A stretch of 64,000 nt of DNA. Source: Opitutia bacterium (lineage in GTDB: Bacteria; Verrucomicrobiota; Verrucomicrobiia; Opitutales; Opitutaceae). Every line of letters begins with the position of its first letter. Within the stretch, counting starts at the first letter, position 1. The notes below the pieces were generated by a model that was not told the DNA's origin, did not search any database, and was given only the letters and a program-made list of their open reading frames with translations. The position numbers were made by a program, and so were the translations under genes. The DNA lies in NCBI GenBank assembly GCA_947474365.1, contig CANJIU010000028.1:1-64000 (forward strand). Reading direction: 5' to 3'. Of the stretch, positions 1 to 64,000 are shown piece by piece.

Positions 1-84
1 CTGGAAAACCGCGCGACCGCGATTTTGGACCGTGTAGATTTTGATTTCGTGTTGTCCGTTGGTGAGAACGATGGGTTGGCTCAT
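1..84 (-). CDS. N-terminus of a truncated gene, possibly a tyrosine-type integrase
   Basis: An open reading frame with ATG at 84 reads 28 codons leftward out of the window. The visible peptide begins MSQPIVLTNGQHEIKIYTVQ and has the polar, beta-rich character of the N-terminal arm-binding region of some verrucomicrobial tyrosine recombinases. That likeness is from memory of the family and cannot be tested on 28 residues. It points away from the DUF885 gene, and the palindrome at 164-180 lies about 80 bp upstream of its start. The product is uncertain; only the open N-terminus is seen directly. Confidence 0.35.
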   Translation of the reverse strand, partial: MSQPIVLTNGQHEIKIYTVQNRGRAVFQ

Positions 85-163
85 GACTTCGGTTGGGTTG
101 TCAACCGCGTGTCATGCAGACCCTGTGGAGCTGCGCATCTCGTTGATTTGACGAGGACCTAAC

Positions 164-180
164 GTCACGTATTACGTGAC
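164..180. promoter_or_regulatory. Perfect 17-bp inverted repeat, possible operator
   Basis: GTCACGTA-T-TACGTGAC is an 8+1+8 perfect palindrome ending one base before the stop codon of the DUF885 gene and about 80 bp upstream of the partial leftward gene. The short loop and absence of a T-run make a terminator unlikely. A dimeric repressor site or a remnant of a mobile-element or toxin-antitoxin promoter is an inference. Confidence 0.4.
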
Positions 181-181
181 A

Positions 182-2008
182 CTACCTCTGGCGACTTTGG
201 GCGAGCTGGGCGGCGACCCACGCGCGGATCTGTTCGTCGAGAACGCTGAGCGGGATGGCGCCGTGGCGGAGCACCTCGTCGTGAAACAACCGTACATCAA
301 ATCTCTTCCCTAATTCACGGGCGGCGTACGCGCGGAGCTCCTTGATTTTGAGTTCGCCCAACTTGTAGGCCAGCGCCTGCCCGGGCCAGACGATATAGCG
401 GTCGATTTCGACGACGATGTCGTGCTCGGATTTCCCCGCGTTGTCCTTGAAAAATTCGATCGCCTGCGTGCGCGTCCAGCCAAACGCATGCATGCCAGTG
501 TCCACGACGAGTCGGATCGCGCGCCACATTTCGTAGGTGAGCTGGCCGAACTTCGCGTACGGGTCGGTGTAAAGGCCAAGTTCGTCGCCGAGACTTTCTG
601 AATAAAGCCCCCAGCCTTCGACAAATGCCGTGTAGCCGCCAAAGCGGCGAAATTCGGGCAGCGCACCCATTTCCTGCGCGAGGGAGATCTGCAGGTGGTG
701 CCCCGGCACCGACTCGTGCAAGGTCAGCGGCTCCATTTCCCATTTCGGCCGGGTGTCGAGCGCGTAGGTGTTGGCAAAGAAATTCCCCGGCCGGCCCGCC
801 TCCGGAGCACCCGGACTATAGTAGGCGGTCGTCTGGGATTTCTCCGCATGGGCCGGCACCGCCAGCACACCATAGGTGGAGCGAGGGAGGGTCTTGAACA
901 GCTTCATGAGCTGCGGGTCGATGCGCTTCGCGATATCGCGGTAGGCACGCAGCAGGTCGTCCTTGTCGGTGAAATAGAATTTCGGATTCGTGCGCAGGTA
1001 CGTGAAAAACTCCGCAAGCGTGCCCTTGAAACCCGTCTGGGTTTTCAAGCGCTCCATTTCGGCGCGGATGCGTTTCACCTCTCCCAGTCCAATCTCGTGG
1101 ATCTGCCGCGCAGTCAGGTTCGTGGACGTCTGTGTCTTGATTTGCCACGCATACCAGGCGTCGCCCTGCGGCAGTGCGGTCGCGGCAATCGTCGCGCGGG
1201 CCCCGGGTAGGTATTTCTCCACTAAAAATGAATGCAGCCGCTGAAAGGCCGGCCGCAGTTGCTCCTCGTAAACGGCCGTCGCGTCCGCGCGCAGCCGTTG
1301 ACCGACTTCTCCAGGGACCGCGGCAGGAATCTCTCCGAAATTCTGCAGCAGCGGGCTCTTCACGGGATCCTCCGTAATCAGATTCAGCACCTGCACCGGC
1401 ACGTCGCGCAGCGTGATTTGCGGAGGCGTCACGCCCTTCTTCAGACCTTCGGCAAGCAATGCGATGACTTGATCCACCACGGCCGGCAAGGCCCGCAGGC
1501 GCGCGACTTGAGTCTCCAATTGCTCCGTCGTGGACGACGGCATGAGGCTGAAGATCTGCGCCGCATCCTGATGCACACCGTTGAGCTGGGAGATCGCCAG
1601 CAGTTCCAAGGGGAAATTGCTCCCCTCGACATTTTCCTCGGTCTGACGCTTGAACAAGTCGTAGCTGATCTGGTCGACCGCATTGAGTTGACCGCGGTCA
1701 ATCGACGCCAGAACCGGCAATGCGCGCCCGGCGTTTTTTCTGCGCTCCTCGATCGCCGCTGGAGAGCTGTCCGTCCATTTTTCCTGGTGCTTCGGGTAGC
1801 CGGTGTAGGTCGCCCACTCCGGAGAAACGGCCATCGTATATTCCCAGTCGAGCTTGAAGAGCGCGTGGAGCCGCTCCGCGGCGGATGAATTTTTGCCGGC
1901 GTCAGCGATCGCCCGGTAACGGGCATCAAAATCGTCGGCCCGCACGGAAATGGCCGACGATACCCCGACCACGAACAGCAAAAGAAGGGAAACCCGGAAT
2001 TGGAGCAT
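182..2008 (-). CDS. DUF885 family exported metallopeptidase-like protein
   Basis: A 608-residue protein with a signal peptide of about 24 residues (hydrophobic LLLLFVVGV core, cleavage near VRA). It matches the DUF885 family, whose members are around 550-620 residues and are thought to be zinc-dependent peptidases acting in the periplasm or at the cell surface. The family hallmark HESVPGHHLQ is at residues 431-440 and supplies the likely metal-binding histidines and catalytic glutamate. A second conserved patch, FVEGWGLYSESLG, follows about 30 residues later. The ATG at 2008 directly precedes the signal peptide. It stands alone, divergent from the rhodanese gene. The family call is firm; substrate and activity are not known from sequence. 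Confidence 0.9.
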   Translation of the reverse strand: MLQFRVSLLLLFVVGVSSAISVRADDFDARYRAIADAGKNSSAAERLHALFKLDWEYTMAVSPEWATYTGYPKHQEKWTDSSPAAIEERRKNAGRALPVLASIDRGQLNAVDQISYDLFKRQTEENVEGSNFPLELLAISQLNGVHQDAAQIFSLMPSSTTEQLETQVARLRALPAVVDQVIALLAEGLKKGVTPPQITLRDVPVQVLNLITEDPVKSPLLQNFGEIPAAVPGEVGQRLRADATAVYEEQLRPAFQRLHSFLVEKYLPGARATIAATALPQGDAWYAWQIKTQTSTNLTARQIHEIGLGEVKRIRAEMERLKTQTGFKGTLAEFFTYLRTNPKFYFTDKDDLLRAYRDIAKRIDPQLMKLFKTLPRSTYGVLAVPAHAEKSQTTAYYSPGAPEAGRPGNFFANTYALDTRPKWEMEPLTLHESVPGHHLQISLAQEMGALPEFRRFGGYTAFVEGWGLYSESLGDELGLYTDPYAKFGQLTYEMWRAIRLVVDTGMHAFGWTRTQAIEFFKDNAGKSEHDIVVEIDRYIVWPGQALAYKLGELKIKELRAYAARELGKRFDVRLFHDEVLRHGAIPLSVLDEQIRAWVAAQLAQSRQR

Positions 2009-2151
2009 GCCCTCCAGCCTCCCAACTCCCGCGTCCGACGCAACCCGACGTTTGCCGGAGTCGCGGCGGGGCCGGCCGTCACCCCCGGGCCGCGCCCTGT
2101 CCCGATCCGTCGGCTTGCGAAATGCGCAGACCTTCCTACGGTTCGCGACGC

Positions 2152-2541
2152 ATGAAATTCCTCACCTCCCTTCTCCTCGCCCTCGGACTGGTTGGCGCCG
2201 CGTTTGCCGGGTCATCCAAGATTCCCGACATCTCCCACGCCGATCTCAATGCAGCCATCGCGGCCAAGGCGGTCACGGTCCTCGATGTCAACGGAACAGA
2301 CTCATTCCAAGAGGGCCGCATCCCCGGCGCCATCGACTATATTGCGCAAAAAGAAAAAATCGCCGCGTTGCTCCCCAAGGACAAGAAGGCCCTCGTCGTG
2401 GCCTACTGCGGCAATGAATATTGCAGCGCCTACCTCGCCGCCGCGACCACCGCGGTCGAACTCGGTTACACCAACGTGAAACACTATTCGCCCGGCATCG
2501 ACGGATGGAAGAAATCGGGCGGCAAGCTGGAGAAGAGCTGA
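2152..2541 (+). CDS. Secreted single-domain rhodanese-like protein
   Basis: A 129-residue protein starting at ATG 2152 with a clear signal peptide (MKFLTSLLLALGLVGAAFAG). The rest is one rhodanese fold: a HADLNAAIAAKAVTVLDVNG start, the GRIPGAIDY motif, and an active-site loop YCGNEYCSA in which the first Cys takes the persulfide-carrying position. The loop differs from the classical CxxxxR loop, as in many small bacterial periplasmic rhodaneses. The frame is open further upstream, but a longer start would bury the signal peptide. It is followed by an intrinsic terminator at 2579-2608. A role in sulfur or redox chemistry of the envelope is inferred. Confidence 0.85.
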   Translation: MKFLTSLLLALGLVGAAFAGSSKIPDISHADLNAAIAAKAVTVLDVNGTDSFQEGRIPGAIDYIAQKEKIAALLPKDKKALVVAYCGNEYCSAYLAAATTAVELGYTNVKHYSPGIDGWKKSGGKLEKS

Positions 2542-2578
2542 GAAACCTCCCGAAAATCCCCTCACGCCTCCACCCTTC

Positions 2579-2608
2579 AACCCGGGCTACCCGCCCGGGT
2601 TTCTTTTT
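2579..2608 (+). terminator. Intrinsic terminator after the rhodanese gene
   Basis: The stem AACCCGGG (2579-2586) pairs with CCCGGGTT (2594-2601) across a 7-nt loop. It is followed by a T-rich tract TTCTTTTT. It lies 38 bp after the rhodanese stop and ends 15 bp before the folA start, so it should separate the two genes. Confidence 0.8.
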
Positions 2609-2622
2609 CCCCAGATCAAACC

Positions 2623-3147
2623 GTGCCAAAGCCCCTTCATCTCATCGTGGCGTGTGCAGAGAACCGCGTCATCGGTCGGGAGCGCAAATTGCCGTGGCAC
2701 CTCCCGGAGGACCTGAAGTATTTTCACGATGCCACCGCCGGCCAGATCTGCGTGCTCGGTCGTATCTGTTACGAGACGTGGCCGCGGGCCAACACCGAAG
2801 GGCGACGACCCATCGTGTTAACGAGCCACTCCCTCATCGAGAACCGGAATGCGGGCGAAAACGCCCCGATCGTCGCAGATTCGTTGACCGCCGCCTTGAC
2901 CGCCGCGGAGGAACTGCCCGGCGAAATCTACATCTGCGGCGGCGAACGCATCTACGGTGAAACCCTTGCGCTCGCGGGCATGCGCGCCCTGCGGCTCCAT
3001 TTGACCCTGATCCACTCCGACGTGCCCGGTGACACCTTTTTCCCCGAGTGGCGCCACCTCGCGTGGCAGGAACTCTCCCGCCGGGAAAGCGCCGACTCAA
3101 AATACCGATACACGTTCCTGACGCTCGCTCTCCCCTCCCCGCGCTAG
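2623..3147 (+). CDS. folA: Dihydrofolate reductase
   Basis: A 174-residue type I dihydrofolate reductase, reducing dihydrofolate to tetrahydrofolate with NADPH in the cytoplasm. Visible family features are the N-terminal strand LIVACAENRVIGRERKLPW, the substrate-site motif HLPEDLKYF with the catalytic acid, the GRICYETWP nucleotide loop (standing for the usual GRkTyeSi), and IYICGGERIYGETL near residue 105. It starts with GTG at 2623, right after a terminator, so it needs its own promoter or read-through. No thyA is adjacent. Length and motifs are typical. Confidence 0.93.
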   Translation: MPKPLHLIVACAENRVIGRERKLPWHLPEDLKYFHDATAGQICVLGRICYETWPRANTEGRRPIVLTSHSLIENRNAGENAPIVADSLTAALTAAEELPGEIYICGGERIYGETLALAGMRALRLHLTLIHSDVPGDTFFPEWRHLAWQELSRRESADSKYRYTFLTLALPSPR

Positions 3148-3149
3148 CC

Positions 3150-4232
3150 TTACTTTTTCGGCGCACCGCGGTTGACCCGCCCCATCAGTTCAAATCCCAG
3201 CGTCTCCGGCGGCGCACCGGTGTCCGTGTTGGTGAGCACAGCAACTGCAATGCCCGCAAGAGGTTCAAAGGCGACAAACGCCCGGAAACCAGCAGTGGCG
3301 CCATTGTGCCAGTAAATCGGCCGCGGCGTGCCCGTCGTGCTCATCCAGTTCAACCCGATCTTCCCTGGGCCGTCACCCATCGTCCGCAGCGGCCGGATGC
3401 ATTCGCGGATGCTCGCGTTGACGCTCGTCTCCCGCTGCCCGAGGCACGCCTGGAGAAATTTGGCCATGTCTCGCGCCGTCGACCGCAGCGCGCCGGACGG
3501 CGCCAGCGCATCAAACTCCCAATGCGCCACTTTCCGTCCCTTCACCAACGCAGGAGGAAAATCCGCCGGAGCCTTCACTCCCACGAGCCCGAGCCAGGTA
3601 TGCTCGAGGCCGAGCGGATCAAGCACGCGCTCCTGCAGGACCCGGGGATAATCCCCGCCCCATGCCGCCGCCAGCGCGTGCCCGAGCAAAACGACACCGA
3701 AATTCGAATACACCGATTTGCCGCCGACGACGGCGGTCGCGCCGTCCCGCCGAAACGCCACCGTCAGCTGCGACCGGGTGAAGCCGGCCCGGTTGCCGTC
3801 GGCCGAGCTGAAATCCGACGCCATACGCGGCAAACCCGAGCTGTGGGTCGCGAGGGACACCAGCGTGATTTTCGCCAGCTTGGGCACGTCAGGATCACCC
3901 GGTGGAAGCAGATATTTCGCCGCCGCGTCCTCCCGACTAACGTTGCCCGCCTTTTCGCTCTCGGCGAGGAGCAGCGCCACGAACAGCTTGCTCACCGATC
4001 CGATCTCAAAGGTCGTGTCCGGCGTGATCGACCGACTGTCGCCCGGCCCAAACTGTCCGTTCGCGGCAAACGTCACGCCCTCGGCGTCGATGAAGGCCAC
4101 GGACGCGCCGCCCGGACGCACACCAAACCACCGTTTCGCCGCCGCCTCGACTTCGGGACGTGCCCGTGCGGGTGCGGCAAGTCCGACTCCCAGCTCGGCG
4201 ACTCCGAATAGGAACAAGGCGAGGTTTCGCAT
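3150..4232 (-). CDS. Serine beta-lactamase-like hydrolase (class C / PBP fold)
   Basis: A 360-residue exported protein (hydrophobic N-terminus, cleavage near residue 24). The three catalytic motifs of the beta-lactamase/transpeptidase-like superfamily are present: SVSK at 79-82 with the nucleophilic serine, YSN at 175-177, and HNG at 309-311 in place of KTG. HxG in the third box is common in family VIII esterases and D-aminopeptidase-like members, so esterase or peptidase activity is as likely as antibiotic hydrolysis. The stop lies 2 bp from the folA stop (convergent). No ampR-like regulator is adjacent, which argues against an inducible resistance gene. Confidence 0.88.
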   Translation of the reverse strand: MRNLALFLFGVAELGVGLAAPARARPEVEAAAKRWFGVRPGGASVAFIDAEGVTFAANGQFGPGDSRSITPDTTFEIGSVSKLFVALLLAESEKAGNVSREDAAAKYLLPPGDPDVPKLAKITLVSLATHSSGLPRMASDFSSADGNRAGFTRSQLTVAFRRDGATAVVGGKSVYSNFGVVLLGHALAAAWGGDYPRVLQERVLDPLGLEHTWLGLVGVKAPADFPPALVKGRKVAHWEFDALAPSGALRSTARDMAKFLQACLGQRETSVNASIRECIRPLRTMGDGPGKIGLNWMSTTGTPRPIYWHNGATAGFRAFVAFEPLAGIAVAVLTNTDTGAPPETLGFELMGRVNRGAPKK

Positions 4233-4299
4233 GAGGGGCGACGTGGAGTTGAAAAGGAGGGGGCGAACACAGCGACTCGGGGCGCACCGCGATCCGGCA

Positions 4300-4824
4300 C
4301 TACTTTTTTGCCGCGTGGGCCGCCGCGGTCACCATGTACTTTTCAGCCCAGGGTCGGAGGCTTGCCTTTTCCTTGTCCGTCAACGGCCGCACCACCTTGG
4401 CCGGCGCACCGAGGATCATCGAGCCCGGCGGCGCCACAAAGCGCTGCGTGACGAGGGCGTGCGCCCCCACGATGCAATGATCACCGATCACCGCACCGTC
4501 GAGGATCGTGGCTCCCATGCCAATCAGGCATTCGTTGCCAATGTCGCACGCGTGGATGATCGCCGCATGTCCGATCGTTGTGTGGTGGCCCACTCGCACA
4601 CCATAATCATCCGCCAGGTGGACAATCGTGCCATCCTGCACGTTCGTCCCGTCGCCGATCACGATGGAATTGATGTCGCCACGGAGGACGGCGCCGTACC
4701 ACACGCTGCTCTGCGCCCCGAGCGTCACGTCGCCAATCACGGTGGCGTTCGGCGCGATGAAGGCCGCGCGGGCGACGTCGGGCGTGCGGCTGAAATGACG
4801 GGCGAGTCGCTCGTGAATGGTCAT
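4300..4824 (-). CDS. Gamma-carbonic-anhydrase-like hexapeptide-repeat protein
   Basis: A 174-residue left-handed beta-helix protein of the YrdA/PaaY/gamma-carbonic anhydrase family. Repeating hexapeptides run from about residue 25 to 140, for example VIGDVTLG, GDINSIVIGDGTNVQDG and IGHAAIIHACDIGNECLIG. The histidines expected for metal binding between subunits are present in IVHL and GHHTTIGHAAIIH. The ATG at 4824 gives the standard MTIHERLARHF start; an upstream in-frame start would extend into the permease gene. It follows the permease with a 7-bp gap and is probably the last gene of the ABC operon. Bicarbonate dehydration is possible, but many family members have no proven activity. Confidence 0.85.
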   Translation of the reverse strand: MTIHERLARHFSRTPDVARAAFIAPNATVIGDVTLGAQSSVWYGAVLRGDINSIVIGDGTNVQDGTIVHLADDYGVRVGHHTTIGHAAIIHACDIGNECLIGMGATILDGAVIGDHCIVGAHALVTQRFVAPPGSMILGAPAKVVRPLTDKEKASLRPWAEKYMVTAAAHAAKK

Positions 4825-4831
4825 GGCAGAA

Positions 4832-5806
4832 TTACTTTTCCTTCGAATAGGGAACACCGATCGCACGGGGCGCAACCGTCCGGCCGACGAACCCTGAGAG
4901 CAGCAGGACCGTCAGAGCATAGGGCAGCGCGAGGATGAATTGCACCGGAATCACGCCGATGAACGGCAGCGCCACACCCTGCAGCCGCGTCGCCAGAGCA
5001 TCGGTAAACGCAAAGAGCAGGCACGCCCCCAGCGTCGGCACCGGCTTCCATTTGCCGAAAATCAGCGCCGCGAGCGCGAGGTAACCCTTGCCCGCCGTCA
5101 TGTCGCGGACAAATCCGGCGCTGGCCGCGGTCGACAAATATGTCCCGGCCACACCGCAAAGGACGCCCGAGATGATCACCGCACGATATCGCAGCCAGAC
5201 GACGGAGATGCCCGCGGTATCAACCGCCTGCGGATTTTCCCCGACTGCGCGCAGGCGCAGGCCAAATCGCGTCCAAAAGAGCACCCAAGCGCTGAATGGC
5301 ACGAGGGCGGCGGCGAGATAGACGACAAGGTTGTGGCCGCTCAGGAGTTCGGCGTAGAGCAAACCCGGCATCGGATGTTCGCGCGCCATCTGGGCCCAGG
5401 GCCAAACGATCCCAGTGAAACGCTGGCTGGCGCCGTCGAGTTGCGGCGTCTGCCCCCCGAGGTTGAACCACGCCAGGCCGAGCGTGGGCCCCAGGCCGCC
5501 GACCATAATCGTGACCGCCATGCCTGCGACCACCTGGTTGCCGCGCTGCGTGATGCAGGCGAATCCGATGATCAATGCGAGGAACACCGCAGTGGCGATG
5601 CCCGCTCCCAACCCGAGCCAGGCGGAGCCGGACACGGCGGAAACGGACGCGGCCGCGAACGCCGCACCGAGCATCTTCCCCTCGATGCCGAGATCGATGA
5701 CCCCGGAACGTTCGGAGAACATGCCCGCCAGTGCGGCCAGCAGCAGCGGCGTCGCCACGCGAATGGTGGCAGCCAGCAGCAGGACGATGAGCGTATAAGT
5801 CTCCAT
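4832..5806 (-). CDS. ABC transporter permease, BMP-associated (second permease)
   Basis: A 324-residue inner-membrane protein with about eight to ten hydrophobic segments, of the branched-chain/simple-sugar permease superfamily (NupQ/YufQ-like). The EAA-like cytoplasmic loop reads GFACITQRGNQVVAGMAVTI and is followed by a second family motif, RFGLRLRAVGENPQAVDTAGI. In this system two different permeases form a heterodimer. The gene abuts the first permease with no gap (5806/5807), so translation is probably coupled. The substrate cannot be fixed; related systems carry purine nucleosides. Confidence 0.9.
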   Translation of the reverse strand: METYTLIVLLLAATIRVATPLLLAALAGMFSERSGVIDLGIEGKMLGAAFAAASVSAVSGSAWLGLGAGIATAVFLALIIGFACITQRGNQVVAGMAVTIMVGGLGPTLGLAWFNLGGQTPQLDGASQRFTGIVWPWAQMAREHPMPGLLYAELLSGHNLVVYLAAALVPFSAWVLFWTRFGLRLRAVGENPQAVDTAGISVVWLRYRAVIISGVLCGVAGTYLSTAASAGFVRDMTAGKGYLALAALIFGKWKPVPTLGACLLFAFTDALATRLQGVALPFIGVIPVQFILALPYALTVLLLSGFVGRTVAPRAIGVPYSKEK

Positions 5807-6912
5807 CTACGGCGTGGGCTCGGGCCGTTGGAAACGCAACAACCACGAGGCCAGGGGCGCCCGGAAAAGATTTTCCATCGCGCCACAGAGCAAGATCACG
5901 AGGCCCTGGATCACGACGACCATGTCGCGGTTGATCTTCGGCAGGTCGAACGAGAGTTGCGAGCCGCCCTGATAAAGCGCGCCGAACAGCACGGAGGCAA
6001 TGACGATGCCAACCGGATGGTTCCGGCCCATGAGCGCGACGGCGATGCCCACAAAGCCCGCGCCACCGGGAAAATCGATCAGGATGCGGTGTTGCGAGCC
6101 GAGGAGTTCGTTCAGCCCGAGGCAGCCCGCCAGCGCACCGGAGAGGAGCATCGAGCCGATCATGATACGGGAAGGCGCGATGCCCGCATAGACGGCGGCC
6201 GCGGCGTTTTCGCCCGCCACCCGCAGCGCGTAGCCCCAGCGCGTCTGCCAGATGAAGACCCACACGCCCGCCGCCGCAACCAGCGCCAGGAAAAAAGCCA
6301 AATTGAGCGGCGAGGCGGCGAAGGTGATCCCAAGCCGGCCGAGCAGGTCGGACGCGGCCGGCATGATCGCACCCGGACCGAACTCGCGCGACTCCGGCGA
6401 CTGCTGGCCGGGCTTGATGAGCACGTTGACCAGCAGGTACGTCATCAGCGCCGAAGCGATGAAGTTAAACATGATCGTCGTGATGACGATGTGACTGCCA
6501 CGGCGGGCCTGCAGCCAGGCCGGCAGAAACGCCCACGCCGCTCCGAAGACCGCGCCGGCGAGAATCGAGAGCGGCAGCACCACCAACGGATGCGAGCCGC
6601 CGAGCCACAGCGCGACGAGGCCGACGCCGAGGCCGCCGACGTAAGCCTGCCCCTCGGCTCCGATGTTGAACAAGCCTGCATGATACGCGACTGCGACTGC
6701 CAGCCCCGTGAAGATAAAGTTGGTCGCGTAGTACAGGGTGTAACCGATGCCCTCCTGCGACCCCAGCGAACCCGCCGACATGAGCTTGAGCGCAGTCCAG
6801 GGGTTTTCGCCGAGAAGTCGAACGATCGCGCCGGACAACGCCAACGCAACCGCCAGATTGATCAGCGGGAGCAACCCGAACTCAGCCCAACGGGGAAGTT
6901 TCGCCGCCGCGC

Positions 6913-6916
<4 letters not shown>
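5807..6916 (-). CDS. ABC transporter permease, BMP-associated (first permease)
   Basis: A 369-residue polytopic membrane protein, NupP/YufP-like. Family motifs include FNIGAEGQAYVGGLGVG, the coupling loop LQARRGSHIVITTIMFNFIA, and RWGYALRVAGENAAAAVYAGI. It has an N-terminal hydrophobic segment and a periplasmic stretch rich in P, S and Q before the middle segments. The start codon overlaps the ATPase stop by 4 bp (6913-6916). With the adjoining permease it should form the channel of the importer. Confidence 0.9.
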
Positions 6917-8465
<1,549 letters not shown>

Positions 8466-8469
<4 letters not shown>

Positions 8470-9455
8470 GGCGACTTGTATTCCGCCACCTTCAGCTTGC
8501 CGCTGATGATGTCAGCCTTCGCCTCGTTCAATTTCCGCTCCATCTCCGGTGAAATCAGTTTCCGGTTGTGCTCATCGAGCGAGTAGTCGACGCCCTGTTC
8601 GGCGAGGCCGAGGACGACTTTCCCCGCCTTCCACTTTCCTTCCCTCGCCAATTTGAACGCGCTGTAAACTGCCACGTCGACGCGCTTCATGGCGGACGTC
8701 AGCACGCTGCCGGGGTGAAGGTAGTTTTGGTTGCTGTCGCAACCGATGCTGAGTTTCCCCGCGTCCTTGGCGGCCTGCATCACGCCGATGCCGGTGGCGC
8801 CTGCTGCGTGGAAGATGACGTCCGCTCCGCGGCCAAACTGGCTCTTGGCGAGTTCGGCGCCCTTGGTGGGATCGCCCCACGCCGCCGGAGTCGTGCCGGT
8901 CATGTTCTGAAACACCTCCGCCTGCGGGTTCACGTGGCGGGCGCCCTCCGCATAACCGAGAGCAAATTTCCGGATGAGCGGGATGTCCATGCCGCCGACG
9001 AACCCGACCTTGCCGGACTTCGACGCCAGCGCCGCCGCCATCCCACAGAGAAAGGACGATTCCTGTTCGCGGAAGTTCACCGACTGCACATTCGGGAGGT
9101 CGACGACCGCGTCGACGATGGTGAATTTCACGTTGGGAAATTGTTTCGCGACCTTTTCGACCGCGGAGGCCTGGGTGAATCCAATCGCGACGATGATGCT
9201 CGCCCCGCGTTTCGCGAGCTGCGCCATCGCCTGCTCGCGCTGGGCGGCGTTGGTGATCTCAAATTCCCGGTAAGCGACGCCGGTCTCCTTCTTGAATTTC
9301 TCCGCGCCCTCGCTGGCGGACTGGTTGAACGAGCGATCAAACTTGCCGCCAAAATCGAACACGATCGCGGGCATGAATTCGCCAGCGGCACGGAGACCGG
9401 CGGTAGCAAGCGTCAGGGCGGCGATGACTACGGGAACAAATCGGGGGAAGTGCAT
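8466..9455 (-). CDS. BMP/PnrA-family substrate-binding protein
   Basis: A 329-residue periplasmic binding protein starting the importer operon. After a signal peptide (about residues 1-24) the mature part opens with the family pattern FDFGGKFDRSFNQSASEGAEKF and continues with VGFVGGMDIPLIRKFALGYAEGA and IFHAAGATGIGVMQAAKD. BMP relatives such as PnrA and NupN bind purine nucleosides, so a nucleoside is the leading candidate. It has no lipobox cysteine, whereas most Gram-positive and spirochaete relatives are lipoproteins, so it should be freely soluble in the periplasm. Confident as to family, open as to ligand. Confidence 0.92.
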
Positions 9456-9572
9456 GAAAAATTCAGTTTTTACCCGGGGCCGGCCGCGACGCTGGGAAAA
9501 AGCCCGGTCCGAGGCAATGCCCGAAGCGACCGCCTTCTCGGGCAGACTTCGGTAGACGCGACGGCGTGATCC

Positions 9573-9956
9573 TCAACCCTTCTGCTTCCACAGGCCGCCC
9601 GGTTCCTGGATCCATTCCCCACGCTTCGCCTCGGCCGCCAGCTTCCCCGCGCGGGTACGACCGACCTCGTCGACGCTGATTTTGTTTTGCGCCGCGATCG
9701 CCGCATAGACGAGACGGCGATCGGTGTTTTCGTCGGAGAGGATTCGCTGTTCTTCCCCCGACAGCGCGTCGCGCATCTCAAGGAACCCGCGGTTGTTCTC
9801 GCCCGCGGCATGGCGGGCCTTGAGCCGGACCACCAACTCAACGCGCTTCTCAATCCGGGCGCGCACGACGGCCAGATCTTCGGCGCGGATCGCGACCGCC
9901 CCAAAGCCAAGGGTGACGACGAGGAGCAGCAAACGGACAAGGAGGAGTGGTTTCAT
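9573..9956 (-). CDS. ydbL: YdbL-like periplasmic protein (DUF1318)
   Basis: A 127-residue exported protein with a signal peptide (MKPLLLVRLLLLVVTLGFGA). The mature part has the DUF1318 features: an N-terminal helix of charged residues, a LKARHAAGENNRGFLEMR segment with the GE..NGxle-type motif, and a C-terminal QNKISVDEVGRTRAGKLAAEA helix. It overlaps the upstream lipoprotein gene by 4 bp (9953-9956) and is third in a ydbH-ynbE-ydbL order identical to E. coli. In E. coli YdbL acts as a periplasmic helper that keeps YnbE from self-association. That role here is inferred from homology and gene order. Confidence 0.85.
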   Translation of the reverse strand: MKPLLLVRLLLLVVTLGFGAVAIRAEDLAVVRARIEKRVELVVRLKARHAAGENNRGFLEMRDALSGEEQRILSDENTDRRLVYAAIAAQNKISVDEVGRTRAGKLAAEAKRGEWIQEPGGLWKQKG

Positions 9957-10156
9957 GGTGTTCCGGTTTTGGTCGCACTGACGGCGGCGGCCTTTTTGTC
10001 GATATCGCCAAAAAAATCGTCGAGGGCCTTCTCCACTTTCACATTAACATCGACGGTGATGTGGATCGGTTTCACCTCGATGGGCTCGGTCTTGACGCTG
10101 ACGCACCCTCCAAGGCTCAAGGACAGAGGAAGGAGGAGTGGGAAGATTCGTTTCAT
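9953..10156 (-). CDS. ynbE: YnbE-like small lipoprotein
   Basis: A 67-residue lipoprotein. The preferred start is the ATG at 10156, giving MKRIFPLLLPLSLSLGGCVS with a lipobox LGGC and mature Cys at about residue 18. An upstream ATG at 10207 would add 17 residues before the signal. The mature part, PIEVKPIHITVDVNVKVEKALDDFF, is the amphipathic beta-strand pattern typical of YnbE. In E. coli YnbE sits in the outer membrane and extends the beta-groove of YdbH. It lies between ydbL (4-bp overlap) and ydbH, and the three are probably co-transcribed. Confidence 0.82.
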   Translation of the reverse strand: MKRIFPLLLPLSLSLGGCVSVKTEPIEVKPIHITVDVNVKVEKALDDFFGDIDKKAAAVSATKTGTP

Positions 10157-10207
10157 GGCCGGGCGCAGGTTGTGGTGTGGGACGATCCGTTTCAACGCAT
10201 GATTCAT

Positions 10208-11416
10208 TTATCTTCCGCCGCCAAACCGCAGCCGGGAGTTCGTGCCAAAGCGCACCAGCGATTCGAGCGGTCCCCGGACATTGACGGTCAGATCGATCGG
10301 AGCCCGGAGCGACGGGTCTTCCGGTCCCCCGATGATGTGAACTGACGCGGTGCGCCCCTCGCTATCGCCGTCGGGTGTCAGAATCAGATCAAGCAATTGG
10401 GCGCGCAGGGGAACGCCCCCCGTTTCCATGTGAACCAGACCGGGGTAGAGTTTTTGCACGGACGCCGGCAAGTTTCCCGACAGGCTGGTCGCGGCCGGAG
10501 AAAGCCGAAGTTCGGCGGTCTCCCCTTCGCGCAACGCGAGCCGACCGGCACCGATCTGAACCCCGTTGCTGTCCCAGTGCAGCGTCAGCTTGCCGTCCAT
10601 TTTGCCGTGCGCCTCGGCCAGGACCGGCGGGATCAGAAAAAGAATCTGCTCCACCGCCACGCCAGTCATATTCGCCGCGACCGAAAATTCCCGTCGTCGC
10701 GTCGACATCACGAACGAGTTCACCCGCAGTTCCCCGCCAAAAACATCGATGTTGGAATCGTTCACCCGCAATTCATCGTGCTCGAGCGCAAATTCAATTC
10801 GGGCCGTGCCAAGCGCGATCACATCATAGCGACCCTTGCGCCAGGTGAGGATCTGCCCGGGACCGGCCCGCCGGGACGCGAGATCGGCGAGTTCAAGGTC
10901 CAGCGTGACGCCCTCCAATGTCAGCTTGCGGGCCGGGTCATCGACCTGTCCGTCCCGCACACTCACGGTCGCCTGGCCGCCAAGCACGCCGGCCCGCCAG
11001 GTGCCGGAGCCGGTCGCCTCAAGGTCGCCAGCCAGCACCATCCCGGCGGAATCGGGGCTCAGTACGGGCAAGAGGAACGGCATCCACTGCGCGAGGGCCA
11101 TTTTGCCTCCGGTCAACCGCCACTCACCCTCACCCATCGGATCGAGTTCGGCGGAGCCGCGTAGCTGAAGTCCGGGTCCGTCGATCGCAAACTCGACCGA
11201 CCGCACGCGAGGCCTGGACGCGCGAAAAACGAGTTTCCAATGCAGCGGTGGCGCGTCCGGCAGCAGGGCCGGGATGAAGTCACCCGACAGGTCTCCATTC
11301 AACGGGGGAAGTTTCCATTCGCCGGGCGGCGCAGCCATCGTCGCCCCGTTCAGCCCGGACAGGCAGCAGGCGATGATGGCGAGGCGGAACCAGAGCATGC
11401 GGCATAGATTCGGCAA
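10208..11416 (-). CDS. ydbH: Short YdbH-like AsmA-superfamily protein
   Basis: A 402-residue exported protein; the N-terminus has a hydrophobic segment (LAIIACCLSGLNGATMA) that reads as a signal peptide or anchor. An alternative start is ATG 11398. The body is all beta: repeated amphipathic strands such as YDVIALGTARIEFALEHD and FGGELRVNSFVMS, and the YdbH C-terminal pattern VEQILFLIPPVLAEAHGKMDG. E. coli YdbH is about 880 residues and carries phospholipids between the membranes with TamB and YhdP. This copy is less than half that length, so it keeps mainly the C-terminal part that binds YnbE. It begins the ydbH-ynbE-ydbL unit. Confidence 0.8.
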   Translation of the reverse strand: MPNLCRMLWFRLAIIACCLSGLNGATMAAPPGEWKLPPLNGDLSGDFIPALLPDAPPLHWKLVFRASRPRVRSVEFAIDGPGLQLRGSAELDPMGEGEWRLTGGKMALAQWMPFLLPVLSPDSAGMVLAGDLEATGSGTWRAGVLGGQATVSVRDGQVDDPARKLTLEGVTLDLELADLASRRAGPGQILTWRKGRYDVIALGTARIEFALEHDELRVNDSNIDVFGGELRVNSFVMSTRRREFSVAANMTGVAVEQILFLIPPVLAEAHGKMDGKLTLHWDSNGVQIGAGRLALREGETAELRLSPAATSLSGNLPASVQKLYPGLVHMETGGVPLRAQLLDLILTPDGDSEGRTASVHIIGGPEDPSLRAPIDLTVNVRGPLESLVRFGTNSRLRFGGGR

Positions 11417-11528
11417 TCCGGCGAAGGTTGCTAGTATTTCTTTCCCATCAGCGGAGAAAACGAATCACCCACTTGCGCCTTGACGCCCGGGACCACGCGC
11501 GACTGCTTCGCCGCAACGAGGAGAAAGC

Positions 11529-12359
11529 ATGAACCAATTGCCCCGGCGGACGTTTCTTCGCAACCTTGCTTCCTCCGCCATCGCCGGACCGATCGTTGCG
11601 GCAGGTCTGGCGTTGTCACCCGATGCCCTCGGACAAACGACCGGAAAAGGAATGCGCGGGGAAGTGAAGGCGCTGATCTTCGATGTCTTTGGGACGATGG
11701 TCGACTGGCGGACTGGGGTGGCGCGCGAGGCGAAGTCCATCCTTGGTGCGCGTGGGCATAAACTCGATTGGACGGCATTTGCCGACGCGTGGCGGGCGGA
11801 GTACCAACCCGCGATGGAGGAAGTTCGCTCCGGAAAAATTCCCTTCGCGAAGCTCGACGTCCTTCATCGCCGAATGCTCGAGCGCATTCGCCCGAAATTC
11901 GGACTCGAAAAGATCGAAGAGACCGCGCTACAGGAACTGAACCTCGCGTGGCACCGCCTCGACGCCTGGCCCGATGTGACACCGGGGCTGCACCGGCTTC
12001 GCCAGAAATTTCTCGTCGGGCCGTGTTCCAACGGAAATATTTCCCTGATGGTCGATCTGGCCCGAAGAAACGACTTTCACTGGGACGCGATCCTCGGCGC
12101 CGAGATCGCCGGCGACTACAAGCTCAAGCCACGGGTGTACCTGGCGTCGGCGGAGGCGCTGGGTCTAAAACCAGAGCAATGCATGATGGTGGCGGCGCAC
12201 AGCAGCGATTTGAAAGCCGCGACGGCGACCGGAATGAGGGCTGCGCATGTCGCCCGCCCCGACGAACATGGGCCGGGCAAAGGAGAATCAAAGCCCACGG
12301 TACAAGTCGATCTTGCGACGCGCTCTTTCCTCGAACTCGCGGACGCGCTTACGACATGA
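11529..12359 (+). CDS. Tat-exported haloacid dehalogenase type II-like protein
   Basis: A 276-residue HAD-superfamily protein. An RBS (GAGGAG at 11518-11523) precedes the ATG by 5 nt. The N-terminus PRRTFLRN followed by a moderate hydrophobic stretch is a twin-arginine signal. The HAD motifs follow: nucleophile Asp52 in FDVFGTMVD, CSNGN (motif II), the KLKP lysine (motif III), and AAHSSDLKAA with the last acidic residue. These fit L-2-haloacid dehalogenases, which attack 2-chloro or 2-bromo acids, but members normally lack a signal and act in the cytoplasm. Export is unusual and the substrate may be different. It is divergent from ydbH. Confidence 0.87.
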   Translation: MNQLPRRTFLRNLASSAIAGPIVAAGLALSPDALGQTTGKGMRGEVKALIFDVFGTMVDWRTGVAREAKSILGARGHKLDWTAFADAWRAEYQPAMEEVRSGKIPFAKLDVLHRRMLERIRPKFGLEKIEETALQELNLAWHRLDAWPDVTPGLHRLRQKFLVGPCSNGNISLMVDLARRNDFHWDAILGAEIAGDYKLKPRVYLASAEALGLKPEQCMMVAAHSSDLKAATATGMRAAHVARPDEHGPGKGESKPTVQVDLATRSFLELADALTT

Positions 12360-12538
12360 CAAGAAACGTCAGTCGAGGTGGCACGGCTTGACCCGGCGCC
12401 CGGAGCAGAACGTGGGAACCGCGGAAAAGCGGGTTGAGCTCAACTCGCTCCACCTCGCAGGGACTGCCAACTGCAAAATGGAGCAAGTGCCGACTGAAAA
12501 TTTAGAGCCAGGGAAAATTCCCCCGGCTCATCCGGCCT

Positions 12539-15136
12539 TCACGGCACCGCGATCGGCTTCAGGCTCCAAATGTCGTTCGCGTACTCCCGGATCGTGCGGT
12601 CGCTGGAAAACTTGCCCATCCGCGCCGTGTTGAGAATCGCCATCCGGGCCCAGTTCGCCGGATCGCGGTACGCGGCGTCGACGCGGGCGTGGCAATCGCA
12701 ATAGCTGCGGAAGTCCGCAAGGACCATGTAGGGATCGCCGCCGTGCATCATGCTGCCGTGCACCTGCCCGAAGGCGTTGTGCTCACCCGGTGTGAAGTAG
12801 TCGCTGCCGAGCCAGTCGATGACCGCGCGCAATTCCTCGTCGCGATGATAAACGTCCCACGGGTTGTAGCCCTTGGCCCGCAGCGCCTCGACCTCCTCGA
12901 CGGTCAGGCCGAAGATGAAGATGTTGTCGTCGCCGACCTCCTCCTTGATCTCGACGTTGGCGCCATCGAGCGTGCCGATGGTGAGCGCCCCGTTGAGCGA
13001 AAGCTTCATGTTGCCCGTACCGGAGGCCTCCTTACCCGCCGTGGAAATTTGTTCCGAGAGATCGGCCGCGGGGATGATTTTTTCCGCGAGCGAAACGCGA
13101 TAGTTCGGCAGAAACGCGACCTTGAGCTTTCCACCGAGGCGGGCGTCGGCGTTGATCCGGGCTCCGATGACATTGATCGCGCGGATGATGTTTTTCGCGA
13201 GGTCGTAACCGGGCGCGGCCTTGGCGGCGAAGACGAAGACGCGCGGCACGATGTCGAGCCCGGGATTCTGCAGCAACCGGCGGTATAGCGCGATGATATG
13301 GAGCAGGTTCAGGTGCTGCCGCTTGTATTCGTGCAGGCGCTTGATCTGGACGTCGAAGAGCGCATCGGGCGACACGGTCACGCCGCACTCCGCCTGGATG
13401 ACGGCGGCGAGGTCGACCTTGTTGGCGCGCTTGATCGCCATGAACTCGCGCTGGAACACGGCGTCGCCGGCAAATTTCTCGAGTCCGCGCAACTGATCGA
13501 GATCGCGGGGCCAACCCGGGCCGATCTTATCGGTGATGAGCGCGGCGAGGCGCAGGTTGCTCTTCAACAACCAGCGACGAGGCGTGATCCCATTGGTCTT
13601 GTTCTGAAATTTGCCCGGATAGAGCGCGTCGAATTCGGGAAACAGGTGTTTTTTCAGCAGCGCGGTGTGCAGTGCGGCGACGCCATTGACCGCGTGGGAA
13701 CCCGCAACGGCGAGATTGGCCATGCGCACGGCCTTGCCGCCGTTTTCCTCGATCAGGGAGCAGATGCGCTTCTTTTCATTGTCGCCCGGCCACTGCCGTT
13801 CGACGATTTCCATCACCCGGGCGTTGATATCGTAGATGATCTGAAGGTGACGCGGGAGCACACGCTCGAAGAGCGGCACGCCCCACTTTTCCAACGCCTC
13901 GGGCAGCAACGTGTGATTCGTGTAGGCGAACGTCTTCGTGACAATGCCCCACGCCGTCTCCCAAGTGGTTTGATGCTCGTCGAGAAGAATACGCATGAGC
14001 TCGACGATCGAGATCGCTGGATGCGTGTCGTTGAGCTGAACCGCGACTTTGTCGGAGAAATTTTCCCACGAGTTGCCGGGCGTGCGGAAGTGGCGGCGCA
14101 GAATGTCGCGCAACGAACAGGAAACGAAGAAATACTGCTGCACGAGCCGCAGTTCCTTGCCCGCCTCGCTCTTGTCATTCGGATAAAGGACCTTCGAGAC
14201 CGTCTCGCCGACCGCCTTTTCGCGTACCGCTTCGACGTAACCGCCGCTGTTGAACGCAGCCAAATCGAAATCTTCGGTGGCCTTCGAGGCCCAGAGCCGG
14301 AGCAGGTTGACCGTCTTGGTGCCGTACCCCGCGATCGGGATGTCGTGCGGCACGCCAAGGATGGTCTTGGTGCCGACCCAGCTCGGACGGTAATTGCCGC
14401 GATCGTCGAAGACATTTTCCACACGCCCGTAGAGGCGCACCTCTTGGGAGTATTCGGGACGGACCACTTCCCACGGGTCGCCAAAGAGGATCCAGTTGTC
14501 CGGATGCTCCATTTGGTTGCCGTTCAGGAAGGCCTGTTTGAAGAGGCCGAACTCATAATAGATGCCGTAACCCAACGCCGGGTAATCGAGGGTAGCGAGC
14601 GAATCGAGGAAGCAAGCCGCCAACCGGCCGAGACCGCCGTTGCCGAGTCCCATGTCGACCTCGGAATCGCGAATCGTGTCAAAGTCCTGGCCCAGCGTCG
14701 CGAGCGCGGTCTTCGCCACGTCGTAGAGACCGGTCGCGATGAGATTGCTGCCAAACAGCCGGCCCATCAGGTACTCGAGCGAGAAATAGTAGATGCGACG
14801 CACGTTGTTGACGTTGTGCACCGCCTGCGTCGCGATCATCCGCTCATGGATGGTGTCGCGAAGGGCGAGGACCGTCGCCACCCACCAGTCGCGCGGGGTG
14901 GCGCTGCCGGTGTGCCGGGCGAGGGTCGAAACGAGGTGACGCTGGATGAGCGAGCGCATCACGGCATCGGGGGAATCCGTCGAGGCGCGCGGATTGTGGA
15001 TCACGCTCAGCGGGTCGAACCGGAACGGAGCCGTGCTGGCCTGGACGTCCCGTGCCGAAATCGCGGGATTGGCCGTGGCGGCAGCGGGAATGGATTTGGT
15101 GGCGCGGGAGGCGCGTTTTTTGGCGGCGGACGACAT
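12539..15136 (-). CDS. glgP: Glycogen/starch phosphorylase
   Basis: An 865-residue GT35 phosphorylase that releases glucose-1-phosphate from alpha-1,4-glucan in the cytoplasm. Diagnostic segments include [43 protein letters not shown], and the PLP-binding signature [15 protein letters not shown] around residue 705, whose lysine forms the Schiff base. About 45 low-complexity residues (Ala, Ser, Lys) precede the catalytic fold, longer than in E. coli GlgP. It lies 111 bp downstream of mutL on the same strand. No other glycogen genes are in the window. Confidence 0.96.
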
Positions 15137-15247
15137 GGTGAAAGGAAGAACCGTAAAGAACGTTTCATGCCAGTGGCGAGCGAAGGTTGCAGGTTATTTG
15201 CCCGTCATCGCACACCCACCCTGACATCCGCCCGGACGCCCGGCAGG

Positions 15248-17044
15248 CTACTTTTGGAACCGTCGCGCCAATTCGCCGTGATTCAGCTCGATATAGGTCG
15301 GCCGGCCCGCGGGATTGCTCAGCGGGGAATGGGTCGCAAACAATTGGGCCACCAAGGCGCGCAATTCGGTCTCGCCACACGTCGCGGGCAGGCGGACCGC
15401 CTTCGCCGCCGCCATCCTGGCCAGAGCCTCACGGGCCAATTCGGTGTTGTGGTCCGGAATCGCCCCCTCTCGAAACGCCCCGATCAAATCGCGCAGGAAA
15501 GGTTCGGCATCCGACGGCTCCATCCAGGCCGGAATCGCCTCCACCCGGAAAAAATTCCGGCCGAACTCGGCGACATCGAAGCCGTGCGCCTGCAGAAATT
15601 TCAGCCGGTCGAGCAGCAGGGCGCTCGCGATGGCGTCGAGTTCGATCGGCAGGGGCAATAGCAGCCGCTGGCTCGGCACCTCGCCGGCCCGGAACTGTTC
15701 GCGGAGACGTTCAAACCACACCCGCTCGTGGGCCGCACGCCGATCAAGCAGCACCACCCCGGCGGTGGTTTCGAACAACGCATAATTGCCGTGGGCGAGA
15801 CCGACGAAGCGCCACGCGGGAGCGGGCGCCGGCACTGGCGCCGACAACGGCGCCGTTGACGCCGGAGCCGGAGAGCGGGGCGCGGGGGGCGGTGCGGGCA
15901 CGGGACCTGAATTGCGCAGCGCGACCAGATCGGCGCGGTGGAGGGCCGGCGCGGGACTCTGCGGGATTTCGAGACGCTGGGACGGGCTCAGTTTCAACTC
16001 CGAACTCGCTCCGCCGACCTCCGGCGTCGGCGCCGGCACGGCATTCACCGCTCCGCCCAACTCCCGTAAGCGCTGCAAGACCGCCCGAATCACAAAGCCG
16101 CGCACCTGCGGCTCGCTGCGAAACCGCACCTCGCGCTTCGCAGGATGCACGTTTACGTCGACCGCCGCCGGATCGCACTCGAAGAAGACAAACGCGAGCG
16201 GGTAGCGACCCTTGGGCAACGACTCGTGATAGCTCTCGATCAACGCATAGTTCAGCGTGCGGCTGTCCACCGGACGCGCGTTCACAAAAACGATCATCTC
16301 GTGCCGCGTCGCCCGCCCCACCCCAGGGCGTCCAATCAGTCCGCTCAGCTTGAGTTCCGGCTCGACGCACTCGATCGGCACGAGCGATTCCGCCGTCTGC
16401 CGGCCAAATATTTCCGCAATTCGCTCGCCGAGTGTCCGGCATTCCGGCGAACGGAAAATCACCCGCCCGTCCTCGATCAACGTGAAGGCCGTGCGCGGGC
16501 ACGCCAGCGCGTAGAGCCGCACACAATGCACGATGTGCGCCGCCTCGGTCTGGTCGGTCTTGAGAAATTTCCGCCGCGCCGGCACCGAATTGAACAGGTG
16601 CGTGACCTCGATTCGCGTTCCCACCGGCCGGCCGCATTCGCGCACATGCACGAATTTTCCTCCGTTCACCAGGATCTCCGTCCCCGCATCGCTGCCGGCC
16701 TCGCGGGTCTGCAGTTCGAACCGCGACACGCTCGCGATCGACGGCAGGGCCTCACCACGAAACCCATAGCTGTGCAACCGGTCGAGGTCGGCCGCCTCGG
16801 CAATCTTGCTCGTCGCATGCCGCTCCAGCGCCAGCAGCGCGTCGTCGCGCGACATCCCATGGCCGTTGTCCTCGATCCGCATCAGCGAACGCCCGCCGTG
16901 GCGGAACTCGACCTCGACCCGCGTGGCGCCGGCATCGAGCGCATTCTCCACGAGTTCCTTCACCACCGCGGCGGGGCGCTCGATCACCTCGCCGGCGGCG
17001 ATCTGGTTGGCGACCCGGTCGGGAAGGATGCGGACTTTGGCCAT
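15248..17044 (-). CDS. mutL: DNA mismatch repair protein MutL
   Basis: A 598-residue MutL starting at ATG 17044 (MAKVRILPDRVANQIAAGEV). The upstream ATG at 17080 lacks the conserved start. The N-terminal GHKL ATPase is intact: ENALDAGATRVEVE, DNGHGM, and HATSKI with GFRGEAL. A Pro/Ala-rich linker runs from about residue 325 to 400. The C-terminal dimerisation domain has LLDRRAAHERVWFE where nuclease-active MutLs have DQHA(X)2E(X)4E, and SNPAGRP where they have CPHGRP. The metal-ligand histidines are therefore missing, and strand-nicking activity may be lost. Confidence 0.95.
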   Translation of the reverse strand: MAKVRILPDRVANQIAAGEVIERPAAVVKELVENALDAGATRVEVEFRHGGRSLMRIEDNGHGMSRDDALLALERHATSKIAEAADLDRLHSYGFRGEALPSIASVSRFELQTREAGSDAGTEILVNGGKFVHVRECGRPVGTRIEVTHLFNSVPARRKFLKTDQTEAAHIVHCVRLYALACPRTAFTLIEDGRVIFRSPECRTLGERIAEIFGRQTAESLVPIECVEPELKLSGLIGRPGVGRATRHEMIVFVNARPVDSRTLNYALIESYHESLPKGRYPLAFVFFECDPAAVDVNVHPAKREVRFRSEPQVRGFVIRAVLQRLRELGGAVNAVPAPTPEVGGASSELKLSPSQRLEIPQSPAPALHRADLVALRNSGPVPAPPPAPRSPAPASTAPLSAPVPAPAPAWRFVGLAHGNYALFETTAGVVLLDRRAAHERVWFERLREQFRAGEVPSQRLLLPLPIELDAIASALLLDRLKFLQAHGFDVAEFGRNFFRVEAIPAWMEPSDAEPFLRDLIGAFREGAIPDHNTELAREALARMAAAKAVRLPATCGETELRALVAQLFATHSPLSNPAGRPTYIELNHGELARRFQK

Positions 17045-17098
17045 CGGTGATTCCTGTAGGTCGGGTTTTCCGTGCGGCACGTCAACCCTGCTTCCGCG

Positions 17099-18490
17099 CT
17101 ACTTGTCCCGCGGTTCCTCTTTCCGCACCGGGCGCAGCTCGACCAGATTCACGAGATACGTCATCGCCCGGAACGGCCGCAGGATGGCGTTGCCGATCAA
17201 AATGGGATCGACGGGCTGGCCCTTCTCCTCGGGCAACCGGGCCATCAGGGTCGAAAGCACGATCGCGCCCACTGCGACGCTGACGAAGAACCATTGGAAC
17301 ACCTCCGGATTGATGCTCCGCGCAAACCCGTCCTCATTCTTGAGAAACAATCCCCACACAATGGGCGACATCCCGCCGATGAACGCCGTCACCGCGCCGT
17401 GAATCGAAACCGTCAGCGTGCGCTCCTCTGCGCCGACGATCTTCGGGAGATAGTTCAGGTTGGCGATCGCCCAGGTCGCAGCCCCCAGCCCCAGTAGAAA
17501 ATAGGAGGCGAAAATCCCCGTCATGCCGCCCAACTCGCTTTTCAGGAAAAACCACCAATACACCGCGACAATCGCGTAAAGGCCGAGCGCGAGCAGGAAA
17601 AACGGCCGCGCTCCGGTGATGTCGATCCGCCGCCGGATCACCCAGGCCGCCACCATCACGCCAGAATAACGGAGAACCTCGAACATCATGATCTGTCCCG
17701 TCGTGAACTTCGGACCGGACTTCAGGTAATAGGCCGCAAACGGCGGGATCGGCGTCGCCAGCACCGCGCACCCCACCGCCAGCCACACATAGCGGCGAAA
17801 GGTCGATGGGGCAAAGAGGTGCTTCGGCGTGTCGCGCAGCACGGTGCGCAGGCTGATTGACGACGGCCGCTCCGCATCGGGAAGTTTCTTCAGCGAAAAA
17901 TAACTGATGGTCGAACCGACGAGGGCGATGACGTACTGCGCCAACAGCGCCGGATAAACGGGCAGCAGGGCAAACAACGCCACGCTGGCCAGCAACGTGC
18001 CCACCCCGGCCACCGCCGAGACAAATTGATCACTCGCAAAATAACGCCCCCGGACATTGGCCGGCAGGATCGCATAGAACCACGAGGTGCCCGACGCCGC
18101 CCCGATGGAGCGAAAGACGCAAAAGAAAAACACGCTCGCGACCAGCGCATGGACCATCCACCGCTCCTCGCCCCGCGCTGCCAGGACGGCCAGCACCGCC
18201 GGCACCGCGAGGAAAAAACTCCGCGTCCGCCAGCCACCGAGCATCAGCGCCTTGAACCCGTATCGCGGCAGTAGCGCCGTCGAAATGATCTGAAACGGCG
18301 TCAGGATGAAAACGAACGAGTACGCCAGCCCGACCTCAAACGGCGACGCCCCCAGTTGCTCCGCAAAAAGCACCATCGGCGTGCCGATCCCGATCTGCCA
18401 GGCGAGCGCGTTGAAAAACGCGAAAACCAGGCCCGGTCGAAACGGCGCGAGCTCTGGATCGGTCCGGGCGTTGGGAAAGAGCGAAGCCAT
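17099..18490 (-). CDS. MFS transporter
   Basis: A 463-residue inner-membrane protein with about twelve hydrophobic segments in two halves and a charged central loop after SYFSLKKLPDAERPSS. The early loop LPRYGFKALMLGGWRTRSF is in the place of the MFS A-motif but is only weakly similar. The C-terminus ends in a charged cytoplasmic tail (RPVRKEEPRDK). The start ATG 18490 lies 26 bp after the argH stop, so co-transcription with argH is possible. The substrate cannot be told from sequence. Confidence 0.82.
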   Translation of the reverse strand: MASLFPNARTDPELAPFRPGLVFAFFNALAWQIGIGTPMVLFAEQLGASPFEVGLAYSFVFILTPFQIISTALLPRYGFKALMLGGWRTRSFFLAVPAVLAVLAARGEERWMVHALVASVFFFCVFRSIGAASGTSWFYAILPANVRGRYFASDQFVSAVAGVGTLLASVALFALLPVYPALLAQYVIALVGSTISYFSLKKLPDAERPSSISLRTVLRDTPKHLFAPSTFRRYVWLAVGCAVLATPIPPFAAYYLKSGPKFTTGQIMMFEVLRYSGVMVAAWVIRRRIDITGARPFFLLALGLYAIVAVYWWFFLKSELGGMTGIFASYFLLGLGAATWAIANLNYLPKIVGAEERTLTVSIHGAVTAFIGGMSPIVWGLFLKNEDGFARSINPEVFQWFFVSVAVGAIVLSTLMARLPEEKGQPVDPILIGNAILRPFRAMTYLVNLVELRPVRKEEPRDK

Positions 18491-18516
18491 CTGGCCGGGG
18501 CAGTCTCAGCCCCAGG

Positions 18517-19917
18517 CTACGCCAACAGCTTTTTCCATCGGGCGAACTGCCGAGCCACCTGCTTTGGCCCGGGCATGCCGGTGCCTTCGCGCTTCGCCAG
18601 CGCGCGCTGAAGATCAAACACCTCGATCCAGTCCTGACCGAAAGCGACGTGGACGGTCCGCACGTCCTCGATCGAGAGCTGGTTGATTTCGACGTTGTTC
18701 TTTTCCGCCAGCCGTACGACCGCGCCAACCGCGTGATGGGCGTCGCGAAACGCCACCCCCTTCAACACGAGGTAGTCCGCCAGATCCGTCGCCAGCAGCG
18801 CCGGGTCACGCACCGCCGCCGCGCACCGCTCGCGCACCACCGTCAGGCCGGCCAGCGTCCCCGCCAGCACGTCCGCACACAGCGCGCTCTGGTCGAAGCT
18901 GTCGAACACCGGCGGCTTGTCCTCCTGCAGATCACGATTGTAGGTCAGCGGCAACCCCTTCGCGAGCGTAAGCAAGGTGTGCAGATTGCCCTGCAGCCGC
19001 GCGGACTTGCCGCGGAGCAGCTCACACGAATCGGGATTCTTCTTCTGGGGCATGAGCGACGACCCGGTGCAAAACGTGTCGGGCAACTCCACAAACTTGA
19101 ACTCCGTGCTGCTCCACAAAATCAAATCCTCCGCGATGCGCGAAAGGTGCACGCCGAAGAGCGCGCACGCGCCGGCAAACTCGATGAAGAGGTCGCGGTC
19201 GGCGACGGTGTCCATCGAGTTTTGCGTGACCTGCGGCCGGCCGCGGGCATCGACGAAGCCGAGCGCCTTCGCCGTGAACTCCCGGTCGATCGGCAGCGTC
19301 GTGCCCGCGATCGCGCCGGAACCGAGGGGACACCAATTGGCGTGCGCCGCGACATCGCCGAAGCGAGCCCGGTCGCGGTCGAGCATCTCGAGCCACGCGA
19401 AAAGATGGTGCGACAGGAACACCGGTTGCGCGCGCTGCAGGTGGGTGTAACCGGGGATGAGCACGTCGCGGTTCGCCGCGGCCAGCGCCAGCAGGGCCTG
19501 CTCAGCCGCGCGGATCTTTGCCGCCAACGTCGCACAGGCGTGTTTGAAAAAGAGCCTCATGTCCGTCGCGATCTGATCATTGCGACTGCGGGCGGTGTGG
19601 AGCTTGGCGGCGGCGGGCACGCGCTTGGTGAGCGCCTGCTCGATGTTCATGTGCACGTCCTCCAGTTTCGTCTCCCACGTGAATCGGCCGGCCTCAATCT
19701 CAACAAGGATTGCGTCGAGGCCCGCGTGGATGGCATCGCGCTCCTTTGCGGTGATGAGTCCGACGTGGGCGAGCATGGCGGAATGCGCCTTGCTCCCCAT
19801 GATGTCGAACGGCGCGAGGCGGCGGTCAAACGAGACGGACTCGCTGAACTGCAACATCAACTCGGCGGGACCGGCGGTGAACCGGCCGCCCCAGGTCGCG
19901 TGGGAAGGCTTGGCCAT
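18517..19917 (-). CDS. argH: Argininosuccinate lyase
   Basis: A 466-residue fumarase/aspartase-superfamily enzyme making arginine and fumarate from argininosuccinate, the last step of arginine synthesis. The start is ATG 19917 ([13 protein letters not shown]), the classic ArgH beginning. Conserved blocks are [36 protein letters not shown], and the flexible signature loop [12 protein letters not shown] with the catalytic Ser. The frame is open about 560 bp further upstream, but that extension is antisense to the next gene and has no ArgH features. Other arg genes are absent from the window. Confidence 0.96.
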
Positions 19918-20022
19918 AGCCGGAAAGAAGACGGGCCTCCGCCACCACGCGCAACGCGAAACATGCCCCCCAATCCCGGGTCCGCGCTTGCCGGCTCCTC
20001 GGAGCGCCCGCACTCTCCACCC

Positions 20023-20484
20023 ATGCTCAGCCGCGGGTTCCTGCTCTCCCTGTCGCTCGCCCTTTTCGCCCCCTGGCCGGCGGGGCGTGGGGCTGAGTTG
20101 GCGTTGACGCGGTTTGACCAGGTCGAGGTCGCGCCCGCCAAGACCTCGATTTACGTCGGATCGGTTTCGCTCACGATGCCGGCATTCGCACGCTCCAAGG
20201 ACATCTACACGTCGACCTATGTGGCGAAAGTCTTCCCCTATTTCTTCTACAACGAGAAAGGCACGCTGAAGGTCGAATTTTCCGACGAGATGCTGCGACG
20301 GCTGGAACGCGGCGAGGCGGTGGAATTTAAGGGGCGCGCCGAACGGGAAGACGGCGCGGAACGCCGCGTCGAGGGCAAGGCGACTCCGTCCGACGCGACG
20401 ACCGGCAAGATCAAGGTGCGGGTTTTCTACTCGAAGCGCATCGAACTGATCTTCAATACCACCTATCGGTTCGCCCCTCACTGA
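20023..20484 (+). CDS. Exported protein of unknown function
   Basis: A 153-residue protein from ATG 20023 with a signal peptide ([20 protein letters not shown], cleavage near GRGAE). The mature part has alternating strands ([53 protein letters not shown] and [21 protein letters not shown]), suggesting a small beta-rich periplasmic domain. No family is recognised. It is divergent from argH with about 105 bp between the starts. The start is chosen because it directly opens the signal peptide. Confidence 0.75.
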
Positions 20485-20532
20485 CGGGGCCGCACCGGAG
20501 ATTGCCGGCGTCCATCAAGCCGAGCGCCGAAA

Positions 20533-21477
20533 CTAAAATTTCTGTTCAAGCGAAACACCGACGAAGGGCGCAGCCTGCTCAGCCCGGGCGATATAGTTGC
20601 GCTGGTGATAGTCGGCTTTGATGAGCGGGACTGCACCGGCGGCAAGGCGCACCGACAGGGAAGGCGTCGCGGCCCAATTGACTCCCGGTCCGACGCGCAG
20701 CGCTTGGTATTCGAGCCGGGTGCGGTCAAGGGGTGGGCGGTTGCCAGGGGCGCGGGGAAGCGGGTCAGCGTTCACATAGAATGAGCCGAAATCGGCTTCG
20801 GCGGTAAAATCGACGGTGAGATTTTTCGCGACCGTATAGATCACTCCCGTCCGGGGAAATCCGAGGACGACGCGCCAGTCCGGTGCCGGTTTCCAATCGA
20901 GGGTGGCGATCGGGATGGCCCGACCCGTGCCGCGCGAGAGGGAATTGTAGACAAACCCGAAACCGGCGCTGAGCGAGGGGGAGAACTTGCGCACGGCGAT
21001 TCCCAGGACGCCGACACCGAAGCTGTGACCGGAAAACCCGCCACCCGCCTCATGCCAGCCCGGGCTCACGGACCCGACGAGGCTCCAATGTTCGTCGAGC
21101 GGGTGGATCACCGTGAAGCCGAAGCTGAGGGATTTGAGGCGATCAGGGAGGGGCGTACCCGCGTCGCAGTCGAGACGGTGCTCAGAATAGTCGAGGCCCA
21201 CCCGCGTGAACGAGCGGCCGAGGGGCGGAAGTGGAACCGAAAGTTTGGCGCCAAAACGGCGGACGGAGATGCCTCCGGCCGGGGCATTGCGGGCGTGAAG
21301 GTCGGTCTGGCCGATCAGAGCAGTGTCGAGGCTGAACTTGACGTCAGCATCAGGCGGCCGTCCGCCGGTCGCCGCCACCACCGTGGTAGCCGGGTTGTCC
21401 TCGGCGGCGAGCGGGAGCGTGACCGCAGACAGAAGTACCGCGATCCGAAGCAATTGTAAGGGACGAAAGGCAGGCAT
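20533..21477 (-). CDS. Outer-membrane beta-barrel protein (DUF6268-like)
   Basis: A 314-residue exported protein from ATG 21477 (MPAFRPLQLLRIAVLLSAV signal). Many alternating amphipathic strands, such as RRFGAKLSVPLPPLG, SLSFGFTVIHPLDEHWSLVG and LTVDFTAEADFGSFYVN, end in VSLEQKF. The terminal Phe preceded by alternating hydrophobics is the BAM recognition pattern. Similar porin-like proteins of unknown role are common in this lineage. Upstream in-frame starts at 21492 and 21555 only add a basic extension. The function is unknown. Confidence 0.72.
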   Translation of the reverse strand: MPAFRPLQLLRIAVLLSAVTLPLAAEDNPATTVVAATGGRPPDADVKFSLDTALIGQTDLHARNAPAGGISVRRFGAKLSVPLPPLGRSFTRVGLDYSEHRLDCDAGTPLPDRLKSLSFGFTVIHPLDEHWSLVGSVSPGWHEAGGGFSGHSFGVGVLGIAVRKFSPSLSAGFGFVYNSLSRGTGRAIPIATLDWKPAPDWRVVLGFPRTGVIYTVAKNLTVDFTAEADFGSFYVNADPLPRAPGNRPPLDRTRLEYQALRVGPGVNWAATPSLSVRLAAGAVPLIKADYHQRNYIARAEQAAPFVGVSLEQKF

Positions 21478-21646
21478 GATCTGGTGGTGCATGCGAATCC
21501 TACGAGCAAGCGCGCCAATTGGATGCCACCAAAAGAACGGATGACGCCGAGCCACTCTGCGACGATGCCGGGGCGGAGTGGTGAACGGACGACGACCTCC
21601 GATACTGGGTGGGGTCGAGAATCTTCGATCGCCCGGACGCCCGGAG

Positions 21647-23410
21647 TCACTTTCCGGGGCTCAACGCCCGCATGGCGACGTAGTAGGCACCGGCGATTTC
21701 GTTTCCGACCGAATCGCGGAACCACGTCTGCAGGTCGGTCCGGCCGGCCGGCAGTTTGACGCTGAACGACACGACCTTGTCGTCGGCTGCGACCGCTTTC
21801 TTCCCCCGCAAGTCGCCGATCTTCAACTCGGCGCTCGCCACCGGAAACGCCTCGCCGGGGGCATAGATGCCATCCACCCCGCGATAGGCCGGCATGCCCG
21901 CGGTGATCGGCGCGTCCGCCTCGACCGGCCAGCGGCGCAGAGAAATTTCATAGTCGCCTTCATGGTCCACCAGAAGCGACCAAGCGCCGTTTTTCTTCGC
22001 CTTCCGCACCTGCACCTGTTGGTCGAAAAAGACGTCGACCCAGTCGCAGGGCGACAGCCGCACTGGATTCTCGCGGGACGAACCGACATGGATCGGGCTG
22101 ATCTCATTGACCCGTGGAGCGACCCCGGCCCACCACCGGGAGTAATGGGAACGGAGTTCCGCCACCACCTCCGGATGCTGTGCGATGACGTTGCGCTCCT
22201 GCGCTGGATCAGTTGCGAGGTCGTAGAGTTCACGATCGGAAACGAGGCGCCAGCGTTTCCAAAGTACAGCGGCGTCGCCGGCCTTGGGTTGCGGTTCATT
22301 CATCCGGGAAAACTGGATCACGAGCTTGCGGTCGGGAAACGCCGCGGTGGAACCGCGCAACAGACCGGCCAGACTGGTGCCGTCGAATCGGGTCCCGGCA
22401 GGAGGCGTGAGGCCGCAGAGTTCGAGGAGCGTCGGCAGTACGTCCTGCGATTGCGTCAAGGTGTCGATGTCCCCGGCAGGACGCAATTTTCCGGCGGGCC
22501 AGCGCACGAAGAACGGCACCCGGTGCCCACCTTCGTAGAGGGCGATTTTTTTGCCCCGCATGCCGGCATTGAACACGGGATCGCCCGTGGCGGTGCCGTT
22601 GTCGGTCATGAAGATGAGGATGGTGTTTTCCCGCAGGCCGTTCTCGCGCAGAAACGTGTCGAGCCGCCCGAGGTTCTCGTCGATGTTTGCGATCATGCCG
22701 TAGAAACTCGCGATCGCGGGCTTCTGCTGGCGATAGGGTTCGCGATATCGGTCAGGCACGAACAGCGGCCCGTGCGCCGCCGCGAGCGGCAGATAGCAGA
22801 GAAAAGGCTCGTGCCGCTCCGCCTGCCGCTTCATCCACGCCTGCGCCTCGCGGAAGAACACGTCCGTCGTATAGCCCTCGAATTTACGATCGACGCCGTT
22901 GTGACGGTAGACGTCGTCGAAGTAATCGTCGTTGAAATGACCTGCCGCCGACGGGATGTGCGAGGAGGGATACCAGATCGATTCCTGGTAGCCGCGATCC
23001 TGCGGGCGGTAGGGGTAATTGTCGCCGAGGTGCCACTTCCCGAAAATCCCCGTGCGGTAGCCGTGGGCCGCGAAGATTTCCGGCATGGTCGGAAACTCCC
23101 GCCGCAGGTTGGTGCGGCCGCTGCTCACGTTCATCGCGCCGTTGCGCAGCGCATCGACACCGGTCATCAGCTGCCCGCGGGTCGGCGTACACATCGGCAT
23201 GACGTGGAAATCGGTAAATCGCACGCTCTCGGCGTGGAGCCGGTCCATCTGGGGCGTTTTGATCACGGGGTTGCCGTGGACAGCGAGGTCGCCGTAGCCC
23301 TGATCGTCGACGAGCACGAAGAGCACATTGGGTTTCGCGGCATCCGCCGCGGTCGCGGGACGGCACAGCGCGGACCCGGCGGCCAACAGGAGGAAGAGAA
23401 GTCGAAACAT
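21647..23410 (-). CDS. Secreted type I sulfatase
   Basis: A 587-residue arylsulfatase-family (S1) enzyme with a signal peptide (MFRLLFLLLAAGSALC). The alkaline-phosphatase-like core begins NVLFVLVDDQGYGDLAVHG with the metal-binding Asp pair. The formylglycine site CTPTRGQLMTG has Cys74 as the residue to be oxidised. GKWHLGDN and MTDNGTATG carry further metal and catalytic residues. About 130 residues of beta-rich C-terminal extension follow the usual end, possibly a substrate- or surface-binding domain. It is divergent from a second sulfatase. The substrate is not determinable. Confidence 0.93.
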   Translation of the reverse strand: MFRLLFLLLAAGSALCRPATAADAAKPNVLFVLVDDQGYGDLAVHGNPVIKTPQMDRLHAESVRFTDFHVMPMCTPTRGQLMTGVDALRNGAMNVSSGRTNLRREFPTMPEIFAAHGYRTGIFGKWHLGDNYPYRPQDRGYQESIWYPSSHIPSAAGHFNDDYFDDVYRHNGVDRKFEGYTTDVFFREAQAWMKRQAERHEPFLCYLPLAAAHGPLFVPDRYREPYRQQKPAIASFYGMIANIDENLGRLDTFLRENGLRENTILIFMTDNGTATGDPVFNAGMRGKKIALYEGGHRVPFFVRWPAGKLRPAGDIDTLTQSQDVLPTLLELCGLTPPAGTRFDGTSLAGLLRGSTAAFPDRKLVIQFSRMNEPQPKAGDAAVLWKRWRLVSDRELYDLATDPAQERNVIAQHPEVVAELRSHYSRWWAGVAPRVNEISPIHVGSSRENPVRLSPCDWVDVFFDQQVQVRKAKKNGAWSLLVDHEGDYEISLRRWPVEADAPITAGMPAYRGVDGIYAPGEAFPVASAELKIGDLRGKKAVAADDKVVSFSVKLPAGRTDLQTWFRDSVGNEIAGAYYVAMRALSPGK

Positions 23411-23443
23411 GGGGGAAGCGGGTTGGGAGTGACGTGAACCACC

Positions 23444-23467
23444 GTAGGAGCGGGCGTTCGCTCCGAC
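23444..23467. repeat. REP-like short palindrome
   Basis: A 24-bp segment starting GTAGGAGCGGG contains the perfect stem GGAGCG (23447-23452) / CGCTCC (23459-23464) with a 6-nt loop, in the gap between two divergent sulfatases. It resembles the core of bacterial REP elements. A partial relative (GGAGCGGGC with distant CGCTCCG) lies at about 36010-36090. There is no T-run, so a terminator is less likely. Confidence 0.4.
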
Positions 23468-23645
23468 GCTGCCTCTGTTATCCGGTTTTGCGGTCACGGC
23501 TCAAGCGCCAAGCCGGAGGCTTCACCCCGACAGAAATGCAGTCGAAAACACCGGACTTGCATCCGCCTGCCGGATGCACCGAATCAGGATCAGATTCCGG
23601 AGTCCTCCCCCACCCGTTCCGGAACACGATCCAGACCCTCTTCCC

Positions 23646-25190
23646 ATGTCGTCGCCCTCTCCCATATCCATTTCCACTCTACAACGCGTGTTGCCCCGCT
23701 GGTGGGCGCACCTGCTGCTGGTCGCGTGCTGTCTCCTGGCCAGCGCGACGGCGGCACCGCGGAAGAACGTGCTCTTCCTCATCTCCGACGATCTCAACAC
23801 GCTGCTCGGCTGTTATGGCGATCCTCTCGCCAAAACGCCGAACATCGACCGACTCGCGGCGCGCGGGGTGCGTTTTGACCGCGCCTATTGCTCCTTCCCG
23901 CTTTGCGGCCCGAGCCGCAATTCGATGCTCACGGGTCTCTACCCGAACAGCACTGGCATTTTCTCCAACTCTCAGATTTTCCGGCAATCGGTCCCCGAGC
24001 GCATCAGCCTGCCCCAGGCTTTTCGCCACGAAGGCTACCTCGCCACGCGGATCGGCAAGCTCTATCACTACGGAGTGCCGAACTCAATCGGCACCGCCGG
24101 CCACGACGACCCCGCCTCGTGGGAAATCGAGATCAACCCGGCCGGGGTCGATCGGCTCGAAGAGCAACCCAAGATTCAAAGTATCGCACCGGGTGGCGGA
24201 TTTGGCGCCACGTTGAGCTGGTACGCGTCGCCGAAGGGTGACGACGATCACACCGACGGCAAAATCGCCTCCGACGCCGAGTGGGTGCTGGAGCGCTGCG
24301 CGAAGCACCGCGAGCGGCCGTTCTTCCTCGCCGTGGGATTTTTCCGCCCACACACGCCGTATGTCGCACCGAAGGATCCGTACTATGGCTACTATCCGCT
24401 GAAAGACATGCCCGTCGTGCAGGGCGTGAAGGAGGATCAGGCCGACATCCCGCCTGCCGCGTTGATGAGCTACAAGAAGGATCAGGACAACATGACCGAC
24501 GATCAGCGGCGCGCGGCCCTGCAAGCGTATCATGCCGCGATCAGCTTCATGGACGCACAGGTCGGCCGGGTCGTCGCCGCGCTCGATCGGTTGGGCCTGG
24601 CGAATGACACCATCATCGTTTTTACCAGCGATCATGGCTATCACACCGGCGAACACGGGCTCTGGCAAAAGCAGAGCCTGTTCGAAAACAGCGCGCGCGT
24701 GCCGTTGTTGATCGTCGCGCCGGGCGTGTCGAAGAAGGGCGCGGTCGCGCAGGCCCCGATCAGCCATCTCGACCTCTACCCCACCCTCACCGAACTCTCG
24801 GGCGTAAAGGCCCCCGCGGGTCTGCACGGCCAGAGCCTGGTGCCGATGCTCCGCGATCCGTCCATTGCGGGACGCGGCTGGGCGCTCACGCAGGTGATGC
24901 GCGGCGGCGGCGGCACCCGCGGCGCGGGCAAGCGTTTCTTTGGCTACAGCCTGCGGACGCCGCGCTGGCGCTACACCGAATGGGACGAGGGCAAGCAGGG
25001 CCGCGAGCTTTACGATTACGAGGCCGACCCGAAGGAAATCACCAATCTCGCCAGCCTCCCGACTCATGCCGCGACCGTGGCGGACCTGTCCCGGCAATTG
25101 CGCAGCGCGGTAAAGACGACGTTCCCATCCACGGGCGCACCACCCGAGGTCAAACCGGGCCTGTGGATGCCGATTCTCGCGGCACCCTGA
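23646..25190 (+). CDS. Secreted sulfatase, iduronate-2-sulfatase-like
   Basis: A 514-residue sulfatase from ATG 23646 with a membrane-spanning signal (WWAHLLLVACCLLASATA). Core motifs are NVLFLISDDLNTLLGCYGD, the formylglycine site CGPSRNSMLTG with Cys87, GKLYHYG, FFLAVGFFRPHTPYVAPK and VFTSDHGYHTGEHGLWQK. The SDDLN and FRPHTPY patterns are typical of the iduronate-2-sulfatase branch, which acts on sulfated uronates in glycosaminoglycan-like polymers. An upstream ATG at 23574 would give a proline-rich lead before the signal. The exact substrate is not shown. Confidence 0.92.
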   Translation: MSSPSPISISTLQRVLPRWWAHLLLVACCLLASATAAPRKNVLFLISDDLNTLLGCYGDPLAKTPNIDRLAARGVRFDRAYCSFPLCGPSRNSMLTGLYPNSTGIFSNSQIFRQSVPERISLPQAFRHEGYLATRIGKLYHYGVPNSIGTAGHDDPASWEIEINPAGVDRLEEQPKIQSIAPGGGFGATLSWYASPKGDDDHTDGKIASDAEWVLERCAKHRERPFFLAVGFFRPHTPYVAPKDPYYGYYPLKDMPVVQGVKEDQADIPPAALMSYKKDQDNMTDDQRRAALQAYHAAISFMDAQVGRVVAALDRLGLANDTIIVFTSDHGYHTGEHGLWQKQSLFENSARVPLLIVAPGVSKKGAVAQAPISHLDLYPTLTELSGVKAPAGLHGQSLVPMLRDPSIAGRGWALTQVMRGGGGTRGAGKRFFGYSLRTPRWRYTEWDEGKQGRELYDYEADPKEITNLASLPTHAATVADLSRQLRSAVKTTFPSTGAPPEVKPGLWMPILAAP

Positions 25191-25272
25191 CGGCCGCGTT
25201 CACGGGCAAGATTCACGCAACCCTCGCCAATCGACGCGCGATGGTGCGGACCAGATCGGTTAACGTTCCGGC

Positions 25273-25770
25273 GTGAAAGCAATCATCGCCGCCGTGGACT
25301 TTTCCCCGCTGAGCAGTCAGGTCGTGAAAGTAGCCGCCGAACTGGCCCGCGGGCGGTCCGGAAAGATCGTGTTGCTGACCGTGCTGACAGAAACCTATTT
25401 CGCACCAGAATTTTCCCCGCCCGGTGGGAGCGCCACTCCCCTCGCGTCGGACCATGAGCAAACAGTCAGAAGTCGGCTCACCGCGATTCAACAGCGGTTG
25501 GCGGCGACGGGCGTTCCCGCGGAAATCCTCGTCCGGAGAGGGAATCCCGCCGGGCATATCCTGGAAGAGTCGCAGGAACACGACGCGGCGTACATCATCG
25601 TCGGCTCGCACGGACACAGCGCCCTTTTCGACCTCGTACTGGGAAGCACATCCCAGTCCGTTCTGAATCGCGCGAAAATGCCGGTGGTCGTCGTGCCCTT
25701 CCCAATGCGCCGGTCGCGCCGGTCGGAAGACCGCGCCGGTCAGGCTGAACCCAAAGAGGCGACACTCTAG
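25273..25770 (+). CDS. Universal stress protein (UspA family)
   Basis: A 165-residue single-domain Usp from a GTG start at 25273. It opens with KAIIAAVDFSPLSSQVVKVA and carries the ATP-binding motif GSHGHSALFDLVLGST near residues 115-130 (G-2x-G-9x-G-S/T), so it should bind ATP. A 15-residue basic C-terminal tail is added. The TAG stop overlaps the SulP TAG stop on the other strand through a shared CTAG. Usp genes often accompany SulP transporters, which suggests joint ion or stress control. Confidence 0.92.
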   Translation: MKAIIAAVDFSPLSSQVVKVAAELARGRSGKIVLLTVLTETYFAPEFSPPGGSATPLASDHEQTVRSRLTAIQQRLAATGVPAEILVRRGNPAGHILEESQEHDAAYIIVGSHGHSALFDLVLGSTSQSVLNRAKMPVVVVPFPMRRSRRSEDRAGQAEPKEATL

Positions 25771-27998
25771 GCGTCGTAGAGCGCCCTGATTTCGGCATCG
25801 GAACGGCGGAGCCGAAGTGCCAGAGCCCGGGCGAGCTCGGTGAAGACCCCCAGTCCGACCGCCGGCTGGCCCAGCGCCATCGCGTCGAAGCGCGCACGTG
25901 ACAGCACGAACAGGTCGGTCGGCTCGGTGGCGAGTGCGTCGGCGGTGCGCGTGCCACCGTCGAGGAAGGCGACCTCGCCAAAGAAGTTTCCGCGGCCATA
26001 CGACGCCAGGTTGTGATGTCCACCATCGCGCAGCGGCAGCACGATGCGCACGACGCCCCGGCGGATCAGAAACAATTCGTCGGCCCGTTCTCCGGCCCGG
26101 AACACCCATTCTCCGGCGGCGAGGTTGCGCTCCCGCACGCAGCGTTCGACCGCCTCACGCTCCGCGCATCCGGAAAACTGATGCAGGAGATCGAAGTCGC
26201 AGAGCGTGAGCGACGCCTCGTTTCCGGGATGCACCGGCAGATTTTCCGTCAGAATTCGATCCTCCACCCACTGCAGGGCGTCGTCCAGGGATTCAAACAG
26301 CCGCACATTCTCCCGCAACAGGCCCACCTGCTCGAGATAACCGCGCAAATCCCGCCCGGTGGAAAGCCTCCTCGGCAGGCGGCTGAACACGAGGAAACCG
26401 TCCCGCTTCTTTAACACCGCCTCGAAACGCTCCAGCAGATGCGCGGCCGTAAAATCGACCGAAGTCACCCGCCGCCAGTCGAGCAGCAGGTAGCGGCAGT
26501 GCTTCAGATCGGCGTCCAACTCGGTGAGCAGCTGATCGGTCGTGCCGAAAAACAGGCTGCCCTGCAGTTCGCACACGGTGATCTGCCCGCCACAGCGTTC
26601 GAGCACGGCCTGCTCGGCCGGCAGCCGATGCTGCTTCGACGCAAGCCTGCCGTCGGAAATCCGGCGGCGGATGACCGAGCCGTGGATTTGCTCGCGAATG
26701 AAGAGGAGAATCGCCAGCCCCAGACCGGCGCCGGCCGCGGCGATCAGGTTGGCCGTCACCGCCACGACGATCACGGCGGCAATGACCCCGAAATCCAGCA
26801 GCGTCGAACGCTGCCGCAGCAGCCCGAAATTCCGCCATTCAAACATGCGCGCGGCGACGACCAACAGGAGCCCCGCGAGTGCCGGCACCGGCACCCAGGC
26901 GATGCCTCCGCCGAGCGCCAGAAACGCCACGATGACCCAGGCGCCCTCGCAGATCCCGGAGAAGCGCGTGGTGCCCCCGCTCTCCCGGTTGACGAGCGTC
27001 GCACCCATGGTACCGGCCCCGGGCATTCCGCCGCAGAGGGCCGACGCCAGATTGCCCACCCCTTGGGCGATGAGCTCACGATTTGAGTTGTGCCGGCCGA
27101 GCGTGAGCGCATCGAGCACAACGCAGGTCTTCAGCGTATCCACAGAAAGCAGTATGGCGAGCGTGAGCGCCGGCATCCATACCCGTTCGAAATCCGACCA
27201 GTGCAGCGCGGCCCATCCGGTCCCGATCGTACCCATGGCCCGGCCGAGGCCGGCGGTGCCGTCGTTGAGCCGCCCGATGACGAGCGGGTTGTGCTCCAGC
27301 TGGCGCAGCGCGGGATCGATCCAGGCGCAGACGCCGAAGGCAATCAGCCCGCCCAGCAACCCGATGATGGCCGCGGGCACCGCCTTCGTGATCCGCGGCG
27401 CCACCAGCACGCTCGCGATCGTCGCCACACCAATCGCAACGGCGGCGGTTTGCCAATGTGCGGGGCTGAACACTCCCTCCCAACCGGCCGGGAGCCCGAG
27501 AACCTTCGGCACCTGGCCCGCAAAGATCAGCACCGCCACGCCGCTGAGGTAACCCGACACCACGGGGAACGGAATGTACTTGATCAACCGCCCAATCCCA
27601 ACCGCGCCCAAGCCGAGCTGGATCACACCCGCAAGCGCCGCGACGAGCATGAGCAGCACCACGACCCGCGCGGGCCCGATGGCCTCCGCTTCGTTGTGCC
27701 CCGGGGCGAGGAGCTCGGAGGTGAGGGCCGCCAGCATCGCCGCGGCCGGCGCACAGGGAGCGGAGATGAGGCGGGGCGCCCCTCCGAGCCACGGCGCGAG
27801 AAGCCCGAGCACGCCGGCACCGATAATGCCGGCGCTCACGCCCTGCGCCACCCCCTCAGGCCCGAGACGGCCAAACACGGCGATGCCGTACGCAATTGAC
27901 GACGGCAGGGCGACGAGCATCGCGGCAAATCCTCCCCAGAGATCTCCTGCCAGGCCCGGGAATTGACGGGAGAAGCGGTCGGCCGTCTTCGTTTTCAC
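25767..27998 (-). CDS. SulP-family anion transporter with STAS and cyclic-nucleotide-binding domains
   Basis: A 743-residue fusion. Residues 1 to about 420 are the SulP (SLC26-like) membrane core, beginning DLWGGFAAMLVALPSSIAYGI and including GGMPGAGTMGATLVNRESGG. A STAS domain follows (about 465-560, FFGTTDQLLTELDADLKHCR). The C-terminus (about 605-740) is a CAP-ED domain with a phosphate-binding-cassette-like FFGEVAFLDGGTRTADALA. SulP proteins move sulfate, bicarbonate or other anions. The added domain suggests control by cAMP or another cyclic nucleotide, but is inferred from sequence pattern alone. It is convergent with the Usp gene. Confidence 0.92.
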   Translation of the reverse strand: MKTKTADRFSRQFPGLAGDLWGGFAAMLVALPSSIAYGIAVFGRLGPEGVAQGVSAGIIGAGVLGLLAPWLGGAPRLISAPCAPAAAMLAALTSELLAPGHNEAEAIGPARVVVLLMLVAALAGVIQLGLGAVGIGRLIKYIPFPVVSGYLSGVAVLIFAGQVPKVLGLPAGWEGVFSPAHWQTAAVAIGVATIASVLVAPRITKAVPAAIIGLLGGLIAFGVCAWIDPALRQLEHNPLVIGRLNDGTAGLGRAMGTIGTGWAALHWSDFERVWMPALTLAILLSVDTLKTCVVLDALTLGRHNSNRELIAQGVGNLASALCGGMPGAGTMGATLVNRESGGTTRFSGICEGAWVIVAFLALGGGIAWVPVPALAGLLLVVAARMFEWRNFGLLRQRSTLLDFGVIAAVIVVAVTANLIAAAGAGLGLAILLFIREQIHGSVIRRRISDGRLASKQHRLPAEQAVLERCGGQITVCELQGSLFFGTTDQLLTELDADLKHCRYLLLDWRRVTSVDFTAAHLLERFEAVLKKRDGFLVFSRLPRRLSTGRDLRGYLEQVGLLRENVRLFESLDDALQWVEDRILTENLPVHPGNEASLTLCDFDLLHQFSGCAEREAVERCVRERNLAAGEWVFRAGERADELFLIRRGVVRIVLPLRDGGHHNLASYGRGNFFGEVAFLDGGTRTADALATEPTDLFVLSRARFDAMALGQPAVGLGVFTELARALALRLRRSDAEIRALYDA

Positions 27999-28014
27999 GG
28001 TGGCATCGTACCGG

Positions 28015-28564
28015 CTACAACGCCGCCTCCAGACGCCGAACGATGGTCTGCAGAATGCAAATGGCAGCGAACCGTTTGTCGTACGCAGCCCAGGCCTGCC
28101 GGCTCAGCTCCGCCTCGTCGTTTTCCAACTGACGCTCGTGCTCGCTCTCGTTCATGCGCCGCCGTAACGCCCCCAACAGAATCGGGCCCGCAGCGAATTC
28201 GCGAAACCGCCGGGTCCGTCGCCTCGATCACGCGCCACGGCGCCACTCCAGTATCGGTGTGTTGCAGGGTGCGCACGGGCACCTTCGTGAACCGATCGAA
28301 ACCTTTGAAGTAATTCCAATCTTCCGGCCCAATCCTGCCTTCCGCCTCGGGTTTCTTCAGCCGATTCCTCTGCTCCGCTTTTGGCGGATGAAAACAAAAC
28401 GTCACCCACTCCGCCCCGTCCGCGCCCAAGACAATCACGATGACTGGAGATCTCCGCGACCAGAGGTCAAAGTGCGCCTGTAACAGCCCCGTCCGAAGCG
28501 CCGGCAGTTTCGCAGCGCAGCGCCTTGACGAAAGCGACTGATTCAGTTCGGCGGCTTCAAACAT
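28015..28564 (-). pseudogene. PPK2-type polyphosphate:nucleotide phosphotransferase, broken
   Basis: The first frame opens MFEAAELNQSLS and runs through a strand VIVIVLGADGA, where the family has the Walker A start GADGAGKG. It then jumps directly to WVTFCFHPPKAEQRNRLKK, which matches the distal half of the PPK2 domain, so the catalytic core between is deleted. After VIEATDP the reading frame must change for the usual C-terminus, ILLGALRRRMNESEHERQ, to continue to the TAG at 28015-28017. Intact PPK2/PAP enzymes transfer phosphate between polyphosphate and nucleotides. One deletion plus one frameshift make this copy non-functional. Confidence 0.75.
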
Positions 28565-28928
28565 CGCCGTCCTCCTTCACTTCGCCCGCCCAAATGGCGT
28601 CAGATTCGCCACCGCTCTCCGGCCTGGCCACCCCACCCGGCGCCGATGACGGTTGCAGACCCAAAATCCCTCCCGGCTGCACTCCCTTCCCAACACCGGC
28701 GGAACCGAGCCGTACGAGGTTCATGTGATCTCCGGCCCAGCGCCGGCAACGTTTCGGGAAAATCACAGCGTCGCAGGTTCCCAGGACGACGACTCCGCAT
28801 GCGTTGCCATTTGCACCGCGCATTGTGTCCCCACCCCGCTCCACAGTTGTGCTTCCGGACGCCGGGTGGTTACGTCTGGCATTCCGGGTACCGGGCTAAA
28901 ATGGGAACCCGGCCCGGCGTCACCAACC
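28565..28928. other. Intergenic region without a supported gene
   Basis: 364 bp between the decayed PPK2 gene and the DUF1737 gene, which diverge. No open frame here has recognisable protein features. The region presumably held promoters for the flanking genes; I see no convincing -35/-10 pair. Confidence 0.4.
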
Positions 28929-29115
28929 ATGCGCTACTTGGAATACAAAATCGTCGAAGAGGTGGACATCGAACGCTTCGAACGCGTGATCAACGAACTG
29001 ATCCGCGACGGCTGGGAACCTCACGGTCAGCTCATCATCCTGCCGCGCCATGAGAACGAAATCGCCGACGGCCTTTTTTCAGGCGATGGTGAAAATCGAA
29101 AGGGGCGCCCGCTAG
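28929..29115 (+). pseudogene. DUF1737-like small protein, frameshifted
   Basis: ATG 28929 opens MRYLEYKIVEEVDIERFERV followed by a LIRDGWEPHGQ segment, the DUF1737 pattern of a small beta-alpha fold of about 60 residues. In a run of six T at 29074-29079 the frame goes wrong. As read, the ORF drifts through Arg-rich nonsense to 29186. Dropping one T restores GLFQAMVKIERGAR and a TAG at 29113-29115, the expected family ending at 61 residues. A real mutation, a sequencing error in the T-run or frameshifting could each explain this. The function of DUF1737 is unknown. Confidence 0.7.
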
Positions 29116-29182
29116 TCCGGCGCGGTGGAATTTCCGCCCGCAAATCGCCCCCCGATTTTCCGCGGAGTTTGTCATCTCATGA

Positions 29183-29746
29183 ATGACAAACTCCGCCGCG
29201 ACTTTTTACCCCGCCCTTCACGATGCCGGGCCGCAGTGTCCGCCGACCGCAGATGACGGCAAGAAGCGCCTCCGATTCGCCAAATTGTGCGAAGCGGCGC
29301 GGACCATCGTGGAGCATGTTGTATCCATGAAACCCCAATCCTACTCGCCCACGGTCGCATCTCCGGAAAAGATCGATCCGAAATGGGCCTGGCATCATCG
29401 CGCGCTGCTCCGACTGGCGCAGAAACTCCGGAAGGCCCAGGCGGAACACGAACTGGCCGCCACCGCGCACTTGGAAAAAAGTGGCGTGGATCAAATCGAG
29501 GTCGCACGAGACGAGACCGACCACGAGGTGGTCCTCGCCGAACTGCACGCCGAGGAAGATCAATTGACCGAAATCGAGGCCGCGCTGCAGCGGCTCCGGA
29601 AGGGAACTTACGGTCTCTGTGAAGAAACTGGTTTGCCGATTTCCCCGGCACGATTGCAGGCGATTCCGTGGACTCGCTATTCCCGTTCGGCCGCCGAACG
29701 CAACGAGCAGCGGGCGCGGGCCGGCCATACCAAACGTTCATTCTAG
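29183..29746 (+). CDS. TraR/DksA-family protein lacking the zinc cysteines
   Basis: A 187-residue protein, with a shorter alternative start at ATG 29327. The second half is DksA-like: a coiled-coil (RLAQKLRKAQAEHELAATAH ... LHAEEDQLTEIEAALQRLRKG) followed by the finger region TYGLCEETGLPISPARLQAI. Of the four zinc-finger cysteines only one remains; the distal CxxC is replaced by WTRYSRSA. DksA proteins modulate RNA polymerase with ppGpp. Versions without zinc exist and keep the fold by other contacts. The N-terminal 48 residues look unrelated to the family, so the 29327 start may be correct. Confidence 0.75.
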   Translation: MTNSAATFYPALHDAGPQCPPTADDGKKRLRFAKLCEAARTIVEHVVSMKPQSYSPTVASPEKIDPKWAWHHRALLRLAQKLRKAQAEHELAATAHLEKSGVDQIEVARDETDHEVVLAELHAEEDQLTEIEAALQRLRKGTYGLCEETGLPISPARLQAIPWTRYSRSAAERNEQRARAGHTKRSF

Positions 29747-29800
29747 GACGAAAGACGCCTCTTGCTGCTCAAATCTGGAAAATCAACCTGGGGGCAGACC

Positions 29801-30025
29801 GTGAAAAACGAATCAATCATCCGCGTGTTCACTGGTTCGGCGGTGTTGCTCAGTCTCGCGTTGACCTACCTTCTCGACCCGTGGTGGCTCACGCTAGCCG
29901 CCTTTGTCGGCTTCAACTCGGTCCAGTCGGCGGCCTCCGACTTCTGCCTGGTGGATTATTTTTTCCGAACGCTCCTGCCCGAAGGAACCCACCATCGCCC
30001 TTCAACGTCCGCCCCAAGTCAGTGA
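29801..30025 (+). CDS. DUF2892-type small inner-membrane protein
   Basis: A 74-residue protein from GTG 29801 with a G-rich RBS-like GGGGG about 9 bp upstream. It has two membrane segments (VFTGSAVLLSLALTYLL and WWLTLAAFVGFNSVQSAAS) around a short turn. The N-terminal NESIIRVFTG and the C-terminal DFCLVDYFF match the DUF2892 pattern seen in YgaP-like proteins, where the Cys lies near the second helix. It may be co-transcribed with the DksA-like gene 55 bp upstream. The function is unknown; such proteins are often fused to or encoded beside rhodaneses. Confidence 0.75.
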   Translation: MKNESIIRVFTGSAVLLSLALTYLLDPWWLTLAAFVGFNSVQSAASDFCLVDYFFRTLLPEGTHHRPSTSAPSQ

Positions 30026-30812
30026 GTCGTATCATCACCCTTCGATGACAAGGCTGTCATTGCGAGGGGCGCAGGGTCGTGGCGATCCCGCCGGCTTGCT
30101 GCGGCGCCGCGCTTCTCGCCACGACAGTCCAAATCACGAGGAGTGCTGGTTCCAGTATTAGACATGTTTGAGGACTGGAGCCTCCCCCTCTCGGTGACGT
30201 ACTGCGCAAATTCGGAGACGGAATTGCAGCGCGCCGCCGGAGCACGGTGTCCTGCGCAGCGCGCAACGCGCACGTCAGGGAGAGCAAGCGGCGAAGCTTC
30301 TGGCGCAACTTGCCGGTAGTCACGCCACCCGCAGCACCAGCCGGCACCACAATCGCCAGCATCAGCCGGTCTCGATCCGAAGCGCGTGAACCAATTCCGG
30401 GAATATTTTTTCCGACACTGGCGGCACAAGCCTGCGTGCTGGCGGTGGCTCCGCTGCAATCCGCCCGCGACCGGTCGAATCCACGACGATGCGGATGAAT
30501 CCGCGGCCGGCCGAACTGATGCCTGACACTGCTTGGCACCGGCCGCCTCCGCGGAAGCTCACCGGACCGAGCTGCCGAAATGGCGCCCCCGCATCCGTTG
30601 CACGGCGCGGCCGGCGGCCACGAGAATCCGGGAATCGGCCCGCCGGGTTCCGCCGTGGAATCGATGTCCGGGATCGGCGTCGTGCATCGCCACCGTCGAG
30701 CGAATCGACTGGGCGTGCGTCCCCGCACGAGCCAGTGGCGGGCGAAATCCCCAACGGAATTCAGGCAAAACACCGTATCCGCTTTCTGGAGCAATCATCA
30801 TTTGAATGGCTT
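30026..30812. other. Long stretch without a recognisable gene
   Basis: 787 bp between the DUF2892 gene and the YqjK-like gene. Open frames on both strands are Arg-, Pro- and Ala-rich and resemble no family. A leftward frame beginning MKAIQMMIAPESGYGVLPEF near 30810 could be the remnant of an exported protein, but it soon becomes low-complexity. The left edge holds a REP-like palindrome. I read it as decayed coding DNA. Confidence 0.45.
30055..30135. repeat. REP/MITE-like palindromic repeat
   Basis: The segment opens TGTCATTGCGAGGGG, a start shared by a widespread class of bacterial interspersed palindromes. It contains the inverted arms GTCGTGGCGA (30076-30085) and TCGCCACGAC (30116-30125) around a 30-nt GC-rich centre that can itself fold. 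It follows the DUF2892 stop by about 30 bp. The lack of a T-run disfavours a terminator. Other full copies were not found in the window. Confidence 0.5.
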
Positions 30813-31271
30813 TCATCGGCCCTCCTTTGGGTTGCGGCACATTCGCACTGAATCGGTTGACCTGCTGCGCACGCCTTGGCCAAGGCCTCGCGGATTCTCG
30901 CACCGTCCCCGGAAGGCATGGCTGTCGGCCTGGATGACACCGGTGAGACGGGAAATTCGTTCGTTTCCCGCGGTTTCGACCAGCCTCCAAACCCGGATCA
31001 GCGTAGCGGCCCACGGAGCCCAGCGCAACAGCCGGAGCATAAAACGCACCCGCGGATAGACCGTGCGCCCGACGAGCAGGCCCAATGGAATCGCCGCAAG
31101 TTTGGTGAGACCGGACATCTCCCGCCAACACGCCCAGGCAAAATCAATCCAAACCAGCGGGCGCACCGCCTCGGCGGCAAGAGAGACGTTCTGCGCACGG
31201 CGAACGGCAATCCGCCGCCGCAGTAACGCCTTGGCCAGCGCGAGTTCCCTCAACGTTTCGGGCGGAGGCAT
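30813..31271 (-). CDS. YqjK-like small membrane protein
   Basis: Up to 152 residues from ATG 31271, overlapping the holin-like gene by about 22 bp. The N-terminal 100 residues resemble E. coli YqjK in layout: an Arg/Leu-rich helix (LRELALAKALLRRRIAVRRA), one hydrophobic segment (SGLTKLAAIPLGLLVG), and a basic WAPWAATLIRVWRLVETAG close. The last 50 residues are polar and unlike the family, so the end may have been extended by decay of an older stop. With its two upstream neighbours it forms a yqjD-yqjE-yqjK-like set. The role is unknown. Confidence 0.55.
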   Translation of the reverse strand: MPPPETLRELALAKALLRRRIAVRRAQNVSLAAEAVRPLVWIDFAWACWREMSGLTKLAAIPLGLLVGRTVYPRVRFMLRLLRWAPWAATLIRVWRLVETAGNERISRLTGVIQADSHAFRGRCENPRGLGQGVRSRSTDSVRMCRNPKEGR

Positions 31272-31642
31272 TCGCGGTCCTGGTTGAGTTCGTCCGCACT
31301 CGCCTCGAACGGACGCGGCAGTCGGTTCAAAAAACGCCGCAGACCGATGCCGGCGGTCACGGTCGCGACGACGTAAAACACCGCCAATCCGACGAGGACC
31401 GGAATGCGCGCGGTCTCCCAATAGATACCGACCAGCAGGAGGCTCGCGAACATCAGCGCCAGCGCGCCGAGCAGCATCGTCACCCCGATTCCGATCATGG
31501 TCTGAACCAGCCGGAGCTTTTCCTCCTGCAGTTCGATCGTCACCAACTCCAGCCGATCCTGCACGGAAGCCAAGAGGCCGTCGCCCAGCGCGCAGAGCGC
31601 GCCGACGAAGCCCGACGACCGTGCCGGAGGCGGAGTGTCCAC
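31250..31642 (-). CDS. Phage-holin-like membrane protein (DUF1469, YqjE-like)
   Basis: About 130 residues from GTG 31642, placed 7 bp after the DUF883 stop; the only upstream ATG (31708) lies inside the DUF883 gene. An amphipathic first helix (LLASVQDRLELVTIELQEEKLRLV) leads into two transmembrane segments (MIGIGVTMLLGALALMFASL and ILVGLAVFYVVATVTAGIGL variants). This is the Phage_holin_3_6/YqjE layout. These proteins are linked to stationary phase or envelope stress rather than lysis. The start is inferred. Confidence 0.8.
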   Translation of the reverse strand: MDTPPPARSSGFVGALCALGDGLLASVQDRLELVTIELQEEKLRLVQTMIGIGVTMLLGALALMFASLLLVGIYWETARIPVLVGLAVFYVVATVTAGIGLRRFLNRLPRPFEASADELNQDRECLRPKR

Positions 31643-31649
31643 AACCGAA

Positions 31650-31973
31650 CTAGGTCTTGAAACGGCGGCCCAGCAATACGCCGGCGAGGAGGCCGGCGCC
31701 GACCGCAATCGTCAGGGATTGATACGGATGCGTGCGAATCGTCTCATCCGTATATTTGGCTCCGCTCGCGACCTTGCGTCGCGCGCCTTCATAGAACTGG
31801 GCGAGACGGGCCTGCGCCGCCTCCAGGCGTTCGTGCAGCGCGTCGACCGTACCGGCCGTCCGCGGGCCCGACGTGTCGTTACCAAGAATTTTTTCCGCCT
31901 CAACGACGAGGGCACGGAGTTCGTTCAGGATATCCTCCGGAGTCTGGGTGGCTATTTCCGATTGGGTTTTCAT
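31650..31973 (-). CDS. DUF883 (ElaB/YqjD/CsbD-like) membrane-anchored protein
   Basis: A 107-residue protein from ATG 31973 (MKTQSEIATQTPEDILNELR). It has a long charged helix followed by a C-terminal membrane anchor with THPYQSLTIAVGAGLLAGVL and the family end GRRF. In E. coli the relatives YqjD and ElaB are RpoS-controlled inner-membrane proteins that can bind ribosomes in stationary phase. It heads the three-gene leftward set. About 238 bp separate it from the sulfatase upstream and should hold its promoter. Confidence 0.88.
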   Translation of the reverse strand: MKTQSEIATQTPEDILNELRALVVEAEKILGNDTSGPRTAGTVDALHERLEAAQARLAQFYEGARRKVASGAKYTDETIRTHPYQSLTIAVGAGLLAGVLLGRRFKT

Positions 31974-32211
31974 GGTATGGCTTTCTTGATTTTCCGATCC
32001 GACTGATCCCGACCGGGCCGATGACCCGGCTGAAACCAAGCTGGATTTCGGGTGATCGTCTCGCGCCACCATCGCCCAGATCAAAAAAAGTGCTCCGCAT
32101 TTTACGCAAATTTCCGCGCATCCCTTGGCGACGGCGATACCGTGCGCAGCACCACCTGTTACCACGAAGTGACCGCACTGGCGCCAGACCCGACCCCGTT
32201 CCAGCGCGGCC

Positions 32212-33636
32212 CTAACGCTTCTTCGCTCGCGGCGTGGCGGGCGCCAACGCCTCGGCCTCCGCCACCGTCTTGGCCGCGAGTCCGGCGAGTCGCTTCACGA
32301 TCTCGGGATTTTGCGCGGCCACGTCGTGCTGTTCCCCCGGATCGGACAACAGATCGAAAAGTTGCATCTTCGCCGGGGCATCCCCAGTCGTGAGCCCAGG
32401 ATGGGCGCGGACCGAGGCTTGTTCGTAAGGTGCGAGGATGGTCACGCCATCGGGTGCGCGCGGATCCACCCAATGCTCCCCCAACCGATCGCCCGTGGCC
32501 AATCCGGGACTCGGCGCCAACAGATGTAATTTCCATCGGGCGTCCCGCACCATCGCGATCTGCCCGCCGCGCTGGCCGAAGATCACCGGATGCGGACTTT
32601 CCGCGGCACTCGTGAAAAGCGGCATGATGTCCCGCCCGTCGATGACCCGATCCGCCGGCGCCGCGACGCCCGCAACCTTCAGCGCAGTCGTAAACAAATC
32701 CATCATCACCGCCGGCTGCGCGCTCACGTGCCCGGCGGGAATCTTTCCCGGCCACCGCGCGATACACGGCACCCGATAGCCGCCCTCGTAAGAACTGCCC
32801 TTCATGCCGCGCAGGCCGCCCGTGCTTCCGCCGAACGTCGCGCCGTTGTCGCTCGTGAAGACGACGAACGTCTGCTCGTCGAGGCCCAGTTGCTTCAGCT
32901 TCGCGAGCACCTGCCCCACCCCCCAGTCCAGTTCCGCGACGGCATCACCGTAAAGGCCCGCGCCGCTTTTCTGATAAAAGGCCTCCGACGCGGCGAGCGG
33001 CTTGTGCGGCATCGCGTGCGGCAGATAGAGGAAGAAAGGGCGCGACCGGTTGCGCTCGATGAAGTCCAGCGCCCGCTCGGTGTAGCGCCGGGTGATCGTC
33101 GCCTGCACCACGGGGTACTCCACGCGCTTTTCGCCCTCGAGCAGCTGCACCGGGCGCATGTCGTTCGAGTAGGGGATGCCAAAATATTCGTCAAACCCGC
33201 GCCGCGTCGGCAGCCACTCCGGCTTCGCGTGACCGAGGTGCCACTTGCCGATCATGCCCGTGGCGAAACCCGCCGACTTGAACACCTGCGCGAGTGTCAC
33301 CTCCCGCTCGGAAAGGTGCAACCCGTCCGCGTCGGGCCCGCCGTCGGGCGCTGGATTCTGGTTCATGCCGGAGCGAAACGGGTAGCGTCCCGTCAGCAAC
33401 GAGGCGCGCGTCGGCGCGCAAAATGACATCGGGCAGTTGAAGTGCGTGAGTTTCGCGCCCTCCGCCGCCATGCGGTCGAGATGCGGGGTCTTGAACTTCG
33501 GGTGACCGTAGCACGACAGGTCACCGTAACCGAGGTCGTCCGCGAGAATGACGATGACATTGGTCGCCCGCGAGGCGGCAAAGAGCGGTGCGGCCAGCAA
33601 GAGGAGCGCGGGGAGCGCGAAGAGATTTGCTTTCAT
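32212..33636 (-). CDS. Secreted type I sulfatase
   Basis: A 474-residue sulfatase from ATG 33636 (MKANLFALPALLLLAAPLFA signal). Motifs are NVIVILADDLGYGDLSCYGH, the formylglycine site CAPTRASLLTG with Cys73, GMIGKWHLGH, LPHAMPHKPLA and FTSDNGATFGGS. The arrangement is of the arylsulfatase A / N-acetylgalactosamine-6-sulfatase type. An in-frame extension to 33867 has no signal features and overlaps the promoter region of the divergent ABC exporter. It stands apart from other sulfatases. Substrate unknown; activity depends on a formylglycine-generating system. Confidence 0.93.
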   Translation of the reverse strand: MKANLFALPALLLLAAPLFAASRATNVIVILADDLGYGDLSCYGHPKFKTPHLDRMAAEGAKLTHFNCPMSFCAPTRASLLTGRYPFRSGMNQNPAPDGGPDADGLHLSEREVTLAQVFKSAGFATGMIGKWHLGHAKPEWLPTRRGFDEYFGIPYSNDMRPVQLLEGEKRVEYPVVQATITRRYTERALDFIERNRSRPFFLYLPHAMPHKPLAASEAFYQKSGAGLYGDAVAELDWGVGQVLAKLKQLGLDEQTFVVFTSDNGATFGGSTGGLRGMKGSSYEGGYRVPCIARWPGKIPAGHVSAQPAVMMDLFTTALKVAGVAAPADRVIDGRDIMPLFTSAAESPHPVIFGQRGGQIAMVRDARWKLHLLAPSPGLATGDRLGEHWVDPRAPDGVTILAPYEQASVRAHPGLTTGDAPAKMQLFDLLSDPGEQHDVAAQNPEIVKRLAGLAAKTVAEAEALAPATPRAKKR

Positions 33637-33790
33637 CAACAACAGGGTTCGAGGGTGACGCGGGGTTGGGAGCGGAACGTAAGACTGATGACGCGAGGCC
33701 CCCTCCACGGCAACCTCGGGCAAAGGAAAAATCCGATCCCAACGCCACGGGCCGTTTGTGTTTTCCGCGGACGCGGCCAGCGTCTGGCCC

Positions 33791-35674
33791 ATGTCCCGCC
33801 ACCACGCCTCATCGGAAGATATCGCGCTTGATCGCCTGCCCAAGGCACCGCTCAACCGAGAGAGCATCCGGGAAACCCTTTCGCTCGCGCGTTATATCAA
33901 GCCCTATCGCCGGCGCTTCCTCGCCGGGCTCGCCACGTTGTTTCTCAGCGCGACCTGCGGACTCGTTTTCCCTTTTCTCGCGGGAAGTTTGATCGACGCC
34001 GCGATGCGGCCGGGCGGAGTGTCGCTGCCGATGCTCGGGCCGCTGAGCCTGAATCAAGTGGCGTTGATTTTGGCAGCGGCGGTTTCCCTGCAGGCCCTGG
34101 CTTCGTTCAACAGCGCGCTGGCGTTCAATCGCGTGGGCCAGAGCGCCCTCGCCGATCTTCGCCGGGAATGCTACCAGCGGCTGATCGCGCTGCCGATGGC
34201 GTTCTTCGGCCAGCGCCGGATCGGCGAGCTCACGAGCCGGGTTTCTACCGACGTCGCGCAAATCGAGGGCGCATTGATCGACGCCCTGCCCCAGATGTGC
34301 CGTCAATCCGTGTTCCTGCTCGGCGGCATCACGCTGATCGCGATCACGTCCGGCCAGTTGACGGCCGTGATGCTCGGGACGCTGCCAATCCTGATTGCAG
34401 CGGCGGTTTTTTTCGGCCGACGGCTGCGGCGTTTCTCCCGGGAGACGCAGGACCAGCTCGCGGCCACGAACACGATTGTCGAGGAGACACTGCAGGCGAT
34501 CGCGAGCGTGAAGGCCTTCGCCAACGAAACGTTCGAGCTGGGCCGATACGACGCCTCCAACCGCCGCGTGCTGGCGGCGGCGCTGAGCGCGGCGCGGTGG
34601 CGGGCGGTATTCGTCGCGTTCTTCATTTTGGCCCTCTTCGGCGGCATCGTGATCGTGCTGTGGTTTGGTGCGGGGCTGCTCCAGAGCGGGAAGATCACGC
34701 CGGGCGAGCTGACGCGTTTCGTGCTCTATTCCACCTTTGTGGCGGGGGCGATGGGCCAGTCGGCGGAGTTGTTCAGCCAGATCCAGAAGACGGTCGGCGC
34801 CACCCAGCGCGTCCGCGAACTCCTGCGCGAGCCAACGGAAATCGATCTCGATCACCGGCGCGCGACCACCGCCACGATGCCACCCGGCCGCTCAAAGGGC
34901 GCGGTGGAGTTTGCCGACGTGTGCTTTCGTTATCCGGCGCGAAAGGAAGTAGCGGTGTTGCGCCACCTCAACCTGTCCGCCCGCCCCGGCGAACGCATCG
35001 CCCTCGTCGGTCCCAGTGGCGCCGGCAAGTCCACCATCACGGCGCTGCTGCTGCGGTTCTACGACCCAGAGAGCGGCCACCTGTTGATCGACTCGCGTGA
35101 CGCCCGTGACTATCCGCTCACCTGGCTCCGCGCGCAGATGGCGATCGTGCCCCAGGACGTGCTGCTCTTTGGCGGCACGATCGCCGAGAACATCGCCTAT
35201 GGACGACCGGGTGCGGACGAGGCGGCGATCCGCGAAGCCGCCCGGCAGGCCAACGCCGACGTGTTCATCCGCGCTTTTCCGGAAGGTTATGCGACGCTGG
35301 TGGGCGACCGCGGCATCAAGCTCTCCGGTGGGCAGCGCCAGCGCATCGCGATCGCCCGCGCCATTTTAAAGAACCCGGCGATCCTGATCCTCGACGAAGC
35401 CACGAGCTCGCTCGACAGCGAAAGCGAATCGCTCGTGCAGGTCGCGCTCGATCACCTGATGCAGGGCCGCACGACGTTCATCATCGCCCATCGCCTCGCC
35501 ACCGTGCGCAACGCCGATCGAATCGCCGTGATCGACGCCGGTCAGGTCGTGGAGCTGGGCACCCACGACGAGCTGGCCGCCCGGCCCGACGGCCTCTATC
35601 AACGCCTCAGCGCGCTGCAATTCGGCCAACTGCCCGCGACCGAACCAGGTACGCCGCTCGAAGCGCAGCCCTGA
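33791..35674 (+). CDS. ABC exporter, fused permease-ATPase (MsbA/lipid-multidrug type)
   Basis: A 627-residue half-transporter from ATG 33791. Six hydrophobic segments lie in residues about 35-320 (for example FLAGLATLFLSATCGLVFPF) with the coupling region FFGQRRIGELTSRVSTDVAQ. The ATPase domain has Walker A GPSGAGKST near 407, the Q-loop VPQDVLLF, signature LSGGQRQRIAIARA near 512, Walker B ILILDEATSSLD, and the H-loop IAHRL. It should dimerise and export a lipid, drug or peptide. It is divergent from the sulfatase with about 155 bp between the starts. No partner genes point to a substrate. Confidence 0.92.
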   Translation: MSRHHASSEDIALDRLPKAPLNRESIRETLSLARYIKPYRRRFLAGLATLFLSATCGLVFPFLAGSLIDAAMRPGGVSLPMLGPLSLNQVALILAAAVSLQALASFNSALAFNRVGQSALADLRRECYQRLIALPMAFFGQRRIGELTSRVSTDVAQIEGALIDALPQMCRQSVFLLGGITLIAITSGQLTAVMLGTLPILIAAAVFFGRRLRRFSRETQDQLAATNTIVEETLQAIASVKAFANETFELGRYDASNRRVLAAALSAARWRAVFVAFFILALFGGIVIVLWFGAGLLQSGKITPGELTRFVLYSTFVAGAMGQSAELFSQIQKTVGATQRVRELLREPTEIDLDHRRATTATMPPGRSKGAVEFADVCFRYPARKEVAVLRHLNLSARPGERIALVGPSGAGKSTITALLLRFYDPESGHLLIDSRDARDYPLTWLRAQMAIVPQDVLLFGGTIAENIAYGRPGADEAAIREAARQANADVFIRAFPEGYATLVGDRGIKLSGGQRQRIAIARAILKNPAILILDEATSSLDSESESLVQVALDHLMQGRTTFIIAHRLATVRNADRIAVIDAGQVVELGTHDELAARPDGLYQRLSALQFGQLPATEPGTPLEAQP

Positions 35675-35767
35675 GCGAAAAATCCCAGGTCTTGCGCCGA
35701 TCCCAAGTGTTGCGCACGGTTTGTCGTCCTCCCCGGAGGAACCACCAAAACTAAATCGTCATCATCC

Positions 35768-36004
35768 ATGCCAACTCCCGTCGTCGCCCAAAAGTCCCCA
35801 TACGTTCTCGATGCCAAGCCCGGCACCTATTGGTGGTGCTCCTGCGGCCAGTCCAAGGGCCAGCCGTTCTGCGATGGCTCACACAAGGGCTCGGCGTTTT
35901 CGCCTGTGAAAGTCGAAATCGCCGCCGAAGGAAAAGTCGCATGGTGCGGTTGCAAGCACTCGAAAAACGGTGCGTTTTGCGACGGTAGTCACAAACACCT
36001 CTGA
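35768..36004 (+). CDS. Tandem CDGSH iron-sulfur protein
   Basis: A 78-residue protein with two CDGSH [2Fe-2S] motifs: Cys24, Cys26, Cys35, His39 and Cys60, Cys62, Cys71, His75. Each has the C-x-C-x8-C-D-G-S-H spacing typical of mitoNEET-type three-Cys one-His ligation. Two motifs in one chain match the CISD3 (Miner2) architecture, which folds as a pseudo-dimer. There is no signal peptide or anchor, so it is cytoplasmic. The role is likely electron or iron-sulfur transfer. It stands as a single gene 93 bp after the ABC exporter. Confidence 0.95.
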   Translation: MPTPVVAQKSPYVLDAKPGTYWWCSCGQSKGQPFCDGSHKGSAFSPVKVEIAAEGKVAWCGCKHSKNGAFCDGSHKHL

Positions 36005-36100
36005 TTCGTCGGAGCGGGCCGTCAAAACGCCCGCGGCGCTGAATGCGACCGGGCCCGTTGATCGGATGCTCGTTGTTCCGACGGATCGCTCCGGGTGGAT

Positions 36101-38086
36101 TCAATGATGGTCCGCAAAAAGATCCGCATAGCCGTTGACCGCGGGCGCCGCGTTTAGGGAACGCGGGTGATGGTTCGTCACGGCCAATCGCGGAGAATTT
36201 CCCGCAGGTGCGTTCGGACGGAGTTTTTCCTCCCGGTTCGCCGGGCGTTTGCGCTCCGTCTGCGGCAGGTCCGGAGCCGCGTTCACCACCTTGGCGTGCT
36301 CGCCTCCAACCATCGCGAGCAACTGGTTGACGACGCCGGTCAACTCCACCGTCTGCGCGTTGAGTTCCTCGGCGGCGGCGGCCGACTCCTCCGCGACGGC
36401 CGCGTTGGACTGGGTCACCTTGTCCATCTGCGAGACGGCGATGTTCACCTGGCCAATGCCCTCGGTCTGTTCGCGCGAAGCCGTGGCAATTTCCGTGACC
36501 AAACTGTCGACCTGCCGGGCTTTCTCCACGATCCCGACAAAGTGCTGCGCCACCTTGTCGGAGAACTGCGCGCCATGCTCGCAGCGCTTGACGCAGTCGT
36601 CGATTTTTTCGGCCGTCTGCCGCGCCGCGGTGGCGGAGCGCTGGGCGAGGGCGCGGACCTCTTCGGCCACCACGGCGAAGCCGGCGCCGGATTCACCCGC
36701 GCGGGCCGCCTCCACCGCGGCGTTGAGGGCGAGGATGTTGGTCTGGAAGGCAATCTCATCGATCGACTTCACGATTTTCGCGACGTTGGTGGCGGAGGCG
36801 TTGATGGCGTCCATCGCCGTTTTCATCGCGTCCATGTCGGCTGAGCCGGCATCCGCCGCCTCGCGGGTCTGGCCGGAAAGCGTCTTGGCCTGCGTCGCCG
36901 ACTCGGCGTTGCGCTTGGTCATGCTGGAGATTTCCTCCAGTGCAGAGGACGTCTCCTCGAGGCTCGCGGCCTGCTCGCTCGCGCCTTCCGCGAGGGTCTG
37001 GGCGGACGCGGAAACCTGGTGGGCGGCATCCGTCACCTCGTTCGATCCCTCGGCCATGGAGGATGCGACGAGCACCATGTTTCGAGTCAGGGCGCGAATG
37101 ATCCACCAGCAGGCCAGCAGCGTGACGCCGACGACCAGGCCCGTGCTCAGCGACAGGATGGCAAACTGCCGGCGGGCGCCGTCGCGGATCTGCTCCGCAT
37201 TGCGGGCGTAGTCGATCGCCAGACGATCCTCCACCTCCTTCATGCGGTTGATCCGGGCGGTGCTGGCGTCGAACCACTCGGCCACCTTGATCCCGAAGCC
37301 CCCCGTAGCGGATTTCTCCGCGGCGACCGTACGCATCCGGGCCACGGTTTCGAAAGCCGGGCCGCTCATGCGATCGGCCACAAACTGCAGCTGCGCCTGG
37401 GAGGCGAAACTCTCGAAGACGCGCAGGTAGGTGCGTTGCATCGCCTCGATTTGCGTGAACCGCCGGAAGGATTCGCTCGTAAAGGCATCCGCGGTGAAGA
37501 CACCCGTGAGGGTGGCGCGTTCGATGCCGGCCTGCTCCTTGGCCTGCAGAAAATTCACATAACACGAAATGCCGTTGCCGATGTCCGCATCCTTGCTGAG
37601 GTGCGACATCGCCACCACCACATCGAGCAACGCGGCAATCGTCTGAGTGTAATAGGCGGCGGAATCCGACGCCGACACCCGCAGCGCGGTAATGCCGGTG
37701 CGTTTCTCCGCCAAATTGCCTAGGCCGGCGACCCCGGCCCGCAATTTTCCCTGAAAGCCCGTCCCAAAACGGGCGGCGTCAAAGGTCTGCAGCAATCCGT
37801 TCAACGTCGCGACCATGCCATCGGTGGCCACCCGTTGGTCGCGCAACTCGCTGGCGAACTCCTTCCCGCCGCTGCCGAGAAATCCGGCGGATCGCCCCCG
37901 CTCCTTCTGCAATTCGTGGACAGTGTTGCCGACCTGCTGCAACACCGCGGAGTTTTGATCCAGGATCAGGTAGTCTTGGTAGACCACCCATTTTTCGAAT
38001 GAGCTGCGAACACCGAAGAAGACCAAGCTGACGAGGGGAAGCAACACGAGGCCGAGAAGCTTGGAAGCGAGAGATGCCTTTTTCAT
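36101..38086 (-). CDS. Methyl-accepting chemotaxis protein with NIT-type sensor domain
   Basis: A 661-residue chemoreceptor from ATG 38086. TM1 (about 8-28) is followed by a periplasmic helical domain of about 275 residues with the NIT signature [19 protein letters not shown] and a later [25 protein letters not shown]2 is [21 protein letters not shown] clear HAMP domain is not visible after it. The signalling hairpin [20 protein letters not shown] is intact. NIT domains are predicted to sense nitrate and nitrite. No che genes are adjacent. An FNR-like box lies about 155 bp upstream of the start. Confidence 0.92.
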
Positions 38087-38192
38087 GAGAGTAAGGGGTA
38101 GGTGCCGAATGGGGTTGGGAAGGGATGATTTTCGTGCCATTGGGCGCAGCGAAGGCCGGCGGGGAAGGGCGAAGGCGCGTTACCGCATCGCT

Positions 38193-38198
38193 ATTATC
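38193..38198 (-). promoter_or_regulatory. Putative -10 element for the chemoreceptor promoter
   Basis: On the minus strand GATAAT lies in the sequence leading to the chemoreceptor. A start point about 7 nt downstream would put the FNR-like box near -60, where class I Crp/Fnr sites lie. No good -35 is seen, which fits an activator-dependent promoter. This is an inference from spacing alone. Confidence 0.3.
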
Positions 38199-38239
38199 GT
38201 ACCGCCGCGCGCCGACCGTAGTCCTAACCGCCGGAAACC

Positions 38240-38253
38240 TTGATTTGAATCAA
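38240..38253. promoter_or_regulatory. Perfect FNR/CRP-family binding box
   Basis: TTGATTTGAATCAA matches the FNR consensus TTGAT-N4-ATCAA at every defined position. It is the core of a longer perfect inverted repeat (38236-38257, 10-bp arms). It lies about 155 bp upstream of the NIT-domain chemoreceptor, so control by an oxygen- or nitrogen-oxide-responsive Crp/Fnr regulator is plausible. A hairpin role is the alternative, since a second perfect palindrome (CCCGCTG-A-CAGCGGG) follows at 38259-38273, though no T-run is present. Confidence 0.55.
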
Positions 38254-38672
38254 GGTTCCCCGCTGACAGCGGGTGCTCGCGTTCTCGGGGTGACACTCCG
38301 AACGCGCCGAATGCGGAGGGCCTACTTCAGTTAAATTGAACCACGGATCGACCCAGCGCGGAACGGAGGCCGGGGGAGGAGTGCCCACGGAAAAAACCGA
38401 AGCAGCGTAGTCCGAGTGTTCCGTGTTTTCCGTCGGCCCAAAGGCTTGGGGCAGGATGCACGCGGCCAGGCCCATGATCAGACCCGGGACCACGAATGGA
38501 CCCGGATCCAGAGGCGGGAATTCTAAGATCAGTTTTTTAATCCTCAAAAATTGAACCTTTCGCGCCGGGGATCGTCCAAAGCGGCACCCATTCCCGCGTC
38601 ACCGACCAGCGCCAAACCGGCGGATTTGGGGCTTGGCCGGGTGCGGCTGGGCCGAAGACTGGCCATCATGAA

Positions 38673-38716
38673 GGTCCCAGCGTGGTCCCAGGATGGTCCC
38701 GGCTAGGTCCCAGGAG
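38673..38716 (+). repeat. 11-bp tandem repeat, four copies
   Basis: Four consecutive 11-bp units beginning GGTCCC (GGTCCCAGCGT, GGTCCCAGGAT, GGTCCCGGCTA, GGTCCCAGGAG). The first six bases are invariant and the last five vary. One turn of DNA is about 10.5 bp, so the units present one face of the helix. The array lies in otherwise non-coding DNA just before the gene relic. A protein-binding array or slippage product are both possible. Confidence 0.75.
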
Positions 38717-38729
38717 ATAGCTTGGCAAC

Positions 38730-39010
38730 AGCCTGGCAGCAGCTCAGCAATACGGACTCAGCGGCAGGGCAAAGGTAACGCTCAACTCCACGTTCAACCC
38801 GTTCTCCGGTTCGATTGATAAATTCGTCTTCAAGCAGACGGAGCACGGGACGGTGGTGACGCCCAAACCGGACAAACCGGAGAAATGGAGTGCCAAGCAG
38901 GACGCTCATCAGGAACGGATGAATTACGGTGCGCGCCGCTTCTACCATGAACAAAAGCGAGACCCGTTGCGCTTTGCCCATTACCCGACCCGGACGAAGG
39001 CGCTGAAAAT
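38730..39010 (+). pseudogene. Relic of a small conserved protein gene
   Basis: One frame reads KVTLNSTFNPFSGSIDKFVF, then HGTVVTPKPDKPEKWSAKQD, AHQERMNYGARRFYHEQKRD. The layout recalls short proteins of about 100 residues common in this phylum, which I know only as uncharacterised. There is no start codon in place before the KVTLN segment, and after the RDP segment the frame loses the family pattern and runs into Ser/Arg-rich sequence. The N-terminal Met and C-terminus therefore appear lost. The likeness is from memory and moderately uncertain. Confidence 0.4.
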
Positions 39011-39148
39011 CCCAGAAAAATCAGCGCAGATTAGCGTTCGCTCCTCCGTACTCCGCCGTCCGAACTCCCAACCGACCACCGCTCCAGACGCCCAAAGTTC
39101 CGAAAGTTCTTCTGGCCACCAGAGGGACCCGGGCCTGACCATCCGAAC

Positions 39149-39640
39149 GTGCCGCCACGTCAAATTGCCCTCTGGAAGATCGTCTGCCGGATCATCCTGA
39201 TGATCGTACTCGGAGCGGTTCTTTTCGCCGGAGCCTGGTTTGGCAGATGGTATTTTTCCCCAGAACAGAGATACTCCCGGGTGATTTGGAGACTGCGAGA
39301 TCAAGTCATGGCGGCCCAACCGCGGTCACGCGAAACCGTGAAGCGGGAAGAAGAAGGACGCACCCGGGTCATCAGCGCGATTCAAACCGCCCTGGCGAAC
39401 GCACAATGCCAGTGCTGCGAGGCATCACGCGACAAGGTTCGCGCCATCGCGGACGAACTGCAGCAGACCAGCGGAGAGACCCTGCGCACCCGTCAGGGAA
39501 TGTATGCGCTCTGGGCCAAACTTGAAGACGCCTGCCCCGCGATGCGGGACTACATCTGGATGACACAACTGCGGGAAATGCAGCGCGAGGGAATGATCCC
39601 GAAATTCAGTGATCCGGCCGGGAAACTTCTCGAACGGTGA
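39149..39640 (+). CDS. Small single-pass membrane protein of unknown function
   Basis: A 163-residue protein from GTG 39149; no ATG fits before the membrane segment. A short basic N-terminus precedes one transmembrane helix (IVCRIILMIVLGAVLFAGAW), then a helical charged domain with an unusual CQCCEA cluster near residue 90 and a further Cys in EDACPAMRDY. The type suggests an inner-membrane anchor with the C-terminal part in the periplasm, where the cysteines could pair or bind metal. No family is recognised. It is convergent with the SUMF1 gene 19 bp away. Confidence 0.6.
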   Translation: MPPRQIALWKIVCRIILMIVLGAVLFAGAWFGRWYFSPEQRYSRVIWRLRDQVMAAQPRSRETVKREEEGRTRVISAIQTALANAQCQCCEASRDKVRAIADELQQTSGETLRTRQGMYALWAKLEDACPAMRDYIWMTQLREMQREGMIPKFSDPAGKLLER

Positions 39641-39659
39641 CCGGGGAAATCCCCGGGCG

Positions 39660-40526
39660 TCATCGATTCGCGTCCAGACACAGCCGAAAACCAATCGTGT
39701 AGTCCAGGCGTCCCGCGGATCCGCCGGACCGGGCCGCCGAGCGGCCGAGATTCGCCGCCGTTCTCCAACTGCCCCCGCGCGCCATCCGGTAATACCCACG
39801 TTCCGGACCCGTCGGATCCGTCACCGCCCCGCCGGGATAATCGCCATACCAGTCGTAGCACCACTCCAACACGTTGCCCGCCATGTCGAAAAACCCCCAG
39901 GCGTTGGGCCGCTTCCGGCCGACCGGATGGGTCGTACCCTCGCTGTTGGCGCTATGCCAGGCCATCGCGTCGGGCTCACCGGCATAGGCACCCGTCGTGC
40001 CCGCGCGACAGGCGTACTCCCACTGCGCCTCGGTCGGCAGGGTGTAGGCCAGGTCCGCGCCGAGCCGACCCGCGCCGCGCTCCCGCTCGGTCAACGTGCG
40101 ACAGAACGCCATCGCATCGATCCATGAAACGCGCTCCACCGGCCGATCTTTGCCGTCAGCCTCAAAGGTGCTCGGGTTCACTCCCATGACCGCCAAGTAT
40201 TGGGCCTGCGTCACTTCGGTCTTACCCAGCCAGAATTCCCGGCTGAGGGTCACCTGCATGCGCGGTCCCTCCGCCTTGTTACGCTCCGGCTCTTCGCGCA
40301 CACTCCCCATCGTGAAGGTGCCGGGCTCGACGCGGATAAGTTCCAGGTTGAGATCCGTGATCACGCGGGTCCCCGGTGACGCCACCGACGCTTCCGGCGG
40401 CGCGGCGTCTACCGCCTCATTGCAAAACGCGGCGATGACGCCGAGCGTCACGATTCGCACCGCGGCGACAAAGGAACGGCGGAGCAAGCAGCAATCAAAC
40501 CGGACAGGACAACGATCGGTGATCAT
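39660..40526 (-). CDS. SUMF1/FGE-sulfatase-fold protein without the catalytic cysteines
   Basis: A 288-residue exported protein from ATG 40526, with a hydrophobic signal (VAAVRIVTLGVIAAF). The C-type-lectin-like SUMF1 fold is clear: VEPGTFTMGS, KTEVTQAQYLAVMGVNPS, PVERVSWIDAMAFCRTLTER, YTLPTEAQWEYACRAGT, GFFDMAGNVLEWCYDWY and MARGGSW...GFRLC. True formylglycine-generating enzymes have two Cys in the segment after RGGSW (C-x4-C before the NRY-like motif). Here it reads RTAANLGRSAARSGG with none. It is probably not the sulfatase-maturing enzyme but one of the many relatives of other function. Confidence 0.88.
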   Translation of the reverse strand: MITDRCPVRFDCCLLRRSFVAAVRIVTLGVIAAFCNEAVDAAPPEASVASPGTRVITDLNLELIRVEPGTFTMGSVREEPERNKAEGPRMQVTLSREFWLGKTEVTQAQYLAVMGVNPSTFEADGKDRPVERVSWIDAMAFCRTLTERERGAGRLGADLAYTLPTEAQWEYACRAGTTGAYAGEPDAMAWHSANSEGTTHPVGRKRPNAWGFFDMAGNVLEWCYDWYGDYPGGAVTDPTGPERGYYRMARGGSWRTAANLGRSAARSGGSAGRLDYTIGFRLCLDANR

Positions 40527-40773
40527 GGTGGGCGTGGTGGGGTGGGTCGGGCCAAACGTCGCACCCGCCTCCATCAAGCGTACCGCGCCAATGGAAAAAC
40601 GTGCGGCGCTTGCGAACGCCCGTACAAGGCGAAGTCTGCCGTCACGCGTCGTTTCTGGCTCGTCATTTCTTGGCGGAAACGGGCCGTTTGTTGCCAAGGT
40701 CGATCGCGATGCGGCCAAACTCCGCCGGAAAGTTAGTCACGGCGGCCGACCCACACCGACGCGGCGCCGGAGG

Positions 40774-42099
40774 TCACTTCGCCCTTCGGGCGTCCTTCAC
40801 CACGGCACCGCCCTTGACGACCAGCGCGACGTTCTCAAGCAACGTCACATCGGCGAGCGGATCGCCCTTCACGGCGACGAAATCGGCGAAGTAGCCCGGC
40901 ACCAAGCGGCCGACCTTGTCCTTCCAGCCAATCAGGTCCGCGGCATCGGTGGTGGCCGACTGAATCGCCTGCATCGGCGTCAAGCCCCACTGCACCATGT
41001 GGCGGAACTGTTTCCCGTTCCAGCCATGCGGATACACGCCGGCGTCGGTGCCGTAGGCGACCTTCACGCCCGCCCGCACCGCCTTTTGGAAATTCTCCCG
41101 CTGCAACCGGCCGACAAGACGTTCCTTTTCGATGATCTTCGGCGGATAACCCATCCTTCCAAATTCGGCCAGGATGTAGTCGTCGTTGTAGATGTCCGCC
41201 ACCAGCCAGGTGCCGCGTTCCTTCATCATCGCGATGGCCTCATCGTCGAGAAAACTCCCGTGTTCGATCGAGGCCACTCCCGCGCGGATTGCGATCTTGA
41301 TCGCCTCAGTTCCGTGGGCATGGGCCGCCACTTTCCGTCCCCACATCTTCGCCTCCTCCACCACCGCCTTCATCTCCTCGAAGGAATACTGGGGCGCGCC
41401 GACGGACTCCTCCTCCGACAGCACGCCGGCACTGGCCGCAATCTTGATCCAGTCCGCCCCGTACTTGATGTTTTCCCGGACCCGTTTGCGGACGCCTTCG
41501 ACGCCATCGGCGATACCGGAGATCCGGTCGAATTTCAGGTAGGGCGAAAATCCATTGAGGTCGCCGTGGCCGCCGGTGGCACTGAGGGTGATGGCCGCGC
41601 AGAGCATGCGGGGCCCGACCACCTTGCCGGAGTCAATCGCCCGGCGCAGGGCAAGATCGATGTACTCCGCCGCACCGAGATTCCGGATCGTGGTAAAACC
41701 GGCCTCGACCGTCCGGCGCGCATAAACGTGTGCGCTGATCGCAAGGTCGATCGGGCTCTTGCGAAACCGGTCACCATAGTAGTCCTCCGGCTGCGAAACC
41801 ACATGCGTATGACAGTCGATCAGACCGGGCAACACGGTGTAGTCACTCAGATCGATCAGCGTCGCCGTCGCCGGCACGGAGGATTGGAGCGCCGCCGCCG
41901 GACCGACCGCCTTCACCCGGTCCCCCTCAATGACGAGAAGCTGCTGCGCGAGCACGCTCGCCGTTTCAGGAGCGATGAGCCGGCCGATCCTCACGGCAAC
42001 CACCGCGGGTGGTTTGGCGAGAGCGGCAGATTCTTCCGCCGCCCGGGCAATAACGACAACGCCCACGAGGGCCATCACCAAGGAAAAACGAAGGTGCAT
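40774..42099 (-). CDS. Exported amidohydrolase-family metal-dependent hydrolase
   Basis: A 441-residue protein from ATG 42099 (MHLRFSLVMALVGVVVIARA signal). Metal-site residues of the imidazolonepropionase/prolidase-type amidohydrolases are seen: CHTHV, WIKIAASAG (Lys), AAHAHG, ASIEHG, and the late Asp in VAYGTDAG. This set is typical of Xaa-Pro or Xaa-Arg dipeptidases and organophosphate-acting relatives. It follows a TonB-dependent receptor with an 82-bp gap on the same strand, so the imported ligand could be a peptide or amide that it cleaves in the periplasm. Substrate inferred only in broad terms. Confidence 0.88.
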   Translation of the reverse strand: MHLRFSLVMALVGVVVIARAAEESAALAKPPAVVAVRIGRLIAPETASVLAQQLLVIEGDRVKAVGPAAALQSSVPATATLIDLSDYTVLPGLIDCHTHVVSQPEDYYGDRFRKSPIDLAISAHVYARRTVEAGFTTIRNLGAAEYIDLALRRAIDSGKVVGPRMLCAAITLSATGGHGDLNGFSPYLKFDRISGIADGVEGVRKRVRENIKYGADWIKIAASAGVLSEEESVGAPQYSFEEMKAVVEEAKMWGRKVAAHAHGTEAIKIAIRAGVASIEHGSFLDDEAIAMMKERGTWLVADIYNDDYILAEFGRMGYPPKIIEKERLVGRLQRENFQKAVRAGVKVAYGTDAGVYPHGWNGKQFRHMVQWGLTPMQAIQSATTDAADLIGWKDKVGRLVPGYFADFVAVKGDPLADVTLLENVALVVKGGAVVKDARRAK

Positions 42100-42181
42100 T
42101 CCGCGATGCAACAGGACACCGCGCGGCGCGCAACGTCGCGTTTGCGAGCCCGGAATCAAAGACCCCGCTCACCGCAAGCCC

Positions 42182-45100
42182 TCACAGCGCCACCTGCAGC
42201 GACAGGATGACCTGCCGCGGCGCCCGATAGGTGAAAATCGAAGGCGTGCCGTTGGTCAGCACCTGAGTCGGAATCAATCCCTGGGAATCGAGCAGGTTGC
42301 GCACGTTTACTTGCAGCTTCCAATCGGACTTCAGGTGCAGGAACTCGAGCTTGCGCAACGCGTATGAGGCAAACGCATCGAGCGCGAACTCCGGCGAACC
42401 CTGGAACGGCCGGCTCAGATCGAGCACCTGCTGGCCGCCCGGCGTCGTCGTGAGGTGGTAGCCGAGCGTGTTCGCACTGCGCCACCGGCCGCCAAGCCCC
42501 GCCGTCAGCCCGCGCAGCCGTCCCTCGGTGAAGGAATAGCTCAGAATCCCGTTCACCCGCCACTCGCGCTGATTAGCCACCACGATGCCGTTGGTCGCGG
42601 TCAGGGGATCGCGCTGCGTCGCGGTCCATTGGTCGTAGATCTGGTGGATCGTCAGCGGGCTGGTGGCCGTGTATTTCTCAACATCCCAGCCGGCCCCGAA
42701 GGTTTTCCATACTGGCAGCCGCTGCTCGACCCACCGCCACCAGGTGTCGTCGATCTGCGTCACGGTGCGCTGGCGGCCCACGCTCAACATGCCCCGCCAA
42801 TTCGTGGTGGGATTCACGGTCATCTCAATGTCGTATCCGGTCGCCTCGGACGTGTTCGTGACCTGATAGTTCGCCGTGGCGTAGCGGTTGAAGTCCATGC
42901 CCTGCATCGGCGTCTTCGGCGCGACCTGCAGGATCCGGTTCTCGATGTTGATCGGGATCGTCCGGAGGGCGCTGACGATGTTGTCGGGCCGGGAATTCTT
43001 CTGGTCGTTCACATAGCGGTTGACCCTCAGATTGAACTTTCCGTCGGCGAGGTTGACGCTCAGCCCGTAGTCCTTGCCGATGCCATTGGAGCCCGGGATG
43101 GACTTCCCAAACGGGTCAAACCACGTCGCGGCCTGCACCGCAAAATTGTCCGACTCCGAATAATGAACGGACAGCCACGACAAGGGGCGCCCCACGACGC
43201 CCCAGTTGATCGACTGCCCGTTGACCGAGTAGTCCCAATCGTTCGAAAAATGCGTGTTCTCCAGCCGGGGAAACAGGCCGTTGGTCTGGCGGCTGATGGA
43301 CGCGGCATCGAGGGAGGTCTTCATCCGCACGCGGCTTTCGCGCCATCCGTAGGTAACGATTACCCGGTCCTTCAGGAGATAGCTCTGGTCGGCAATCGAG
43401 CGCGAGATGACGTTGCGGACCGTTCCGCCCGCGACCGGATATGAGCCATCGGGGTTGTCGTACATCCGGGCTTCGAGCGCCTCTCCGCCCGCTCCGGAAA
43501 AATTCAGCGTCGGCCTAAAATCGAGCGCCCCGCCGGGCACCGGCGCGCTCACGTGGTCCACGCCGTTTCCCAGATAGGTGCGCAGGTAGACCAAACGCGA
43601 GGCGTCGGCCAGATTGGTCCGCGCAGCGGCGGTGAGAAAACTCGGAGTCCCGGAAAGAATCAGGCGCGAACCCTGCGAGGTCGTCTTGAAGTCGGAGTAG
43701 CTGTACATCGCCGCCAGGCGGTGCCGCCCGAGCCACGCCACGATTCCCTTGGCGCGGGTGAAATCCTGGTCGTACGAGGCTGTCACCCGCGACTCCTGCC
43801 GATCATCAAACGCGCGGTTTCCGAGCGGATTCGCCTGCGAGTACAGTTTGCCAAAATTCGGATTGGTGGTGAGGCCGTCCGCGAGGAAGCGGTTCGCATC
43901 GACGATCAGATCGAAGCTGTTGTTGCCATCGACCCAACTGCCCTGGCGCGTAGAGGCGCGCTCGTTCATGAATCCCGCCTCAACGAAGAAGTTCTGCGTA
44001 ATCTTCTGCTCGATGAAACCGTTGAACACCCGGCCCCGTCTCCGCACCTGGTTGCCGTCGCCGTAAATGTTCGCGTAGGGGTCGTAGATCGACGGACGCA
44101 CCAGGCTCCACTCGTACGCCTGATCCTGCAGCACAGGGGCCCGGGTGTGCAGACCCACGACGCTGACCGTGTTGAGCCAGTTCGTGACGGGCTGGTTGGC
44201 CGGGGTGTTGCCGGACATGAGGACCAGCCCGTTGATGCCATTGCGCGCGAACACCGCGCCCTGTCCGTTGGCGGTGATGCGCGTGGTCAACGTCGCCGCG
44301 GCGGTCGTCGCGTTGATCCCCGAATTGTCGAAGGCTGGCCGGCCGCCATCAAGCCACGGTGTGACATAATCGTGCGCCGGAATCATCGACGCGCGCGAGG
44401 CGTCGCGCTGCACCCACTCTCCGTTCAGGCGGACGGTCGTGTTGGCGAACGGGCGCAACGTGACCGCGCCGTAGAGCCGGCGGTTTTCGTCGCGATTGGT
44501 GAGCCGGAACGTCCGGTTGTCGGCTTCCAGCGCGGCGATCCGCAGGGCGGCCTTTTTCGGCACCAGGACGTAGTTGGCATCGAGCGCAAAGCGATGTCCG
44601 GAAAAATTGTCGCGCCGGTACGAAAGCGTGGTGCGCCGACGGAACTCGGCCTGCTTGAGACTGCCGTCGGTAATCCCGCCGGGATTGCCGAGGCCGAAGA
44701 GGATGGCGTTGGGGCCGCTCGCAATCGAGATGCGATCGGTGTTGTAGGCATCAAGATCGAAACTCGTCTCGAAGAAACTGCGCAGCACGGTCACCGCGCC
44801 GAGGCCGCGGATCCGGTTGCTGTTGTCGATGGTCAGGGCGCCAAACCCGACGCCCTGGTCGCCACCGGGTGTGTATTCGAGGTAGCCCTCCACATTGGTT
44901 GAGTAGAGATAGACCTCGTCGAGGTTGCCGAGACCAAGGTCGCTCATCAGTTCCTGGGTGAAGACGGAAATCTGCGACGCGACGTCCTTCAACGGCGTCT
45001 TGATCCGGCTGCCCGCGAGCGTGCTGCTGGCGTGGTAGCCCACGTCGGCGTCCGCCTCGATGACGAAGGGCGAGAGGGTGACGGTCTGTTCAACCACCGG

Positions 45101-45208
45101 CCGCGCCGGCATGGGAGGAGCGACTTGCGCCAGGAGCGAAGCGGGGAAAAGTACCGCGCCCAAGAAGGCGGCGGCGAGCGAAAGGGCGGGCCAGGCGGGA
45201 GTGGGCAT
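42182..45208 (-). CDS. TonB-dependent receptor
   Basis: A 1008-residue outer-membrane receptor. A signal peptide (about 1-28) is followed by VVEQTVTLSPFVIEADADVG, which should hold the TonB box, and a plug with ASSTLAGSRIKTPLKDVASQ and SGPNAILFGLGNPGG. The rest is a 22-strand-type barrel with long loops. It ends ILSLQVAL, with Leu and not the usual aromatic residue at the C-terminus. It lies 30 bp after the second receptor of this arm and before the amidohydrolase, likely one operon. SusD is absent. Ligand unknown. Confidence 0.93.
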   Translation of the reverse strand: MPTPAWPALSLAAAFLGAVLFPASLLAQVAPPMPARPVVEQTVTLSPFVIEADADVGYHASSTLAGSRIKTPLKDVASQISVFTQELMSDLGLGNLDEVYLYSTNVEGYLEYTPGGDQGVGFGALTIDNSNRIRGLGAVTVLRSFFETSFDLDAYNTDRISIASGPNAILFGLGNPGGITDGSLKQAEFRRRTTLSYRRDNFSGHRFALDANYVLVPKKAALRIAALEADNRTFRLTNRDENRRLYGAVTLRPFANTTVRLNGEWVQRDASRASMIPAHDYVTPWLDGGRPAFDNSGINATTAAATLTTRITANGQGAVFARNGINGLVLMSGNTPANQPVTNWLNTVSVVGLHTRAPVLQDQAYEWSLVRPSIYDPYANIYGDGNQVRRRGRVFNGFIEQKITQNFFVEAGFMNERASTRQGSWVDGNNSFDLIVDANRFLADGLTTNPNFGKLYSQANPLGNRAFDDRQESRVTASYDQDFTRAKGIVAWLGRHRLAAMYSYSDFKTTSQGSRLILSGTPSFLTAAARTNLADASRLVYLRTYLGNGVDHVSAPVPGGALDFRPTLNFSGAGGEALEARMYDNPDGSYPVAGGTVRNVISRSIADQSYLLKDRVIVTYGWRESRVRMKTSLDAASISRQTNGLFPRLENTHFSNDWDYSVNGQSINWGVVGRPLSWLSVHYSESDNFAVQAATWFDPFGKSIPGSNGIGKDYGLSVNLADGKFNLRVNRYVNDQKNSRPDNIVSALRTIPINIENRILQVAPKTPMQGMDFNRYATANYQVTNTSEATGYDIEMTVNPTTNWRGMLSVGRQRTVTQIDDTWWRWVEQRLPVWKTFGAGWDVEKYTATSPLTIHQIYDQWTATQRDPLTATNGIVVANQREWRVNGILSYSFTEGRLRGLTAGLGGRWRSANTLGYHLTTTPGGQQVLDLSRPFQGSPEFALDAFASYALRKLEFLHLKSDWKLQVNVRNLLDSQGLIPTQVLTNGTPSIFTYRAPRQVILSLQVAL

Positions 45209-45238
45209 GGGGGGAGCGACAGGCGAAGCACCGCAGGT

Positions 45239-48200
45239 TCAGAAATCGACTGACAGTGAGAACGCGACTTCGCGCGGATCCTGCACTTGGTAGATCGTGG
45301 TGATGAGATTCGGATTCGTCCAACCGTAGAAGGACACCCGGGGATCGTTCACATTGATCGCATTGGCGTTCGACGAGGTGATCGAGGCACCGATGAACTC
45401 GTTCCGGTTGAAGGCATTTCTCACATTCACCCGCGCGGTCAGCCGCCGGTCCTTGCCGATGCGCGTCGTGTAGGCCACGAACGGGTCGAAATACCAGATG
45501 CGATCGTTGTAGAGCGGCGACTGCAGGTCCGTGGCGAGGCTCGTCACCGACTGGCCGGCGATGGTGAGGGTGATCGGACGCGTCGCATAGGAGACCACGC
45601 CCTTTTCCCGCAAGCGGGTGGAGAAGCCGCCGCGCCAGCCGGAACCGAACGTGTAGGCCAGGGTGGAGTTGAAACGCCACTCACGCACGGCCGGATTCGA
45701 CATCCCGTTGAACTGGATCAGCTGCAGCGCCTGCGGCAGGAGCGTGTTGGTGTAGTTCGAATACATCGTTGTCGACAGGTTCGCGCCGCTGTCCGCCAGC
45801 GGGATGTTTTTCCACCCGGTGATCGGCTTGTCGCCCAGGTTTCCGAACACGACTTGACCAGTCGAGCTCACCGCCACGACCGGCCGGTTCTGGCGTGAGG
45901 TGTTGTCGAACGCGTACCACTCCAGCGACTCCATCCGCTTAATCATGACCGGATCGGTGGCGTAGTTCAGCCAGTTGGGTCCGATGTTCGACTTGATCGA
46001 CTTAGTCCGCCCGACGGAAACACGGAGATCGAATTTCTTCACCCGGCCGGAAAGCTCGATTTCCGTACCTTTCGCGAGGCTATCGGCATAGACCCGGTAG
46101 TAGTCGACGAGGTTGTCGATCGCGTTGAAGCCTTCGCTCGTGGCGGACTTCAGGTAGTAGTCGTTGAACTCGGGGCGGCCGAGCGCAGCCGAGCGCAGGC
46201 GCTGGATCGCGAGATAGCGGCCCTCCAGCGTATAGGTGCTGCGCCGGGTGCCGACGTTGCCATACGTGTTCCCCGCGTCGGTGTTGGTCTGGGCCGTCTT
46301 GAACTGGTTGACCCTCAGGCCGAGCCCGCCGAGTTGGAAGCTGACACCGTAGTCCTTGTTGTCGCCGGTCGGGACCGGATAGAGCGTGCCGGTGATGTCG
46401 TGCACGACCGAGGGTGAGGCTTCGTTGCTGGTCGAGAGATTGTAGAACACGGACATCCACTTCAGCGGGTGGACGACCACCGACTTGGTCGTGTTTTCAA
46501 AGGTCGGCAGCCCGCTGAAACGCGCCCAGGGCACGTTGTCGAACACCGGGGCGAGGCCGGTCTTGGGATCGATGGCGCGGGCCGTCGCATCGTATTCCTT
46601 GAGTCGAACGGAATCCCACCGCCGGCCGTAGGTCAGCACCACGCGTTCCTTCAACAGGAACGCCTGCCAGGCGGCGTACTTGGAAAGATCCCCGGAGCGC
46701 TGCCCGCTGGCGGCGCTCGTTCCACCGCCCACGTCGAACAAGCCAACCTGATACGGCTTGCCCGCCGCATCGTTGAACGTCCAAGTGCCAAACGGATCCA
46801 AGCCGCCCTGGCTGTCGTAGCGGTTGGCCGGGTCGGTCGGATCGATGTAGGCGCGGGTGCGAAAGAGGCGGTTGTTGGCCACCATGTAGCGCCCGGTCGC
46901 GCTCGTGCCGTCCTTGGCGTTGGCCGCCGTGATCACGCTCGGGGCAATCTTGAATCCCGTCACCGGATCGACGGCCCCATCGTCCTTGATGATGCGCAGG
47001 AAGTTCTGGGTGCTGCGCTCCACCTCGTTGTAGCCGACATTGGTGGAAAAATTGTGCCGGCCGAACCACGCGAGCCAGCTGCCGCGATATTTCGTAGAGG
47101 CGTCGAAGAGATACGCCAGCGAGGCGCGGACATCCTTGTTGCTGCTATCATTGATCGTGGCCTGCTGGGCGCCTTCGAGAAAATAACTGCCGAGGAGGGG
47201 GTTGGCCGTGCGGTTGGCGGCGTTGGTCGCGCGATTCGCGGCCTGCTGCGCGCCGGTGGCAATCGGGTCGAGCGGGATGAAGCCGGCGTTGTAGCGGTAT
47301 CCGCTGGGGTCGATGTTCAGCAGCGCCTCGGTTGAGGCGTAGCGGTTGGTCAGGCGCTCGCGGCGCGTCTCAAAGTTCGCCGCCATTTCGAGATAAAGGT
47401 CGCGCGTGAGGTTGACGGTCGCCTGCGCCATGACGCGTTTGGCGCGGGCGATCGAGGGATGGCTGCCACCGTAGACATTGTAGCGGCTGAACGGATAGAA
47501 GCGCTCGTCGGTGAACGTCGCGGTATTGGCCGCACCAAAATCCGTGGCGATCCCCACCCCCGTCAGATAACCGCCGAGCGGGCGGACCGTCGGGGTGTAA
47601 CGATAGGTGTAGACGCCTGGCTGGGAGATCTTCGCGCCGTAAGTGTAGGTCGGCGGAGTATCCTGTCCGCTGGCCCAGTTGACGAGGTAGGAGGTCGCGT
47701 TGGGCGTGGTGGCGGTCTGGCCGATCGGAGTCGGACTGACGTCCGGCTGGTTGTAGGCCGTGCGGTTGCCGATGCCCGGATTGACCCAGAGCGACACCTG
47801 GTCCTTGGGCAGCACGTAAATCGGCCGGGAGGAATTTCGCTCCATCAACTCAGTGTAGACGTCGAGCCGCACGCGGCGGTTCGGCGTGTAGCCAATCGTG
47901 CCGAAAATCCGGCGATCCTTTTCGTAGCTGGGCTGGAGCGGAAACCGCCGGTCGCTGTCGAGCAGGTCCATCCGGAACCCCAACCGGTCGCGGATGAGCG
48001 GCTGATTGTAGTCGATCGCCCCGCGCCGGGTGCCGTTGGTGTCGGTCATGAGCGACACATTGTGTTTCACGCGCGTGAGGATCGCGGCGTTGTAGCGGGA
48101 ATCGGCGAGCCCCGCGGGCGAACCGAGACCGAAGAGAATCGCATTCGGGCCGCTGGCGATGGTCAGGCCGCCGTCGCCCGTGTTGTAGACGTCGTTCGGA

Positions 48201-48643
48201 ATGTCAGTCTTGAAGAAATTCCGCGTGTTGCTCGTGCTGCCGAGGCCGCGGGTGCGGCTGATCGCGGAGTTGCCGCCGCCGCCCTCGCCGAAGAACTGCG
48301 CCGTCACGCCGTTCAGTTCGGCCGCCGTCTCGGTGTTCATGCTGTAGCTGAACGCGTCGTTGTTGTTGAACGCGCCGATGTCGGCCAGGAAATCGGGCGT
48401 CATCACCGACACCTGCGACGCGATGTCCTTGAAATCCGTCTTGAGCCGGCTGCCCGCGAGCGTGCTGGTGGAGGTGTAGCCGGTGTCGGCATCCGAGGTG
48501 ATGACGAACGGCGAAAGGGCGACGGGTTCGTCAGTGGGGGCAGACACCGGAGTGGTTTTTTGCGCCAGCATCACCGGCGCGAAAAAAAGGACACCGAGGA
48601 GAAACCTCGGGAAAGGAAACAGGTGGGAATGGTCGAGGGACAT
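45239..48643 (-). CDS. TonB-dependent receptor
   Basis: A 1134-residue receptor, the largest in the window. The signal is MSLDHSHLFPFPRFLLGVLF followed by DEPVALSPFVITSDADTGYT and the plug motifs TLAGSRLKTDFKDIASQVSV and SGPNAILFGLGSPAGL. A Gly-rich stretch (GEGGGGNSA) sits in the plug. The end VAFSLSVDF is a good BAM signal. It is the first gene of the leftward arm; its start faces the rightward receptor across a 445-bp region that should contain both promoters. The ligand is unknown. Confidence 0.93.
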   Translation of the reverse strand: MSLDHSHLFPFPRFLLGVLFFAPVMLAQKTTPVSAPTDEPVALSPFVITSDADTGYTSTSTLAGSRLKTDFKDIASQVSVMTPDFLADIGAFNNNDAFSYSMNTETAAELNGVTAQFFGEGGGGNSAISRTRGLGSTSNTRNFFKTDIPNDVYNTGDGGLTIASGPNAILFGLGSPAGLADSRYNAAILTRVKHNVSLMTDTNGTRRGAIDYNQPLIRDRLGFRMDLLDSDRRFPLQPSYEKDRRIFGTIGYTPNRRVRLDVYTELMERNSSRPIYVLPKDQVSLWVNPGIGNRTAYNQPDVSPTPIGQTATTPNATSYLVNWASGQDTPPTYTYGAKISQPGVYTYRYTPTVRPLGGYLTGVGIATDFGAANTATFTDERFYPFSRYNVYGGSHPSIARAKRVMAQATVNLTRDLYLEMAANFETRRERLTNRYASTEALLNIDPSGYRYNAGFIPLDPIATGAQQAANRATNAANRTANPLLGSYFLEGAQQATINDSSNKDVRASLAYLFDASTKYRGSWLAWFGRHNFSTNVGYNEVERSTQNFLRIIKDDGAVDPVTGFKIAPSVITAANAKDGTSATGRYMVANNRLFRTRAYIDPTDPANRYDSQGGLDPFGTWTFNDAAGKPYQVGLFDVGGGTSAASGQRSGDLSKYAAWQAFLLKERVVLTYGRRWDSVRLKEYDATARAIDPKTGLAPVFDNVPWARFSGLPTFENTTKSVVVHPLKWMSVFYNLSTSNEASPSVVHDITGTLYPVPTGDNKDYGVSFQLGGLGLRVNQFKTAQTNTDAGNTYGNVGTRRSTYTLEGRYLAIQRLRSAALGRPEFNDYYLKSATSEGFNAIDNLVDYYRVYADSLAKGTEIELSGRVKKFDLRVSVGRTKSIKSNIGPNWLNYATDPVMIKRMESLEWYAFDNTSRQNRPVVAVSSTGQVVFGNLGDKPITGWKNIPLADSGANLSTTMYSNYTNTLLPQALQLIQFNGMSNPAVREWRFNSTLAYTFGSGWRGGFSTRLREKGVVSYATRPITLTIAGQSVTSLATDLQSPLYNDRIWYFDPFVAYTTRIGKDRRLTARVNVRNAFNRNEFIGASITSSNANAINVNDPRVSFYGWTNPNLITTIYQVQDPREVAFSLSVDF

Positions 48644-49088
48644 CAGGGGTGATGGAGTGAACCGGATCGGCCAATTCGGAAGTCAATGCGCCATCAAATG
48701 ACTCGCACCGGGCAAAACAGCGATTCGGGTAGACGTATGTTACCGAGGGCTTGGGCGTCGTTGCAATAGACAGATGCGGAATCTCTTGTTGTTTTGCATC
48801 CCTGCAAGACGCCATCGGCGGCTTCCAAGCTTCCTGTCCGCTTTTCGGTCCGGGCGCGGTCCGATCGAGTTCCCAATGACGAAACCCCAATCATGATTCC
48901 CCCCGTCGGCACGCGGATGCAAAACCACCAGAGAATCCTCACAAAGCCATGTTTTTCCAAACACCGACGTGCTAACCTCGGCACGACGGCGAAAGTGTGT
49001 GTTCCATATTCGAGGCACCCACGGACCCGTACGCTGGCCCAGCGCAGTACCACCCACCAATCCGGACTGTAGTCATATTCCCCTCCCC
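48644..49088. promoter_or_regulatory. Divergent control region between receptor operons
   Basis: 445 bp with no supported gene lies between two divergently read receptor operons, so both promoters should be here. It holds a short inverted repeat TTGCA-TCCC-TGCAA at about 48794-48807 and another TTGCA near 48761. These could be operator half-sites, but the arms are only 5 bp. No riboswitch or clear -35/-10 pair was identified. Confidence 0.4.
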
Positions 49089-52000
49089 ATGAAAACCGTC
49101 TGCCTCGCCACCGCACTCTTCGCCGTTTCGAACTGCGCCTTCGGACAGGTTGCGACCAAAGCGAGCGTCGAATCCGACCCGATCGTCCTCTCCCCCTTTA
49201 TCGTCGATACGTCAGCCGACCAAGGTTATCGCGCGTCGTCCTCCACGTCTGGGAGTCGGCTCAAGACGGATCTGAAAGACATCGCCGCCTCCGTGAACGT
49301 CCTGACGAACGAATTCCTGGACGATCTCGGCGCCACCGACATCGCGTCGGCCCTCGCGCTCGTCGCCGGTGCCGAAAACGACCAGACCACCGACCCCACG
49401 TCCATCGGCCTGAATCAAGGTTACCTCGGCGGCGATTTCGGCGACGTCAACACCCGCTCCGGTGAAGTCCGGGTACGGGGTCTGGGCCGCGCCTCGACGG
49501 CCGCCAACTACGTCCCGGTGATCGCATCCACCGACCGTTACAACATCGAGCGGGCCGAATTCCTCCGCGGGGCCAACTCCATCCTCTTCGGTTTGTCCGA
49601 GCCCGCCGGCCTCATCAGCTACTCCACCAAAATCGCGAGTCTCCAGAAGGACATCAGCAAGGTGGAGACCAAGGTGGACAACTTCGGCACCCACCGTGGC
49701 GTGCTCGATCTCAGCCGCACCTTGGTCAAGGACAAGCTGGCGCTGCGGGGCGTCGGTCTCTACTCGGACAAGCGCTACCTCGTCGACACCGCCTACTGGC
49801 GCGACAAGCGCCTCTTCCTCACTGGCACATACCGGCCGTTCAAGGCCACCACTGTGCGCGCGTTTGTCGAGCATACCGACACGGGCGGCCGTCGCCCGAA
49901 TTTCCGCACCTCGCAGGACAACGTCTCGGGCTGGCTTGCGCTCTACAACAAGTACGCGCCGCTCCTCACCCCTGCCCAGCTCGCCTCCGCGTTCTACTGG
50001 GACCCTACCGTCTTCAACGCCTCCGGCGGCCCCACCAACAGCGTCGTCACGGTCGGTGGCCAGACCATCGATCTCGGCCTGTTGCGGCGCGGCAATGACG
50101 GCAACGCCAATGCCACCGCGCTCTTCTACGACAACCGCGACTGGAAGACGCCGCAGGGCAACACCGCTACCATCACGTCCTCGCGCAACGGCGCCGGCAC
50201 CGTCGAGGCCGCGGCCTTCCGCGGGATGTTCGTCCGCTCATCCGATCCGCTCGAAAACCGTCCCAATCCCTACGCCGATCCGCAAATCACCAATCGCGCC
50301 ATCCTCCCTTACGATCGGGTCGAGATCGGCGCCCTGCCCGGCAACTACCGCTGGGAGCGCGGACGCAAGATCAACGTCACGGTCGACCAGCATCTGACCG
50401 ACGGTCTCGATCTCTCAGCCAGTTTTCAGCGCGAAGTTTTCCGGCAAAAGCAGCAATACAGCCCCATCGCCCAGCAGCAGCAGGTCTCGATCGACGTGAA
50501 CGTGAAGCTGCCCGATGGTCGCAACAATCCGAATTTTCTTCGGCCCTACATTTTCGGCCGCCAGCTCGGTGACTACAACCATCAGACCGCCGACAATTTT
50601 CTCGTGCAGGCGAACTATGATTTCGATTTCGCCAAAAAGACCGAACGCCTCGGCTGGCTCGGCTTTCACCGACTCACTTCCCTCTACACGCGCGCCGAGG
50701 CGGACCGGTTGACCTACCGGTGGAATGTCCAGATCGACAACACGATTCCCGGCGTGATGACCGCTGGCCTCACCGCCGCGTCGCGCCACCTCTATCAGTT
50801 CTGGTACATTGGCGACCCCGTGCAGGTGGGGGACACAGGCCTCCGGCTGACGGGGTTTCCCACGACGACCGTCACAACTGCGGATCGCGCCTACAACTTC
50901 ATCTATTACGATTCCACCACGCGGACGTGGAAGCAGTCACCCACTCCGCTCCAGACATCCAACCAACTGATTGCCGGCGGCCGCAATTACACGAGCCAGG
51001 AAAACGACGGCCTCGGCGCATCACTGCAGAGTTTCTACTGGAAACGCCGCATCGTCACGCTCGTGGGGTGGCGCAAGGACAACGTCGACGCCTTCACGCA
51101 CACGCTTGTCTCGACCGCCGAGCCCCTGACGGGGGCCACGCGCTCCGATTATCTCAAGAGTTCAATTCCGCAGCTCAGCAACTCAAAGGCGACAGCCACC
51201 CAGAGCATCGTCTTCCACGCCACGAACTGGCTGCGCCTCTTTGCGAGCCGTTCGGAAAACTTCGCCGCCACGGCGTCGCGCACCGATCCGCTGTTCCGCC
51301 CGATCGCCCCACAAAACGGCATCACCAAGGAAGCCGGCATCGGCCTGGATTTATTCAACGGCAAGCTCAACCTTCGCGCCTCCGCCTACAACTCGTCGCA
51401 GAACCTCGCGACGAGCGGCGGATCCGCCAGTACTGCCAGCCTCCGCGTCGAGGTCGTCGAGGACCAGATCTACCAGGCGCTCGCCGCGACGGGCCGCCTC
51501 GCCGAGTGGTCCACGTTCGGCCCCAATGGCGTGACCAAGAACGAGTACAACCGCCCGCTCGATGTGTCGGCCACGGAGGATTCCGTCTCCAAGGGGGTCG
51601 AGGCCGAGGTCGTTTACACGCCGCTCCCCGGTTGGCGGATGGCGTTCAACGCCAGCAAACTGGAGAATGTCAGCACGAACGTCGGCCGCGAGCTCGGCGA
51701 ATTTCTCGCGGTGCGCGCGCCGTTCTACCGAAAATATTTTCAGGAGGGTCTGCGGACCGATGGCTCGACCAACGCCCGGCCAAGCACAGCTACGCTCATC
51801 AGCACGAATTTCGCCAACGCCGTCGCCGCCAATTACGTCGGCAACATCCTGAAGGAGGGCACCTCTAATCCGGGGATTTCAAAATACTCCTTCAAGCTCC
51901 TCACGAGCTATGGATTCCGCCAGGGCCTGCTCAAGGGTTTCAGCGTCGGCGGCAACGCGAGCTGGGAGCAGGGCAAGATCGTCGGCTTCGCCCTGCTCAA

Positions 52001-52277
52001 CACGACGTTCAACATTGGCGGACTCGACAACTACGCCGGCACCGTCGCCGATCCGAATCACCCGTTTATCCGCAGCTCGACGATCTCCGGAGGTGCGTTT
52101 GGCAGTTATCGGAAGAAGATCTACCGCGACCGCGTGATGTGGAAGATTCAGCTCAACGCCCAAAACCTCTTCGGCGAACACGGCCTCCGCCAAATCTCCG
52201 TCAATCCCGACCAGTCGAAAGTCTGGGGCGTTGCACCGCCTCGCACCTGGGAATTGTCGAATTCGTTCGAGTTCTGA
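49089..52277 (+). CDS. TonB-dependent receptor
   Basis: A 1062-residue receptor from ATG 49089 (MKTVCLATALFAVSNCAFGQ signal). SDPIVLSPFIVDTSADQGYR is the TonB-box region; the plug continues STSGSRLKTDLKDIAASVNV and has RGANSILFGLSEPAGLISYS. The end is RTWELSNSFEF, an aromatic BAM signal. The frame extends 40 codons upstream of this start, but that lead is basic and has no signal. It starts the rightward arm and ends 28 bp before the fourth receptor. The two plugs differ, so they may bind different ligands or act with different partners. Confidence 0.93.
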   Translation: MKTVCLATALFAVSNCAFGQVATKASVESDPIVLSPFIVDTSADQGYRASSSTSGSRLKTDLKDIAASVNVLTNEFLDDLGATDIASALALVAGAENDQTTDPTSIGLNQGYLGGDFGDVNTRSGEVRVRGLGRASTAANYVPVIASTDRYNIERAEFLRGANSILFGLSEPAGLISYSTKIASLQKDISKVETKVDNFGTHRGVLDLSRTLVKDKLALRGVGLYSDKRYLVDTAYWRDKRLFLTGTYRPFKATTVRAFVEHTDTGGRRPNFRTSQDNVSGWLALYNKYAPLLTPAQLASAFYWDPTVFNASGGPTNSVVTVGGQTIDLGLLRRGNDGNANATALFYDNRDWKTPQGNTATITSSRNGAGTVEAAAFRGMFVRSSDPLENRPNPYADPQITNRAILPYDRVEIGALPGNYRWERGRKINVTVDQHLTDGLDLSASFQREVFRQKQQYSPIAQQQQVSIDVNVKLPDGRNNPNFLRPYIFGRQLGDYNHQTADNFLVQANYDFDFAKKTERLGWLGFHRLTSLYTRAEADRLTYRWNVQIDNTIPGVMTAGLTAASRHLYQFWYIGDPVQVGDTGLRLTGFPTTTVTTADRAYNFIYYDSTTRTWKQSPTPLQTSNQLIAGGRNYTSQENDGLGASLQSFYWKRRIVTLVGWRKDNVDAFTHTLVSTAEPLTGATRSDYLKSSIPQLSNSKATATQSIVFHATNWLRLFASRSENFAATASRTDPLFRPIAPQNGITKEAGIGLDLFNGKLNLRASAYNSSQNLATSGGSASTASLRVEVVEDQIYQALAATGRLAEWSTFGPNGVTKNEYNRPLDVSATEDSVSKGVEAEVVYTPLPGWRMAFNASKLENVSTNVGRELGEFLAVRAPFYRKYFQEGLRTDGSTNARPSTATLISTNFANAVAANYVGNILKEGTSNPGISKYSFKLLTSYGFRQGLLKGFSVGGNASWEQGKIVGFALLNTTFNIGGLDNYAGTVADPNHPFIRSSTISGGAFGSYRKKIYRDRVMWKIQLNAQNLFGEHGLRQISVNPDQSKVWGVAPPRTWELSNSFEF

Positions 52278-52305
52278 GCTCACTCCACGCCCCCGCTGTC
52301 CTCCC

Positions 52306-55300
52306 ATGAAACTCTTCCCCACCTTCGCGGCATCATGCGCGCTTTCCGGCCTCGCCGCTGCTCAGGTCGTCCCGGCTTCGTCCACCGCCGCGACACCCGC
52401 AGCCAGCGACTCCGTCGTTCAACTCAGTCCGTTTACCGTCGTCTCGGAAAACGACCGCGGCTATCGCGCCGAAAACACCCTCTCCGGTTCCCGACTTAAC
52501 TCCTCCCTCAAGGACACACCCGGCGCCCTCGATGTGCTCACCAAGGAATTTCTCGACGACATCGGCGCGACCACGCTCGAACAGGCGCTTGCATTCTCCA
52601 CCAACTTCGCGGAGGACGCGGGCGATTTCGACAGCCAGGGCGTGATCAACACGATCTTCCCCGGCGCGCAGCTCAACGTGAACTTTCGCACCCGCGGCCT
52701 GGGCGGCACGATGGCCCGCAATTATCTGCAGACTGATTCGCGCCCGGCCTTCTACACCGTAGAACGCATCGACAACTCCAGCGGCCCCAACGCCATTCTC
52801 TTCGGCCTCGGCAGCGCCGGTGGCGTCGTCAACATCACGACCAAGCGCGCCAACGTGAATCGAGCCGCGTACGGACTCGATTTCCTCTTCGACAGCAACA
52901 GCAGCCGCCGCGTCACCGCGGACGCCAACCAGGTGCTGATCCCCAAGACCCTGGGATTGCGCGTCAACGGCATCGCCGAACGCACCAAGAAATACCGCGC
53001 CAATTTTTCCAACAACACCGACGGCGTCCATCTCGCCACGACGTGGCGCGCCACGGATCGCACGGAAGTCCGCGCCGAGTTCGAACGCGAGCACACCACC
53101 GGTAGCGTCGCCTATCCCGGTCCCCATCTCGTCAACACCTACGTCACGAACTGGCTCGACCGCGGCTCTCCGGTCTTCGATCTGCCCGTCAACTGGGACA
53201 CGCTCACGGCCGCCCAGCGCAACGCCCTCGTGAATCCCGCCGGCTCGCCCGTCGCCTTCAACACCATCGGCGCCGCCGCCAGCCCCGTCGTCGTGCAGAA
53301 TGGCGACCGGTCGTTCCTCATCAACGCCGCCAACTCACTGTTCACCAACTCGAGCCTCGGCAGCAACGACGCCAACAACCGGCAGACGATCGATCCGCGC
53401 TTCTTCAATCCTCGCGGCAACATCAACGGCCCCGGCGGCCGCAAGGGCGTCGATCGCCAGATCTTCGCCGTCGCCGTCGATCACAAACTCGCCGAGCAAC
53501 TCTACCTCAACCTCTCCGCCTCGCGCGAAACCGGCCGTGCGGACACTTATCAGGCCTTCGCCAACGGTGCCGCGAGCGGCGCCACGATTCTCACCGACGC
53601 CAACCGTACGTTCACCAATAGCACGCAGATTCTCAACCTCGGCGGCACCGCCCTCGCCACCAACGCCGCCGGCCAGGCAATCAACCCGTTCGCCGGCCAA
53701 TATTACACCCAATCGCGTTGGTTACATCGCACCCAGCGCGGCGAGCGCGAAATTATCCAGGGCACCGCCGCCTCGCAGTTCAACCTTGGCCGCTGGCTCG
53801 GCTCGCATCGCGTGGTCGGCACCGCCTCCTACATGGAGAGTTCCGCCGGCAGCGAGAATTTCCGCGACTCGTGGCTCTACGCGCCATTCAACGCCGATCC
53901 CGTCAACACCAACAACGGCGTCGTCCGCCGCCACTACGCCTCTCCACTCGACGCCGCCAATTTCTTCGTGCCCGACTGGCGCGAGTTCCCGACCCTCACG
54001 TGGAACCACCCGACGCGCGGCCCGATCAGTACCGGCTGGGTGACTGAGGGCGAAAATTTCCGCACCGCCCGCCAGTTCTCCTACCTCGGCGCCGCGCAGA
54101 GCCGTTTCTTCAACAACCGCCTCGTGCTGACGACCGGCTACCGCGTCGATGAGACCACCGACTACGTCTACGGCCAGAAGATCGTTCGCCCGCCTGGCTG
54201 GGAGGCCAGCAACGGCCTCAACGTGCTCGATCGCACCAGCGTTGCCAAGACCCCCAATCGCGGACCCACGCGCACCCTCGGCGGAGTGTTTCACGTGACT
54301 CAATGGATGTCCGTCTACGCGAACAAGAGCACCAACTTCGGTCCGCCCCGCGGCAACATCGTCGGCCCCGACGCCGTCACGCCGCCCAACACCGCCGGCA
54401 AGGGCCTCGACGCCGGCCTCAAGTTTGATCTCTTCGGCGGCCGCGTCGCGTTCGACCTCGGCTACTTCGACACCTCGAACAACAGCGTCACCGAGGTGCT
54501 CACGCTCAACCTCAACAGCGCCGACAGCATCCGCGGCGCCTACAACGCGGTCTTCCCGATCCTCAACAATCCCGCCGGCACCACCCGGCTTTTCAACTCC
54601 GCCGATCCCGCCGCTGTCGCCAGCCTCATCGCCAGTTACCCGCTGGTCCGCCCCGTTTACAACGCCAACGCCGACATGCTCGACCAGGCGAGCCGCGGCT
54701 ACGAACTCCGCCTCACGGCGAACCCGTTGGCGGGCGTGCGGATTCGCGCGACCGTTTCCAAGACCGACCGCGAACGCGAGAACCTCTACCGTTTCACGCT
54801 CCCGATGGCCGCCCAGCTCCGCACCTACATCAAGGACCTGCAGGCGAAAAATCCGTCCGTAAACGTCGGCAACCTCGCGACCGCCGCGAATCCCACCGCC
54901 ACGATTGCGAGCCTGCTCGACGCTCTCGACCAGCGCCTCGATCAGTCGATCGATTCGCTCAGCAATAATTTCGGCGGCGGCAAACTCACCGCCAACCTCA
55001 CCGCCAGCTTCGATCTGCCGGGCCGGCTCAAGGGCTGGGGCATCACCACCAGCACGCGCTACAAGTCGGGCGCCTATACCGGCGCCTACGAGATTCGCAC
55101 CGGCGGCGTCGCGACCGGCGCGTTGCTCGACACCATCCCGCTTTTCGGCAACAGCACGATCGACCACGACGCCTCGCTCCGCTACCGGACCCGCTTCAAC
55201 TGGCTCCGAAAAACCGCCGTCACTTTCCAACTGAACATCATTAACGTCCTCGACCAATCCGCCCCAATCGTCCGCCGCATGCGGACCGTCGTCATCGCCC

Positions 55301-55398
55301 CGGGCGCCCCGGCGCCGACGTCCGCCGACCTCGTCCCGTCCTCCTACTTCATTCGCACACCACGCGCATGGACGCTCACCTCGAAATTCGATTTCTGA
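52306..55398 (+). CDS. TonB-dependent receptor
   Basis: A 1030-residue receptor from ATG 52306 (MKLFPTFAASCALSGLAAAQ signal). DSVVQLSPFTVVSENDRGYR is followed by NTLSGSRLNSSLKDTPGALD and SGPNAILFGLGSAGGVVNIT, the best match in the window to the classic plug end. Codons are strongly C-ended and the barrel is Asn-, Thr- and Ala-rich. The end is WTLTSKFDF. It is second in the rightward arm; 213 bp separate it from the sulfatase, so downstream genes may share its transcript or have their own promoter. Confidence 0.93.
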   Translation: MKLFPTFAASCALSGLAAAQVVPASSTAATPAASDSVVQLSPFTVVSENDRGYRAENTLSGSRLNSSLKDTPGALDVLTKEFLDDIGATTLEQALAFSTNFAEDAGDFDSQGVINTIFPGAQLNVNFRTRGLGGTMARNYLQTDSRPAFYTVERIDNSSGPNAILFGLGSAGGVVNITTKRANVNRAAYGLDFLFDSNSSRRVTADANQVLIPKTLGLRVNGIAERTKKYRANFSNNTDGVHLATTWRATDRTEVRAEFEREHTTGSVAYPGPHLVNTYVTNWLDRGSPVFDLPVNWDTLTAAQRNALVNPAGSPVAFNTIGAAASPVVVQNGDRSFLINAANSLFTNSSLGSNDANNRQTIDPRFFNPRGNINGPGGRKGVDRQIFAVAVDHKLAEQLYLNLSASRETGRADTYQAFANGAASGATILTDANRTFTNSTQILNLGGTALATNAAGQAINPFAGQYYTQSRWLHRTQRGEREIIQGTAASQFNLGRWLGSHRVVGTASYMESSAGSENFRDSWLYAPFNADPVNTNNGVVRRHYASPLDAANFFVPDWREFPTLTWNHPTRGPISTGWVTEGENFRTARQFSYLGAAQSRFFNNRLVLTTGYRVDETTDYVYGQKIVRPPGWEASNGLNVLDRTSVAKTPNRGPTRTLGGVFHVTQWMSVYANKSTNFGPPRGNIVGPDAVTPPNTAGKGLDAGLKFDLFGGRVAFDLGYFDTSNNSVTEVLTLNLNSADSIRGAYNAVFPILNNPAGTTRLFNSADPAAVASLIASYPLVRPVYNANADMLDQASRGYELRLTANPLAGVRIRATVSKTDRERENLYRFTLPMAAQLRTYIKDLQAKNPSVNVGNLATAANPTATIASLLDALDQRLDQSIDSLSNNFGGGKLTANLTASFDLPGRLKGWGITTSTRYKSGAYTGAYEIRTGGVATGALLDTIPLFGNSTIDHDASLRYRTRFNWLRKTAVTFQLNIINVLDQSAPIVRRMRTVVIAPGAPAPTSADLVPSSYFIRTPRAWTLTSKFDF

Positions 55399-55611
55399 AC
55401 GATGAGTGGATTCCGGATCTCGCTTGTTCGTCTCGCGGCCGCCGTCGCGCGCGCCACCACGAACACGGCTCGGTATTTCTGGCCCGATCGGTCCAAGCCC
55501 GACGTTCACCGACTGTGGGTGCGCGTCGGCGCAAATATCGCCGCGACCTGAATCCACGCTCGCATCACATCGTCCCGCTCAAATAATTTCAGCCCGCTCC
55601 GCGGCCATTCG

Positions 55612-57084
55612 ATGCCTCCCCCGAACATCCTCTTCGTGATGACTGACCAGCAGCGATTCGACACGATCGCCGCCCTCGGTCACGCCCCCGCCCGGACGCC
55701 CAATCTCGACCGACTCGTCCGCCGCGGCGTGGCCTGCACGAACGCCTATTCCTCATGCCCGGTCTGCGTTCCGGCGCGGTACTCGCTCATGACCGGCTGC
55801 GAGCCGTCGAAGACCAGCTGGCTGAGCAATTGGGCCCCAGGTGACCACGTGCGCGAGCGTTGCGGGCCCTACTTGGCCGAAACGCTCGCCGCGCGTGGCT
55901 ACCGCACCTGGGGGCTGGGAAAATTTCACACCGAACCACGGCACGAGCCGCTCGGTTTCGCCGTGCACGAATACAGCGAGGAACTCTGGGCGACGGAGGA
56001 GGAATTTCGCAACGATGACTACGTGCGCTGGCTGCGCTCCCGTGCGCCCGACTTCAGCCATCTCGAACAGGTGCACGGCGAACGCAGCGACATGTACTAC
56101 GTGCCGCAGCTGCGCCCCATGCCCGCCGCCCTCACGGTCGAATCGTGGCTCGCCGGCCGCGCAGTAGAGGAGCTGGGAAAAGCGGATGCGCGCCCGTATT
56201 TCGGCTTCGTCTCGTTCGTCACACCGCACCCCCCAATCGCACCGCCCGTTCCGTACAACCGGATGTTCAATCCGGACGACATGTCGGATCCATTGCTGGG
56301 CGATCCGGCCGTCGACACGGCCGACGACTACCTTGCCTGGATGAATCACGCCGTCTGGGCGGAGGACATCCCGCCCTCGCAGGCGCGGCGCCTGCGCGCG
56401 CGCTATCTCGGCTCAATCACGTTCATCGACGACTGCATCGGCCGCATCCTCGACGCGGTGGAGGCGCGCCCTGACGCCGACAACACCGTCATCTGCTTTT
56501 TCTCCGACCATGGGGACCATCTCGGCGACCACCGCGCCTGGCAGAAGGAGAGTTTTTTCGAAGCCTCGTGTCGCGTGCCGTTGCTCGTGAGCTGGCCCGG
56601 CCACCTGCCCGCCGGCGCCCGCTTCGAAGGACTCGCCGCACTCACCGATCTCTTCGGCCTCGCGACGTCCGCAACCGGGAACGGCGAATGGCGCGACGGC
56701 CATCATCTGCTCGGCGCATTGCGCGGCGCCGCCCCAGCCCGCGAAACGCTCATCGGCATGTACGGCACGCCTGGCACGCGGCATTTCAAGTGCATGGTGC
56801 GGGAGGGCGACCTGAAGTACATCTGGCTCGCCAACGGCGGGCGCGAATTGCTCTTCAACCTGCGCGCCGACCCACAAGAGACCCGCTCACTCACCACGCA
56901 GGAACCGGCCCGTCTGGCCGCGCTGCGCGACCGTGCGGTCCGCACCTTGGCGGAACGTGAACTCACGCAGCCCGCCGTCGAAAATGGCACGTTGAAGGCG
57001 CTGCCGTTCGAGCCCTTTCCCCGCACCCGCATCAAGCAATTCGCGCGCGGCGTCACCGATTTCGGCCAAGGGCCCACCACGTGA
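55612..57084 (+). CDS. Sulfatase without signal peptide
   Basis: A 490-residue type I sulfatase from ATG 55612, starting MPPPNILFVMTDQQRFDTIA with no signal sequence, hence probably cytoplasmic, unlike the three other sulfatases here. The formylglycine site is CVPARYSLMTG with Cys52. Further motifs are GLGKFHTEPR, FVSFVTPHPPIAPP and FSDHGDHLGDHRAWQK, typical of choline-sulfatase-like and heparan-sulfatase-like branches. It overlaps the GPH symporter gene by 4 bp (GTGA), so the two are translationally coupled. This suggests that a sulfated sugar taken in by the symporter is desulfated inside. Confidence 0.92.
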   Translation: MPPPNILFVMTDQQRFDTIAALGHAPARTPNLDRLVRRGVACTNAYSSCPVCVPARYSLMTGCEPSKTSWLSNWAPGDHVRERCGPYLAETLAARGYRTWGLGKFHTEPRHEPLGFAVHEYSEELWATEEEFRNDDYVRWLRSRAPDFSHLEQVHGERSDMYYVPQLRPMPAALTVESWLAGRAVEELGKADARPYFGFVSFVTPHPPIAPPVPYNRMFNPDDMSDPLLGDPAVDTADDYLAWMNHAVWAEDIPPSQARRLRARYLGSITFIDDCIGRILDAVEARPDADNTVICFFSDHGDHLGDHRAWQKESFFEASCRVPLLVSWPGHLPAGARFEGLAALTDLFGLATSATGNGEWRDGHHLLGALRGAAPARETLIGMYGTPGTRHFKCMVREGDLKYIWLANGGRELLFNLRADPQETRSLTTQEPARLAALRDRAVRTLAERELTQPAVENGTLKALPFEPFPRTRIKQFARGVTDFGQGPTT

Positions 57085-58499
57085 AGTCCGCTCCTGTCGC
57101 TCCCGCCGCCCCTGCGCCTGGCTCCGAACGCATCGCCACCGGCACGCGCTTCGCCTACGGCTCGTCGGCCTTCGCCGAAAACCTCGGACTCAATTCCGTC
57201 AACCAACTCGCCAATCCTGTTTTCAACCTGACCCTCGGCGTCAGCCCGGTTCTAGTCGGCGCGGCCATCGCGCTGCCCCGGCTCTGGGACGCCGTGATGG
57301 ACCCGTGGATCGGCAACCTCAGCGACAATTGCCAGTCCCGCTGGGGCCGGCGCCGTCCGTTCATTTTGATCGGCGCCATCCTCACCGGCCTCTGCGCCGC
57401 GGGTATCTGGTATTTTCCCGACGGCCGGTCGCCCACGTTTTACTTTGGCTGGCTCGCCGTCGGGTCGTTTCTGCTCGCGACGGCCTATTCGATCTTGGTC
57501 GTGCCCTACGGGGCGCTCGGACTCGAGCTCACGCGCGACTATCACGAACGCACGCGCCTGATGGGCGCGAAGTCGATGCTCCACAAGCTCTCGGGTGTCG
57601 TGAACCAGTGGCTCCTGAAAATCGTGCAGCTCGTCGGGAGCAACAGCCTGGTGGCCGGCAGCCGTTTCTGCGGCGTCATCATCGGTTTTGTCGTCGCCGC
57701 GCTCGGCGCGATCACGGTCTGGCGGGTCCCCGAGCGGGTCCGCCCCGCCGTCGCACCCGGCCCGAGAATTTCCACCTGGCGCGGCTGGCGCGAGACGATC
57801 AAGCGCCGGGATTTTGTCCTCCTCGCGACGGCCCAATGTCTCATCTACGCGAGCTACCTCGTCATCGATAACACTGGATTCTATCTGAACGTCTTCTATG
57901 TGAACGGCGGCGACATGGCCCAGGGAGCGCTGATGAAGGGCATCGCGGGGACGTTTTTCCAGGTCGGCGGCCTCTGTGCCATCCCCGGCATCGTCCGCCT
58001 CTCTCAGGGGATCGGAAAGAAAAATGCCTTTCTCCTCTGCACCGCCTCCATCGTCCTCGCCGGCATCGCCAAGTGGTTCTGCTACGTGCCCAACGCCGGC
58101 TGGCTCCTTGTCATTCCCTCGCTTTTCATGGCGCCCGGCCTGGTCGCCGTGATGGTGCTCGTCCCTTCGATGACGGCGGACATCTGTGACCTCGACGAGG
58201 TCAAGACCGGCGCGCGCCGCGAGGGGATGTTCAACGCCGTCCTCGGCTGGATGCTCAAGGTCGCCCTCTCCGGCTCCATTTTTCTCGCCGGCGTCGCGTT
58301 GGACTGGACGGGTTGGAAAACGTCACTGAAGGCCGCGCAGTCCGCGGAGACGTTTCTCGCCATGCGTATCGCATTCAGCGCGGGCACGATCGTCTTCGCG
58401 CTTCTCGCCGCCGCCCTCATCGCCTGCTACGGCGTCACGGAGGAGGACGTCGCCGCGTCACGTCGCGCGATGCGTGACAAGGCCGCCGCCGCAAGCTAA
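57081..58499 (+). CDS. GPH-family sugar:cation symporter
   Basis: A 472-residue inner-membrane protein from GTG 57081 with about twelve hydrophobic segments. The family signature is seen early: IALPRLWDAVMDPWIGNLSD followed by SRWGRRRPFILIGA. A second GPH hallmark is PSMTADICDLDEVKTGARREG near residue 370. Members take up glycosides, pentosides, hexuronides or melibiose with H+ or Na+. The coupling to a cytoplasmic sulfatase suggests transport of a sulfated mono- or oligosaccharide. Precise sugar not shown by sequence. Confidence 0.92.
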   Translation: MKSAPVAPAAPAPGSERIATGTRFAYGSSAFAENLGLNSVNQLANPVFNLTLGVSPVLVGAAIALPRLWDAVMDPWIGNLSDNCQSRWGRRRPFILIGAILTGLCAAGIWYFPDGRSPTFYFGWLAVGSFLLATAYSILVVPYGALGLELTRDYHERTRLMGAKSMLHKLSGVVNQWLLKIVQLVGSNSLVAGSRFCGVIIGFVVAALGAITVWRVPERVRPAVAPGPRISTWRGWRETIKRRDFVLLATAQCLIYASYLVIDNTGFYLNVFYVNGGDMAQGALMKGIAGTFFQVGGLCAIPGIVRLSQGIGKKNAFLLCTASIVLAGIAKWFCYVPNAGWLLVIPSLFMAPGLVAVMVLVPSMTADICDLDEVKTGARREGMFNAVLGWMLKVALSGSIFLAGVALDWTGWKTSLKAAQSAETFLAMRIAFSAGTIVFALLAAALIACYGVTEEDVAASRRAMRDKAAAAS

Positions 58500-58561
58500 C
58501 GTTTTCCCGCCGGCCAGGAACGCCCCCCCAGGGCGGAAGGTTCCCATCGCCGGGGAAACAC

Positions 58562-59932
58562 ATGCACACGCGCCTTCTCTTCTTCGCCTTCATCCTCACC
58601 GCGGTTAAGGCGCTGTCCGCCGCTCCCGCCGCATCACCCGACTGCATCTTGATCGACCACGTCTGGTCCGGGCACCCTGTGCCGTTCGCCCTGCTCATCG
58701 AACGCGGCCACCAATTCATCGCGTATTATGACGCCGAACGCCGCATCGCCCTTGCCGGGCGCAGCCTCCCCGACGGTCCCTGGGTCCGCGTCCGGCCCGA
58801 AGGGCGCCCTGTGCCGAAACGCGATCACCCGTCCAACGCCGTCGGCTGGGACAGCCACAACAGTCTCCACCTCGCGCTGGATCGCGACGGCTGCCTGCAC
58901 CTCTCCGGCAATATGCACGCCGACCCGCTGGTATACTATCGCACGCAGCGGCCCTTCGACCTCACGACGCTCGAGCGCATCGACCGGATGACCGGCGACC
59001 ATGAGGATCGGGCGACGTATCCGGTTTTCTTTAGCAACGCGGCAGGGGAACTCCTCTTCCGCTACCGCGACGGCGGCAGCGGGAATGGCAACGACTACTA
59101 CAACCGCTACGACTCCGGCGCCCGCTCGTGGCGGCGATTGCTCGACACTCCGCTCCACGACGGGGAAGGCGAGCGCAACGCCTATGCCACGGCACCCGTC
59201 ATGGGCCCCGACGGCCGATTCCATCTCGTCTGGGTCTGGCGCGAAACTCCCGCCGCCGAGTCGAACCACTCGCTCTCTTACGCCCGCAGCCGCGATCTCA
59301 TCCACTGGGAAACCAGCACCGGCCAGCCCATCGTTCTGCCGATCACGCTCGCGAAAAGCGACATCATCGACGCTGCGAAACCCGGCGGCGGCCTCGTCAA
59401 CATGACCCGCGACCTGGGCTTCGACGCCCAAGGCCGTCCGCTCGCAGTGTACCACCGCTACGACACGCGGGGAATGTCGCAGGCTTACGTCGCCCGCCCC
59501 AACGCCAAAGGCGGATGGGACGGGCACGCGCTGAGCAACTGGACGTTTCGCTGGGAATTTTCCGGCGGTGGCAGCATCCCAAGTGAAGTGTCGCTCGGCC
59601 GCCCCGTGCCCGCGCCAGACGGCACCGTGATCGTCGACTACTCGACGAAGGCCGCGGGCTCGGGGCGTTTCCAGCTCAACAGTGAAACGCTTGCCGTCAT
59701 CGCGAAGCTGCCGCCCGTCCCGTCCAGCATCCCTGCCTCGCTGCGCCAAGTGCGCTCGACGTTTCCCGGACTTTCCGTGCAACTCCAAAACCACCGCGGC
59801 GAAGGCCGCACATGGGTGCTGCGCTGGGAGACGCAGGGCCGAAACCGGGACCGCCCTCATCCCACGACGCCGCCACCCTCGGAGCTGCGACTGTACGAGT
59901 TCCCTTCCGCCGTCCCCGATCGGCAGGAGTGA
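58562..59932 (+). CDS. Exported BNR_4 beta-propeller protein, possible polysaccharide lyase
   Basis: A 456-residue protein from ATG 58562 with a signal peptide (about 1-20). The family is BNR_4, a seven-bladed propeller that includes sialidase-like proteins and the PL24/PL25 ulvan-lyase fold. The key segment is GWDSHNSLHLALDRDG followed by LHLSGNMH: His99 and His119 are 20 apart. Tyr153 and Arg169 (in LLFRYRDGGSGNGN) are 16 apart. These intervals equal those I recall for the catalytic His/His and Tyr/Arg of a PL25 ulvan lyase. A lyase acting on sulfated uronate polymers fits the neighbours, but is inferred. Confidence 0.8.
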   Translation: MHTRLLFFAFILTAVKALSAAPAASPDCILIDHVWSGHPVPFALLIERGHQFIAYYDAERRIALAGRSLPDGPWVRVRPEGRPVPKRDHPSNAVGWDSHNSLHLALDRDGCLHLSGNMHADPLVYYRTQRPFDLTTLERIDRMTGDHEDRATYPVFFSNAAGELLFRYRDGGSGNGNDYYNRYDSGARSWRRLLDTPLHDGEGERNAYATAPVMGPDGRFHLVWVWRETPAAESNHSLSYARSRDLIHWETSTGQPIVLPITLAKSDIIDAAKPGGGLVNMTRDLGFDAQGRPLAVYHRYDTRGMSQAYVARPNAKGGWDGHALSNWTFRWEFSGGGSIPSEVSLGRPVPAPDGTVIVDYSTKAAGSGRFQLNSETLAVIAKLPPVPSSIPASLRQVRSTFPGLSVQLQNHRGEGRTWVLRWETQGRNRDRPHPTTPPPSELRLYEFPSAVPDRQE

Positions 59933-60002
59933 AGAGCGTCGTTCTGCTCTGGGATTCAGGCCATTTCCGGCGCCCCGTTGATCGCCGCCAGCCCCGCCCC
60001 GC

Positions 60003-60734
60003 TCACTCCGGCAGCACCTTGATCGCGAGCGCGCGAAACTCCACCGGGTCGTTGTGATTCTGCAGCGTGATCGGCCCTTCGGCCGGGACGCCAACGACGC
60101 GCGCACCGTCGACCACCGGCACGTCGTTGAGGACGACACTGACCCGGTCACCCCGCATTGTGATCACAAACCGGTTCCATTCCCCGACTCCGCGGTCGGC
60201 CCGGACGCGTGGCATTGTCTTCATTCGCTCCTCCTTCGTCGCCGCCAGGTCCTTGAACTTCGTCCCGACCTCACCGCTGCCGCAGGGTTCGCACCAGATG
60301 TTCACCTGGGCCGCACGGACGCCGCGCAAAAACACTCCACTGTCTCCCCAACTGAGATACTCCTTCATAATCAATTTGCCCTGCGCGTCATGCTGCTCAA
60401 GGCCGTCTTCCGTGAGGAGCTGCAACGGCTTCATCTTCGGCGTGCCCGTCAGCCGCCACTCGAGCGTGAGCACGAAATTTCGCACCCGCCGCGTCGTCGA
60501 GAGATCATAGTTTCTCCCGGCGACGCGCTTCGGCTGGTCGCCGCGCAGCCGAATCACGCCATCGGCGATTTCCCACACGTGATCGAGGTGCGCCGGATGC
60601 TCCCAACCGGCCCAGCTCCGGCCGTCAAAGAGCGGGACGAAACCGTCCGATGACGTCCCTTCCGCGGCGGCCAAACCAAGAATCGAACTCCAAAGCAGAA
60701 ATCCAAGACGCAGGAAACAAGGGAGGTCAGACAT
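60003..60734 (-). CDS. DUF1080 (3-keto-disaccharide hydrolase-like) exported protein
   Basis: A 243-residue protein with a signal peptide (LRLGFLLWSSILGLAAAEG). The DUF1080 concanavalin-like fold is marked by FVPLFDGRSWAGWEHPAHLD, VWEIADGVIRL, NFVLTLEWRL, GDSGVFLRG, GEWNRFVITMRGD and PITLQNHNDPVEFRALAIKV. Members are often found with Gfo/Idh/MocA oxidoreductases, and some hydrolyse 3-keto-glycosides. It is convergent with the BNR_4 gene and divergent from the transglutaminase gene, with a Gfo/Idh/MocA gene about 1.2 kb away on the same strand. The activity here is inferred. Confidence 0.88.
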   Translation of the reverse strand: MSDLPCFLRLGFLLWSSILGLAAAEGTSSDGFVPLFDGRSWAGWEHPAHLDHVWEIADGVIRLRGDQPKRVAGRNYDLSTTRRVRNFVLTLEWRLTGTPKMKPLQLLTEDGLEQHDAQGKLIMKEYLSWGDSGVFLRGVRAAQVNIWCEPCGSGEVGTKFKDLAATKEERMKTMPRVRADRGVGEWNRFVITMRGDRVSVVLNDVPVVDGARVVGVPAEGPITLQNHNDPVEFRALAIKVLPE

Positions 60735-60877
60735 GGGAACTCCATCGCAGGATAATTGAGCTTCCGAGGAAAGAACGAACCCACGCGGCGCCGATCGGAG
60801 CCGGAATTAGTCCGCCTATTTTCGCGCCGGCGCGGAAAAGCCCGGCCCCGGCGTCAAAACTGCTGTCAGCGGTCTTC

Positions 60878-61810
60878 ATGGTGTTCAATGAAGTAACCCT
60901 GCCCTCTCCCACCTTCGACGTGACACTGCGGGTCGGCTGCAGTCTCTCCTACCACGTCTCGGGTCAGGCGTGGCTGCTGCTCCAACCAAAGCCGACCCCA
61001 AACCGCAATCACGCCGTGGTCTTCGAGGCCTTCGCCCTTGGTCACAATTTGCCCGCAGAGCGATTCACGGACAGTCACGGCAATCAAATCCATCGCGTCC
61101 TTCTCGCCCCCGGCACGAACACGATCCGCCACGACGCGATCGTCGCGGTCTCGTCGCAGCCCGACAATCACGACCTGCCGCCGAGCGCGCCGCTTTCCCC
61201 CGGCGATCTGCCGCCCTCCCTCCTGCGGTACACGCTGCCGAGCCGGTATTGCGACTCCGACAAGCTGACCAATTTTGCCTGGCAAAAGTTCGGCCAGGTG
61301 CCGCACGGCTGGCCTCGCGCCCAAGCGATCAGCCAGTGGGTGCACGACAACATCGAATACCGCTACGGGTCTGGTCACTCCGAACTCTCCGCCTGCGACG
61401 TGCTCGCGCGCGGCCACGGGGTCTGCCGTGATTTTGCCCACCTCGTCATCGCGCTCAACCGCACGTTCAACGTCCCGGCGCGTTATGTGACCGGCCACCT
61501 GCCCGACATCGGATTTCCCGATCCTGAAAACCACATGGATTTTCACGCCTATGCGGAGATCTATCTGGGCGGACACTGGTTCACGACCGACGCCCGGTTT
61601 CACGTGCCACGCATCGGCCGGGTCAAAGTCTCCTGCGGACAGGACGCGGTGGACGGCGCGTTCTCGACCATTTTTGGCGGCGCCGCCCTCACGCACTTTC
61701 AGGTGTGGGCCTATCAGGTGCCCCGCGGCACGGTCGGCGTCGGCGACGCCTTGGATTTCTCCAAGCGCCTCGACAACCAGTGGACGATCTGGACGGATCC
61801 GATGCGGTGA
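60878..61810 (+). CDS. Transglutaminase-like (cysteine protease fold) protein
   Basis: A 310-residue cytoplasmic protein from ATG 60878 (MVFNEVTLPSPTFDVTLRVG). The N-terminal beta domain is followed by a transglutaminase-core: helix TNFAWQKFGQVPHGWPRAQA, then Cys183 in RGHGVCRDFAHL, His223 in DFHAYAEIYL and Asp238 in TTDARF, a complete Cys-His-Asp triad. Such bacterial proteins act as peptidases or amidases as often as cross-linking enzymes. An in-frame extension to 60650 has no features and overlaps the DUF1080 gene. The neighbour genes do not indicate its substrate. Confidence 0.9.
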   Translation: MVFNEVTLPSPTFDVTLRVGCSLSYHVSGQAWLLLQPKPTPNRNHAVVFEAFALGHNLPAERFTDSHGNQIHRVLLAPGTNTIRHDAIVAVSSQPDNHDLPPSAPLSPGDLPPSLLRYTLPSRYCDSDKLTNFAWQKFGQVPHGWPRAQAISQWVHDNIEYRYGSGHSELSACDVLARGHGVCRDFAHLVIALNRTFNVPARYVTGHLPDIGFPDPENHMDFHAYAEIYLGGHWFTTDARFHVPRIGRVKVSCGQDAVDGAFSTIFGGAALTHFQVWAYQVPRGTVGVGDALDFSKRLDNQWTIWTDPMR

Positions 61811-61856
61811 GGCACGGGCAAGACGCGGATTTCGGCGCGGCTCGCACGTCGTGCCG

Positions 61857-63266
61857 TCACACCTTCCAACCCGCGCGCGCCTTGATCGCGACGAGCGCGT
61901 TGAGCGACGGATCGTTGGTCACGCGGCCGGCCTTCGCATCCCACTCGATGCGTTTGCCGGTGCGCATCGCGAGCACGCCGAGCAGCACCATCTCGGAAAG
62001 CGGCACCGAGTATTCGAAATTCGATCCCGGCATCGGGCCGGTCTTCGCGATCGCGTCGAGCCACTCCTTCATCGGCCCGCCGATCACGCGCGGAATCGTC
62101 GCCGGCGGGCGGTTCTTTTTGAATTCCTCCCAGGTCGCGTTCGGCAGCAGCCGCGGGCTGTCGGGCCGGCCGCCCGGCGCAATCAGCGTGTGCTGGCTGC
62201 CAAACATGATCATGCCGCGCGCCGGAAATCCCGTCTTCTTCGCGTCGTCTTCCCAGCCCCGCGGCGCGGACGGTTTCTTCCGCTCGCCCTCCAGCCACTT
62301 GAGCGTGACGGGCGGGCGCTGGCCGCGCGCCGGAAACTTGTACGTCAGCTCCGCCCACTCTGGCACGATTTCCGGATGCACCGAGCCCACCTCCACGTCG
62401 ACCGAGGTCGGAGCGCCGAGATCCAGGGCCCAGAACGGCGCGTCGAGCGTGTGACACGCCCAGTCGCCGAGCATGCCGTTGCCGAAATTCCACCAGCCGC
62501 GCCAACGCACCGGCGCGATGCTCTCGTGGTACGGCCGCACGTCCGCCGGTCCGAGCCAGAGATCCCAATTCAACGTCGACGGCGGCGTTTGCACCGGCAG
62601 CGGCAGCGAGGCGGGCCGCTGAAAATAATGATCGTTGAACGTGGGCGACCAGGCCTGCACCTCGCGCACGTCACCGATCGCGCCGGCCGTGACCCACTCG
62701 CGCATCAGCCGGATGCCCTCGGTCGCCCGGCCTTGATTGCCCATCTGCGAAATGATCCCCTTCTTCTTCGCCGCGTCGCGCAGCGCCCGCGCCTCGCCGA
62801 CGGTGTGGGTGAGCGGTTTTTCGACGTAGACATGCTTGCCCCGCTGAATCGCCATCATCGCCGCTGGAAAGTGGTGGTGATCAGGCGTGGAGACGGTGAC
62901 GGCGTCGATCTTGTCGGACATCTTCGCGAACATCTCGCGGTAATCCTCGAAGAGCGGCACCGACGACAGATCCGCGCAGGTGAGCTGGGAGTTTTTCTTC
63001 AGGTCCGCTCCGCGCTTGTAGGTGGCCTTGACGTGCACCTGATCGGGATCGCACAGCGCGACGATGTTCACCCGCGGGTCCTTCATCATCTCGCCGACGG
63101 CCGCCCAGCCGCGATTGGCGATGCCGATACAGGCGACGTTGATCTTGCCGTTGGCCGATCCGCCCGCCTGGCCGATGCTGAAGCGGGGCAGCGTGAACGC
63201 GGTGGCCGCGAGCGCGGACGTCTTGAGGAAGGTGCGGCGGGACTGGGGTGAGTGCGAGGAGTTCAT
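61857..63266 (-). CDS. Tat-exported Gfo/Idh/MocA-family oxidoreductase
   Basis: A 469-residue protein from ATG 63266. The N-terminus SPQSRRTFLKTSALAATAFT is a twin-arginine signal, so the cofactor is bound before export. The Rossmann part has INVACIGIANRGWAAVGEMM and ALCDPDQVH, and the family motif HVYVEKPLTHTVGEA with the catalytic-region Lys-Pro. A long C-terminal domain contains WNLDWLWLGP-like segments (seen as NWDLWLGPADVRPYH) typical of this exported branch. Enzymes of this type oxidise or epimerise sugars with bound NAD(P). With DUF1080 it could form a keto-sugar route. Confidence 0.92.
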   Translation of the reverse strand: MNSSHSPQSRRTFLKTSALAATAFTLPRFSIGQAGGSANGKINVACIGIANRGWAAVGEMMKDPRVNIVALCDPDQVHVKATYKRGADLKKNSQLTCADLSSVPLFEDYREMFAKMSDKIDAVTVSTPDHHHFPAAMMAIQRGKHVYVEKPLTHTVGEARALRDAAKKKGIISQMGNQGRATEGIRLMREWVTAGAIGDVREVQAWSPTFNDHYFQRPASLPLPVQTPPSTLNWDLWLGPADVRPYHESIAPVRWRGWWNFGNGMLGDWACHTLDAPFWALDLGAPTSVDVEVGSVHPEIVPEWAELTYKFPARGQRPPVTLKWLEGERKKPSAPRGWEDDAKKTGFPARGMIMFGSQHTLIAPGGRPDSPRLLPNATWEEFKKNRPPATIPRVIGGPMKEWLDAIAKTGPMPGSNFEYSVPLSEMVLLGVLAMRTGKRIEWDAKAGRVTNDPSLNALVAIKARAGWKV

Positions 63267-63330
63267 CAGAGAGGAGTAATGACGATGGCGGGGCAACTTG
63301 GTGACCGTGACCCGAAAACGGTTACCGGCA

Positions 63331-63882
63331 TCATGCGGCCGGGTAAAGCTCAGCCAGTTTCCGCACCGTCTTGAGGTTGCGCATCGTCGACGACGGAAGC
63401 CGCAGCGCCTTCACCGCCGGCGAGGCCCAGATACGCGACTCGTGGGTCTTAATCCCACGGCAAAGCCAGTAGTACTCTCGTCCCTCGACGCAGAATTCAT
63501 CCGTGTCCGAACGGCACGCCGCCAGGGCGCGCTGCCGATCCACGCCCAACTCGATCGGGAGGAAGCCGACATGAACCGTGTTGGCCGGATCACCCATGTC
63601 CATCGCCGAGAACGGATGCAGCGCCGCAACCGCGGCCACCTCCGTCCGTGTGCGGACGAACGTGTCGACCTCGTAGCCGAGCGCGCCCTGCAAGTGCTGC
63701 TCGATCTGCCGCGCAAGTTTCCGGTCGTCGCCGGTGGCGGTGGAGAAAATCACGTTGCCGCTCGCGATAAACGTCTCGACCGCGGAAAACGCCATCGCCT
63801 CGAATTCCGCGCGCAGGACGTCCATCTTGATCCGACGGCGGCCGAGGTTGATGCCGCGGAGGAACGCAATGAAATGGTGCAT
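63331..63882 (-). CDS. DUF1697 family protein
   Basis: A 183-residue cytoplasmic protein from ATG 63882 (MHHFIAFLRGINLGRRRIKM). The start matches the conserved DUF1697 opening, in which FLRGINVG and the following segment FEAMAFSAVETFIASGNVIF are nearly invariant. The C-terminal part holds EYYWLCRGIKTHESRI and the STMRNLKTVRKLAEL end, also typical. The family has no established biochemical role. An in-frame extension to 63933 lacks conservation. It stands 64 bp upstream of the Gfo/Idh/MocA start on the same strand, so co-transcription with it is possible. Confidence 0.92.
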   Translation of the reverse strand: MHHFIAFLRGINLGRRRIKMDVLRAEFEAMAFSAVETFIASGNVIFSTATGDDRKLARQIEQHLQGALGYEVDTFVRTRTEVAAVAALHPFSAMDMGDPANTVHVGFLPIELGVDRQRALAACRSDTDEFCVEGREYYWLCRGIKTHESRIWASPAVKALRLPSSTMRNLKTVRKLAELYPAA

Positions 63883-63955
63883 GAAAGCCCGAACGGGGTG
63901 CTGGTACCCTGACGTCTCCCCGGTCGTCGTCAAAATCCAATGTGCGGCCCCGATC

Positions 63956-64000
63956 TCAAGTCGCGTCGGCCCCCCTCCGCACCGTCACCGGCGCGGTCAG
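63956..64000 (-). CDS. Possible 3' end of a gene entering from the right
   Basis: From the last base of the window a frame reads 14 codons (LTAPVTVRRGADAT) to a TGA at 63956-63958. The peptide is too short to assign, and chance open frames of this size are common. If real, it lies 73 bp upstream of the DUF1697 start. Confidence 0.2.
   Translation of the reverse strand: MTAPVTVRRGADAT

What the first reader, a model, noticed from the sequence alone, without database searches (positions are those of the whole stretch)
58562..59932. BNR_4 protein with an ulvan-lyase-like active site
His99 and His119 are 20 residues apart and Tyr153 and Arg169 are 16 apart, in DSHN and FRYR-SGNGN contexts. As I recall, these are the same intervals as the His pair and Tyr/Arg pair of a PL25 ulvan lyase. 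Annotation usually stops at 'BNR repeat'. Set in an operon with receptors, a sulfatase and a sugar symporter, this may be an uncharacterised polysaccharide lyase family acting on a sulfated uronate polymer.
Basis: partly seen in the sequence, partly recalled or inferred. Interest (0 to 1): 0.65.

Follow-up and report, generated by a model that had tools for sequence, protein, structure and literature searches.

The report
Unassayed uronate lyase near PL42
This bacterial gene, usually labelled only "BNR repeat protein", carries the complete catalytic centre of enzymes that cut sugar chains at glucuronic acid, but the pocket that recognises the neighbouring sugar has been rebuilt, so it probably belongs to an untested branch of such enzymes with its own target.

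Summary
P0001 (58562-59932, 456 aa, signal-peptide-like N-terminus) has His99/His119 and Tyr153/Arg169 at PL25 spacings. The spacings alone occur in 40% of shuffles; what matters is that D97, H99, H119, R169, Y208, R227 and N280 are invariant in 42 homologues (Y153 in 41).

The nearest characterised relatives are PL42/GH145, not PL25. Sequence and fold both rank the GH145 structures first, then FoRham1 (PL42), then PL24/PL25. P0001 aligns residue for residue with FoRham1's catalytic and +1 subsites. The GH145 hydrolase His48 is Glu47 here, so a lyase is expected.

The query's clade is separated from the characterised PL42 branch by a fully supported split and mostly lacks PL42's rhamnose-subsite residues (Tyr26, Gln276, Arg331, Glu381). 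I found no report of an assayed member. Relatives sit beside GH88, KduI, DUF2264/GH154 and arabinogalactan-type GHs, and once inside an ulvan plasmid. A sulfated substrate is not shown: the two closest homologues with readable upstream genes have no sulfatase there.

Verdict: a probable uronate lyase, a new variant beside PL42, with an unassigned -1 sugar. Whether CAZy's PL42 already includes it could not be tested.

The parts
58562..59932 (+). BNR_4 seven-bladed beta-propeller protein, predicted secreted uronate lyase (P0001, 456 aa)
   Evidence: ORF; PF15892 285 bits; model mean pLDDT 87.9; Foldseek and VIA-align best hits are GH145/PL42 structures
58562..58624 (+). Signal-peptide-like N-terminus (MHTRLLFFAFILTAVKALSAA)
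   Evidence: read from the sequence; helix 4-17 in the model; no signal-peptide predictor was run
58709..59542 (+). BNR_4 domain, residues 50-327
58850..58858 (+). Asp97-Ser98-His99: Asp bridge and predicted base/acid catalyst (FoRham1 Asp83, His85)
   Evidence: D and H 42/42 in the clade; roles from PMC8377490 and PMC10951650
58907..58918 (+). Gly116-Asn117-Met118-His119: second catalytic His (FoRham1 His105) in a clade-specific context ([FWY]DHH in most PL42)
   Evidence: G, N and H 42/42 in the clade
59018..59020 (+). Tyr153 (FoRham1 Tyr150)
   Evidence: 41/42
59066..59068 (+). Arg169, predicted carboxylate neutraliser (FoRham1 Arg166)
   Evidence: 42/42
59183..59185 (+). Tyr208 (FoRham1 Tyr202)
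   Evidence: 42/42
59240..59242 (+). Arg227 (FoRham1 Arg220, positions the +1 GlcA)
   Evidence: 42/42
59399..59404 (+). Asn280-Met281 (FoRham1 Asn275-Gln276): Asn kept, Gln lost in the -1 subsite
   Evidence: N 42/42; Q 0/42
58700..58702 (+). Glu47 at the position of the GH145 hydrolase residue His48 of BT3686
57081..58499 (+). GPH-type sugar/hexuronide symporter (MFS_2)
   Evidence: PF13347 203 bits; TIGR00792 152 bits, below its cut-off
55612..57084 (+). Type I sulfatase with a CVPAR modification motif; no N-terminal signal seen
   Evidence: PF00884 143 bits; sequence; best solved relative is named choline-sulfatase
52231..55398 (+). TonB-dependent receptor
   Evidence: PF07715
48969..52277 (+). 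TonB-dependent receptor
   Evidence: PF07715

Best explanation
P0001 is a secreted, probably metal-independent uronate beta-eliminase with a seven-bladed beta-propeller fold, from an unassayed clade next to PL42/GH145. Predicted mechanism, transferred from FoRham1: a glucuronate-type residue binds at +1. Arg169 neutralises its carboxylate with help from protonated His119, Tyr153 and Tyr208. Arg227 and Ser173 position and distort the ring. His99, tuned through Asp97 and His119, takes the C5 proton and returns it to the leaving glycosidic oxygen at C4. A sugar leaves from -1 and a 4,5-unsaturated uronate stays on +1, to be removed by GH88/GH105 enzymes such as those encoded elsewhere in this genome. 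The -1 pocket is not the PL42 rhamnose pocket, so the leaving sugar, or the way it is held, differs. The most likely context is trimming of uronate-bearing parts of arabinogalactan-like or ulvan-like glycans. Shown here: homology, conserved residues, fold and gene context. Inferred: lyase activity, uronate at +1, exo or endo mode, and substrate.
For: All FoRham1 catalytic and +1 residues (D83, H85, H105, Y150, R166, S170, Y202, R220) are aligned with identical residues, invariant or nearly so in 42 homologues. In FoRham1, H85, H105, Y150, R166 and R220 mutants lose nearly all activity (PMC8377490) and Asp83 is essential (PMC10951650). Fold: GH145 structures (Z 30-32) and FoRham1 (Z 27) rank first, then PL25/PL24 (Z 21-22), then lectins (Z about 16). 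BT3686 H48A and GH145 enzymes lacking His48 act as lyases from this same face, with a 235 nm product sensitive to GH105 shown for BpGH145 (PMC8406133). Rebuilt -1 subsite: Tyr26 missing in 42/42; Gln276 in 0/42; Arg331 in 36/36 of the PL42-side homologues against 6/42; Glu381 in 35/36 against 0/42. Clade split 100% SH-aLRT. Neighbours of homologues: GH88 with KduI and DUF2264; DUF2264/GH154, a family reported to be uronate dehydratases feeding GH88/GH105 (PMC12269599); GH30, GH35, GH43, GH53 and heparinase II/III-like genes. One homologue is fused to an alginate-lyase-type domain (L017). The host genome has GH88-family genes.
Against: No assay. No GH88/GH105 gene was found among the window ORFs scanned. 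The -1 differences come from an alignment at 25-28% identity and from one ligand-bound enzyme (FoRham1), and the query itself has an Arg at the Arg331 column. Specificity already varies among GH145-type lyases (wine AGP but not gum arabic, PMC8406133), so -1 changes need not mean a new family. One close homologue (L040) has Asp in place of Tyr153.
Confidence: 0.65

Rival explanations
1. An ordinary PL42 enzyme: it removes L-rhamnose from Rha-alpha-1,4-GlcA caps of arabinogalactan proteins, and the -1 differences are cosmetic.
For: Same catalytic set. The GH145 profile scores the clade 224 bits, above FoRham1 (175, a fragment) and group C (192). Arabinogalactan-type neighbours GH30, GH35, GH43. 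The ulvan plasmid homologue fits too, since Rha(3S)-alpha-1,4-GlcA is common to ulvan and AGP. The Sunxiuqinia homologue has a rhamnosidase-domain gene next to it.
Against: Four of the five FoRham1 residues that hold rhamnose, or fix one that does, are not kept in the clade. R333A (the Arg331 equivalent) kills the BT3686 lyase on wine AGP (PMC8406133).
Confidence: 0.3
2. One reading: a lyase for a sulfated uronate polymer (ulvan-like), acting together with the operon's sulfatase.
For: Sulfatase in the operon; three more sulfatases, a sulfate permease and an FGE-sulfatase-domain gene in the window. A homologue lies beside PL25 ULA-3, sulfatases and GH88 on the ulvan plasmid pAlt76. The genome also has two PL25-like genes.
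Against: The two closest homologues whose upstream genes could be read (L041, L093) have a TonB receptor directly before the lyase and no sulfatase between. The operon sulfatase shows no signal peptide, so it would act after uptake. The sulfatase cluster occurs in only 7 of 41 loci.
Confidence: 0.2
3. A uronate dehydratase or demethoxylase: the same elimination chemistry with water or methanol (from 4-O-methyl-GlcA) leaving instead of a sugar.
For: The rhamnose-holding residues are lost. GH154 shows that elimination of water from terminal uronates exists in such loci (PMC12269599).
Against: DUF2264/GH154 genes already sit next to several members, which a second dehydratase would duplicate. The clade-specific Trp residues (W96, W327, W331) suggest a sugar platform rather than a small pocket (inference).
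Confidence: 0.1
4. A GH145-type retaining alpha-L-rhamnosidase using the posterior face.
For: NCBIfam AlphRhmnaseBT3686 matches with 183 bits, far below its cut-off of 700.
Against: The sole proposed catalytic residue His48 is Glu47 here, and enzymes lacking this His had no rhamnosidase activity on gum arabic AGP (PMC8406133).
Confidence: 0.03
5. A sialidase or a non-catalytic carbohydrate-binding propeller.
For: The name BNR; Photorhabdus lectins share the fold at Z about 16.
Against: Pfam matched BNR_4 only, with no sialidase model at E <= 0.001. The lyase residues are conserved throughout the clade, which is unexpected for a lectin.
Confidence: 0.04

Closest known systems
PL42 FoRham1 (Fusarium oxysporum L-rhamnose-alpha-1,4-D-glucuronate lyase, PDB 7esk)
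   Same: Propeller fold (VIA Z 27); D83/H85/H105/Y150/R166/S170/Y202/R220/N275 all aligned and conserved; H-H 20 and Y-R 16 spacing.
   Different: About 25% identity; Tyr26, Gln276, Arg331 and Glu381 of the rhamnose subsite are not kept in the clade; FDHH is GNMH.
GH145 enzymes, since moved to PL42 (BT3686, BACINT_00347, BACCELL_00856)
   Same: Best sequence and fold hits (profile E about 1e-113; VIA Z 30-32); same anterior lyase residues.
   Different: Posterior His48 of BT3686 is Glu47; Arg333 equivalent not conserved in the clade; separate clade, 100% SH-aLRT.
PL25 ulvan lyases (PLSV_3936, ULA-3)
   Same: Fold; H-H 20 and Y-R 16 spacing; His-His-Asp motif.
   Different: No detectable match between a PL25-like profile and the query; Trp and His at the aligned Tyr208 and Arg227 columns.
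PL24 ulvan lyases (LOR_107)
   Same: Fold; His pair, Tyr, Arg; aligned Tyr and Arg at 208/227.
   Different: His pair 21 apart, Glu at the Asp97 column in the PL24-like rows, only 37 bits to the query.

Membership tests
PL42 | Catalytic and +1 set: Asp83, His85, His105, Tyr150, Arg166, Tyr202, Arg220 | tested here: met
PL42 | Propeller fold matching 7esk/5muk | tested here: met
PL42 | Rhamnose subsite of the founder: Tyr26, Gln276, Arg331, Glu381 | tested here: not met
   Tyr26 absent 42/42; Gln 0/42; Arg 6/42 (the query itself has Arg347 at the aligned column); Glu 0/42
PL42 | Falls inside the clade spanned by BT3686 and FoRham1 | tested here: not met
   the query clade and BT3686+FoRham1+relatives are opposite sides of a 100% SH-aLRT branch (quick tree, unrooted)
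PL42 | Similarity to GH145 at least that of the family's founder; grouping with PL42 apart from PL24 | tested here: inconclusive
   224 bits against 175 for FoRham1 favours inclusion; one search places PL24 among PL42 with 94; AU p 0.258 does not reject query clade + PL42
PL42 | Lyase activity on Rha-alpha-1,4-GlcA | not testable with these tools
   needs an assay
PL25 | His, Tyr, Arg triad at PL25 spacings | tested here: met
   not specific to PL25
PL25 | Sequence similarity to PL25 and placement with it | tested here: not met
PL24 | His pair 21 apart and placement with PL24 | tested here: not met
GH145 rhamnosidase activity | Posterior catalytic His48 | tested here: not met
   Glu47
Sialidase | Match to a sialidase family model | tested here: not met
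   no sialidase family at E <= 0.001 in Pfam

The most novel reading that the evidence does not exclude
The clade (Opitutaceae, Bacteroidota, Alteromonadaceae, Asticcacaulis and others) is a separate beta-propeller polysaccharide lyase family with its own -1 specificity: it cleaves the bond between a uronate and a sugar other than unsubstituted L-rhamnose, and serves different glycans in different hosts.
Probability: 0.35. Interest if true: 0.6.

Novelty: new variant of a known kind. Interest (0 to 1): 0.45.

Why it matters
If correct, a recurring gene now labelled only "BNR repeat protein" gains a testable chemistry. The contrast between a conserved catalytic centre and a rebuilt -1 pocket also shows how one propeller lyase scaffold may have been re-aimed at different uronate glycans in lakes, soils and the sea. 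It would supply candidate enzymes for trimming arabinogalactan- or ulvan-type glycans and improve polysaccharide-locus annotation in Verrucomicrobiota.

Tried and rejected
Tried to settle membership with a tree including PL24-like and PL25-like rows: PL24 falls among PL42 with moderate support on a very long branch, and the AU test does not decide. The careful bootstrap tree did not finish, so supports are SH-aLRT only. A first gene caller picked antisense ORFs in this GC-rich DNA and was replaced by one using codon-position GC; its gene starts and some small ORFs remain approximate. Formosa P29_PDnc (ulvan oligosaccharide dehydratase) was considered as a possible relative and set aside: the catalytic residues proposed for it are Asp248 and Lys303, not a His pair, and the paper does not mention BNR; no sequence comparison was made. 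ALT3695 was considered as a possible characterised clade member because of its length; it is a PL25, 57-64% identical to PL25 enzymes. The 2017 PNAS paper on GH145 is not held in the library. The GH145 that its authors list on the pAlt76 plasmid could be this clade's gene or the one at 24042 (L124); not resolved.

Full report
OBSERVATION. The ORF 58562-59932 (+) encodes 456 residues. PL25 PLSV_3936 has His123/His143 and Tyr188/Arg204 (PMC6836179), and the assayed PL25 ULA-3 has 20 and 16 too, so the recollection was right. Spacings alone prove little: 40% of shuffles of this protein hold both. Conservation is what counts: in 42 homologues of the query's clade H99, H119 and R169 are invariant and Y153 is kept in 41.

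WHAT IT IS. Pfam gives BNR_4 only (285 bits). NCBIfam gives the BT3686 rhamnosidase model at 183 bits against a cut-off of 700. Among solved structures the best sequence matches are the GH145 proteins BACINT_00347, BACCELL_00856, BT3686 and the B. ovatus protein 4irt, then FoRham1 of PL42, then Uly1 and the PL24-type lyases. AlphaFold2 gives a confident model (pLDDT 87.9). Foldseek and VIA-align rank GH145 first (Z 30-32), FoRham1 next (Z 26-27), PL25/PL24 after that (Z 21-22), lectins about 16.

ACTIVE SITE. FoRham1 chain numbering was checked against the paper (offset 2). Asp83, His85, His105, Tyr150, Arg166, Ser170, Tyr202, Arg220 and Asn275 correspond to Asp97, His99, His119, Tyr153, Arg169, Ser173, Tyr208, Arg227 and Asn280. 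In FoRham1 His85 is base and acid, Arg166 neutralises the carboxylate, and Asp83 and His105 tune His85 (PMC8377490; PMC10951650; a QM/MM study agrees, PMC13169297). BT3686's posterior hydrolase residue His48 is Glu47 here. GH145 enzymes without that His showed no rhamnosidase activity on gum arabic but did act on wine AGP from the anterior face (PMC8406133).

WHAT DIFFERS. FoRham1 holds rhamnose with Tyr26, Asn275, Gln276 and Arg331, the last fixed by Glu381. In the query's clade Tyr26 falls in a deletion in all 42, Gln276 is never kept (Met 22, Gly 12, Leu 4), Arg331 is kept in 6 of 42 against 36 of 36 of the PL42-side homologues, and Glu381 in none against 35 of 36. The query is one of the six with Arg at the aligned column. 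The clade has its own invariants: W96, G116, N117 and W327 in all 42, and S98, D133, D270 and W331 in 40-41. The catalytic and +1 machinery is therefore conserved and the -1 pocket is rebuilt. This is an alignment-based inference.

FAMILY. In a tree of 76 rows the query clade (39) is separated from the GH145/FoRham1 side by a 100% SH-aLRT branch (quick tree). With PL25-like and PL24-like rows the clade (25 rows there) remains one side of a 99% branch, PL24 falls among PL42 (94), and the AU test does not reject query clade plus PL42 without PL24 (p 0.258). By profile scores the clade is as close to GH145 (median 224 bits) as FoRham1 is (175, a fragment), far from PL24 (33-34 bits) and at most 17 bits from PL25. 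So it is a sister or outer subfamily of PL42; whether CAZy's PL42 includes it was not testable here.

CONTEXT. In the window two TonB receptors, a sulfatase, a GPH symporter and the lyase follow on one strand. In the two closest homologues with readable upstream genes (L041, L093) a TonB receptor directly precedes the lyase, without a sulfatase. Other homologues in Verrucomicrobiota lie beside GH30, GH43, GH35, GH53, GH88, heparinase II/III-like and DUF2264 genes. Asticcacaulis excentricus has KduI, GH88 and DUF2264 genes immediately upstream. The Alteromonas ulvan plasmid pAlt76 has it between sulfatases and next to PL25 ULA-3 and GH88 (PMC6431674). DUF2264 is taken here as GH154 from general knowledge; GH154 has been proposed to be a family of uronate dehydratases feeding GH88 (PMC12269599). 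The common theme is unsaturated-uronate chemistry. Rha-alpha-1,4-GlcA is the linkage shared by arabinogalactan proteins and ulvan, but the -1 changes advise against assuming it.

VERDICT. Lyase chemistry on a uronate is likely (about 0.8 by my judgement); a -1 specificity different from FoRham1 is more likely than not; sulfated substrate and new family are open. The literature searched shows no assayed member of this clade, within the held open-access library and the papers opened.

Noticed in passing
L002 (G000:C5:14819-15679) and L003 (G000:C182:12916-13767): The window's genome also carries two PL25-like BNR_4 genes with the H-H 20 and Y-R 16 pattern, in a genome whose closest homologues of the query come from uncultured Opitutae.
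   Followed up: partly
L017:1477-4044: A clade member in another genome of the same family is fused to a second lyase-type domain (PF05426 Alginate_lyase); that genome (G031) has six copies of the clade.
   Followed up: partly
L084, L088, L089 (Bacteroidales, open frames of about 1,377 aa): Large Bacteroidales BNR_4 proteins cluster with the fungal PL42 FoRham1 rather than with BT3686.
   Followed up: no
L040:606-1982: A 76% identical homologue has Asp where the query has Tyr153; sequencing error or real change not decided.
   Followed up: no
window 21647-23497 (-), 23574-25190 (+), 32212-33867 (-), 25767-27998 (-), 39660-40718 (-): Three further sulfatases, a sulfate permease with a cyclic-nucleotide-binding domain and an FGE-sulfatase-domain gene suggest a desulfating lifestyle.
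   Followed up: partly
window 60003-60734 (-) and 61857-63296 (-): 3-keto-disaccharide hydrolase and a Gfo/Idh/MocA protein matching the BT_2158 glycoside 3-dehydrogenase model (324 bits, below its cut-off of 750), possibly a 3-keto-glycoside route, on the opposite strand.
   Followed up: no
L026, L028, L030: GH145/PL42-type proteins of the same bacterial family continue for roughly 350 residues into a second domain that looks like GH105; Pfam was not run on it.
   Followed up: no
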